Assembly: GCA_903896675.1 (NCBI GenBank) | Contig: CAITYU010000496.1 | Coordinates: forward strand, 1-42,417 | DNA: 42,417 nucleotides | Direction: 5' to 3' | From: an uncultured Planctomycetaceae bacterium | GTDB lineage: Bacteria > Planctomycetota > Planctomycetia > Planctomycetales > Planctomycetaceae | Shown here: piece after piece, positions 1 through 42,417 of the stretch | How positions within the stretch are numbered: position 1 is the stretch's first letter | Layout of the letters: every line of letters starts with the position of its first letter | The notes under the pieces: model-generated | The model's database searches: none | The model's input: the letters and a program-made list of their open reading frames with translations, nothing else | Told to the model about the DNA's origin: nothing | Position numbers and translations under genes: made by a program

Positions 1-541
1 CGAAGATTCGCCGCAACCGTTCGACCGTGACGCCATTGCTGGTACCGCGATAGGCCGTCGCTGCTGCAGAACCCTGACCGTGGATATCCACCAGCAGACC
101 GCGTGAGTGCGCTGCGAGAATGCGATTGACACTGCTGCGAGCAGCGTGATGGAAGGAGTCATAGACCTGGCGGGCTTTGGAGTGTTCAACTGCGATTTCG
201 GGAGGCCGATTGAAGTCGACATATTTGCGATGCACGCGTGAGATCACGCAGGACGGGCTGCCCGGGAGCTTCTCGTCCAGCAGCTCGACCACTCGCAAGG
301 CCAGCTCTTCCGTACCGGTGTCGCGTCCGGCGAAGAAACCGGAGGGTCCTTTTTTGAGGCCGTCGCCGGTACGCACAGGCACGTCCGTCAGATCCAGTTT
401 GCCACCGTGCGGGGCCGTAATCAGAATCGGGAGGTCGCCATCGCGGACAATCAGCAGGTCTTCGTCAGCCCGGCTGCCATCCAGTGACAGGCAGCAGCAG
501 AGCAGGGCCAGCCCCAGTCGGGCGGTGGAAGTGATGTGCAT
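1..541 (-). CDS. N-formylglutamate amidohydrolase-like secreted protein (3' end outside window)
   Basis: The first 180 residues of a minus-strand protein that runs off the left edge. An N-terminal hydrophobic segment (about residues 7-20, cysteine-rich, followed by SRADED) looks like a signal peptide, so the enzyme is probably exported. The N-formylglutamate amidohydrolase fold is recognised from ITAPHGG (41-47), VDFNRPP (108-114) and VDIHGQG (151-157), which hold the usual zinc-binding and catalytic His/Asp positions. Classical members hydrolyse N-formyl-L-glutamate, but many relatives are uncharacterised amidases or peptidases, and export argues against histidine catabolism. Start is the ATG at 541; no strong ribosome-binding site is visible. 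It is divergent from the DUF3127 gene. The family call is fairly firm, the substrate unknown. Confidence 0.8.
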   Translation of the reverse strand, partial: MHITSTARLGLALLCCCLSLDGSRADEDLLIVRDGDLPILITAPHGGKLDLTDVPVRTGDGLKKGPSGFFAGRDTGTEELALRVVELLDEKLPGSPSCVISRVHRKYVDFNRPPEIAVEHSKARQVYDSFHHAARSSVNRILAAHSRGLLVDIHGQGSAAATAYRGTSNGVTVERLRRIF

Positions 542-700
542 GGTGACAGCTCGAGCGGGATGAGGGTAGTAAGGCTGCGCGTGAAATGCCGAATTCAACG
601 CCGCGCTGAGAATTCTACTCAGCGCCCGCTGCAGAAACTCCCCGGAGCGTTATTTCCACCACTTTTTTCGAATTTGCCACCGATTACCAACACGCGGTGT

Positions 701-730
701 TTGATACCCCCCTAATTCAGTTTGTATACT
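701..730 (+). promoter_or_regulatory. sigma70-type promoter for the DUF3127 gene
   Basis: TTGATA (701-706) and TATACT (725-730) each match the -35 and -10 consensus in five of six positions, with an 18-bp spacer. Transcription would start near 737, leaving a leader of about 70 nt before the ATG at 809. Inside the leader, AAGAGA (740-745) and TCTCTT (757-762) could form a small hairpin. Prediction by eye only. Confidence 0.55.
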
Positions 731-808
731 ATACGTCGTAAGAGAGTACTGACACTTCTCTTTACAGGCATGACGCTTTCAGGTGCAGACGTGGAATACA
801 GGTGACTT

Positions 809-1183
809 ATGTCAGACTCCACAGTGTCAGGGCAGGTTCTGTTGATTGAACCTGTCCGCAGTTTCGGTCAGAGCGGTTTTCGGAAGCGGCTTGTTGTACT
901 CCAGCAGGCTCGCGGCAAAACGACGAACTACATTCCGCTGGATTTTGTGGGCGATGCCTGCAGTTCCGTGGATGACCTGCGGGAAGGGGACGTGATTCGC
1001 GTGACCTACCGCCTGTCGGGGCGTCGCTGGCAGCGTGACGAAACCGCAGAAGTGCGTTACTTTCTCAGCGTTGAGGCGCTGTCCTTCGACTTCGTCGAGG
1101 ACGCTCGACCGCCGGCTCGCCCATCGGGCGGGTCCGAACGTCGCGGCACCCGCAACGCTCAGACGGCGGACTCGCCATTCTGA
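809..1183 (+). CDS. DUF3127 domain protein (OB-fold, single-stranded-DNA-binding-like)
   Basis: A 124-residue protein. The first 95 or so residues follow the DUF3127 pattern: a first beta strand (VSGQVLLIEP), then FGQSGFRKRLVVL, a second half with IPLDFVGDACSSVD, a GDVIRVTYRLSGRRW motif and a closing YFLSVEAL strand. The family is a small OB-fold domain related to single-stranded nucleic-acid-binding proteins; its cellular role is not established. The last 30 residues are polar, rich in Arg/Pro/Gly/Ser and probably disordered, like the tails of SSB proteins. It has its own promoter (701-730) and is followed by a terminator-like hairpin (1230-1262), so it is probably monocistronic and separate from prfC. 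Confidence 0.85.
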   Translation: MSDSTVSGQVLLIEPVRSFGQSGFRKRLVVLQQARGKTTNYIPLDFVGDACSSVDDLREGDVIRVTYRLSGRRWQRDETAEVRYFLSVEALSFDFVEDARPPARPSGGSERRGTRNAQTADSPF

Positions 1184-1229
1184 CCGGTACCGTACTGCAA
1201 CCGCAGGTGCATGGTGGCACACAACTCAG

Positions 1230-1270
1230 CAGGAGCTCCCTTCCTTTCGAGGGGAGCTCCTGTTCTGTTT
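1230..1270 (+). terminator. Rho-independent terminator-like hairpin after the DUF3127 gene
   Basis: An 11-bp perfect stem (1230-1240 with 1252-1262; arms CAGGAGCTCCC and GGGAGCTCCTG) with an 11-nt loop, followed by TTCTGTTT. The stem is strong but the T-tract is interrupted, so it may terminate only partly. It lies between the DUF3127 stop codon and the prfC start. Confidence 0.55.
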
Positions 1271-1392
1271 CCCGGGCTTTGCCACCGTTCCGGACTCAGA
1301 CACCGAAATTCCCCGTGGTTGCCTGCCGACTGTCGAAACGGTATTCTGTCGCCCCGGTCAAATTCGAACCTTTTCGTCGGCTTAAGGCAACA

Positions 1393-3000
1393 ATGGCAGT
1401 TTCAGACCCTGTAGTGGCCCGCGAAGCAGCGCGGCGCAGAACTTTCGCGATCATTTCGCACCCTGACGCCGGCAAGACGACTTTGACCGAGAAACTGCTG
1501 TTGTACGGTGGTTGTATTGAAGCCGCAGGGGCGGTGCGTGGTCGCAAGAACCAGCGCGGTGCCACATCAGACTGGATGGAACTGGAGCGGCAGCGCGGTA
1601 TCTCGGTCAGTTCCACCTGCCTCGCCTTTGAATACGAAGGCGTCTCCATCAACCTGCTCGATACTCCGGGACACAAGGACTTCAGCGAGGACACGTATCG
1701 TACGCTGGTGGCTGCCGACTGTGCGGTGATGGTGCTGGACCTGGCCAATGGCGTAGAGACTCAGACGGAAAAACTGTTCAACGTCTGTCGTCTGCGGCGT
1801 ATTCCGGTGATCACTTTCATCAACAAGATGGATCGCCCTGGCAAACAGACTCTGGAAGTTCTTGAGGATATTGAGACAAAGCTGGGAATCCAGCCGGTGC
1901 CTGTGAACTGGCCATTGGGCACTGGCTTTGATTTCCGTGGAGTCATCCCTTTGGATACTCGCGAGGCCTGTATCTTCGAGACCCGCGATAATTCCCACCG
2001 TATCGCCGCTCGTGTGCAGCCGCTGGCCGAGTTGAATGAAGATTCGCTGCCAGCCGGCATCGTTGCGCAGGCTCGCGAAGAGGTCGAGCTGATCACTGAA
2101 GCCGGGACTGAGTGGGACCAGGCGCGGTTTCTGCGTGGCGAAATTACTCCGGTGTTCTTCGGATCAGCCCTGACCAACTACGGTGTGGAACAATTCCTGC
2201 GTGGCTTTCTGCATTACTGCCCGCAGCCGCGGGATCGTCAGAGTGAGTCGGGGCCGATCCTGGCAACGCGATCTGAATTCTCCGGATTCGTCTTCAAGAT
2301 TCAGGCGAATCTCGATCCTCGCCATCGTGACCGTATTGCCTTCGTTCGCGTGTGTTCAGGTCTGTTTCGTCGCGATATGGAAGTTTTTCATCCGCGATCG
2401 GGTCGCAGGATTCGGCTGAAGCGCGCCCATCGACTGTTCGGGCAGGAACGTGAAACGATGGATGAAGCGTTTCCCGGCGACATTATCGGACTGGTGAATC
2501 CCGGCGAATTTCTGCTTGGAGACACGATCTGCGAGGGTGCTCCGGTTGTTTACGAGCCGTTGCCGCAGTTTTCCCCTGAATTCTTCGCGATGCTGGTGTG
2601 CCCGGATACCAATCGTCGCAAGCAGTTTGAACGGGGATTGTCGCAGCTGCTGGAGGAAGGCGCGATTCAGGTCTTTCAGACGGCAAATTCGTCGGTAAGG
2701 CAGACCGTCCTGGCGGCGGTGGGAGAACTGCAGTTTGACGTGGTTCGATTCCGGCTGCAGTCAGAATACGACACTGAGACGGAAGTCCGCTGGCTGAACT
2801 ACAAGGTGGCCCGCTGGGTGGTAGCCAAACCCGGCTGTCGTTCCGAACTGCAGCTGTTGTCTTCCAGCCGGCAGGTGATTGATCAGTACGAGCAGCCGGC
2901 CGTGCTGTTTCAATCGGAGTGGGAAGCGCTGCACTGTCAGAAGCAGAACCCGGACTGGGAATTTCTGACAATGCGTTTCCGGACGACTCCAGCCAACTGA
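1393..3000 (+). CDS. prfC: Peptide chain release factor 3 (RF3)
   Basis: A 535-residue translational GTPase that recycles RF1/RF2 from the ribosome after peptide release. Visible motifs: G1 SHPDAGKT (22-29), the switch I region RGISVSST, G3 [12 protein letters not shown] and G4 NKMDR. The region [18 protein letters not shown]-like loop near residues 48-62 and EEGAIQVF near the C-terminal third separate RF3 from EF-G and other members. Length matches the family (about 530). The frame stays open upstream to 1207, but the ATG at 1393 is chosen because AAGG (1384-1387) lies just before it and homology begins about 16 residues later. purB starts 47 nt downstream, so the two may be co-transcribed. 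Confidence 0.95.
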
Positions 3001-3047
3001 CCATTGACCTGTTCCCATACTTCAGCCGATCTGAAGGAGCCGCGACT

Positions 3048-4478
3048 GTGGCCCATGACGTTTATGACAACCCGCTGATTACTCGATACGCTTCCCGCGA
3101 GATGGCTCGCATCTGGTCAGCCCAGAGCAAGCATTCGACATGGCGACGTCTCTGGATTGCACTCGCGGAATGCCAGCAGGAGCTGGGCCTCGCAATTACA
3201 AATCCGCAGTTGCAGCAGATGCGCGAGACGGTTGATGCAATCGACTTTGACGTCGCAGCCGGCTATGAAAAGCAATTGCGCCACGATGTCATGGCGCATG
3301 TCTATGCGTGGGGTGATCAGGTGCCTCTGGCGCGGCCGATTATTCACCTCGGTGCCACCAGTTGCTTCGTTACCGATAATTCTGAACTGATACAGATGCG
3401 TGAAAGCCTGCTGCTGCTGCGCAAACGCCTCGTGCAGGTGATTGATCAGCTGGCCACATTTGCCGCTCAGTACCGCAGCCTGCCATGCCTCGGTTTCACA
3501 CATCTGCAGTCCGCCCAGCCGGTGACCGTGGGCAAACGCGCCGTACTGTGGTGCTGGGACCTGCTGCTGGATCTTGAAGAGCTGGAACATCGCCTGAAGA
3601 CTCTGCGATTCCGGGGTGTCAAAGGCACAACCGGCACGCAGGCCTCATTCCTGTCCCTCTTCGGCGGTGATCACGGAAAGGTAGAGGAGCTGGATCGGCG
3701 CGTGACAGCACGCATGGGTTTCACTGAAGCTCACCCGGTCACCGGGCAGACGTATTCACGCAAGTCCGACTCGCAGGTGATGGCTTTTCTGAACGGGCTG
3801 GCTCAGTCCTGCCACAAGGCCGGGACCGACATCCGAATTCTGCAGCATCGCAGGGAGATTGAGGAGCCGTTTGAGAAGTCGCAGATTGGTTCATCCGCGA
3901 TGGCTTACAAACGAAATCCCATGCGCAGCGAACGCATGTGTTCGCTGGCGCGTTTTGCCATGAGTCTGCAGGCCGGGATCGACGCCACCATGGCGACTCA
4001 ATGGATGGAACGCACGCTCGACGACAGTGCGATTCGGCGTCTGGCGATTCCACAGGCATTCCTCGCAGCGGATGCCTGCCTGATTCTGTACCGCAACATT
4101 TCTGACGGTCTGGTGGTATATCCCAAAACCATCGCTCGCAATCTGGAAGCGGAGTTGCCTTTCATGGCAACAGAAGAGATTCTGATGGCTGGGGTGCAGG
4201 CTGGCGGGGATCGTCAGGAGTTGCACGAAGTCATCAGGACTCACAGCCAGGCAGCGGCGGACCGGGTGAAGCGAGAGGCGTTACCGAACGATCTGCTGCA
4301 GCGGCTGGAGGCCGATCCGGCATTCTCGGGCGTCGACGTGACCGGCACTCTTGATGCTGCCAGGTTCACCGGTCGGTCGGCTGAGCAGGTGGACAGGTTC
4401 CTCAGTGAGCATATCGAACCACTGCGTCGCAGATATGCCATGGATCTGACCGGCCCATCGGAGTCATTGCGAGTCTGA
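3048..4478 (+). CDS. purB: Adenylosuccinate lyase, human-type
   Basis: A 476-residue member of the fumarase/aspartase superfamily that acts twice in purine synthesis, cleaving SAICAR to AICAR plus fumarate and adenylosuccinate to AMP plus fumarate. The superfamily signature is [15 protein letters not shown] (from residue 281); [14 protein letters not shown] and [12 protein letters not shown] are other substrate-binding segments. Length and the signature wording resemble animal ADSL more than the roughly 430-residue Bacillus type. Start is GTG 3048, with GAAGGAG (3033-3039) 8 nt upstream; the nearby ATG at 3055 is out of frame. An open extension back to 2919 would overlap prfC and shows no homology. 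It follows prfC by 47 nt. Confidence 0.95.
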
Positions 4479-4710
4479 GTGCCGGGCGCCGGAAAAGGTT
4501 GTTCTGTACTTCCCTGGATCACTCCTGCTGATTCCGGTCAGGACTGCCGCGCGTGCAGTTTCCCGGGGATCTTTGGCTGTCTCTGTCCGTTTACAGTTGC
4601 AGGTCTCCGCGCTTCCTGAGATGCTCATTCAGGACTACCGCGGTGCGATTGTCCTGGATGCTGGCGCCATCATCCTCATTTCGACCGTCATTCATCCGGC
4701 AGTTTGCTGT

Positions 4711-6183
4711 ATGTCTGCAGAAACGCGTAAGAATGTGTCTGTCCCGACTGGTGCCCAGACTGCCGATGTGCCCCGCATCGGTGGTGCTGCGGGTGTTGGT
4801 GCGGGGCTGATTGTCCAGTTACTCTCGGCAGCGGCCTGCTTTCTGGGTGCGTGGGTATTGCCGCATCGTTTCCCTGATCTTGAGCCGATGTATCGGCAAT
4901 TACTGATTGCGGGGGGACTGCTGCTGCTGGCGATCGCCGGACTGACGCTCAGATTCCGCCGGCGACTGACACAGATTGCGATGCGACTGGGCTTTGAATC
5001 GCGTTTGCTGTTACCACGTGAGGGACTCGTCTATCTGGCGATGATGCTGGTGATTGCGGTCGCGGCGCTGACCGGGGGCAACCCGGATACTGGAAACATG
5101 CTGCTGCTGGTCTTTGGTCTGATGGCCGGACCGTTCGTAGTCAACGGCTGGATTGTCGTGCTGATGCTGCTGAAGCTGCGGGTGGAGCGAACTGCGCCTG
5201 AGATGGCCGAAGCGGGTGCGATTTTCCGTGTCGCGGTTTCGGTCAGCAACCTGCGTCCGCTGCTGTCATCGCACCTGCTGCTGGTCCACGATCAGTTGTC
5301 GGGGCCAGGTGGTGAACAGCAGCCTCGTGTTCTGTTCATGAAAATCAGTCCTGGTGAAAGACGGACCGCCGAATACCAGCTGCGGATTGCCACTCGTGGA
5401 ATTTACAATCTTGGACCGGTCAAAGTCAGTTCGCAGTTTCCGCTGGGCATCGGGGAAAAGCACCAGACCTTTCAACTGCAGCAGACTCTTACCATTTACC
5501 CGGCTCCGGCTCGTCTGCTGTCCGGCTGGCGACTGCGCGAGGATGAGCTGGCGGCGGCGGCACATTCCCGCATGCGCAATCACGGAGCAGCCGAGGACGA
5601 GTTTTATGGCATCCGGGAGTATCGTGCGGGAGACAACCACAGGGCCGTGCACTGGCGCAGTTCTGCTCGCACTGGCCAGTTGATGGTACGTGAGCAGCGG
5701 CCGGTGCGGCGTGCTGAACTGGTGGTCCTGCTGGATCTGTTCGCTGAAACGGAAGTGGCGGGGCATGAACTGGAGTTGGCAGTGTCATTCACCTCAGCGT
5801 TGTGCCTGCAGAGTTCATCGCAGAGTGCGTGGCAACTGCAGCGGATCTGTATCGCAGGTGCACAGTACGTTCGAATTGAGTCGGCCGGGACGGCTGCATT
5901 TCGTGAGGCCGCGCTCAAATCGCTGGCTGATTGTCAGGCATCGCCCACGCCGTCGCTGCAACTGTTACTTGGGGAGGGTCTGCGAGCCGGTCGGGGACGA
6001 AGAGTGATTCTGCTGCTGACCCCGCGTCCGGCCACGATCCGCAGTGAACTGCAGCGATTGGCAGTCAGTGGTCAGGCTGCAGTCAGTGCAGCCGGCGTCA
6101 CGATCATGTCAACGGAACATGGCGAGCTGCTGCGATACTGCACTCCGCCACACGTCGAACTCGTCGCAGCAGGAGCGGTCTGA
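4711..6183 (+). CDS. DUF58 domain membrane protein
   Basis: About 490 residues. Several hydrophobic segments in the first 170 residues (GLIVQLLSAAACFLGAWVL, LLIAGGLLLLAIAGL and the pair around GLVYLAMMLVIAVAAL and LLLVFGLMAGPFVV) anchor the protein. A soluble region follows with the DUF58 hallmark from residue 297: EFYGIREYRAGDNHRAVHW, then SSARTGQLMVREQ. DUF58 is a von Willebrand-A-like domain usually found with MoxR ATPases and TgpA-like transglutaminases; its biochemical role is unclear. Here only the transglutaminase partner is present: its ATG overlaps this stop by one base, which implies translational coupling. The start is uncertain; ATG 4711 is preferred, with ATG 4621 and TTG 4573 in the same frame. 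Confidence 0.88.
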   Translation: MSAETRKNVSVPTGAQTADVPRIGGAAGVGAGLIVQLLSAAACFLGAWVLPHRFPDLEPMYRQLLIAGGLLLLAIAGLTLRFRRRLTQIAMRLGFESRLLLPREGLVYLAMMLVIAVAALTGGNPDTGNMLLLVFGLMAGPFVVNGWIVVLMLLKLRVERTAPEMAEAGAIFRVAVSVSNLRPLLSSHLLLVHDQLSGPGGEQQPRVLFMKISPGERRTAEYQLRIATRGIYNLGPVKVSSQFPLGIGEKHQTFQLQQTLTIYPAPARLLSGWRLREDELAAAAHSRMRNHGAAEDEFYGIREYRAGDNHRAVHWRSSARTGQLMVREQRPVRRAELVVLLDLFAETEVAGHELELAVSFTSALCLQSSSQSAWQLQRICIAGAQYVRIESAGTAAFREAALKSLADCQASPTPSLQLLLGEGLRAGRGRRVILLLTPRPATIRSELQRLAVSGQAAVSAAGVTIMSTEHGELLRYCTPPHVELVAAGAV

Positions 6184-8693
6184 TGAACCAAACACTGCTG
6201 ACCGTCGCCGACCAGCGTCTGAAATTAACGTTCTCAGCCAGTGTTTTCAGCATGGTCACTGCGTCGGCCCTGATTCTGGCTTCCGGTCAGGACCGCATGA
6301 TGCCTCCGGCACTCACACCTCTGGTGGCCCTCATCGGGCTGGGTCCGGAGCGTTTGCAGCAGCGACTCCGTCTGTCTGTGCTGATGGCCAACCTGCTGGG
6401 TCTGGCGTCGCTCTACGTGGCCGGTCAGCGGTTTACTGGCAGCAACTTTCAGCGACTGACAGCCGGCACAGACCTGTTGATCTTTCTGACGTGGATTGTT
6501 CTGCTGATGTCGAAGAGCAGCCGCCAGTACTGGTGGCTGATTGCGCTGAGCATGCTGCAGTGCACGGCCACTGCTGTGATTTCCACAAGCCTGTCCTACG
6601 GCCTGACGACATTCCTGTTTGCCCTGCTGATGATGTGGACTCTGGCAATCTTCTCGCTGGCTCGAGCCCGTCAACTGGTGATGCCGGAATCGACGGCAGC
6701 GGCAGTTGATCGCGAAAATCCAGCGAATTCCCCTGCCCGGTGGAGACGCTGGCGACCCTCCCGCCGCTGGATCCTGTCGTTCCTCGGACTGGCTCGGCCT
6801 GCTGCGACCACCGCTGCAGTCAGTGGTCCACCGGAAATCTCTGTCCTGCACGGCAGCGATTACGGATCGCAGCAGTCGTGGACCGGGCCGCGATTTGCGG
6901 CGCTGGTGACAGGCTGCTGGATGCTGTCCATCGTCGTCGCCATGTTCGTATTTGCCGCATTTCCCCGCATCAACGTGTCGGCCAGTGGAGTACTCAGCGA
7001 ATCCTTCCCGGATGACGTGGGGGGACTTGCTGCCACGGGCTATGCAGGCACTGTTCGACTGGGTGAATACGGTCGACTGCTGCCGGACAATCGTCGCGTG
7101 ATGACATTCACCATTACGGACATTCGGACCGGTCAACGCCTGCCAGTGGAGACTCTTGAAAGAGAAATGGAGATGGATGAGCTTCTGTTGAGAGGTTCAG
7201 CGGCATCCTTCTACACAAATGGTCGCTGGCTGCCCGGCCCCGGTAATCGCAGCAGCGGGCTGCCACCGCAGCCGTTCCACAGAAATGCGCCGGCTGATTT
7301 CATACTTGAATTCTCGCACGATCCACCAGTTCCACCATCCGCCTTTGCACCTTTCCCCATGACTTCAATTGAACCCGCCGGTGGCAGAAAGATCAATGAA
7401 CGCAACTGGAACAACTCCCTGAACTGGAACATCACTGACTCAGACACTCCCACGGACAACTGCTCCTGGAAAGTCCGCTGTGTCTCCCGTCTGCGTCACC
7501 CGGAAATCGGATTCCCGTGGTGGACTCCCGACTATAACCGAGCCGAGATGCGCAGCGGGACGCAGCAGCGTTCACTGCAGTTGCGCGCTTCGGCCAGCTA
7601 CATCACCGATGATCTCCGCAATCGACTCCCGCGACTTTACGAGACGGCTCGACAACTGTGCCGCAAGGAAAATCAAAAACTCACCGATCGGCAGTGTGTG
7701 GATCGCATCCTCGCATACCTCAGTACCGCAAATGGTTTCCGCTACAGCCTCGATCGACCATCCGTCAGCCTCGATCTGGACCCGATTGAGCAGTTTCTTT
7801 TTGAGTCCCGGGAAGGGCACTGCGAATACTTTGCCTCAGCCTGCGTACTGCTCCTTCAGGCAGCAGGAATTCCATCCCGCCTTGTGATGGGCTACAGCGG
7901 CTGCGAATTGAATCCCGCCACAGATCAGTACGAAGTTCGCAGCCGTCATGCCCATGCGTGGGCGGAAGTCTGGCTCTCCGGAACATGGGTAACTCTGGAC
8001 CCGACACCCGGCCCCCAGCGTCAGGCAGAACGCGAGGCCATCGCCGATCGTTCCGTACTGTCGTCGTTTCAGGCTGCACTTTCGGATCTGTGGACCGGTA
8101 ACGTCAGCAGCATGTCGGCCGAACGTCAGAAACAGTTCTTCAGCCCACTGCTGAATTCCTGGACATCCATTATTTCAAGCGTTCGCAGTGAAGGTGTGGT
8201 ACCAGTCCTGCAGAATGCCGTAAGGTCTTCGTTCGCGGCTCCAAAAACGTGGCACGACTGGAAAATCATCCTGCCGGCTGTGCTGCTGCTGGCAGGTGCA
8301 GGCTACTGGGCACAGCGTCGCTGGTACATCCTGCAACGGCTGCTGGCAGGAATTCCATTGCTGCGTCAAATTGGGGGAGCCAGCCCTCGTACGTCCGCTG
8401 TTGCCTTCTACGACACATTCTCCGGCCTGTGCCAGCGAGCGGGACTGAAACGCGGTGAATCCCTGACCGCCATCGAGTTCTGCCGACAGGCAGAACTGAC
8501 GTTTGCCATGCAGCTTATGCAGGCAGAAGCCAGCGACCTGCCCGCACGCATCGCAGACGCATTCAACCGACTGCGTTTCGGCGGAATCCAGCCGGAACAG
8601 GACGAAGCCATTCGGATCAGCACTGACCTGCAGGCCTTCGACGCCGCGCTGCGATCCACAGCAGATCAGGGCGATGCCACAGACCCCGCATAA
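6183..8693 (+). CDS. TgpA-like membrane transglutaminase (DUF3488 plus transglutaminase core)
   Basis: An 836-residue membrane protein. Hydrophobic helices fill the N-terminal 250 residues (TgpA_N/DUF3488-like), followed by an extracytoplasmic domain with a transglutaminase-like Cys-His-Asp triad: Cys547 in GHCEYFAS, His591 in RHAHAWAEVW and Asp606 in LDPTPG. One more helix near residue 700 precedes a cytoplasmic C-terminal region resembling DUF4129. Family members are cysteine proteases or acyl-transferring enzymes facing the periplasm; Pseudomonas TgpA is reported essential there, and the substrate is unknown here. The start overlaps the DUF58 stop by one base (TGATG), so the two are co-translated. 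It converges with the isomerase gene, with only 2 bp between the stop codons. Confidence 0.9.
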   Translation: MNQTLLTVADQRLKLTFSASVFSMVTASALILASGQDRMMPPALTPLVALIGLGPERLQQRLRLSVLMANLLGLASLYVAGQRFTGSNFQRLTAGTDLLIFLTWIVLLMSKSSRQYWWLIALSMLQCTATAVISTSLSYGLTTFLFALLMMWTLAIFSLARARQLVMPESTAAAVDRENPANSPARWRRWRPSRRWILSFLGLARPAATTAAVSGPPEISVLHGSDYGSQQSWTGPRFAALVTGCWMLSIVVAMFVFAAFPRINVSASGVLSESFPDDVGGLAATGYAGTVRLGEYGRLLPDNRRVMTFTITDIRTGQRLPVETLEREMEMDELLLRGSAASFYTNGRWLPGPGNRSSGLPPQPFHRNAPADFILEFSHDPPVPPSAFAPFPMTSIEPAGGRKINERNWNNSLNWNITDSDTPTDNCSWKVRCVSRLRHPEIGFPWWTPDYNRAEMRSGTQQRSLQLRASASYITDDLRNRLPRLYETARQLCRKENQKLTDRQCVDRILAYLSTANGFRYSLDRPSVSLDLDPIEQFLFESREGHCEYFASACVLLLQAAGIPSRLVMGYSGCELNPATDQYEVRSRHAHAWAEVWLSGTWVTLDPTPGPQRQAEREAIADRSVLSSFQAALSDLWTGNVSSMSAERQKQFFSPLLNSWTSIISSVRSEGVVPVLQNAVRSSFAAPKTWHDWKIILPAVLLLAGAGYWAQRRWYILQRLLAGIPLLRQIGGASPRTSAVAFYDTFSGLCQRAGLKRGESLTAIEFCRQAELTFAMQLMQAEASDLPARIADAFNRLRFGGIQPEQDEAIRISTDLQAFDAALRSTADQGDATDPA

Positions 8694-8695
8694 AA

Positions 8696-9439
8696 CTACA
8701 TCATACTGGTCAGCAGCAGACGCAGTTTTCGCAGTTCTCGCAGGCGGTCATCTCCCTGCAGAGTCCCGGGCAGCAGATCCACCGAAATCGATCGATTGTA
8801 ATTCTGCTGACGCAGCATTGCGATAATGCGGCCGTAATCCACTTCTCCCAACCCAGCCGGTACCTGCAGATCGGTCACGGATGTGTCCCGAAGATGCACG
8901 TGCAGCACGTGAGGCAAAGTCACGTCAAAATCGACAACACCACCGGGGCGACAGATGAAGTAGCTGGGATCCAGCGTGATACCGACACCCCTCGCCGCCC
9001 GACAAAGCTCCACCGCTGTGTGCGGATCCTCTGCCAGAGTCCCGGTTCGCGTCAGGATGGACATACGAATGCCGGCGTGATGGCAGATCGCATTCCGTTC
9101 CCGCAAACGATCCACTTCACTGTTGAAAGGCGTTCCGCGAGGAGAGGATTCGATGGTCAGCTGGGCGACTTTCAACAACTGAGCGTACCGCACAAGCCCC
9201 GTGAAAGTCGGGATATCAGGTTCGCTTTCAACGAAAACCGCGACTGCGGACAGCCTGCTGGCGTCTTTCAGCTGCATGGCATGGCCTTCAGGGTCCGCAG
9301 CCACCGCCGACATCTTCAGTTGGTCGCTGGAGTCCTTGAAGCAGATTTCGATCTTATCGAAGCCCAGTTCCTGAACCTGCAGGCAGGCAGCCGGGAACGC
9401 TTGATCCCAGAGACTTCGCGTTGAGACTGCGAGATGCAC
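8696..9439 (-). CDS. Sugar phosphate isomerase/epimerase family protein (TIM barrel)
   Basis: A 247-residue AP_endonuc_2/xylose-isomerase-like TIM barrel. It begins directly with the first strand (LAVSTRSLWDQAFPAAC) and helix (QELGFDKIEICF). Candidate metal ligands sit at strand ends: Glu in QLTIESSPRG, Asp in GITLDPSYFICRP, His in VLHVHLRDTS and a late Asp in ISVDLLPG. Such enzymes isomerise or epimerise sugars, inosose or hydroxypyruvate; the substrate cannot be told here. Start is GTG 9439, because AGGGAGGA lies 4-5 nt upstream on the minus strand; the open frame continues to 9691 without homology. Monocistronic and convergent with the transglutaminase gene. Confidence 0.85.
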   Translation of the reverse strand: MHLAVSTRSLWDQAFPAACLQVQELGFDKIEICFKDSSDQLKMSAVAADPEGHAMQLKDASRLSAVAVFVESEPDIPTFTGLVRYAQLLKVAQLTIESSPRGTPFNSEVDRLRERNAICHHAGIRMSILTRTGTLAEDPHTAVELCRAARGVGITLDPSYFICRPGGVVDFDVTLPHVLHVHLRDTSVTDLQVPAGLGEVDYGRIIAMLRQQNYNRSISVDLLPGTLQGDDRLRELRKLRLLLTSMM

Positions 9440-9762
9440 CGATTCCTCCCTGAACAACGTAAACTGAATCCAGAGTAACACTTGCAAAAAACACGGTTCA
9501 GCGGGCAGCAGTCCCGCCTGAGCGTCACCGGACTGTATGCTGACCTCCCCGTTTTCGCAAGACCTTCTAAACTTCCTGGAATTCTGGCGACGGAATTGGA
9601 GGGATTTTGCATGATTCGACGGTTGTTCTGCCGATAACGAATAACAGAAGTGTATCAGCAGGGGCGATCCCGGCAGGGATTTCGCCATCACAGACGCTGC
9701 TGAACCGTCGAGCAGTGAGGTGCCGGCGGTAATTCCGGGGGGGACACGAGGGAGTGGGATTC
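9440..9762. other. Divergent intergenic region with two hairpins
   Basis: A 323-bp gap between the minus-strand isomerase and the plus-strand lipoprotein gene. On the minus strand a stem of seven pairs with one bulged base (9499-9505 with 9513-9520, 7-nt loop) is followed 7 nt later by six T (A9486-9491 on the plus strand), which could act as a leader attenuator for the isomerase. On the plus strand a 9-bp stem with a 2-nt bulge (9663-9671 with 9676-9686, loop GGCA) sits in the leader of the lipoprotein gene. I found no convincing promoter and no ORF. Confidence 0.35.
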
Positions 9763-10137
9763 ATGCATCGATCGACGTTGACGCTGCTGCTTTCAGGAGC
9801 GATTGGGTTGCTGGCGACGGGCTGCGCGTCCACAACTCCGGAATTTCGTGGCCAGGGTCCTGGTGAGTGGTCTTCCGGTCCTGTCATGGTGCAGGGCTGC
9901 CCCAGCTGCCAGGGAACTGTCGGACATGGTGGCCACGTGATCCACGGTCAGAACTGTCCGCAGTCCGGCATGTGTCCGACCGGAAGTTGTAATCTTCCGT
10001 TCGTTCCGGTGCATCGCAACTTCCATACCTATACAACTCCGGATGGTCTGTCATATCCTCCGCAAAACGCGCCGCCGGCTGTCTATCAGTATCCGTACTA
10101 CACCCTGCGTGGGCCGACTGACTTCTTCATGAAGTAA
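9763..10137 (+). CDS. Small Cys/His-rich lipoprotein, function unknown
   Basis: A 124-residue predicted lipoprotein: a basic start, a hydrophobic stretch and a lipobox-like LLATGC with lipidated Cys21. The mature part has a metal-site-like cluster, CPSC (46-49), HGGH (55-58), His61, Cys65, Cys71 and Cys76, with many glycines. The C-terminal third is rich in Pro/Tyr and ends in YQYPYYTLRGPTDFFMK, which resembles tails I associate with short planctomycete envelope proteins, though I cannot name a family. Start is ATG 9763 with GAGGGAG about 9 nt upstream; the in-frame GTG at 9754 abuts that site and is less likely. A hairpin (10170-10201) separates it from the next gene. Confidence 0.72.
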   Translation: MHRSTLTLLLSGAIGLLATGCASTTPEFRGQGPGEWSSGPVMVQGCPSCQGTVGHGGHVIHGQNCPQSGMCPTGSCNLPFVPVHRNFHTYTTPDGLSYPPQNAPPAVYQYPYYTLRGPTDFFMK

Positions 10138-10169
10138 TCACCGTCGTGACCAGGCAGTCAGAATCACCT

Positions 10170-10201
10170 CACAGGCCGCTCGTTTCTCGAGTCGGCCTGT
10201 G
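10170..10201 (+). terminator. Stable hairpin after the Cys-rich lipoprotein gene
   Basis: CACAGGCCG (10170-10178) pairs with CGGCCTGTG (10193-10201); inside it CTCG (10179-10182) pairs with CGAG (10188-10191), leaving one bulged T at 10192. The result is about 13 bp in 32 nt. No T-tract follows (only TTCATTG), so it may be a weak terminator or an mRNA-processing/stability element just before the Shine-Dalgarno of the next gene. Confidence 0.45.
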
Positions 10202-10221
10202 TTCATTGTGGGAGTGCTGCA

Positions 10222-12624
10222 GTGACCATCCGCAGTTCAGGAAGCCTGCTGCTGTCGGCCATCTGGCTGCTGTGTATCTGCCATTCAGCAGCCGATGAGA
10301 AAAAGGGAGATGTGCGGTTCATCCCGGTGGATGAAGAAAAGCCGGTTGCAGGATCCGTACGAGTTTCCAGCGGACATATTTACAGCGGCATGATCTCCAG
10401 TGCGACAACCCTCGCACCGATGCCGGCCAGCCGACGCGTAGTTGACAAACAGGATCAGAAATTGTCACTGCGAATGATCGATCAGGGGTACCGGGAGATT
10501 TACGTGCCTCGCCGCCGGGCTGAGGAAACTGTCCCGGATGTCACCGCATGGCCGATCGTGTCCCTCCCCATTCCCAGACAGCGAAACGCGCGACAGCCGC
10601 GGCCCCTGATACTGCCGGCACTGCCAGCCTTCGAAAGAAACGGCACTGCCCAAACCAGCGTCATCCGGCCATCCGGTGAAACACAGGAATTGAAAGTTGC
10701 CGTAACGGCCATCAACGATCTTTTCGCAGTGGTCAGCAGCCTGACGCATGACTGGCAGTATCAGGTCTCGCTGGATTCACTTCCCACGCAGACACTTGTG
10801 GAAACGCTGACGCTTGTGGAGGGGTTTCAGCAGAACCCGATCCGACGACTGGAGGTTGTCCGACTGCTGCTGAAATCGCAGCGATATCCTGAAGCCGCCG
10901 CCATTCTGCAGTCAGTCGGCCGCGACTTTCCCGATCAGCTGGCTGTTCAGCAACAACAGCAGCAGGTGGTACGTGAAGAGCTTGCACGCCAGATCACTGA
11001 GACGCTGGAGCAGCGACGCAGCGCCGGTCAGCATCTACTTGCAGCCAATGGATCGCGTCTGTATCCAACCGAGAACCTGACCCCGGAAACTGTCGTTCGA
11101 GTGGAGCGGATCGCAGAGGACTACGTTCGCAGCAGCCAGCGCATGGACCGCATTCGACATGTCCTGTCAGAACTGGCTGCAGAACTGCAGGACCCCGTGA
11201 TTCGAGCAGCGGCACAGCATGCCGTCACACTCAGCCTTGAGCAACTGGATCATGATTCCCTCGGAAAATTCGCCGCCTTCGAATTGATCCTGGACGCTGC
11301 CGAGGCAGAAAGACCAGCGGCCGATGAACAACTGGCAACTGCACTTTCCGGATGGCTGCTGGGGGCGGAAAATACAACCAGCAATCTGAATGACGTACTG
11401 TCTTTGATTGAAGCACGGCAGCAGATCCTGAATTATCTTGCCAGTGAACCTGAGGAAACCGAGTTCCGCAGCCAACTGGCGGGGCAGATCGCTCGGATGG
11501 AGGGCGTGAGTGCGGAACGGACCGCCGCACTGATCCGGCAACTGCCCGCCATCCAGCCAATTCGCACCGATGCCGCACCACCAGGTTCAGCCGCATGGTT
11601 TCGGATCGAACCGACAGACGACTGCGCTGGCGCTCTCGGATTCGTGCCCCCCGAGTATCGCCAGACGCGTAATTGGCCCCTGATCGTCGCCTTCCCACAA
11701 ACTCCCGGAGATCCCGCAGCCTGGCTCCGCTGGTGGCAGCCGCAGGCCGAAAAAAATGGCTATATCGTCGTCATGCCGCTGTTCACTGGCGAGACCGCGG
11801 AATCCGGCTGGACCGCTTCAGCGACCGAACACCGACAGGTGCTGAACCTCCTCCGCACAATCCGACTCGGTCTGCGAATCGATGACGAACGAATCTACCT
11901 CGCAGGCCACGGAGTCGGTGGGGAAGCTGCCATGGACCTCATGGCCTCGCATGCCCAGGAATTTACTGCAGTCGCCGCTCTCAGCTCCACCGGACGTCGG
12001 CATCTGCAGTGGACAGCCACAAACGCCATTGAAAAACCATGGTACATCGTCATTGGCGATGCACACCCGCTCTGGTTTGAAAAAATGGGGCAACTGGCTG
12101 CCAAACTGTTCCGACGCGGTGAAGAAATCCAGGTGTGGTTCGACACCACCTTCATCAAATATCCCGATCACGGAGCCGAAGCGTGGGCCGAAGAAGCAGA
12201 TGATTTATTCCGCTGGTTTCAGCAGTACCGAAGACAATCGTACCCCAAACGACTGCATGCAAAACTGCTGCGGTCCACCGACACGGACTGGGGCTGGATG
12301 GAACTGAATGGGATGCCAGCGCAATTCACACAACTCGACGCTCCGTCGCAGGCGGACAAAGATGAACTCCGCCCCGCCACACTGGACGCGCGAGTCTCTT
12401 CGGCCAATGTCATTCGCATAGAATCCGCTCCGGCTGATGTCACACTGTACATCAGCCCGGAAATCCCGGACCTCGACCCAGCCAGACCCATCCGCATCGT
12501 CGAAGGCAGAAAAGATCGGCGAATCGACTATCAGCCTTCAGTCGCTCACATGCTCGAACGACTCTATCAGACCGGCGATCGTCGCCGCCTCTGTTACATG
12601 AGAATCGACCCGGCTGAACGCTGA
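10222..12624 (+). CDS. Secreted 800-residue protein with a degenerate alpha/beta-hydrolase domain
   Basis: Starts at GTG 10222 with GGAG 7 nt upstream. A signal peptide (SLLLSAIWLLCICHSAA) indicates export. Residues 30-450 are mostly helical and charged, with TPR-like spacing in places, and match no family I can name. Residues 450-675 resemble the planctomycete dienelactone-hydrolase/PHB-depolymerase-like esterases: LIVAFPQTPGDP, NGYIVVMPLF, RIYLAGHGVGGEAAMDLMA, WYIVIGDAHP and YPDHGAEAW. The nucleophile elbow reads G-H-G-V-G: the expected serine is Gly564 (codon GGA 11911-11913). The Asp- and His-containing segments remain recognisable. The hydrolase is therefore probably inactive and binds rather than cleaves. 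The last 100 residues form a separate small domain. It may be co-transcribed with the upstream lipoprotein gene. Confidence 0.75.
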   Translation: MTIRSSGSLLLSAIWLLCICHSAADEKKGDVRFIPVDEEKPVAGSVRVSSGHIYSGMISSATTLAPMPASRRVVDKQDQKLSLRMIDQGYREIYVPRRRAEETVPDVTAWPIVSLPIPRQRNARQPRPLILPALPAFERNGTAQTSVIRPSGETQELKVAVTAINDLFAVVSSLTHDWQYQVSLDSLPTQTLVETLTLVEGFQQNPIRRLEVVRLLLKSQRYPEAAAILQSVGRDFPDQLAVQQQQQQVVREELARQITETLEQRRSAGQHLLAANGSRLYPTENLTPETVVRVERIAEDYVRSSQRMDRIRHVLSELAAELQDPVIRAAAQHAVTLSLEQLDHDSLGKFAAFELILDAAEAERPAADEQLATALSGWLLGAENTTSNLNDVLSLIEARQQILNYLASEPEETEFRSQLAGQIARMEGVSAERTAALIRQLPAIQPIRTDAAPPGSAAWFRIEPTDDCAGALGFVPPEYRQTRNWPLIVAFPQTPGDPAAWLRWWQPQAEKNGYIVVMPLFTGETAESGWTASATEHRQVLNLLRTIRLGLRIDDERIYLAGHGVGGEAAMDLMASHAQEFTAVAALSSTGRRHLQWTATNAIEKPWYIVIGDAHPLWFEKMGQLAAKLFRRGEEIQVWFDTTFIKYPDHGAEAWAEEADDLFRWFQQYRRQSYPKRLHAKLLRSTDTDWGWMELNGMPAQFTQLDAPSQADKDELRPATLDARVSSANVIRIESAPADVTLYISPEIPDLDPARPIRIVEGRKDRRIDYQPSVAHMLERLYQTGDRRRLCYMRIDPAER

Positions 12625-12672
12625 GAATTCTCACTTCCGTTAAGCTACCGCCTGTGAAATCAGCAGGAAGCC

Positions 12673-12686
12673 GGCACAATTCTTGC
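12673..12686 (+). promoter_or_regulatory. sigma54 (-24/-12) promoter of the ATP-grasp/alpha-E pair
   Basis: GGCACAATTCTTGC carries the invariant GG and GC separated by exactly 10 nt, with the full GGCAC and TTGC(T) cores; the base before GG is C where consensus has T. Transcription would start near 12698, giving a leader of about 134 nt before GTG 12832. sigma54 promoters need an enhancer-binding activator; no activator gene or obvious enhancer site is visible in the window. Confidence 0.6.
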
Positions 12687-12831
12687 TATGACTGTGATTC
12701 AACCCCGATGGCGTCACAGAATGCTGGCGATTGCATGAATAACACTTGCCCGCAATTCGGGCACCTTGTCTGAAATCTCAGCAAATATCCCGCCGAAGCC
12801 ATTTCATAACTCAGGCAACGAGGCCGTCAGC

Positions 12832-14253
12832 GTGACACAGACAGCGCCCAACTACGATGAACTTTTGACTCCATCCGGCGTCCCACGACACTCGGCACTT
12901 TCCGAATGTCTGGCTGCGCTGTCGGCGGATGTGCTGGCAGAGCGCCAGAAACTGGCTGAAGAAGAATTGCTCGAAAAGGGCATTACGTTTGCCGTGTATG
13001 GCCACGACGCAGGAACAGAGAAAATCTGGCCATTTGACGTCGTACCCCGTCCGATTCCAGCTCACGAATGGCAGCAGATCGAGGCTGGGCTGAAGCAGCG
13101 TATCAGGGCTCTGAATCTGTTCCTCGACGATGTTTACAATGAGGGTCGGATTCTTCGCGACGCGGTCATCCCCGAAGCGTTGATCCGCACAGCCAAAACG
13201 TATCGCCCGGAGTGTCGGGGCTTTCGTCCCCCGGGTGGCGTCTGGACGCATGTCACCGGCACAGACCTCGTCCGACATCATGACGGCACGCTGTACGTTC
13301 TGGAGGACAACCTGCGGTGCCCTTCGGGTGTCAGTTATGTTCTCGAGAACCGCGAGATCATGAAGCGGGTATTGCCTGAGGTGTTTGAAGGGTCAGTCAT
13401 TGCCCCGATCGATGACTACCCGGAACGCCTGCTTGAAAAACTGCTCAGTACGGCTCCGGCTGATGCGGAACATCCCACTGCTGTGGTACTGACCCCCGGC
13501 ATCTATAATTCCGCATACTTCGAACACTCGTTCCTCGCTCAGCAGATGGGAATTGAACTGGTGACAGGTCCGGACCTGTTCGTCGATCGCGATGACACAG
13601 TCTGGATGAAGACAACTCGCGGACCCCGGAAAGTCGATGTGATCTACCGGCGCATCGACGATGACTTCCTTGACCCGGAGGTCTTTCGTCCGGACAGCAT
13701 GCTGGGAGTACCTGGCCTGATGCGTGCCTTTCGGGCAGGTCGGGTAACACTCGCGAATGCTCCGGGCACCGGCGTCGCTGACGACAAAGCCGTTTACCAG
13801 TATGTCCCCGACATTATCCGCTACTACCTCTCTGAAGAGCCCATTCTGAGCAACGTGCCGACCTACCTCTGCTCAGATCCGCAGCAGTGTGCGTATGTCC
13901 TTGAAAACCTTGCCAGTCTTGTGGTTAAGCCCACCAATGAATCCGGTGGATACGGCATACTGATGGGACCGGTGGCTTCCCAGGACGAGCGTGAGCGATG
14001 TGCGGAATCCATTCGTCGCGATCCGCGGAACTACATCGCTCAACCGATGCTGACGCTGTCCACTGTACCCACAGTCATCAATGGACGACTGGCTCCCCGA
14101 CATGTGGACCTGCGACCTTTTATTCTGTTTGGTGAACAGACCTTTGTACTTCCCGGAGGATTGACGCGAGTCGCGCTCAGGGAAGGTTCCATGATCGTCA
14201 ATTCCTCTCAGGGCGGTGGCAGCAAGGACACGTGGGTGCTGCAGCAGAACTGA
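12832..14253 (+). CDS. Circularly permuted ATP-grasp protein (DUF404/DUF407 type)
   Basis: A 473-residue member of the circularly permuted ATP-grasp family. Recognised by [13 protein letters not shown] at the N-terminus, [37 protein letters not shown], the [20 protein letters not shown] block, [19 protein letters not shown] and the nucleotide-binding segment [21 protein letters not shown]-grasp enzymes join a carboxylate to an amine using ATP; comparative genomics (Iyer and colleagues) proposed that this family builds or modifies a peptide together with alpha-E proteins. The substrate is unknown. Start is GTG 12832, with GAGG (12820-12823) 8 nt upstream; the frame is open to TTG 12766. The alpha-E gene follows 44 nt downstream and both sit behind the sigma54-type promoter. 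Confidence 0.93.
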
Positions 14254-14297
14254 CCCGCATTCTGAGCTTCATTTCCCTGACCTGATGGCCGATTCCC

Positions 14298-15254
14298 ATG
14301 CTGTGCCGAGTTGCAGATTCCCTGTTCTGGATGAGCCGTTATCTGGAGCGCGCCGAAAATCAGGCACGCTTCATCGATGTGACTTCCAGCATCGCCCTTG
14401 GTTACCGTGGCAGCGAGCAGGCGTTGTGGTCATCACTCCTGCACGCCGGCGGTGACGCTGAAGCGTTTCTGCAGCGTTACGCGGCACCCACTCGCGAAAA
14501 CATCATCAATTATCTGCTGTTTGATCGTCGCAATCTGAATTCCGTGGTGAGCTGCCTGACGGCCGCCCGCGAGAATGCCAGATCAGTCCGGGAAACGCTG
14601 ACTGCCCCGCTGTGGGAAGCCGTCAATCGCTTCTACCTGCGAGTCCGAACGGATGCGGCTCAACAACCCCGAATCCTGAAGCAGCCCCATCAGTTCCTCG
14701 AAAGAATCAAACGCTCCGCCCACCAGGTTCTGGGGGTTCGCGAGGCCACGTGGTCTCACGAAGACGCGTGGCACTTCTCATCGCTCGGCTACCAGTTGGA
14801 GCGAGCCGACAAAACTTCGCGAATTCTGGATGTTCGCTACTTCCTGCTGCTGCCCATGCTCCATACGGGCAGCGAACAACTGGATGTGGTGCAGTGGGCG
14901 GCCCTGCTGGAATCGACCGGAGCCCTGCAGATGTATCGCCGCACCTGGGGCCCCATTCAGCCGGCACGGGTCGTTGACTTCCTCGTCCTCAGTCCGACCT
15001 TTCCGCGTTCTCTGCGATTCTGCATCGATGCCGCTGAAGCCACGCTGCGAGCCATCAGCGGGAATACCACAGCCGATCCTCGGAATGAAGCCGAAGTACT
15101 GGTTTCAGAGACTTCGCGACGACTGGCGTCCCTGAGGGCCGAAGACATCATGGCCACAGGTCTGCACCCGTTCATCGATCAGTTCCAGACGACACTCAAT
15201 GGAATCGGAGCGGCCGTGTCCGGAACATACTTCCAGATCCCAACGCCCGCCTGA
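14298..15254 (+). CDS. Alpha-E domain protein (DUF403)
   Basis: A 318-residue, almost wholly helical protein that opens with the family signature MLCRVADSLFWMSRYLERAEN and contains LLFDRRNLNSVVSCLTAARENARSVRETL and the later HFSSLGYQLERADKTSRILDVRYF, both rich in conserved Arg/Glu. Alpha-E proteins nearly always sit beside a circularly permuted ATP-grasp gene, as here, and often beside a transglutaminase-like peptidase and an NTN-hydrolase; no such partner lies directly next to this pair. Biochemical function is unknown; it may carry or present the substrate of the ATP-grasp enzyme. Ends 9 bp from the stop codon of the convergent cytochrome-type gene. Confidence 0.93.
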   Translation: MLCRVADSLFWMSRYLERAENQARFIDVTSSIALGYRGSEQALWSSLLHAGGDAEAFLQRYAAPTRENIINYLLFDRRNLNSVVSCLTAARENARSVRETLTAPLWEAVNRFYLRVRTDAAQQPRILKQPHQFLERIKRSAHQVLGVREATWSHEDAWHFSSLGYQLERADKTSRILDVRYFLLLPMLHTGSEQLDVVQWAALLESTGALQMYRRTWGPIQPARVVDFLVLSPTFPRSLRFCIDAAEATLRAISGNTTADPRNEAEVLVSETSRRLASLRAEDIMATGLHPFIDQFQTTLNGIGAAVSGTYFQIPTPA

Positions 15255-15263
15255 TCCCTCGTA

Positions 15264-17813
15264 CTACTGCCGCACCAGGACCTCATCCAGATTCAGCATT
15301 GCCAGGCAGACAGCCGTCCATGCGGCGTGTTCAGTTTCCCTGATGGCATTGCTGCGAGGTGCCGCACCGGTGGTCAGCAGGACTTTTGCAGCCTCAGGAT
15401 CTGACTCATAAAGATCCTGCTGCCGCTGCAGCAGACGCCGCAGTACCGTCATGTCGGCAGCACTCGGAACCCGCCCTGCGACACGACGGAAGGCTGCCGT
15501 CAGACGACTGTCAGTGTCAGCAGCTTCCAGCAGACATCGTTCCGCCAGCACCCGAGCAGCCTCCACCCACGTCGGATCATTCAATGTCGTCAGAGCATGC
15601 AGTGGAGTGCTTGTGGGTGTCTGTCGCACTCGGCAAGCCTGCCGATTCGCAGCATCAAAGATGTTCGCCGGCCCGACGGTGCGACGCCAGAACGTGTACA
15701 GACTGCGACGATACAGATCTGCCCCGGATGAAGACGGATATGTGAAATCCCGCTCCTTCGTGATCGCCAGCGACTCCCAGATACCATCCGGCTGGTAGGG
15801 ATACACCGGCGGACCACCGATGCGTTCCTCCAGCAGACCTGCCGCAGCCAGCGCCCAGTCACGAAGAATCATCGCCGGCATTCGAAAACGACTGGCCCGT
15901 GCCAGCAAACGGTTCTCCGGATCACGCTGGTAAAGCTCAGGTGTGACTCGCGAAGACTGCCGATATGTCGCGCTGCTGACAATCAGTCTGTGCATCTGCT
16001 TGATGCTCCAGCCTCGCGATGGAAACTCCGTCGCCAGCCAGTCCAGCAACGGCAAATGTTCCGGATACTCGCTCTGAACTCCGAGATCTTCCGATGTCCG
16101 CACCAGGCCCGTCCCGAAAAAATACTGCCACATGCGGTTGACCTGGACACGCGCAGTCAGCGGATGCTCACCTGAAACCAGCCAGCGGGCAAAGCCCAGA
16201 CGATTCCGCGGAGCATCAGGGGGCAGGGGAGGCAGGAAGGCCGGCGTGGAAAACTCGACCTTTTCGCCAGGTGTCAGATACTCCCCACGATTCAGAATAC
16301 GAGTTTCACGGGGCTGAGCATCACTCATGATCATCACCCGAGGCAGTTGATCGGCCCGAAATTCCGCCAGTCGACGCACAGCATCTTCGCGCTGCCCAAT
16401 TGCCGGCACACGATCCTTCAGCGTCGGCAGAACCTTCTGGTCAAACAGCTTCCGCAGCTCGGTCTGCACGGCAGCCTCTTCCGCCATACTCCGCTCACTC
16501 GCGGGCTTTGATAACAGCAGTCTCAGAGCCTCCGGAATCGCACCCCCATCAGGCAGTGCGCCTGCCGTACCGACATGCCGCTGCCACTTATCAAAATCCA
16601 CCGCCGTCGCCGCGCGTATCTGCTCCTCAGCGCCAGTTACGACCGCCTGCAACTCCGACTGCCGCTGCAGCCACGATTCATTCGGCAGCTCCAGAAACGG
16701 AGCAGCCACACGAATGCGGGACGAAAAGTACTGTGGAGTCCCCGACTCAGGCACCCGATTGAATCCGTCCAGCAGGCTGTAATAGTCCCGCATGGTGATG
16801 GGGTCGTATTTGTGATCATGACACTGGGCACAGTTCATGGTCAGACCCAGCCACGTCGTCGCGGTTGTTTCCATGCGATCAAACAGAATCACCCACCGCT
16901 GCTCTTCCGGAATCGCACCGCCTTCACCATTCAGCAGATGATTCCGATTGAACCCACTTGCTGTCTTCTGTTCATTCGTTGCCTCAGGCAGCAGATCACC
17001 AGCCAGTTGCCAGATCGTCAATTGATCAAACGGCAGATCCTGATTCAGCGCACTCACCAGCCAGTCTCGCCAGATCCACTGCCACGTGTCGCCGTCCTGC
17101 TGGAATCCGTTACTGTCCGCATAACGAGCCGCGTCCAGCCACGGCAGCGCCATCCGCTCTCCATAATGCGGACTGACCAGCAGCCGATCCACCAGTCGCT
17201 CATAGGCCAGCGGATCCGTACTGGCCACGAAGGCATCCACCTCCTGAGGAGTCGGCGGCAGGCCCGTCAGATCAATTGACAAACGCCGAATCAATACAGC
17301 ACGATCAGCCTCAGGAGCCGGTTGCAAACCCTCAGCCTCCAGACGACTCAGGACAAAACTGTCAATCGGATTCCGGATCCACGCCGCGTTCCGCACACGC
17401 GGCTCCACCGGACGCTGCGGAGCCTCAAACGCCCAGTGAGTACTGTACTTCGCCCCCTGTCCAATCCACTGCTGCAACTTCTGCTTCTGCTGATCCGTCA
17501 GCACCCGACCGGAATTCGGCGGAGGCATCTGAAGGTCCGTATCACTGCTGTGAATACGCTGCAGCAGAACACTCTCAGACGTGTCAAACGGCACGATCGC
17601 TCCGCTGTCCACTGCGGCCTCACGCTGGTCCAGCCGCAAACCTCCCTGCCGCTTGTTCCCGTCCTGCCCGTGACAGTAAAAACAGTTCTCTGCCAGAATC
17701 GGACGGATTTCACGATTGAAATCAATTTCAGCATCATCGCCGCAAACCTGCGATGGTGCCATCACGCTGAGACAGACCAGCCCCGCCACGGCCACTGCAT
17801 GCCTGCGAATCAT
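15264..17813 (-). CDS. PSCyt1/DUF1549/DUF1553 planctomycete cytochrome-type protein
   Basis: An 849-residue exported protein: signal peptide (about residues 1-25), then a planctomycete cytochrome c domain with haem motif C44-x-x-C47-H48 and a plausible axial Met in LQMPPP. DUF1549 follows, including IDLTGLPPTPQEVDAF, and a second CxxCH (C328-x-x-C331-H332, in CAQCHDHKYDP). DUF1553 fills the C-terminal half (NRLGFARWLVSGEHPLTARVQVNRMWQ and TPTSTPLHALTTLNDPTWVEAARVLAER). These proteins are very abundant in planctomycetes and usually pair with a DUF1501 gene; their role is unknown. Here no DUF1501 partner is present. It begins only 12 nt after the DUF2141 gene at the 3' end of the carotenoid/ABC operon, so it is probably its last gene. 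Confidence 0.95.
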   Translation of the reverse strand: MIRRHAVAVAGLVCLSVMAPSQVCGDDAEIDFNREIRPILAENCFYCHGQDGNKRQGGLRLDQREAAVDSGAIVPFDTSESVLLQRIHSSDTDLQMPPPNSGRVLTDQQKQKLQQWIGQGAKYSTHWAFEAPQRPVEPRVRNAAWIRNPIDSFVLSRLEAEGLQPAPEADRAVLIRRLSIDLTGLPPTPQEVDAFVASTDPLAYERLVDRLLVSPHYGERMALPWLDAARYADSNGFQQDGDTWQWIWRDWLVSALNQDLPFDQLTIWQLAGDLLPEATNEQKTASGFNRNHLLNGEGGAIPEEQRWVILFDRMETTATTWLGLTMNCAQCHDHKYDPITMRDYYSLLDGFNRVPESGTPQYFSSRIRVAAPFLELPNESWLQRQSELQAVVTGAEEQIRAATAVDFDKWQRHVGTAGALPDGGAIPEALRLLLSKPASERSMAEEAAVQTELRKLFDQKVLPTLKDRVPAIGQREDAVRRLAEFRADQLPRVMIMSDAQPRETRILNRGEYLTPGEKVEFSTPAFLPPLPPDAPRNRLGFARWLVSGEHPLTARVQVNRMWQYFFGTGLVRTSEDLGVQSEYPEHLPLLDWLATEFPSRGWSIKQMHRLIVSSATYRQSSRVTPELYQRDPENRLLARASRFRMPAMILRDWALAAAGLLEERIGGPPVYPYQPDGIWESLAITKERDFTYPSSSGADLYRRSLYTFWRRTVGPANIFDAANRQACRVRQTPTSTPLHALTTLNDPTWVEAARVLAERCLLEAADTDSRLTAAFRRVAGRVPSAADMTVLRRLLQRQQDLYESDPEAAKVLLTTGAAPRSNAIRETEHAAWTAVCLAMLNLDEVLVRQ

Positions 17814-17825
17814 TTTCGCCCCCCA

Positions 17826-18407
17826 TCACTTCAGACGGATCGACAATTCATCAGGTTCCACCGGCACAACGATTGATGCATTGTCAAATCTCGGTGGTCC
17901 CAGAGCCCCCCGGGCATTGCGACTGAATCCATACGGTTCCACCGGGATCCCCAGCAGATTCTTTGAAAGCCTGCCATTTCCATCGATGTCCTGAAACACA
18001 GCCACCGCCTGCGGCTCACCCTCACGCAGATGCACTTCCACCTGCATGCGATCTCCCTCAACCTCCAGACGCTGCGTCTGCTCCGCCCGGTCCGTATTGG
18101 GAAAACCCGCTGCACCCGCAAAAACAGCCACGCAGAGATGTCCCGTGTCGGCCCGCAATCCACTGATCTCAAACATCACTCCGACAGCAGACTTCGCCGG
18201 CTCACTCCGCAGAGCCGATACCGTGACAACCATGGCACTGGCCGCCGCCCCTTCCACCAACGGCACTCCCACGCTCACCGAAGATCCCGTTTTCGCCGTT
18301 GACAGTACACCCCAGAGAACCAGCGGAGCCAGAATTCCCGCCAACGGCACCAGCCGAACGACCCCTGACGGTTGCGCAGCAATTCGCACGATTCCTCCCT
18401 GATCCAT
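17826..18407 (-). CDS. DUF2141 domain protein
   Basis: A 193-residue protein with one N-terminal hydrophobic helix (about residues 17-36, VRLVPLAGILAPLVLWGVL), either a membrane anchor or an uncleaved signal. The rest is a beta-rich DUF2141 domain: GHLCVAVFAGAAGFP, an AVAVFQDIDGNGRL segment with an EF-hand-like loop (Asp140, Asp142, Asn144) and the diagnostic IPVEPYGFSRNARG followed by LGPPRFDNA. DUF2141 proteins are small envelope proteins of unknown function. It lies 11 nt after the ABC permease and 12 nt before the cytochrome-type gene, so it probably belongs to the same transcript and acts on the extracytoplasmic side. Confidence 0.9.
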   Translation of the reverse strand: MDQGGIVRIAAQPSGVVRLVPLAGILAPLVLWGVLSTAKTGSSVSVGVPLVEGAAASAMVVTVSALRSEPAKSAVGVMFEISGLRADTGHLCVAVFAGAAGFPNTDRAEQTQRLEVEGDRMQVEVHLREGEPQAVAVFQDIDGNGRLSKNLLGIPVEPYGFSRNARGALGPPRFDNASIVVPVEPDELSIRLK

Positions 18408-18418
18408 GGAAATCTCCG

Positions 18419-19828
18419 TTAAAGTCCTCGTCTCCAGCGACCGCTCAAAAGCAGCGTAGCCAGTGACATCACCAGCGAACTTCCCAGCAGTACAGTCACC
18501 TCCGGCCGCAGACTCTCAATCGGTGACTGGAACCAGAACACCTTCTGGAAGCCATCCAGCGCCCATGCGTTGAATGTCCACCTCCCAAGTTCCTTCATCC
18601 GATCACTCATCACAAATCGCGGAATCATACTGCCACCCATCGCCGACATGCTCAGAATGATCACAGTGGCCGTCCCCTGCAGCTGCGATCGAGTTCGGCA
18701 GAGAGTCGCCATCAGCATGGCAAAGCTGGCCGTTGCTGCGGATGTGCAGCCAGCCATCACCAGAAATCCATCCAGATGCGACCACAAATGAATGCGAAAT
18801 ACAGCTTCAGCGAAAACAAACATCACAGACAACTGCAGACAACCCATCAGGAAGATACCCAGCCACTTCCCGGCAACGATCTGCAGCAGCCCGGCCTCAC
18901 TGACAAGAATTCGATCCAGCGTCCCGGATTCCGCTTCCTCCAGCATTGTTGCCGCATGCCCCGTGCACGCGAACAGCAGAAACAGCACCGCGATCCCCGC
19001 TGCGTACATGGCAATGCGAGGATTCTGCTGATCCGCAGCCTGCGGATTATCCACAGAAATCTGAGGTTCAGGCCCGGCCGTCAGCAAGTTCTCTGTATCC
19101 ACATCCACGACATCTGCAGACATCCCAGGTGCCGAATCCAGCGGCGGGTCCAGCACCGAAGCCGGCTGCTCAGCGGCCACCGGCGATAGCTCAGATTCGA
19201 CCGACGCTGGAGCTCCACTGCCGTCAAACACCCGGCGAGGCGATACCGGATCTCTGAAAAAACTGCCCTGACCCTCCGGATCATCCACCGCTGGCAGCGC
19301 GCGTTCTGCTGCTGCTGCTGCCACTTCTGCTGCTGCCTGCGCAGCATCCTGCAACTTTTCCACCACACCTTCAACCCGCTGCACGGCGTAGTATTCTTCC
19401 AGAATCGCTCGCACCATCGCCACCGCCATCGCATTCTGACCATCCGTCACAAGACGCACCTGAAACCGAGCTTCCTCAGCCGTCGAAAAGTCGGTCGGCA
19501 GTAACAGCAGCAGGTCATATCGACTGGAATTCTGAGCCTCCAGAATCACTCGCTCACGCCCCTCTGACTCCGTCGGTAACACCCCCAGATCCGTACAAAT
19601 CAGGGAGCTATTCTGCCGCAGCTCAGACTGCAGTTCCGCAGCAGCCACATTCCCCTCAGGAAGCAACAGTCCCAGTCGCACCGGCTTCTCAGTACCCGCC
19701 GCAATACCCTGACTGAAAATCATCGCAAAGATGCTGAAAAACAGCACGGGCATGACAAATACCAGCAGCAGTTCCAGCGGGTTATTCCGCAGCCGCAGAC
19801 AGGCAATACGCAGGAAGGTCAGGATCAT
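18419..19828 (-). CDS. ABC-2 type transporter permease
   Basis: A 469-residue integral membrane subunit of an ABC-2 exporter. One helix near the N-terminus (LELLLVFVMPVLFFSIFAMIF) is followed by a large extracytoplasmic part (about residues 45-275), then five or six helices in the C-terminal 190 residues (IAMYAAGIAVLFLLFACTG to LLGSSLVMSLATLLL), the ABC2_membrane_3 layout. Residues 160-265 of the loop are low-complexity: an Ala/Glu tract (AAQAAAEVAAAAAERA) and a Pro/Ser/Asp-rich stretch, probably lineage-specific disorder. Its ATG overlaps the ATPase stop by 4 bp (ATGA), so the two subunits are made together. The substrate is unknown; position after the carotenoid glycosyl- and acyltransferases suggests a lipid or carotenoid glycolipid. 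Confidence 0.9.
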   Translation of the reverse strand: MILTFLRIACLRLRNNPLELLLVFVMPVLFFSIFAMIFSQGIAAGTEKPVRLGLLLPEGNVAAAELQSELRQNSSLICTDLGVLPTESEGRERVILEAQNSSRYDLLLLLPTDFSTAEEARFQVRLVTDGQNAMAVAMVRAILEEYYAVQRVEGVVEKLQDAAQAAAEVAAAAAERALPAVDDPEGQGSFFRDPVSPRRVFDGSGAPASVESELSPVAAEQPASVLDPPLDSAPGMSADVVDVDTENLLTAGPEPQISVDNPQAADQQNPRIAMYAAGIAVLFLLFACTGHAATMLEEAESGTLDRILVSEAGLLQIVAGKWLGIFLMGCLQLSVMFVFAEAVFRIHLWSHLDGFLVMAGCTSAATASFAMLMATLCRTRSQLQGTATVIILSMSAMGGSMIPRFVMSDRMKELGRWTFNAWALDGFQKVFWFQSPIESLRPEVTVLLGSSLVMSLATLLLSGRWRRGL

Positions 19829-20748
19829 TCCCGCAGACTCCTTCCTGTCAGTGCCAGAAAGACGTCCTGCAGACCGAAACTGCGGACGTTGATCGCCTGT
19901 GGAGGTTCCGGCAGTCGCTGCAGAACCTCAAGTACCCCCGGCAGCTGCTGCATACTGGCCAGCCGGCAGACAGCCGTCAACCGCTGCTCATCAAACTCAA
20001 AATCCCGCAGTTCCACAGTACAGGCGTGCTGAAATGACAGCTCAACGCGGTGCGGCAGTCCGAGACTGGAGGCGACCAGCTGCGGCAGACGACCATCAGC
20101 CACGATCTGGCCATGATCCATCACCACAATTCTGTCGCAGCGAGTTTCCACTTCTTCCAGTTGATGCGTGGTCAGCAACACCGCCGTTCCGGCAGCCGTC
20201 AGTTCCTGCATCATCGCATAAATCCGCTCACGACTCTGCGGGTCCACTCCCACTGTCGGTTCATCCAGCAACAGCACCGCCGGACGATGCAGCACACTAC
20301 AGGCAATGTTCAGCCTTCGCTGCATGCCACCGGACAGGGTTCGAGCCAGACTGCGGCGGCGGTCCCGCAAAGCAGACCAGTCCAGCACTTCATCAATTCG
20401 CTGCTGCAGTGCAGCCCCCCGCACACCCTCCAGTCGCCCGAATACCTCCAGATTCTGCTGCACTGTCAGATCCGGATAAACGGCCAGATTCTGCGGCACC
20501 AGCCCCGGACGGGAAGCTCGGGATCCCCGAAAACTGTCCGGAATCCGCAGCGAAATGCTCCCCTCATCCGGTTTTAACAACCCGCAGATGCAGCGAATCA
20601 TCGTGGTTTTACCGGCACCGTTCGGACCGAAAAAACCCAGCAATTCCCCCGGAAACAACTGCAGCGAGATTCCCTGCAGCGCAGCCCTGCCTCGGTACGA
20701 TTTCCGCACCGCCTGCAACGTCAGAATGGGCTGATGTTCCTGAGTCAT
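19825..20748 (-). CDS. ABC transporter ATP-binding protein
   Basis: A 307-residue ATPase with a complete set of motifs: Walker A GPNGAGKTT (41-49), Q-loop Gln86, signature LSGGMQRR (138-145), Walker B VLLLDEP (158-164) and H-loop His195. About 80 residues after the core form a C-terminal extension (RVELSFQHACTVEL to LALTGRSLRE), as in DrrA/NodI-like ABC-2 exporters. It powers the permease encoded immediately downstream. The start is ATG 20748: it overlaps the glycosyltransferase stop codon by 4 bp (ATGA), and the glycine- and serine-rich open extension to 20877 lies inside that gene. The coupling at both ends places the transporter firmly in the carotenoid-type operon. Confidence 0.93.
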   Translation of the reverse strand: MTQEHQPILTLQAVRKSYRGRAALQGISLQLFPGELLGFFGPNGAGKTTMIRCICGLLKPDEGSISLRIPDSFRGSRASRPGLVPQNLAVYPDLTVQQNLEVFGRLEGVRGAALQQRIDEVLDWSALRDRRRSLARTLSGGMQRRLNIACSVLHRPAVLLLDEPTVGVDPQSRERIYAMMQELTAAGTAVLLTTHQLEEVETRCDRIVVMDHGQIVADGRLPQLVASSLGLPHRVELSFQHACTVELRDFEFDEQRLTAVCRLASMQQLPGVLEVLQRLPEPPQAINVRSFGLQDVFLALTGRSLRE

Positions 20749-21917
20749 GAAGACAGAGTTTCGTAGCTTCGCTGCCGCCACTGCACCGCTCGACCGCGTT
20801 TCTGATCCACCCACGCGGTCCACTGAATCGCAAGAAACAGCACAACCGCCACCGGATGCAGCAGTGCACCCAGCCACGCCCGGTCATATCGCAGGCAACA
20901 GATTACGCGTGGAAGGTAACCGCAAAGCAGCCCGATTGCCACTGCCCGCCTCGCGTCCTCCGGCAACTGCCCGACTGCCCCAACGACCATCAGCATCGGA
21001 GGAAACACAAAAGCCGCAGCCATCACCAGCGTGATCATCGGCAGGGCCGGCCAGCGAGCAAATCCTTCCGTCGCGTTTTTCAGCAATCCCTGCCACGTCT
21101 CGCTCAGTGACTGATACATCCGGCACGTCGCAAGGTCTGATGCGTCAAAGATGTCCGTCTTCAGACCGGCACGCCGGTACAGCCGTGGAAGCATCACGCC
21201 GTCATGCCGCGAATCCCGGATGCCACTGTGGCCACCGGTCTGCAGATACCCCGCTCGCTCCGCCGCAAAAAACTGCCCGCACCCCGCCGATGCTCCCGGC
21301 ATACGGCTCCAGCGCATCAGCGGAAACGGCAAAAAACACAGTAAAATTACATGAATCAGCGGAATCAACAGTGATTCCCCCAACGAAACTGTCAGTTGCC
21401 GCGGAAATCCACTCAGCAGCGACACCCCCAGATTCCGCCGCAGCTCAACAGTTCGCACCAGTGCGTCACTCGACAACTCCACATCTGCATCCAGAAACAC
21501 CAGCTCGGTGTAACGGGCCGACTGCGCCAGTTGCCAGCAGGCATGCTGCTTGCCATTCCAGCCACCCGGCATCCGCACCCCCCGCAACAGCCGCACACGC
21601 GAGTCTGCCACGGCAAAACGCCCCACAATCTCCGCTGTTCCGTCCGTGCTTTCGTCATCCAGCACGCACACCTCAAGCTGCACACCACGACTGGACAGCA
21701 CGGACTGCAGTAACTTCGCAATACGCTCCGCTTCATTGCGAGCTGGTATCAGCACCGACACCTCCGGCCCGCTGCAGTCCTCTTGAACTGCCGATGCTGC
21801 CAACTCATGGACGCCGGGAGCCCGGCGAAACATCAGCGTACTCACCACGAACTGCATGGCACCAAAACAGGCCGCCGCGCAGCTGCCGAAGGCAACAACT
21901 GCCAGCACACTAGCCAT
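20745..21917 (-). CDS. CrtQ-like family 2 glycosyltransferase
   Basis: A 390-residue membrane-associated GT-A enzyme. One N-terminal helix precedes the catalytic domain, with VSVLIPARNE (53-62), CVLDDESTDGTAEIV and the metal-binding DAD (143-145); two to three helices follow near the C-terminus. GGWNGKQHACWQ, a TGGHSGIRDSRHDG segment and CRMYQSLSETWQG parallel blocks I recall from Staphylococcus CrtQ, which attaches glucose to the carboxyl group of a C30 carotenoid acid; the related hopanoid protein HpnB is the main alternative. Start is ATG 21917 with AGGAGG six nt upstream, overlapping the acyltransferase by 8 bp; in-frame ATG 21932 and TTG 21944 are less likely. Genes for the presumed aglycone lie directly upstream. 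Confidence 0.85.
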   Translation of the reverse strand: MASVLAVVAFGSCAAACFGAMQFVVSTLMFRRAPGVHELAASAVQEDCSGPEVSVLIPARNEAERIAKLLQSVLSSRGVQLEVCVLDDESTDGTAEIVGRFAVADSRVRLLRGVRMPGGWNGKQHACWQLAQSARYTELVFLDADVELSSDALVRTVELRRNLGVSLLSGFPRQLTVSLGESLLIPLIHVILLCFLPFPLMRWSRMPGASAGCGQFFAAERAGYLQTGGHSGIRDSRHDGVMLPRLYRRAGLKTDIFDASDLATCRMYQSLSETWQGLLKNATEGFARWPALPMITLVMAAAFVFPPMLMVVGAVGQLPEDARRAVAIGLLCGYLPRVICCLRYDRAWLGALLHPVAVVLFLAIQWTAWVDQKRGRAVQWRQRSYETLSS

Positions 21918-22695
21918 CCTCCCCCTCCTCATGTCGCCCGGCAAATTTCTGCCCGCGTCGCCAGAAGGTCACACGACGCCAGATATCATACCAGCCACCC
22001 ACTCCGGATCGGCCAGCCAGCAGCGTCCTGAAAGACGCCGGATCACGCCCGATTGCCAGTAACCGCAGCCGCTCCTGCACGGTCTGCAGGCCGGCCTCCA
22101 ACTGCCTCGTACGCTCATCCCGATCATCTGCCAGCTGCGAACAATCAATCACCGTTCCAAAAGCCGCAAGAAACTCCGGACGCCGCTCATTCCAGAACGG
22201 ATACTCCAGAGCCATCGGCAGTACAACTCCGCCAAACTTCCGATCCACCAGATGCGCCAAACCCGGCTGAAAGGGCAGGGGCTGACGCACATCATGAAAA
22301 TGCCCCGTCGGTGTAATCCACAGAGCTGTCTGAGAATCCTGCAGGACAACGCGAGCATTCCGGAGAAACTCGCGAGCCCCCGAGATCGAATCACGCGAAA
22401 CACCAAAAAAACCCAGTCGCTCCAGTATCGGATAACGCGTCAACGCCACGGCATCCATCGGCGCCGCAAACTGGCGGGGCGACAGCAGCAGGTCCGTCAT
22501 CAGCACGGCCGCCATCGGGTCCCACCAGCCCGGATGGTTCACATACACCACCAGCGACCTCTCACCGATCTGCTGCAGTGCCTCGTGACCCACCACCCGA
22601 ACCGCATTGAAGTTCGAACGCACGAATCTCCTCACATAACGTCGGAAACCCCGGTTCAGAACCCGCGACAGCAGTCCGGAAACCGGATTGCTCAC
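21910..22695 (-). CDS. PlsC-like acyltransferase (possible CrtO-type role)
   Basis: A 261-residue lysophospholipid-acyltransferase-like protein with the HX4D motif at His54-Asp59 (VNHPGWWDPMAAV), a GFFGVSRDS block, an ITPTGHF segment where the family usually has a Glu-Gly motif, and VVLPMALEYPFW. Family members move an acyl chain from acyl-CoA or acyl-ACP to a hydroxyl. In the context of a CrtQ-like glycosyltransferase the likely acceptor is the sugar of a carotenoid glycosyl ester, the step CrtO performs in staphyloxanthin synthesis, though S. aureus CrtO itself is a different kind of acyltransferase. Start is GTG 22695 with GGAGG 5 nt upstream; it overlaps the preceding TGA by 4 bp (GTGA). 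Confidence 0.85.
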   Translation of the reverse strand: MSNPVSGLLSRVLNRGFRRYVRRFVRSNFNAVRVVGHEALQQIGERSLVVYVNHPGWWDPMAAVLMTDLLLSPRQFAAPMDAVALTRYPILERLGFFGVSRDSISGAREFLRNARVVLQDSQTALWITPTGHFHDVRQPLPFQPGLAHLVDRKFGGVVLPMALEYPFWNERRPEFLAAFGTVIDCSQLADDRDERTRQLEAGLQTVQERLRLLAIGRDPASFRTLLAGRSGVGGWYDIWRRVTFWRRGQKFAGRHEEGEDG

Positions 22696-24248
22696 GCTGC
22701 CCTCCGTGATGAGTCCCGCCGAGTTCCCGTGCGACCTCCGTTCAGATCCGCATCCACCGAATCCGCAGCGATCCACCCCGACATCATCACCATCGGCATC
22801 CCCGGACCGGGATGCGCTGACCCACCCGCCAGATATAAACCCGGCAGCTCGCGGACACGATTCCCCGGCTTGAAGGCCCCCATGAATCGTCCATGACTGG
22901 CCAATCCGTAAATCGCGCCGTGAAGCACGTGATATCGCTGATTGATTCCGGCCGGAGTCAGAGAATGTTCGACCTCGATCCGGTCCTCAATATCCCCCAT
23001 GCCCGCCGTCCGCTTCAGCTTGTCAATAATCACCTGTCGATAACCCGGCAGCATCTTCGTCCAGTCATGATGCGGGCGCAGATACGGAGTATGAACAAGA
23101 ACATACAACGCCTCACCGTCACCCGGAGCCACTCGATCACCGGACAATGACGGCGCACAGACATAGCACGTCGGGTCCGCAGCGGGTTCACCAGCCGAAT
23201 AGATCTGCCGAAACTCCTCATGCGGATCCTGACTGAACACAAAATTGTGATGCAGCAGATGATCGTACCGCTGCTTCAATCCCAGATACAGCACCACCCC
23301 CGAACAAGCCGCTTCAAATGAGCGTTTTGACAGCATCTTCTGCGCCGTATCGCGCGGCAGCAACTCCTCACACGTGCGAACACAGTCCGAGTTGGAAACC
23401 ACCACCTGCGAACGCAGCACTTCGCCGTTGTCCAGAGTCACACCAATGGCGCGACCACGTTCCGTGTCCACAGAACGCACCTGATGACCAGTCACACAGC
23501 GAACACCCAATTCCTGCGCCAGACGCGTCAGAGCTTCAGGCACCGCCCGCGTCCCGCCCAGCGGATACCAGATGCCCTCATTGGTCTGCATGTGAGCAAT
23601 TCCGCACAGCACCGCCGGAGACTGCTCGGGCGAGGATCCCACATACTGTGTGAAGTGATCCATCATCTGGGCAATTCGGGAATCCGGAATATGCGATCGC
23701 ACCAGCCCTGCTACCGTACGACCAAAACGCAGGCTCAACAGGTCTTTCAGGACACCCAGCGACATCGACTGCCGCAGGTTCATCGTGTCAGCAATACCAC
23801 CCACACTCTTCCAGAAAAAAAATCGCTGCGACACGTCATCCAGTTGTCGCGAAATGGACATGAATTTTTCATAACCCCGCCCGGTTTCCTCACCACCCGT
23901 GAACTCCTGCAGATGCTGCTGCATCTCCGGCAGTGACTCCACCAGATCAAACTTCGATCCATCCTCAAAGAAGCAGCGCCACTGGGGATCCAGACGGATC
24001 ATCGTCAGATAGTCTTCCAGACGCCGACCGGCCTCCTCAAAGACTCGCCGCAGGACCGAAGGCAGAGTCAGAATGGTCGGCCCCATATCAAACCGATAAC
24101 CACGATCCGTCAGCAAAGCAGCCTTGCCACCCAGCCACGGATTCTTCTCCACAAGCGTCACCGCATATCCACGGGCCGCCAGAGTACAGGCTGCTGCCAG
24201 CCCGGCCAGACCACTGCCAACCACCACAGCATCCGTTCGCTCAGTCAT
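22692..24248 (-). CDS. CrtI-family carotenoid desaturase/oxygenase (CrtP-like)
   Basis: A 518-residue FAD-dependent protein with the dinucleotide-binding fold VVGSGLAGLAAACTLAARGY near the N-terminus followed by LVEKNPWLGGKAALLTDRGYRFDMGPTI-type residues, the phytoene-desaturase hallmark. The C-terminal signature is LYLAGGSAHPGPGMPMVM, the wording I associate with enzymes that oxidise the terminal methyl group (CrtP, diapolycopene oxygenase) rather than the GGGTHPGSGLP form of desaturases. With the aldehyde dehydrogenase just upstream, a role in making a carotenoid aldehyde that is then oxidised to the acid is likely. Start is ATG 24248 with GGAG about 8 nt upstream; it overlaps the aldehyde dehydrogenase by 8 bp. 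Family certain, reaction inferred. Confidence 0.9.
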   Translation of the reverse strand: MTERTDAVVVGSGLAGLAAACTLAARGYAVTLVEKNPWLGGKAALLTDRGYRFDMGPTILTLPSVLRRVFEEAGRRLEDYLTMIRLDPQWRCFFEDGSKFDLVESLPEMQQHLQEFTGGEETGRGYEKFMSISRQLDDVSQRFFFWKSVGGIADTMNLRQSMSLGVLKDLLSLRFGRTVAGLVRSHIPDSRIAQMMDHFTQYVGSSPEQSPAVLCGIAHMQTNEGIWYPLGGTRAVPEALTRLAQELGVRCVTGHQVRSVDTERGRAIGVTLDNGEVLRSQVVVSNSDCVRTCEELLPRDTAQKMLSKRSFEAACSGVVLYLGLKQRYDHLLHHNFVFSQDPHEEFRQIYSAGEPAADPTCYVCAPSLSGDRVAPGDGEALYVLVHTPYLRPHHDWTKMLPGYRQVIIDKLKRTAGMGDIEDRIEVEHSLTPAGINQRYHVLHGAIYGLASHGRFMGAFKPGNRVRELPGLYLAGGSAHPGPGMPMVMMSGWIAADSVDADLNGGRTGTRRDSSRRAA

Positions 24249-25764
24249 CGAATTGCTCCTTCCCCGTTTCACGCCTGCGACGCCAGTTCCACTGCTGCCA
24301 CGCTGCCCGCATCAGCCCCGGCAGTCGCAGCACACGCCGACCGATCCAACCCGCATGCTCCACACCAATCAAACGCTCAAGCAGCACAGCATCACACGGC
24401 CCCGCATCCTGCAGATGCGGCCGAAAGAATGGCCGCGGCCGAATCATCTGCTTCACCTGCACAAACTCCAGCAATCCTGCTTCACCGCGAGTCGCCCCGA
24501 AACCACTGGCATGCCGTCCTTCAAAGGAAACACGAGGATCCGCTGTAACAGCAATCATATCATTCAATACCACCGTCCCGGCATCCACCTTTCGTGCAAT
24601 TCTCAGCGCATTCGCCGTTCCACCGAAAACTGTCGACGCCAGCGAATACGCACATGCTCGCGACTGCTCAAGTGCCTCCTCCTCGTCCCCCACTCGCAGC
24701 ACCGACAACACCGGAAAAAACAGATCTTCGCGAGCCACCAGCATTTCCGGTCGCACAAAATCCAGAATCATCGGAATCACCGCCGGCGAATTTTTGTTGA
24801 CATCAGGCAGTGAACCTGATCTCAGCACCGCTCCCTGCTGCAACGCCTCACGCACCACCCCCAGAGCATGGCGAACAGCCGACGCCTCCCGGTCACCACA
24901 CGGCTCCGGACAACTGCGGGATCCTCCCGCCGCCGCAATCCGCCCACGCAGTCGCTCCAGTAATTGCTCCGCCTGCTCCCGACGCACAAACACCCGACGA
25001 GGCGCCAAACACGTGCGACCGCCGTTTAAACGCAACCCAAACCACAGACAGTCAGCCACCAGCCCAAAATCCGCATCCTCCAGCACAAACACCGCGTCAC
25101 AGCCGGACAGTTCCATCACCGCAGGTATCGGTCCCGCTGCCAGTTGACCAGCCACCAGACGACCGGTACTCGCCGACCCCGTCAACACAACCTTGTCAAC
25201 ACCACACCCCAGCGCCTCGGAACCCGCCGCCGTCGAGTCCTCCAGAAGTTGGACAAGCCCCTCCGGCAATCCTGACTCAATCGCCATCTGCAACAACAAC
25301 CGCAGCGGCCCGGCACATCCCGGAGCCGGCTTCAGCAACACGCCATTCCCGGCCGCCAGCGCCTGCACCAGCTGCACCCCCGGCAGATACAGCGGGTAAT
25401 TCCCAGGACCAATCACCAGCACCACACCCAATGGCTCAGGACGCCGAATCAACCGGTTACCCCACAGCCACAGCGGTCGGCCAGCCGGACGAACACGCCG
25501 CTCCCGCAACAGACGCACCGCACAACGCTCCAGATACCGCACTGCATCCAGCAGCGGCAGGACTTCCGCCGACAACGTTTCCGCTGCAGACTCACGCCCC
25601 ACCGCCAGCGCTAGTTCGCCCGCTCGATCTGCAGCCCGCAAACGCAGACGCCTCAACACCCGCAGTCGCTGACGCACGGGAATCTCACTCCAGCTTCGCT
25701 GCACCTGACGACAGCCTGCCAGACACTCCCGCACACCGCTCACAGATGTCAGCCCGGACATCAT
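24241..25764 (-). CDS. Aldehyde dehydrogenase (carotenoid aldehyde oxidation likely)
   Basis: A 507-residue NAD(P)-dependent aldehyde dehydrogenase with general-base Glu218 in VMELSGCD and nucleophile Cys252 in NGGRTCLAP, the usual 34 residues apart; PLGVVLVIGPGNYPLYLP, LLKPAPGC and VVLTGSASTGR form the cofactor site. The last 60 residues extend past the catalytic domain with an Arg/Trp-rich tail (WQQWNWRRRRETGKEQ). It sits between two CrtI-family genes, as does aldH/crtNc-type function in C30 carotenoid pathways, where it converts a terminal carotenoid aldehyde to the carboxylic acid that is later glycosylated. The ATG at 25764 overlaps the preceding stop by one base (TGATG); a second ATG lies one codon in. 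Confidence 0.92.
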   Translation of the reverse strand: MMSGLTSVSGVRECLAGCRQVQRSWSEIPVRQRLRVLRRLRLRAADRAGELALAVGRESAAETLSAEVLPLLDAVRYLERCAVRLLRERRVRPAGRPLWLWGNRLIRRPEPLGVVLVIGPGNYPLYLPGVQLVQALAAGNGVLLKPAPGCAGPLRLLLQMAIESGLPEGLVQLLEDSTAAGSEALGCGVDKVVLTGSASTGRLVAGQLAAGPIPAVMELSGCDAVFVLEDADFGLVADCLWFGLRLNGGRTCLAPRRVFVRREQAEQLLERLRGRIAAAGGSRSCPEPCGDREASAVRHALGVVREALQQGAVLRSGSLPDVNKNSPAVIPMILDFVRPEMLVAREDLFFPVLSVLRVGDEEEALEQSRACAYSLASTVFGGTANALRIARKVDAGTVVLNDMIAVTADPRVSFEGRHASGFGATRGEAGLLEFVQVKQMIRPRPFFRPHLQDAGPCDAVLLERLIGVEHAGWIGRRVLRLPGLMRAAWQQWNWRRRRETGKEQFDD

Positions 25765-27326
25765 CAGGCCACCCGCTTCGAAGACAAGGGCAGCAGATCA
25801 ACTCCCGAAATCGGCACGTCCGGCTCCGGGAAAGACAGCCCCAGCTCAGCACACAGCATCCGACAGGAAATTCTCGCCGACTCGTAAATCACCGGTAGTC
25901 CACTGCCCGGATGAGTCCCCCCGCCGGCCAGATACACATGCTCCAGATCCTCAAATCGATTGTGCGGACGACGATGCAGCATCTGGCCCAGATTATGAGC
26001 CAGATTGAACGTGGCACCACGATAAATGCGGAATCCATGCTGCCAGTCATCCGGAGTCAGCACCTTTTCAAAAACAATACGCTGCTCCAGATCCTGCAGA
26101 CCCACTCGCTGCAGCTGCTGCAGCACCCGCGCACGAAACCCCTGCGAATCCCGCTGCCAGTTCACTCGAGGTGATTCATGCGGTACCGGCACCAGCACGT
26201 ACAAAGTGCTGCGACCTTCAGGGGCCAGAGTTCTGTCAGTGATACAGGCGTTCTGTACATAAAACGACGGATCACTCGGCAAGACCCCCTCCGCATCAAT
26301 CTCCCGCAGATTCCGTTCATAATCCTGCGAAATGTAGATCGTGTGATGCGGCAGATCCGGGAAACTGCCCTCCATCCCCAGATACATCATCCACGTGGAA
26401 CAGGAATAACGACTGCGAGCCAGACGCTGATTCGACCAGCGCCGACGAAGTGTGTCAGGTACCAGCCGCTGCATTGCCGCAGCAAAATCCGCATTGATCA
26501 CCAGAGCATCAAAATTGTGCCGCTGGCCACCCGCCGTCTCCAGACCCACCGCACGACGACCCTCAAAATGCAGTTTCGTCACCTCCTCATTCAAACGGAT
26601 GTCAGCACCCAGCTGCCCTGCCACCTGCGCCATCCGCTCACTGACCGCGGCACACCCCCCGGTCGGATGCCAGACCCCATACTCATACTCCAGAAATGCC
26701 AGTATCGTGAACAGACTGGGACACTGAAACGGCGACATCCCGAGGTATTTCGACTGAAACGAAAAAGCCGTGATCAGCCGGGGATCCGAAAAATGAGCCA
26801 TCAGATCACCTGCCACAGAACGCCACGGACGCACCATCGGTACGGCTTTCAGCACCGACGGGCGCACGAGGTCCAGCAGCGAATTGAACGGAGACTCGAG
26901 GATCGGACGAAACAACTCCAGCTTCCGCCGATTCTCGTTCAAAAACCCCTCAAAAGCCTCGGCATCCTGCAGATTGATACCGGCAATCTGCTGCTTCATC
27001 CGCTGAATATCCGGTGTCGCATCAATGCGACCACCCGCACCAAACTCCAGACGGTACTGCGGGTCCAGACGAGTCATCGGGCATTCAGCCCGCAGATCAC
27101 GCCCCACCGCCTGAAAAATCTCGTCCAGCACCCGCGGATACAGGAAGAACGTGGGGCCGTGATCAAAACGAAAACCTTCAGCCTCCAGCGCCGAACAACG
27201 CCCCCCAGGTCGCGCCAGCCGATCAATTACTGTGACTTCCGCACCAGCTTTTGCCAGCAGCATCGCCGACGCCAGACCACCGGGACCAGCCCCGATCACG
27301 CAAACTCTGTTGCCTCGCTTCGCCAT
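25764..27326 (-). CDS. CrtI-family carotenoid desaturase (CrtN-like)
   Basis: A 520-residue FAD-dependent desaturase. The N-terminal Rossmann motif is VIGAGPGGLASAMLLAKAG, followed by ARPGGRCSALEAEGFRFD and HGPTFFLYP; the C-terminal signature LAGGGTHPGSGLPVIYES is typical of phytoene/diapophytoene desaturases such as CrtI and CrtN. It would introduce conjugated double bonds into a C30 (or C40) backbone made by the synthase encoded just upstream. HpnE-type squalene-forming enzymes are a related alternative. The ATG at 27326 lies about 50 nt after a possible promoter (27377-27405), so this gene may be transcribed separately from the synthase as well as with it. The next gene overlaps its stop by one base. 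Confidence 0.93.
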   Translation of the reverse strand: MAKRGNRVCVIGAGPGGLASAMLLAKAGAEVTVIDRLARPGGRCSALEAEGFRFDHGPTFFLYPRVLDEIFQAVGRDLRAECPMTRLDPQYRLEFGAGGRIDATPDIQRMKQQIAGINLQDAEAFEGFLNENRRKLELFRPILESPFNSLLDLVRPSVLKAVPMVRPWRSVAGDLMAHFSDPRLITAFSFQSKYLGMSPFQCPSLFTILAFLEYEYGVWHPTGGCAAVSERMAQVAGQLGADIRLNEEVTKLHFEGRRAVGLETAGGQRHNFDALVINADFAAAMQRLVPDTLRRRWSNQRLARSRYSCSTWMMYLGMEGSFPDLPHHTIYISQDYERNLREIDAEGVLPSDPSFYVQNACITDRTLAPEGRSTLYVLVPVPHESPRVNWQRDSQGFRARVLQQLQRVGLQDLEQRIVFEKVLTPDDWQHGFRIYRGATFNLAHNLGQMLHRRPHNRFEDLEHVYLAGGGTHPGSGLPVIYESARISCRMLCAELGLSFPEPDVPISGVDLLPLSSKRVA

Positions 27327-27376
27327 CCGTGCTGCGCCCTCTTGCTGGTCTCAGACCACTTCACTCCGTTTCCCGA

Positions 27377-27405
27377 ATTATGCCGATTCGCGAAAACACG
27401 TACAA
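27377..27405 (-). promoter_or_regulatory. Possible sigma70-type promoter ahead of the CrtN-like gene
   Basis: On the minus strand TTGTAC (27405-27400) and CATAAT (27382-27377) are 17 bp apart. The -10 matches consensus in five of six positions, the -35 in only three. It lies in the only long gap (101 nt) of the operon, about 50 nt before the ATG at 27326. Confidence 0.35.
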
Positions 27406-27426
27406 TGCCGAAACCCCGCTACAGAT

Positions 27427-27444
27427 CTCAGGCAGAATCCTGAG
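27427..27444 (-). other. Hairpin at the 3' end of the synthase gene
   Basis: CTCAGG and CCTGAG form a perfect 6-bp stem with a 6-nt loop, overlapping the last codons and stop of the synthase. No T-tract follows on the minus strand, so it is not a canonical terminator; it could cause pausing or protect an mRNA end. Confidence 0.3.
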
Positions 27445-28420
27445 AATCGACGGCTGATTCCAGAATACTGAACACTTCACTGCGACTCAGCTTCGCACCC
27501 GCTCCACGCTGCCGCAGTGCCTCAAGGGAACCCTCAGCAAGTCGACTGATGAAACGACAGAACGCCAGCACATCCGCTGACGCCCCCAGAGTCTCCAACT
27601 GACCAATATACTCCCCAGCCGCTATTCCACTGGACTCGGCCAGCGACAGCACCGTTTCCCGGGACACACCCACCGGGATAAAACATCGCCCCAGCCGGAC
27701 GTCCCCCTCCGAATCCTTCAGAATGTTCACCAACTGCAGGAACTCACCAAAACCCACCGCCAGCTCCCGCAAACGCCCCAGTTGCTGCCCGGAAACCGCA
27801 GACTGCAGAAAAAACAGTTCCGTCAGCATCTCCCCCACAATTCCCGCCACGAAATAACAGTACAGCCGCAATTCCGCGACGGTCTCCATCCGGATTTCTG
27901 CACCGCGAGCCGATCCGGAGCTGAGAAAATCCAGCATCCCCCCAATCGTGCGATCCAAAGCACCTCGAATACAGGCCACTGCAGCCGGTGGCAACTGATG
28001 AAACAAACGCAGCAGCCTCGGAGCCGCCACCATCAGTCGCTCTGTCGCACTACCCGCAGGCCACAACCCATCAAAACCGTCCCCAATTGCCCCCGACTCA
28101 AAACGGCCTTCCACCGTCGACTGCAGACAGGCACGCAGCCGCTGCAACAGCACGTGCCGGCGATCCGCAGCAACCCCCGCAGCATCCTCAATGCTGTCAG
28201 CGACCCGAAACAGCAGATAGGCAATCCCCACCTGATGCCGCAGTTCAGTGCCCAGCAACGGAATCGCCAGCGCAAACGTACGACTGGTCTCCTGCAGTGA
28301 ACGGCTCAGAAATTGCAGATCGTCTTCATTGGTGTCCACCACGCCAGCCCCCACTTCCAGCACTGCACTCTTTGCTTGCGCGGATCCGCACAGTCCCGCC
28401 CGGATCCTATCCCAGCCCAC
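27428..28420 (-). CDS. Squalene/phytoene synthase family protein
   Basis: A 330-residue all-helical trans-isoprenyl-diphosphate synthase (head-to-head type) that condenses two farnesyl or geranylgeranyl diphosphates to (dehydro)squalene or phytoene. The two Asp-rich motifs are DSIED (75-79) within LLFRVADSIED and DSEGD (236-240) within LVNILKDSEGD; CFIPVG follows. The second motif and its surroundings look closer to eukaryotic-type squalene synthase than to CrtB (usual NILRDVGED). It is the first gene of the carotenoid-type operon and supplies its backbone; no HpnC/HpnD/HpnE set is seen here. GTG 28420, with AGGA 5 nt upstream, is used as start; in-frame GTGs at 28363, 28354 and 28342 are alternatives because homology begins near residue 30. 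Confidence 0.9.
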   Translation of the reverse strand: MGWDRIRAGLCGSAQAKSAVLEVGAGVVDTNEDDLQFLSRSLQETSRTFALAIPLLGTELRHQVGIAYLLFRVADSIEDAAGVAADRRHVLLQRLRACLQSTVEGRFESGAIGDGFDGLWPAGSATERLMVAAPRLLRLFHQLPPAAVACIRGALDRTIGGMLDFLSSGSARGAEIRMETVAELRLYCYFVAGIVGEMLTELFFLQSAVSGQQLGRLRELAVGFGEFLQLVNILKDSEGDVRLGRCFIPVGVSRETVLSLAESSGIAAGEYIGQLETLGASADVLAFCRFISRLAEGSLEALRQRGAGAKLSRSEVFSILESAVDSQDSA

Positions 28421-28575
28421 CCGATCCTGACAAGCACCGCCCCCCGCACCAACACCACTGAATCCGAAATCGTCCGCTGGCCTTCTGTGGCAAATGCCTT
28501 AAACTGACAGCCACCAACCACCGTCGAATTGTGAAACCCCGGCAGCTCGGATCAGATCGCAGGAGAGCTTTTCAC

Positions 28576-29424
28576 TTGTCCCAGGCAGACCCCAACGCGT
28601 CGCACAGCCTCGCTGCAACCGGGGAAATGATCATCATGGGCACAGGCACCAGCATCGGCGTGCCCGTGGTCGGCTGCCGCTGCAGCGTCTGCCTGTCAGA
28701 CAACCCCCGCAATCGCCGCACGCGAACCGGCGTTCTCATTCGCGCTCCGGAAGGCGAATTCGTCATTGATGCTGGTCCGGAACTGCGCATTCAACTGGTC
28801 AGGGAACGAGCCACCCTGATCAGGGCGGCCATCATGACACATGCTCACGCCGACCACATCATGGGAATCGATGATCTGCGAATCTTCGGCTTCCGACTGC
28901 ACTCCGCTGTACCCATCTACTGCGAAGCCCCCGTCGAAGCCCAGATTCGACAGTCATTCTCCTATGCGTTCACCGACCCCAGCACACACTCCCACCAATA
29001 CGCCGCACCACGACTCACTTTTCAGGGGATCTCACCGGGACAACCATTCTCCCTCCTGGGACTCTCAATCCTGCCCATCAGGCTCCGACACGGCTCGCTG
29101 GATATCCTCGGATTTCGCATCGGCAACGTCGCCTTCTGCACCGATGTTTCCACCATGCCCTCGGAAAGCCGGGAAATGCTGAGCGGTCTGGACACCCTCG
29201 TGCTGTCAGTCCTGCGACGCGAACCACACCCTACACACCTGCACCTCGACGCAGCCCTCAGACTGATTCGGCAACTGCAGCCCCGACAAACATGGCTCAC
29301 ACACATGTCGCACGAAATGGACTACGACGAACTCTGCTCGTCCCTGCCGGAACACATTCGCCCCGCATGGGATGGTTTGAAAATTCCCATCCGAGGTCAC
29401 AGCCAGCCACAGGAAACCACCTGA
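28576..29424 (+). CDS. PhnP-like MBL-fold metallohydrolase
   Basis: About 282 residues. The metallo-beta-lactamase signature THAHADH (88-94) is followed by a metal-bridging Asp in VAFCTDVS and His in RLRHGSLDILGF and LTHMSHEMDYDEL. Cysteines 34, 36 and 39 (GCRCSVC) right after the MGTGTSIGVP start block match the structural zinc site of PhnP-type phosphodiesterases. PhnP itself hydrolyses a cyclic ribose phosphate in phosphonate breakdown, but no phn genes are present, so only a phosphodiesterase-like activity is supported. TTG 28576 is chosen because AGGAG lies 10 nt before it; GTG 28531 and ATG 28627 are in the same frame. Divergent from the carotenoid operon and convergent with ribH. Confidence 0.85.
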   Translation: MSQADPNASHSLAATGEMIIMGTGTSIGVPVVGCRCSVCLSDNPRNRRTRTGVLIRAPEGEFVIDAGPELRIQLVRERATLIRAAIMTHAHADHIMGIDDLRIFGFRLHSAVPIYCEAPVEAQIRQSFSYAFTDPSTHSHQYAAPRLTFQGISPGQPFSLLGLSILPIRLRHGSLDILGFRIGNVAFCTDVSTMPSESREMLSGLDTLVLSVLRREPHPTHLHLDAALRLIRQLQPRQTWLTHMSHEMDYDELCSSLPEHIRPAWDGLKIPIRGHSQPQETT

Positions 29425-29463
29425 ACAGTGCTGGGCACCACTGCAGATCCCGCTGCCCGGGGT

Positions 29464-29946
29464 TCAGCTTCCGATCAGCCTCAGCAGATTGACCATCTCG
29501 ATCGCCGCCAGCGTCGCTTCTGTCCCCTTGTTGCCAACCTTGCCACCAGCACGATCCAGCGCCTGCTCCATCGACTGACACGTAATCACACCAAACGTCA
29601 CCGGAACACCGGTTTTTCGCATCGCTGCCATAATCCCGGCGGCCACCTGACTGTTCACATGCTCGTGATGCGACGTGGCACCCTGAATCACAGCCCCCAG
29701 ACAGATCACCGCATCAAACCGCCCCGACTCTGCCAGCTTTTCCGCCGCCAGCGGAATCTCAAATGAGCCCGGTACCCACGCCACAGTGATCAGATCCGCT
29801 GAGCCACCATGCCGAACCACCGTGTCAATCGCGCCTTCAAGTAACCGCCGCGTCACAAGGTCGTTGAATCGGGAAACCACGATGGCAAAACGGCAGCCCG
29901 TCGCGACCAGCCCGGCAGAAAGTTCTGAAGGCATCACAGTTCCCAT
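29464..29946 (-). CDS. ribH: 6,7-dimethyl-8-ribityllumazine synthase
   Basis: A 160-residue riboflavin-pathway enzyme that condenses 5-amino-6-ribitylamino-uracil with 3,4-dihydroxy-2-butanone 4-phosphate. Motifs in order: [51 protein letters not shown] with the catalytic-region His, [21 protein letters not shown] and [13 protein letters not shown], all standard for the family and in the usual spacing. Length is normal for a capsid- or pentamer-forming lumazine synthase. ATG 29946 is used; ATG 29934 is four codons in. It follows rho by 46 nt on the same strand, and no other riboflavin gene is close, so it is probably read from the rho transcript or its own promoter. Confidence 0.96.
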
Positions 29947-29992
29947 TCTTCACTCAAAGACAACCAGTCACACGAAACTCCACAGACTGCTC

Positions 29993-31393
29993 TCAACTGA
30001 GATTCATGGACAGCAGGAATTCTTCGTTCGTCTTCGTTCGTTTCAGTCGATTTACCAGCAGTTCCATGGCCTCGACCGGATTCATATCGTTCAGCACTCG
30101 CCGCAACACCCACATCAACCGCAGCTCATCCTCGTTCAGTAACAGTTCTTCACGTCGCGTACCCGAGCGATTGATATCGATCGCCGGCCAGACACGACGC
30201 TCCACCAGTCTGCGATCCAGATGCAGCTCCGTATTACCGGTGCCCTTGAATTCCTCAAAAATCACTTCATCCATTCGGCTGCCGGTATCAATCAGAGCGG
30301 TCGCGATGATTGTCAGGCTGCCACCCTCCTCAACACACCGCGCAGCGCCGAAAAATCGTTTGGGGTGCTGCAGAGCATTGGCGTCCACACCGCCCGACAA
30401 TGTCTTGCCGGAATTCGGTATCTCTGTGTTCCACGCTCGCGCAAGTCGAGTGATGCTGTCCAGAAAAATGATCACATCATGACCGTATTCCACCATCCGC
30501 TTGGCTTTTTCGATCACCATCTCCGCCACCTGCACGTGACGCGACGACGGCTCGTCGAATGTACTGCTGACAACCTCGCAGTTCCGCCCCTTCAGACGCC
30601 GCTCCATATCCGTGACTTCTTCAGGACGTTCGTCTATCAGCAGGACAATGACGTAGGCGTCCGGATGATTCTGCAGCGTGGCTTTCGCCATCTGCTGCAG
30701 CAGAACTGTCTTCCCGGCACGCGGTGGAGAAACAATCAGACCACGCTGACCGAGACCGATCGGAGCTATCAGGTCGACGATGCGAGTACTGATGTGTTCA
30801 GCATTGTCCGCCAGACGCAGACGCTGCTCCGGGTGCAGGGGCGTCAGGTCGTCAAAGAACACCTTGTTCGTCAGCAGGTTCGGATCCTCACCGTTGATCG
30901 CTTCCACCCGCAGCAGCGCAAAATAACGCTCGTTCTCTTTCGGTGGTCGGATCTGACCAGCCACCGTCGCACCGGTCCTGAGACCAAAACGCCGAATCTG
31001 ACTGGGACTGACATAAATGTCGTCAGGGCAGGGCAGGTAGTGGTAGTCCGGACTGCGAAGAAAACCAAAACCGTCCGGAAGAATCTCCAGCGTTCCCTCT
31101 CCGAACATCAGACCGTTCAGCCGAGTCCGCTCTTTGAGGATCCGGAAAATCAGGTCCTGCTTCTTCAGGCCATGATACTCGGTCAACTGATCCCGCTCAG
31201 CAATCGCAATCAGATCCTTCATCGACATCCGCTGCAGTTCAGCGATGTTGATCTGATCTTCGGATGGCGGCGCAAACGTTTCGGAAACAGACTTTTCTAA
31301 GTCGTCCGCCGGCAGACTGTCTTCAGGACGAGTCCGCTGGGAGCGACCGAGGGGACCACGAGGTTCATCAGGACGGGGAGAGCGAGTAGACAT
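29993..31393 (-). CDS. rho: Transcription termination factor Rho
   Basis: A 466-residue hexameric RNA helicase that ends transcription. A basic/acidic leader of about 45 residues precedes the Rho_N helix bundle ([20 protein letters not shown], from 49), the cold-shock-like RNA-binding domain ([13 protein letters not shown], then [19 protein letters not shown]) and the ATPase with Walker A PPRAGKTV (223-230), [15 protein letters not shown], the Q-loop segment [21 protein letters not shown] and [12 protein letters not shown]. All core motifs are intact. ATG 31393 is used because homology starts soon after it; a GGAGG lies rather far (12 nt) upstream, and the frame is open into coaE. coaE ends 157 nt upstream; the gap holds a small hairpin (31492-31509). 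Confidence 0.97.
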
Positions 31394-31491
31394 GGCCGCA
31401 AGGGGCCTCCGAGATAGGAAGAGGGCAGAAGTTGCCGGATTTTGACAGGACCTGAACCACTGTTTCCGGCGAAACCGTTGCTCAGGAAGGA

Positions 31492-31509
31492 CATCAGCAG
31501 ATACTGATG
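31492..31509 (-). other. Small hairpin in the rho leader
   Basis: CATCAG (31492-31497) and CTGATG (31504-31509) form a perfect 6-bp stem with a 6-nt loop in the 157-nt gap between coaE and rho. rho is autoregulated through its leader in several bacteria, so the position is suggestive, but a stem this short could be chance. Confidence 0.25.
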
Positions 31510-31550
31510 GGCAGGAATTTCGAACCGCTTGAAAAAGAACCCCAAAGATT

Positions 31551-32264
31551 TCAGGAAACCGGCACGCCGACAGGATTGGCACTTCGACAGGGGCGTGGAC
31601 CTCGCAGAAGAATCAGCCGCAAGTACCCGTGCAACTGCTGCGCAGCAGATTCCAGACTGCCCGAATTGTCTACCTCAAACTCACAGGCCGCCCGCTTCCG
31701 ATCCACGTCCCACTGTGCAGATTCGCGCTGCGAATGCTGCAAAGGCGACCAGCCCCGAGTCATTGCGACCCGCTGCTGACGCTGCTGCAACGGAGTCTGT
31801 ATCCAGATTAATGCATCACACCGATCCGCCCAGCCAGCCTCCAGCAGCAGTGCAGCATCCAGCACAACCGCATCCGCATCCTGCGGAATCACACTCAGCC
31901 TGCGATGAATCTCAGCCTGAATCCCCGGTCGCACAATCTCGTTCAGCCGCAACAGATGCTGACGGCCTGCAGCAGAATCCTGAAACACCAACGCCCCCAG
32001 TCGCGCCCGACTGATGACACCGTCGTCCAGAATCCCCACCCCAAATTCCTGTACCAGCCGGGCAGCAACCACAGGGTCCTGAAGCTGCTGGTGTCCGATC
32101 TGGTCCGCATCAATCACACACAGCCTGAGACCACTGACCGCCCGCACGACTGACGTCTTACCGGATCCCACACCACCAACAACACCCACCACGGGAACAA
32201 ACCCAGCAGGCGCAGAACCGATGGTGACAGCCTCAGCCGAAGTTGTTTGACTGGCAGAATCCAC
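31551..32264 (-). CDS. coaE: Dephospho-CoA kinase
   Basis: A 237-residue P-loop kinase for the last step of coenzyme A synthesis, phosphorylating the 3'-hydroxyl of dephospho-CoA. Seen: P-loop GGVGSGKTS (30-38), the CoA-domain segment [34 protein letters not shown] with the conserved Arg, and [13 protein letters not shown], all in the usual order. It carries about 24 extra residues at each end; the C-terminal tail ([18 protein letters not shown]) is not part of the fold. The GTG at 32264 is the start in use; no good Shine-Dalgarno is visible, and a shorter start near VTIGSA is possible only with a rare codon. It lies upstream of rho, with the small membrane protein gene before it. Confidence 0.93.
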
Positions 32265-32306
32265 GAAGGGCAGACACGATAGTCCAAGGGCGACAGGTTT
32301 CAGGCT

Positions 32307-32321
32307 GGCTGATTGTCAGCC
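32307..32321 (-). other. Short perfect hairpin upstream of coaE
   Basis: GGCTGA (32307-32312) and TCAGCC (32316-32321) form a 6-bp stem closed by a 3-nt loop, 43 nt before the coaE start within the 163-nt gap after the small membrane protein gene. No T-tract follows on the minus strand. The rest of this gap shows no ORF or clear promoter. Confidence 0.25.
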
Positions 32322-32427
32322 GGAAGCAGAATGTACCCAAATTGTCAGGGGGCGACCTGGAAATGTCAAACCAATGCCCGGAGACAAATGCGTTTTCCGG
32401 GGGGAATTCCAGCAGCCACACGCGACC

Positions 32428-32604
32428 TCAACCTGATACCCACAGCAGCAACAGCCACGCAACCCCCAGAAACAGAATCGTCTTGCCAAACATCACCAGC
32501 GCGGAACGCACGATCTTCTCGGGCAACTCAAAACGCGTTGCACAATACACAAGACACACGATCGCGGTCAGGGGAAAGGCCTGAGTTATCAAACCTAAGT
32601 CCAT
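32428..32604 (-). CDS. 58-residue membrane protein, unknown function
   Basis: A short minus-strand gene: ATG at 32604, TGA ending at 32428. The protein starts MDLGLITQAFPLTAIVCLVY, continues with a short polar part (CATRFELPEKIVRSA) and a second hydrophobic helix (LVMFGKTILFLGVAWLLLLW) and ends in VSG. That gives two membrane-spanning helices joined by a charged loop. AAAGG lies 10 nt before the ATG. It begins 37 nt after the DUF6677-like gene and precedes coaE, so it is probably part of the same transcript. Position, start signal and clean two-helix pattern support a real gene, but I cannot name a family. It could be a subunit or regulator of the neighbouring membrane protein. Confidence 0.7.
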   Translation of the reverse strand: MDLGLITQAFPLTAIVCLVYCATRFELPEKIVRSALVMFGKTILFLGVAWLLLLWVSG

Positions 32605-32641
32605 TGTGAATAAGCCTTTAAAACGTCACAGCCAGCTCGAT

Positions 32642-33553
32642 TCAGACGCTTGCAGGAGCCCCGGCACCATCCCCGTCACCGCCGCCACTGCCATCGCCAC
32701 CGGATCCAGACCCATCTCCCTCTCGACGAGACTCGTCGCCATACCCGTACGCCGGGCCCTGTGCCGCATCCCAAATTGCCATCAGATTCAACAATCCCGC
32801 AATCCACGTCAACACCGCCGCAACATCGTACTGCCGACTCAAACTACCATGCAGCCGATCCAACTCCTGCGAATCCAGCGGAGCCATGTACCAGTTGAAA
32901 AAACTGCGGCTGATCGTGCCCTCAATCCGAGCACTCAGAAAATTGCCGGCCTCATCCACCAGACGACACTCAATCGATCGCCGCGGCGACCCAAATACTG
33001 CTCGCCCAAGCTGAATCTCTCCACCCAGACGACAACTGGCGGTCCCCCCGTCCACTGTCACTGCCGCAAATTCCCCCTGCACCGTCCGACTGCCTTCCGG
33101 ACGCGTCGGCGTGACTTGCAGGGTGCCGGTCACCGGCGTTCGCAGATCGCCCTGACGAGTCGTTTCGATCAGAGCACCCACGAAATCACTGCGAATTTCA
33201 GCGTCCAGAAAACCCACGGAATTGTCGACCGTATTGAAACGGGCCTCCTGCAGCAAAGCCGGGAATGCCGGCAAGCCCACCAGCACCTGAGCCCAAAAAC
33301 CATAGGACGCTTTCGTCGCAGGCGACTGAGAAGAAAACTGCGGCGAGTCCACACTGGTTCTCAGCACCAGACGACTGTAAGTCGCCTGCCCCTCACCCAG
33401 AACCTGCCCCCAACCAAACAGCACCAGAATGCCAGCAGAAAAAATCGCTGCCTTGAATCGTCGTCCCTGATACCAGTGCCCTAAACCCGGCAGGAGAAAT
33501 GCCAGAAAAGCTGCCAGCCACGGCTGCCTCAGTTTGACTCGAGAATCTGACAT
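32642..33553 (-). CDS. DUF6677-like planctomycete membrane protein
   Basis: A 303-residue protein. It opens with KLRQPWLAAFLAFLLPGLGH, then WYQGRRFKAAIF and a second helix (SAGILVLFGWGQVLG), the motif set I associate with DUF6677 and TM2-like proteins. A soluble, beta-rich middle part (residues 60-240) follows, then a helix near YDVAAVLTWIAGLLNLMAIW. The C-terminal 25 residues are a Gly/Asp/Ser low-complexity tail (GDGSGSGGDGSGGG). Function is unknown. ATG 33553 is used because homology starts immediately after it; no strong Shine-Dalgarno is visible and the frame is open to 33748. First gene of the run leading to coaE and rho; divergent from the DUF1559 gene. Confidence 0.7.
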   Translation of the reverse strand: MSDSRVKLRQPWLAAFLAFLLPGLGHWYQGRRFKAAIFSAGILVLFGWGQVLGEGQATYSRLVLRTSVDSPQFSSQSPATKASYGFWAQVLVGLPAFPALLQEARFNTVDNSVGFLDAEIRSDFVGALIETTRQGDLRTPVTGTLQVTPTRPEGSRTVQGEFAAVTVDGGTASCRLGGEIQLGRAVFGSPRRSIECRLVDEAGNFLSARIEGTISRSFFNWYMAPLDSQELDRLHGSLSRQYDVAAVLTWIAGLLNLMAIWDAAQGPAYGYGDESRREGDGSGSGGDGSGGGDGDGAGAPASV

Positions 33554-33917
33554 GGAAATTCGCTGCCCACCAAAAACTGCCCAAACCGAGGCCGACTCTG
33601 CACACACACACGCTCCGCCAGCCCCTGCGCGAATGCTAACAGCCTCCGCAACATTTGTCAGGACAAATTTCCGCGGAAGATCACCCCTCCAACAACACCG
33701 AAACCAGGAATTTTGAAAAATCCTGTCATTTTGTGAATTCCGCCGCAAATCCAGCAGTGGTCACCGGACCTCGCCACGCTATGCTCACACAGCCCATGAA
33801 CAGATCGTCCCTGAGACGTTCTCAGCCTGCTGCCTTTCCCGGGCCAGATCCCCCGGAAATACAGCAGTCAGGCACTGTTCGACTGCATTCGTTTCCTTCA
33901 TCGGTGGAGTGGTCTGG
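33554..33917. other. Divergent intergenic region, no gene seen
   Basis: A 364-bp gap between the DUF6677-like and DUF1559 genes. It holds the dyad at 33653-33668 and an AT-rich stretch (33707-33741) bounded by GGAATT and AATTCC, with a TTGAAA that could be a -35 box but no good -10 partner. The remainder is C-rich and shows no ORF or RNA gene that I can support. Confidence 0.4.
33653..33668. promoter_or_regulatory. Operator-like perfect dyad
   Basis: ATTTGTCAGGACAAAT: two 7-bp arms (ATTTGTC and GACAAAT) around a 2-nt centre, in the divergent intergenic region about 100 bp upstream of the DUF6677-like start and 250 bp upstream of the DUF1559 start. The compact two-fold symmetry suits a dimeric regulator. 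I cannot assign a regulator. Confidence 0.35.
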
Positions 33918-34892
33918 ATGAAACGTCGCGCCTTTACCCTGATTGAACTGCTGGTCGTCATCGCCATCATTGCCATACTTGTGGCGCTGCTGCTGCCCGC
34001 AGTACAGCAGGCTCGCGAAGCCGCCCGCCGCACTCAGTGCAAAAACAACCTGAAACAGATCGGACTGGCTCTGCACAATTACGAAGGCACACACACCCGA
34101 CTTCCACCCGGGTTCCTGGGGGTCAACAACGCCTCCACACACACCCAGATCCTGCCATACTTCGAAGCCAGCAATGAATACAATCAGTTCAACTTCAACA
34201 ACGATATCAACTCGCATGCAACCAACCTGAACGCCCGCCAGCAGCGTCTGGCAATTCTGCAGTGCCCGTCCCAGATCGGCAGCCCCGCTTTTGTTCTGCC
34301 CCCATCGCAGTGCCCAAACGGTTGCGGGACCACCAACTATGTCCAAAGCCTCGGCGACAACGCCAATTATGCGGCAGATCGAGGCCCCTTTGGACGCAAT
34401 CGAGGCGCTGCGTTCCGAGACTTTGTGGATGGAATGTCCAACAGCGGGATGTTTGCTGAAATCATCCTTGGACCAAGCAATGGCGCTCCAACATCCGGTG
34501 TCGTCGCCGCAGGTACTCCGCAGGACCTCTGGGTCGCAACAAACCTCCCGTTCGCTACCTGGGATGCCAGCCCCACTGGCGACACGATCCCCGTGGCAGC
34601 CTGCGATAATCGGGCGACCAGCGCGATCCTGTACCGCGGCAAACAGTACTATCGAGGAGTTGTTGTAGCCACATTCTACTCACACACACTGACGCCAAAC
34701 TCACGGTTTCGTGACTGCATCCGCAGTGTGGGATTTGACCGTGGACACCTCGCCACACGCAGCTTCCACACCGGTGGTGCTCAACTTGTGCTCGGAGACG
34801 GCTCAGTGCGGTTCGTCAGCGAGAACATTGACATTCGCGTCTGGCGTGCCGTCGGCAGTATCAACGGCAACGAAGTCGTCTCGGAATGGTGA
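33918..34892 (+). CDS. DUF1559 domain protein with prepilin-type N-terminus
   Basis: A 324-residue planctomycete major-pseudopilin-like protein. The N-terminus [19 protein letters not shown] is a type IV prepilin/type II secretion methylation motif with the conserved Glu five residues after the cleavage point, followed by the DUF1559 block [19 protein letters not shown] and [13 protein letters not shown]. The closing motif [20 protein letters not shown] is the H-X9-DG signature of the family. Planctomycete genomes hold dozens of copies; they are exported and their role is not established. Start is ATG 33918 with GGAG (33906-33909) 8 nt upstream rather than GTG 33909. The following lipoprotein gene is 57 nt downstream, the usual pairing. 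Confidence 0.96.
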
Positions 34893-34949
34893 CCCGTCCG
34901 CGACCAGTACACCTGTCCGGTTCCCCTGATTTCAGACGAGGCGATATCC

Positions 34950-35393
34950 ATGCGAATTCATAAGCTTGCACTGGTGCTGTCCGCTGTGCTGATTTCCGGT
35001 TGCGGAAGCCAGTATTCTCCGCAGGCCGAGATTTTCAAGACGGTGTCTGCCTCAGGTGTTCTGACATTCCGGGGCAAACCGTTGGCCGGCTTCATCGTGA
35101 CTCTGCACCCCGCCGGTGATCAGCGTACCGCCAGCGGTACGACTGACGCAGATGGCCGATTCACCCTCGGCACCAATGCCCACGGCGATGGTGCTGTTGC
35201 CGGCAACCATAAGGTGTCTGTCATCTGGCAGCCACCGGAAGATGACGGCCTGGGCTCCACTGTCGAAGATCCCAAAAAGATGCCGAAGCCGCCACTGGAT
35301 ATCCCCGCCAAATACGCCAGCCCGGAGACTTCCGAGATCACCCTGGAAATTCCCGAATCGGGCAGCTCCGACCTGAAGCTGGATCTGAACTGA
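34950..35393 (+). CDS. Small lipoprotein with carboxypeptidase-regulatory-like fold
   Basis: A 147-residue lipoprotein: signal ending in the lipobox LISGC with lipidated Cys18. The mature part is a single beta-sandwich resembling carboxypeptidase regulatory-like domains: ASGVLTFRGKPLAGFIVTLHP, TASGTTDADGRFTLGTN, VAGNHKVSVIW, then a proline-rich loop (KKMPKPPLDIPAKYASPETS) and a final strand. In planctomycetes such proteins are habitually encoded right after DUF1559 genes, as here, and may bind or stabilise the pseudopilin at the membrane; that role is inference. GAGG lies 8 nt before ATG 34950. A clear terminator (35443-35472) ends the two-gene unit. Confidence 0.88.
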   Translation: MRIHKLALVLSAVLISGCGSQYSPQAEIFKTVSASGVLTFRGKPLAGFIVTLHPAGDQRTASGTTDADGRFTLGTNAHGDGAVAGNHKVSVIWQPPEDDGLGSTVEDPKKMPKPPLDIPAKYASPETSEITLEIPESGSSDLKLDLN

Positions 35394-35442
35394 AACTATT
35401 TTCCCGGGCTCACTGGTCACAGCAACCGGAATTCATCATCTT

Positions 35443-35472
35443 CCGCGGTGGTTCACTCCACCGCGGTTTTTT
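35443..35472 (+). terminator. Rho-independent terminator after the DUF1559 unit
   Basis: CCGCGGTGG (35443-35451) and CCACCGCGG (35458-35466) form a perfect 9-bp GC-rich stem with a 6-nt loop, followed directly by six T (35467-35472). This is the most canonical intrinsic terminator in the window, 50 nt after the lipoprotein stop codon. Confidence 0.9.
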
Positions 35473-35527
35473 GTTTCGTCAGAGGCAGCCGCAAAGTCAG
35501 TTTCCAGCATCGCGCAGGGGCAGTCAC

Positions 35528-36583
35528 GTGTCTGCAGGAATTCCCGTCAATGTTCTGATGGATTTCACCAATCACTGTTTTCGGTCTGTCGGTCTCGGGG
35601 AGCACGACGCACACACAGCAGCCGCATGCCTCGTCGGTACTGACCGCCTCGGAGTCTTCACGCACGGTACAAAACTGCTGGCCGGATACCTCCGCAAACT
35701 TCAGGGTGGCGGCTATCGCAGCAGCGCGATCCCTCGGATCGAACGCGAAGGCGCTGCATGGGCCGTGTACGACGGCGATGCGGGACTGGGCCAGACGGGC
35801 TGTTCGGCCGCCATGCAGACCGCAATCAGCAAGGCCCAGGCCTGCGGTGTGGCGTTTGTCTCCATCCGCAATACCGGACATATCGGAGCCGCCGGGCAGT
35901 ATGCACTGCAGGCAGCCCGTCACGGCTGCGCAGCGATGATCACCGGCAACGATATACCCAGTGTGGCCGCCCCCGGTTCACGCAAAGCCGTACTGGGCAG
36001 CAACCCACTGGCCTTCGCCATCCCCACCGCCACAGACCCCATCCTCCTCGATATCGCCACAGCCGCCGTGGCCGGCGGCAAAGTTTACGCCGCATGGCAA
36101 CGCGGTGAATCCATCCCCTCCACATGGCTCATCGGCCCGGATGGCCTGCCCACAAGCGATGGTTCACTCTACCCCCACTCCGCCGCTCTGGCACCCATGG
36201 CCGGCCACAAGGGCTATGGACTCGGACTGTGGTGCGAAGTCCTGTCCGCGCTGATTCCCGGAGGCCACATGACATGGCAGGTCGGCAGCTGGATGTTCGA
36301 TCCCGTCGATCGCCCGTCCTGGCACAACGCCTCCTTCACAGTCATTCACATCGATGGCCTGACCGATCGACAGCAGTTCAATTCCCGCATGCAGTCTCTG
36401 ATCGACGAAATCCACAATGCCCCACCAGCCGCAGGATCAGACGGTGTCCTGCTCCCCGGTGAACTGGAATTCCGCACGGCACGCAATGCAGATGAGCACG
36501 GCATCGCCCTTCCCGCAGATGTGCGAGCCAAACTGCGGGAAGCCGCCGCACTGGCCGAAGTTCCACTTCCGGAAGCGGTCTGA
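35528..36583 (+). CDS. Ldh family NAD(P)-dependent oxidoreductase
   Basis: A 351-residue member of the malate/L-lactate/ureidoglycolate dehydrogenase family (Ldh_2), a fold unlike classical lactate dehydrogenases. Seen: LVGTDRLGVFTHGTKLLAGYL with the substrate-site His, VSIRNTGHIGAAGQYALQAA, AAPGSRKAVLGSNPLAFAIP, LLDIATAAVAGGKVYAAW and ALAPMAGHKGYGLGLWCEVL, all standard blocks in order. It oxidises a 2-hydroxy acid to the 2-oxo acid; which one cannot be told. GTG 35528 is the start, with AGGGG 7 nt upstream; the open extension to 35471 begins inside the terminator region. The sugar kinase gene follows 35 nt downstream, so the pair may serve breakdown of a sugar acid. Confidence 0.9.
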   Translation: MSAGIPVNVLMDFTNHCFRSVGLGEHDAHTAAACLVGTDRLGVFTHGTKLLAGYLRKLQGGGYRSSAIPRIEREGAAWAVYDGDAGLGQTGCSAAMQTAISKAQACGVAFVSIRNTGHIGAAGQYALQAARHGCAAMITGNDIPSVAAPGSRKAVLGSNPLAFAIPTATDPILLDIATAAVAGGKVYAAWQRGESIPSTWLIGPDGLPTSDGSLYPHSAALAPMAGHKGYGLGLWCEVLSALIPGGHMTWQVGSWMFDPVDRPSWHNASFTVIHIDGLTDRQQFNSRMQSLIDEIHNAPPAAGSDGVLLPGELEFRTARNADEHGIALPADVRAKLREAAALAEVPLPEAV

Positions 36584-36618
36584 ACCTCTATTCACTGACT
36601 GACGAAGGGTTCTCTGTT

Positions 36619-37932
36619 ATGCGCTGCATCGGAATCGACATCGGCTCCTCATCCATCAAGGGCGGCATCCTCAACCTGGAATCAGGGCTCGTCGAACACA
36701 CCGAAAAAACCGCCTTTCCCGGACATCTCCCGGCTCTGCCCGCAGGCTTCCACGAGGTCGATCCGCAGGCCGTCGTGCAGTGCACCCGCGAAGTCCTCAA
36801 CCGACTGCTGCAGGCTGCACCGGCAGCCACACAGATCAGATTCACCAGCCAGATGGGTGGAATCCTGCTGCTGGATGCACAACACAAACCGGTTTCCAAT
36901 TACCTGTCATGGCGCGATCAGAGATCTCTGCTGCCCGCACCCGGTCGTGCCATACCACTGCTCGATCAGCTCCGTCAGACATGGACCGAGCTGCAGTTCG
37001 AAGAACTGGGGAAGGAGCTGAAACCCGGATCAGCCACCGCTCTGCTCCACTGGCTCGCACAGCATCGGCAACTGCCCCGGCAGACCATGCCCGTGACCAT
37101 CGGTGACTACGTCGTCTCCCAAATCTGTAACGCTCCACCCCGTATGCACCGATCCCACGGTATCGGTATGATCAATCTGCAAACCGGTGACTGGCACCAT
37201 GACGCCTTCGCAGCAGCCGGAATCGACGGACTCCACTGGCCAACACTCGCCTCCGAATCCGAAATCATCGGACACCTGACAAACAATGGTCAGCAACTGG
37301 AGTGCTTCGCGGCCATCGGAGATCAACAGGCTGCCCTCTTTGGTATCGACCTCAGCAGCTCCGAACTGTCCATCAACTGCTCAACAGGCTCACAGGTCAG
37401 TCAGATCACGACCCGGTTTCAGCCTGGCAACTGCCAGACTCGCTGCTGGTTCGACGGCCAGTTCCTGAATACTGTCACCCACATCCCGGCCGGTCGCTCA
37501 CTGACCGTGCTCGAAGCTCTGCTCACCGAGCTGCCCCGAGCAGCCGGAATCAGTCTCCCCAATTCGTGGCAACTGATCGCCGAGGCCACGGAACACGCCA
37601 CCAGCAACGGCCTCTCCTGCGACCTCAGCTTCTTCTCCAGCGCCATGGGTGACCGGGGCCGCATCGAAAATATCACTACGGAAAACCTGACTGTCGGAGG
37701 CCTGTTCTGCGCCGCATTCGACTTCATGGCTGACAGCTACCTCGAATGCTCGCGACGGCTTGCCGACACCCCGTCCTGGAATCAACTGGCGGTCTCCGGA
37801 GGACTCGTGCAGGCCTTTCCGGCCCTCAGACATCGCCTCGCCCAGCGATTTGCATGGCCCATGCGGGAGATTGCTGAACAGGAAGAAACCCTGACCGGCC
37901 TGCTCAAACTGGCCCGCAGAACAGCACGCTGA
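36619..37932 (+). CDS. FGGY-family carbohydrate kinase (sedoheptulokinase-like)
   Basis: A 437-residue kinase of the actin-like ATPase superfamily. The N-terminal phosphate loop is IGIDIGSSSIKGGI (4-17); RFTSQMGGILLLDAQ, SNYLSWRDQRS, AAIGDQQAALFGI and SINCSTGSQVSQI follow in family order, and LAVSGGLVQAFPAL forms the adenosine-binding motif. Wording and the shorter length (FGGY enzymes are often about 500) are closest to sedoheptulokinase-like members, but the sugar cannot be identified. GAAGGG lies 9 nt before ATG 36619. It follows the Ldh-family gene by 35 nt. The 252-bp gap after it shows no gene and no clear terminator. Confidence 0.85.
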   Translation: MRCIGIDIGSSSIKGGILNLESGLVEHTEKTAFPGHLPALPAGFHEVDPQAVVQCTREVLNRLLQAAPAATQIRFTSQMGGILLLDAQHKPVSNYLSWRDQRSLLPAPGRAIPLLDQLRQTWTELQFEELGKELKPGSATALLHWLAQHRQLPRQTMPVTIGDYVVSQICNAPPRMHRSHGIGMINLQTGDWHHDAFAAAGIDGLHWPTLASESEIIGHLTNNGQQLECFAAIGDQQAALFGIDLSSSELSINCSTGSQVSQITTRFQPGNCQTRCWFDGQFLNTVTHIPAGRSLTVLEALLTELPRAAGISLPNSWQLIAEATEHATSNGLSCDLSFFSSAMGDRGRIENITTENLTVGGLFCAAFDFMADSYLECSRRLADTPSWNQLAVSGGLVQAFPALRHRLAQRFAWPMREIAEQEETLTGLLKLARRTAR

Positions 37933-38184
37933 ACAACTGGCACACTGGCAAACATCCCGCTGACATAATCTCCACATACCCCATGCAAAAAAAGCCCGCC
38001 CAACCGACCCGTGATTGCGGATCACCCGCCGGAAAATCCCGGTAAACCCACCAAAATCGGACACAAACGCCCAGGTCCGAGATCTGGCACAAGAAGTGCA
38101 CCACTCAGCAGTTGGTACTCAGGTGTGCGTATCCGCTCGCGATGCGCCTGATCTAATTCACTCCGTTCACTGCTGAGGTGTGCC

Positions 38185-40761
38185 ATGCTGGATCTGCTCG
38201 ACTTCTTCACAACCTCCGCAGTGATACTGATCCTCATTGGATGGCTGAATCTCCGTACACACATGCTGGCTCTGCGCAGCGAAATCAAAGAAAGTCAGCA
38301 CAGAACCACACTGCAGATGAAAACCATCTACGACGCGATCCAGAACAGCGGGATCGTTCGCCACGCCGAACAGCCCCCGGCCCATCCCAAACCTGCTGCT
38401 TCTGCACAGTCAGCGCCGCATCCGGAACCAGCCTCCAAGCCCTCGCAACTGTCGTCTGAGCCCCCGCGACCGGCTCCCTCAATCCCAAAGACGGCACCCG
38501 CAATTCACCACGAAAGCTCCCTGCATCAACACGCCGAAAACGGCCGGTCCAGACGCCCTCCGGTCGCCTTGCCGGTCATCACTGCAACCGAGGCTGACAC
38601 TGATGAATCCTCTGAAGTCATCATGACTTCTCCGCCCACCCGCAACCACTTTGAAGCAGCTGCGCAGGATGTCGTGAATCGCATCTGGAACTGGTTCGTT
38701 GTCGGTGAAGAACACATCCCTCAGGGAGTCTCGTGGGAGTTTGCTGTCGCCAGCCAGTGGCTGCTGCGAATCGGACTGCTGCTGGTCCTGGTTGGTGTCG
38801 GCTTCTTCCTGAAGTATTCCATCGACAATGGCATGCTGCCTCCGGCGGCTCGTTCAGTGCTGGCTGCCTGCGCCGGGCTCAGCATGCTCACAGCCGGCAC
38901 TCGCCTGCTCAGTGGCAACTACAAACTCATTGGCCAGGGACTGCTGGGGACAGGCACAGCCACACTCTACTTCAGCGTCTTCGCCGCCAGCAGCATGTAC
39001 CAGTTGATGTCCATCGAAGCCGGCTTCGCTCTGATGACCATAGTCACCATTCTCGCCGGCTTCATCTCCGTCCGCTTCGACTCCCGACTGACGGCGGTCT
39101 TCGGAGTCTTCGGTGGCTACCTCACCCCCATCATGCTGTCCACCAATACTGTCAATTATCCCGGTCTGTACGGTTACCTGCTGGTCCTCGGCTGCGGCAT
39201 CCTTGGAGTCTCTGCATTTCGCCGCTGGCCGCTGCTGAGCTACCTTGGATTTGTCTGCCACCACATGCTGGTCCTCGCCTCCCTCGGTCGCTTCGAACCG
39301 GCTGTTCACTTCTGGCAGGTGATGCCTTTCCTGATCGCATTCTTCGGAATGTTCTCCACGATGGTTTTCATCTACAACCTGCGAGTCCGCGTGTCGTCAA
39401 ACCTGCTGGACGTGATCGTGCTGTTTCTGAACGCCGCCACGTTCTTCGGAATCAGTTACGGACTGATCGAACGCACCTTTGGCTATCGCTGGTCTGCTGC
39501 CGTGGCCCTGGGACTGAGCGCCTTCTACGCGCTGCATGTGCACTACTGCCTCATTCGTCGCGTCCTCGATCGCGAACTGATGCTGACGTTCATCGGACTG
39601 TCGTCCGTCTTTCTTTCGGTCTCGCTGCCACTGCTGCTTTCCGGACAGTGGATCGCCGCCAGCTGGTCACTGCAGGCCGTTGCCATGCTCTGGCTGGCCT
39701 CGCGAATTCGCAGTCATTTCCTGCAAACCATCAGCCTTGTGCTCTACTGTATCGCCATGTTCCGCATGACTGTCTTCGACCTGCCAGTCGAATTCGGATC
39801 CGGCGTGGCCGGAATCTCGGTCACCGACAGCCTGCTGCAGATGCTGCAGCGAGTCCTGTCATTCGGAATTCCCATCGGCTCTCTGTTTCTTGGCAGCCAA
39901 CTGCTCAATCGCCGCGCGGTGGGGGCATCCCCGGAAGACACTCTCGAACGCCGCAACGATATTCCATCCGCATTCGATGAATCCAGCGCCGCCCGACTGC
40001 TCCAGTTCACAGTGTTCTTCGGAGCCATTGTCTGGCTGACTCTGGAATTCAATCGCACGCTGGGAATCCTCCTGCCCGTGGCTCGCATGACCATGATCAC
40101 CATGCTCTGGCTGGGCTTTGCCGTCTGGCTGGTGCAGAAAATCACAAGGACCCGCTCCGCGATCAGTCAGGCACTGCTGGCCCTGCTGGGTGGAGCCCTG
40201 CTGCTGAAATTTTTGGCCTTCGACATGCGGGAATGGAGCCTGACCGGGCTGACATGGTCAGGGGTCTGGAACCCGGTTCACGCGATGTTCCGGATGCTGG
40301 ACTTCGGTTTGCTCGCCATTTTCCTCGCCTGGGCCTCCCGGCGATTCTCCGCTGAACCGGAATTCCGTCTCCCTGGATCTCAGTCCTCAGGCGCTGCCCT
40401 CGGACTCGCATCAGTGGCCGCCCTGTTTGTCTGGCTGACGCTGGAAGTCAACACTTTTCTGGGTCTGCACCTGCCGGGACTGCGGGCCGGGGGAGTCAGC
40501 ATTCTCTGGTCTCTGTTCGCCCTCGGCATGCTGCTGTCCGGAATTCGCGGCAATCACAGACATCAGCGCTACACGGGACTGACACTGTTCACAACCGTCG
40601 CCTGCAAAGTCTTCTTCTCTGACCTCGCCAGCCTCGACCAGTTCTACCGGATCATCGCATTCATCATCCTCGGACTGCTGGTCACCGGAGGTTCCTTCCT
40701 GTACCTGCGATCACGCCAGAGCTTTGTCACCGACACCAACGGCAAAACGCCCATCAATTGA
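38185..40761 (+). CDS. DUF2339 polytopic membrane protein
   Basis: An 858-residue protein. One helix at the N-terminus (LDFFTTSAVILILIGWL) is followed by a short coiled-coil-like stretch (MLALRSEIKESQHRTTLQMK) and a Pro/Ala/Ser-rich linker (about 70-140). From residue 165 the DUF2339 domain begins with a conserved entry (WNWFVVGEEHIPQGVSWEFA, then LLRIGLLLVLVGVGFFLKYS) and continues through some twenty helices to the C-terminus. DUF2339 proteins are very hydrophobic envelope proteins of unknown function, usually paired with DUF3999 as here. ATG 38185 is supported by GAGG 6 nt upstream. A strong hairpin (40783-40805) separates it from its partner. Confidence 0.92.
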   Translation: MLDLLDFFTTSAVILILIGWLNLRTHMLALRSEIKESQHRTTLQMKTIYDAIQNSGIVRHAEQPPAHPKPAASAQSAPHPEPASKPSQLSSEPPRPAPSIPKTAPAIHHESSLHQHAENGRSRRPPVALPVITATEADTDESSEVIMTSPPTRNHFEAAAQDVVNRIWNWFVVGEEHIPQGVSWEFAVASQWLLRIGLLLVLVGVGFFLKYSIDNGMLPPAARSVLAACAGLSMLTAGTRLLSGNYKLIGQGLLGTGTATLYFSVFAASSMYQLMSIEAGFALMTIVTILAGFISVRFDSRLTAVFGVFGGYLTPIMLSTNTVNYPGLYGYLLVLGCGILGVSAFRRWPLLSYLGFVCHHMLVLASLGRFEPAVHFWQVMPFLIAFFGMFSTMVFIYNLRVRVSSNLLDVIVLFLNAATFFGISYGLIERTFGYRWSAAVALGLSAFYALHVHYCLIRRVLDRELMLTFIGLSSVFLSVSLPLLLSGQWIAASWSLQAVAMLWLASRIRSHFLQTISLVLYCIAMFRMTVFDLPVEFGSGVAGISVTDSLLQMLQRVLSFGIPIGSLFLGSQLLNRRAVGASPEDTLERRNDIPSAFDESSAARLLQFTVFFGAIVWLTLEFNRTLGILLPVARMTMITMLWLGFAVWLVQKITRTRSAISQALLALLGGALLLKFLAFDMREWSLTGLTWSGVWNPVHAMFRMLDFGLLAIFLAWASRRFSAEPEFRLPGSQSSGAALGLASVAALFVWLTLEVNTFLGLHLPGLRAGGVSILWSLFALGMLLSGIRGNHRHQRYTGLTLFTTVACKVFFSDLASLDQFYRIIAFIILGLLVTGGSFLYLRSRQSFVTDTNGKTPIN

Positions 40762-40782
40762 CCGGGACTCTGCACCAGCAAC

Positions 40783-40805
40783 GCTGTTGCCCGCAGGGCA
40801 GCAGC
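40783..40805 (+). other. Strong hairpin between the DUF2339 and DUF3999 genes
   Basis: GCTGTTGCCC (40783-40792) pairs with GGGCAGCAGC (40796-40805) over 10 bp, one of them G-U, around a GCA loop. No T-tract follows, so it is more likely a partial attenuator, processing site or 3' stabiliser that sets the ratio of the two proteins than a terminator. Confidence 0.5.
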
Positions 40806-40851
40806 CAGCGTCTGCCCCGGCGGCACACACTCTCGAAGGATTCACCCACAA

Positions 40852-42312
40852 ATGACAGTCCATCGCGCCACCGGACAGCGGTTCCTGCTGAGCCTCGTCT
40901 GCTGCCTGCCACTCACGCTGATGGCCGATGAGCCACCACAGCTCAAATCTCCACAACCGCAAAACTGGCGCCGGTCGCGGCAGATCGACTTCTCTGCCGA
41001 AGACAGTCCCAGACTGCTGCGGATTCCCCTCGACACCGACTTCTGGACCCACACGCGCCGAGGCTATCCCGATGCTGCAGTCATGGATGACCGCGAACAA
41101 CTGATTCCGTTCCTCATTCGCCACAGCCCCGGTTCGGCAGCCGGCTCCACCACGTTCGTGTGGAATCCATCAACAGTTGAATTGCGCCCGGAACCCGATG
41201 ATTCACTCAGCATTCTCGTGAAACTGGAGAAGCAGGATCCCACGCCGGAATACCTGCAGATTCAGACCCCTCTGCAGGATTTTGAACAGCGCATCGAAGT
41301 CACCGACGAATCCACAATACCACCCACTCCGCTCTGCGACCCCGCACTGCTCTTTGACTACTCACGCTTCATGGACGTTCGAAGAACTGAAATCGCCCTC
41401 AGGAAATCCAGCTCCCGCAGCCTCAAAATCCGCATCGCCACTGCCACAGATGATCTCGAATCACCATTTCGCGAACTGACCAGAACACAGAGCGGCAGTG
41501 GAGTGACCGAGCAGTCGGAAACGTCACTGCGGATTCGACGAGCCTTCCGAATCGACCGTATTTCCTTCCGCAGCTCCAGAATCACCACAAACTCCACTCT
41601 TCCCGAATCCCGAACTCTGAATTTCGTCAGCATCGAGGAAGACGCAAAACTCCGCAGTACCATCGTCGAATTCACCAGCGACCTGCGACCCATCACCAGC
41701 CTCAACCTGCAGACCCCCAGTCGAAACTTCAGCCGCACTGTCTCTGTACAGGTCCCTGCCGACGATCCGAAAGCAGGCTGGATCGACGTTGCCACCGGCA
41801 CTCTGGCAGACTTGTCAACCGACACACTGTCTGACAGAAGACTGGATCTGCCCACTCCCGAGCTGAACACGACACGGCTGCGACTGCTGATCCGGAATCT
41901 TGACAGTCCGCCCCTGCAGATCACCGGGCTTACGGCCACCGGACCACAATACGAAGTTGTGCTGCTGGCTGAACCCGGACACCGCTACAGACTGCTGTAT
42001 GACGACGAACTGGCCGAACGACCTCAGCACGACCTCGCAGCCCTGAATCGAGCCCTGCAACTGGATACCGCCGCGGCCGTCGCCTCTCTGCAGCCCGTCA
42101 CAGAACGAAAACTGCAGCGGATACCGCAACCCAAACGCGGCCCGCATCTGCTCGCCTCACCATGGGTGCTGGGTACGATGGTCACCGTCTCGGCAGCTCT
42201 GCTGGCCGTCTCACTGTATCGAGCCGTGATTCGGCTGGAGTCCGTCCCGGAACACTCCACCACAACAAAAAACACGGATTCCGATCACAACACTACTCGC
42301 CAATCACCTTGA
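40852..42312 (+). CDS. DUF3999 family exported protein
   Basis: A 486-residue protein with a signal peptide ([17 protein letters not shown]), a long beta-rich extracytoplasmic region and one C-terminal membrane helix ([19 protein letters not shown], about 439-457) followed by a short polar tail. The family is recognised from the opening [52 protein letters not shown], the [16 protein letters not shown] region and [23 protein letters not shown]3999 genes typically follow a DUF2339 gene; a joint envelope role is likely but unknown. The 3' end overlaps the stop region of the convergent YjbQ-family gene by 20 bp. Family call moderately firm, strengthened by context. Confidence 0.82.
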
Positions 42313-42417
42313 CCAGAACCTTCTTCGGACGCCGACCATCAAACTCGCCGTAAAAAATCTGCTCCCACGGACCAAAATCCAGCCGACCCGCTGTGATGGC
42401 CACCACCACCTCACGCC
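42293..42417 (-). CDS. YjbQ/UPF0047 family protein (C-terminal 41 residues)
   Basis: Only the C-terminus is in the window; the start lies beyond the right edge. It reads [36 protein letters not shown] and ends IGE before TAG at 42293-42295. The GRLDFGPWE and GEFDGRR blocks are highly characteristic of the YjbQ (UPF0047) family, small trimeric proteins annotated as secondary thiamine-phosphate synthases; a real physiological function is not settled. The gene overlaps the 3' end of the DUF3999 gene tail-to-tail by 20 bp, so both stop codons lie inside the partner. Confidence 0.88.

Follow-up and report, generated by a model that had tools for sequence, protein, structure and literature searches.

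Does a bacterial carotenoid operon encode, in addition to the enzymes that make the pigment, a transporter that moves it across the cell envelope? Hundreds of bacteria produce carotenoids, and some of them are thought to place these pigments in their outer membranes. No bacterial transporter dedicated to carotenoids is known to us, and a text search of the open-access literature (subscription literature being outside its scope) found no description of one. The question is raised by a nine-gene operon in the window, the whole stretch of 42,417 nucleotides from an uncultured Planctomycetaceae bacterium analyzed here, in which carotenoid genes are followed by a pair of ABC transporter genes.

All nine genes named in the initial annotation were found on the minus strand, between positions 17826 and 28420, and are given below from the first gene onwards, together with the neighbor of the last one.

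27428..28420, minus strand: squalene/phytoene synthase family gene ('crtM'), first gene (PF00494)
25764..27326, minus strand: CrtN-like desaturase (TIGR02734 crtI_fam, 525.7 bits)
24241..25764, minus strand: aldehyde dehydrogenase in the AldH role (PF00171; 1-bp overlap)
22692..24248, minus strand: CrtP-like oxidase (TIGR02734, 389.5 bits), kept in relatives
21910..22695, minus strand: PlsC-type acyltransferase (PF01553), with a GTG start within a GTGA overlap
20745..21917, minus strand: family 2 glycosyltransferase, HpnB/CruG-like (PF00535; TIGR03469 and NF045692 below cut-off)
19825..20748, minus strand: ABC ATPase of the carotenoid-linked clade A (PF00005; trees; nearest PDB entries ABCA7/3/4/1)
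18419..19828, minus strand: ABC-2 permease of the carotenoid-linked clade A (PF12698; trees; fold)
17826..18407, minus strand: secreted or membrane-anchored DUF2141 protein (PF09912, 86.4 bits; single genome copy; beta-rich core model)
15264..17813, minus strand: PSCyt1/DUF1549/DUF1553 (planctomycete cytochrome C) gene (Pfam), a neighbor outside the conserved unit

Overlaps of 1 to 8 bp between consecutive genes are real, their number being six rather than the seven first counted: crtN/aldH (1 bp, TGATG), aldH/crtP (8 bp), crtP/acyltransferase (4 bp, GTGA), acyltransferase/glycosyltransferase (8 bp), glycosyltransferase/ATPase (4 bp, ATGA) and ATPase/permease (4 bp, ATGA), the last also present in all 14 relatives fetched. 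The synthase is separated from crtN by a gap of 101 bp, and the permease from the DUF2141 gene by one of 11 bp. These sizes rest on start codons picked from the sequence; the synthase GTG start at 28420 is uncertain, with alternative in-frame GTG codons at 28363, 28354, 28342 and 28339, and for crtP the ATG at 24248 was chosen, the mechanical ORF beginning at 24272. The DUF1549/DUF1553 gene, which starts 12 bp past DUF2141, was rejected as a tenth member of the operon, as it adjoins DUF2141 in only two of 14 relatives, the closest ones (L112 and L113).

The predicted enzyme set fits the synthesis of an acylated, glycosylated C30 carotenoid, in agreement with the initial annotation. Its gene family labels hold in general, yet the one-to-one match that it drew to the enzymes of staphyloxanthin synthesis fails, and this template was dropped for two enzymes. 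The acyltransferase matches only PF01553 in Pfam and nothing in NCBIfam, so that the CrtO-family acyltransferase of staphyloxanthin-type pathways was not recovered from either collection. The synthase, when compared with PDB sequences, is closer to squalene synthases (best E 3.3e-16) than to the Staphylococcus aureus dehydrosqualene synthase CrtM (best E 1.4e-6), and all of its NCBIfam matches fall below their cut-offs. Because of these two enzymes, the pathway is, as judged from sequence, nearer to the Methylobacterium extorquens type than to staphyloxanthin. The clustering of CrtN, CrtP, a family 2 glycosyltransferase and a PlsC-type acyltransferase that marks the former type was found here; its supply of squalene through HpnCDE was not, as the window genome has no PF00494 match besides the operon synthase. 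The same is true of eight relatives, while two other genomes (G288 and G313) have no synthase at the locus and two strong PF00494 genes elsewhere.

The ABC and crt genes are clearly conserved together in relatives, the reverse of the outcome that the initial annotation had named as counting against its proposal. All 15 genomes with a crtP of at least 74% identity (the window and L112-L125) retain the order glycosyltransferase-ATPase-permease. Permease trees were built from chosen sets of 34, 36 and 28 rows. All 18 sampled members of the clade that holds the window permease (clade A, support 100/99) lie near carotenoid genes, and the nearest unlinked permease, L033, is placed outside it. The ATPase tree places the window ATPase in the corresponding clade, where 27 of 27 rows are carotenoid-linked (100/99) after exclusion of six long-branch or near-copy rows (L099, L011, L026, L143, L087, L088); with new members from C40 clusters added and seventeen more near-copy or distant unlinked rows left out, the result is 25 of 25 (99/99). 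In the ATPase trees linkage was defined as crtN or crtP within 8 kb, three short copies of known linked loci (L223, L224, L003) were set to linked by hand and duplicate rows were removed. All clade A loci were read over wider stretches, and many unlinked loci with 1.5-kb flanks only.

Clade A spans Planctomycetota and Alphaproteobacteria and both C30 and C40 pathways. With C30 genes it occurs in 17 of the 20 Methylobacterium regions read (from 59 genomes with crtP), in the order crtN-DUF2141-ATPase-permease-crtP-plsC-glycosyltransferase, and also in Microvirga ossetica and Botrimarina colliarenosi. With C40 genes it was found in family f60 (four planctomycete genomes), in two further genomes, G582 and G686, which carry crtY-crtI-crtB and crtZ-crtW-permease-ATPase-crtE, and in Neorhizobium sp. 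SOG26 (ATPase-permease-crtW-crtZ). Carotenoid genes were also reached when they were not used as query: a Methylobacterium permease alone, searched against 376 genomes of the Methylobacterium class, matched in eight, two of them Methylobacterium, and carotenoid clusters came up first outside that genus. Intact carotenoid genes stand beside the ABC pair at three of the six non-Methylobacterium loci, a crtP remnant reduced to a 28-residue C-terminal piece at one (L307), and none were found at the other two.

Since ABC-2 pairs are common (each genome has between 5 and 20 matches to PF12698; a 17-kb stretch is expected to hold about 0.03), some operons could carry one by chance or hitch-hiking, without functional meaning. 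Some of the crt-linked ABC genes outside clade A and a smaller lineage, clade B (L132, L136, L169, L186, L196, L087, L088, L099), could well have arisen in this way. For clade A this explanation is largely rejected by the complete linkage of permeases and ATPases in differing arrangements, the order kept throughout the close clade and the 376-genome search, and as an account of the operon we regard it as very improbable. The agreement of trees, gene order and search strongly supports the ABC-2 pair as a component of the carotenoid pathway, as the initial annotation had supposed.

The association has limits. An ABC gene pair lies within about 5 kb in 11 of 80 named crtP loci, and a clade A pair in seven of the 80, many of them on short contigs; carotenoid synthesis therefore does not require the pair, and most C30 loci sampled are without one. 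Clade A was not seen in the stretch read of 12 family members with crtP 61-66% identical (three stretches end just past crtP and two hold other ABC genes). In Methylobacterium, one locus with crtN and crtP (L291) has no clade A pair, and another (L287) has none within the range read. Carotenoid genes were not found in two of the four plasmid records matched. The crt-linked ABC genes outside both clades count against a single carotenoid-ABC origin.

What the pair transports was approached through its type and its genomic company. ATPase motifs, an ABC2_membrane_3 permease and a type V fold identify it as an ABC-2 (type V) transporter. The nearest solved ATPases are those of ABCA7, ABCA3, ABCA4 and ABCA1, and the permease fold (a moderate model, pLDDT 68.7) and its nearest solved relatives point mostly to lipid transporters, with NosFY and further non-lipid transporters also matching. 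By this kinship to ABCA/ABCG/ABCH-type lipid transporters, an export function may be proposed. A DrrAB-like multidrug efflux or self-protection pump, co-regulated with the pigment genes, would agree with the best NCBIfam match of the ATPase, drrA, although its 223 bits lie under the cut-off of 312. Such a pump seems improbable, as the pair is linked to carotenoid enzymes rather than to antibiotic clusters and we know of no need of self-resistance against carotenoids.

A more serious alternative, to which we give a minor though appreciable likelihood, is that the pair helps the pathway indirectly, by transporting a precursor, a toxic by-product or an envelope lipid other than the carotenoid, or by flipping a lipid inward. 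Pair and pathway would then be inherited together because cells that are pigmented and exposed to light have need of both. The nearest solved ATPases and folds are those of general lipid transporters; ABCA4, one of the matches, moves its retinoid lipid inward; and the pair accompanies chemically unlike end products, acyl-glycosides and probable C40 keto/hydroxy carotenoids. An indirect role fits less well with a single gene lineage that tracks carotenoid genes over two phyla and several gene orders, where the only other gene family shared by the clusters is DUF2141, present in some of them.

The same range of end products bears on the cargo of a carotenoid exporter. Searched by tblastn, the window glycosyltransferase and PlsC-type acyltransferase had no match in the f60 and Neorhizobium C40 loci; the glycosyltransferase-like (GT2) gene and epimerase gene that lie divergent from crtY in L304 and L305 belong, we think, to polysaccharide synthesis. 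As orthologous ABC pairs occur in these C40 clusters, the cargo is probably carotenoid in general and not strictly the carotenoid glycolipid first suggested.

DUF2141 is likewise linked to carotenoid genes. The window protein scores 86.4 bits against a gathering cut-off of 24.4. In all 11 genomes tested that carry the operon, DUF2141 has no second copy, and the family recurs within other carotenoid clusters; G100, G301 and Botrimarina, although they hold clade A, lack it. A Poisson estimate for DUF2141 was set aside, as its 20 genomes had in part been selected in the knowledge that DUF2141 lay at their crt locus. A functional reading from its fold failed: Foldseek returned nothing at E 0.001 or better, and the best structural match at a second look, a secretin pilot protein (Z 7.7, middling), may reflect a common beta-sandwich arrangement only.

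Taken together, we consider it fairly likely that the product of the operon is a C30 carotenoid bearing a sugar and an acyl group, and that an exporter for this pigment is encoded alongside the enzymes. The squalene-synthase-like enzyme would supply a C30 precursor, to be desaturated by CrtN and oxidized at one end to a carboxylic acid by CrtP and AldH; the glycosyltransferase would then attach a sugar on the cytoplasmic side and the acyltransferase a fatty acid. The ATPase and the permease, the latter probably a homodimer given the single permease gene, would take the completed pigment out of the cytoplasmic leaflet of the inner membrane and into its periplasmic leaflet, probably assisted on the periplasmic side by DUF2141. 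The recurrence of relatives of both beside carotenoid genes raises the tentative idea, rather less likely than not, that bacteria have a dedicated pigment-moving envelope machine, in which carotenoid-specific ABC-2 exporters (lineage A and the smaller lineage B; C30 and C40; Planctomycetota and Alphaproteobacteria) cross the inner membrane and, in some, DUF2141 is a secreted carrier or acceptor towards the outer membrane, with a logic like that of Lpt or Lol. With an ABC lineage and a secreted DUF2141 tracking carotenoid genes over two phyla and two pathway types, the passage of carotenoids across or out of the inner membrane becomes testable in the tractable Methylobacterium; if true, this would provide the first functional hypothesis for DUF2141 and an export module for carotenoid engineering.

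Among known systems, the staphyloxanthin operon of S. aureus resembles this one in the order of chemical steps and differs in its CrtO-type acyltransferase, unmatched here, and in its CrtM synthase; to our knowledge it has no ABC pair. The ABC-2/type V transporters ABCH-9C, ABCA1/4/7, ABCG, NosFY and TarGH share the permease fold or are among the nearest solved ATPases, at about 7-19% identity among the permease alignments listed, and we know of none for bacterial carotenoids. In Sphingomonadales, DUF2141 adjoins carotenoid genes too, beside crtG and with unknown function, in clusters of the C40 pathway (PMC5989583; also PMC9241875); the accessible text of PMC5989583 does not contain the word 'transporter'. 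Azospirillum brasilense Sp7 has the same crt set, its hpnCDE and crtNPOQ loci specifying a dispensable squalene-mediated carotenoid pathway (PMC13274349, whose accessible text does not contain 'DUF2141'); at an A. brasilense locus (L213) DUF2141 lies past the glycosyltransferase gene and no ABC pair was found. Planctopirus limnophila, of the same phylum, is described as reaching C30 carotenoids through squalene, supplied there by HpnCDE (Santana-Molina et al. 2022, as cited in PMC12078418 and PMC10448405).

The closest parallel is M. extorquens AM1, which shares CrtN, CrtP, the family 2 glycosyltransferase and the PlsC-type acyltransferase, and in which the last two were genetically shown to make octadecenoyl-glucosyl diapolycopenedioic acid (PMC10448405). 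According to the accessible part of that report, squalene comes from HpnCDE and the AldH candidates tested had no effect, whereas here a squalene-synthase-like gene and AldH lie inside the operon; neither 'transporter' nor META1p3666 to META1p3669 occurs in its text. These four genes lie between crtP (3665) and crtN (3670), and by analogy with the 17 Methylobacterium regions in which crtN and crtP flank DUF2141 and the clade A pair, they would include the counterparts of the DUF2141 gene and the ABC pair described here.

The nine operon genes, which the initial annotation had placed on one strand, occupy the minus strand from 17826 to 28420 of the window, and all six enzyme identities are backed by Pfam and NCBIfam. 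The annotation had also counted seven consecutive overlapping junctions, but exact junction lengths give six in a row.

Genes of the operon, in order, all on the minus strand (17826-28420), with the junction that follows each
Squalene/phytoene synthase; 101-bp gap to crtN
CrtN-like oxidase (CrtI family); 1-bp overlap with aldH
Aldehyde dehydrogenase (aldH); 8-bp overlap with crtP
CrtP-like oxidase (CrtI family); 4-bp overlap with the acyltransferase gene
PlsC-type acyltransferase (plsC); 8-bp overlap with the GT gene
Family 2 glycosyltransferase (GT), HpnB/CruG-like; 4-bp overlap with the ATPase gene
ABC ATPase; 4-bp overlap with the permease gene
ABC-2 permease; 11-bp gap to the DUF2141 gene
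DUF2141 (PF09912) protein; 12-bp gap to the next gene

The ATPase/permease overlap is kept in all 14 close relatives fetched. A PSCyt1/DUF1549/DUF1553 gene (15264-17813) lies 12 bp past DUF2141, an adjacency found only in the two closest relatives. The operon synthase is nearer to squalene synthases than to CrtM, as judged by comparison with solved structures. Since it is the sole PF00494 gene in the window genome and eight relatives, and since two genomes whose locus has the same ABC operon without a synthase (G288, G313) carry two strong PF00494 genes elsewhere, we infer that it has assumed the HpnC/HpnD role.

A search of 150 family genomes gave crtP-like matches (E 1e-40 or better) in 31, and crtP was at least 74% identical in 15 genomes, window included. 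All 15 keep the order GT-ATPase-permease, so that the association of ABC and crt genes on which the initial annotation had staked its proposal holds among close relatives. In the 12 genomes with 61-66% crtP identity, the carotenoid-linked ATPase and ABC-2 permease lineage that contains the window pair (clade A) was seen in none of the stretches read, three of which end just past crtP; two of these genomes (G290, G265) have ABC genes of other lineages. In G301 the pair lies directly behind crtN, and crtP is missing. At locus L139 (8601-12519) a CrtN-like gene, with peptidase M28 and amine oxidase genes upstream, is followed by a clade A pair; crtP, GT and acyltransferase genes are absent from its surroundings.

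In an ATPase tree of 79 rows, one clade of 27 (support 100/99) was entirely carotenoid-linked (27/27), a row counting as linked if it had crtN or crtP within 8 kb or was a short copy of such a locus. With new members added, all 25 clade A rows were linked (99/99), as were all 18 in the permease tree (100/99), and the top-scoring unlinked permease of the phylum search (L033, genome G003) was placed outside. Clade A comprises the window group, G301, G100, Botrimarina colliarenosi and four planctomycetes of family f60, together with Methylobacterium, Microvirga ossetica, two more genomes of the Methylobacterium class and Neorhizobium. A small second lineage, B (L084, L086, L306, L307; permease-tree support 100/100), is divergent from an adjoining crtN in three of its four members; the fourth has only a crtP remnant. 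In that locus, L307, what is left of crtP is a 28-residue C-terminal piece (574-657), separated by 0.7 kb from an ABC pair that is intact. No further crtN or crtP match occurs in the 13 kb of sequence read; the pathway may have been lost here while its transporter stayed. The crt-linked ABC genes in neither lineage (L132, L136, L169, L186, L196, L070, L087, L088, L099) may reflect chance or separate recruitments. The carotenoid-associated ABC-2 lineage itself is real and conserved.

ABC2_membrane_3 matches number 5-20 per genome (20 genomes), or about 0.03 per 17 kb. Among the 80 named crtP loci listed, ABC genes lie at a distance of up to about 5 kb in 11, seven of them clade A; the pair is therefore an accessory of some carotenoid operons and not universal.

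Clade A pairs also occur in C40 clusters, which argues for carotenoids in general as the cargo and not the glycosylated, acylated C30 product alone for which the initial annotation had proposed an exporter. In G116, G147, G189 and G383 the pair lies beside lycopene cyclase, crtI, crtB, crtZ-like hydroxylase or polyprenyl synthase genes; in one planctomycete C40 locus (L036, 4691-5104) a DUF454 gene separates permease from lycopene cyclase. Within the Methylobacterium class, 376 genomes were searched with the Methylobacterium permease, carotenoid genes playing no part in the query; eight matched, two being Methylobacterium. The two best others, G582 and G686, have crtY-crtI-crtB on one strand and crtZ-crtW-permease-ATPase-crtE on the opposite one (L304 8066-12365; L305 8245-12538), probably a keto/hydroxy-carotenoid cluster. 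Past crtY lie a GT2-like gene with an MshEN domain and a UDP-GlcNAc 2-epimerase gene. In G548 crtN adjoins the pair, in G661 only a crtP remnant is near it, and at the matched loci of G746 and G823 carotenoid genes were not found. The same permease matched four plasmid records: Microvirga ossetica (DUF2141-ATPase-permease, then ispH, synthase, GT2, acyltransferase and crtI), Neorhizobium sp. SOG26 (ATPase-permease-crtW-crtZ), Leptolinea, with no annotated carotenoid gene, and Rhizobium gallicum, where carotenoid queries gave no match.

DUF2141 was surveyed in 20 whole genomes. All 11 of the window clade have a single PF09912 gene, sited at the operon, and the nine others have none. A DUF2141 match lies within the stretch in 15 of the 80 named crtP loci listed, between crtN and the ABC genes in Methylobacterium, behind crtN in Microvirga, and behind GT in Azospirillum and Acetobacteraceae. 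Twenty named-locus genomes, partly picked knowing of DUF2141 at the crt locus, hold 18 copies in 13 genomes, nine of these copies being at that locus. Of seven plasmid copies with neighbours inspected (24 records), three lie inside C30 clusters (Microvirga, Gluconobacter, Palleronia), one adjoins a carotenoid oxygenase gene (Alisedimentitalea) and three are not next to any carotenoid gene (Azotobacter, Comamonas, Roseomonas). The Alisedimentitalea genes share a 4-bp overlap (L316, 5902-7832). DUF2141 adjoins crtG in C40 producers, according to two reports (PMC5989583; PMC9241875). Counting against linkage, DUF2141 was not found in G100, G301 and Botrimarina, which have clade A ABC genes. Alphaproteobacterial copies begin with apparent signal peptides, as judged by eye. 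In a Microvirga locus (L201, ~8700-9950), an open frame flanked by DUF2141 and crtP resembles, by eye, a SAM-dependent methyltransferase and could correspond to the unassigned methyltransferase postulated for M. extorquens PA1; in M. ossetica an annotated gene of this type adjoins crtI.

The permease, modelled from a 17-row alignment (pLDDT 68.7, pTM 0.56), has the ABC-2/type V layout of one helix, a large extracytoplasmic domain and five or more helices. Its top structural match is ABCH-9C with ceramide (Z 22.6, yet rmsd 13), other close folds being ABCA4/ABCA1/ABCA7 (Z ~20-22), NosFY and ABCG. The ATPase conserves its ATP-binding motifs, and its nearest solved sequences are ABCA7, ABCA3, ABCA4 and ABCA1. 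As the GT would draw on cytoplasmic sugar nucleotides, its product would stay on the inner leaflet, where an exporter makes sense; the pair is likely such an exporter. To our knowledge this lineage has not been described before, and a search of the open-access literature turned up no description.

All 59 Methylobacterium genomes searched have crtP. Among 20 regions read, 17 show crtN-DUF2141-ATPase-permease-crtP-plsC-GT; L289 has the ABC pair with neither crtN nor DUF2141 in range, L291 has crtN and crtP without ABC genes, and L287 has neither crtN nor ABC genes in range. In some, a glutamine amidotransferase-like gene separates permease from crtP (L282, 6003-7013). M. extorquens AM1 is the best experimental model for the window pathway: in its description (PMC10448405), a GT and a PlsC-type acyltransferase complete octadecenoyl-glucosyl diapolycopenedioic acid, as established by deletion and complementation, and a CrtO homologue was not found. 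The same paper gives crtP as META1p3665 and crtN as META1p3670 and makes no mention of the four locus numbers between, among which DUF2141 and the ABC pair presumably lie.
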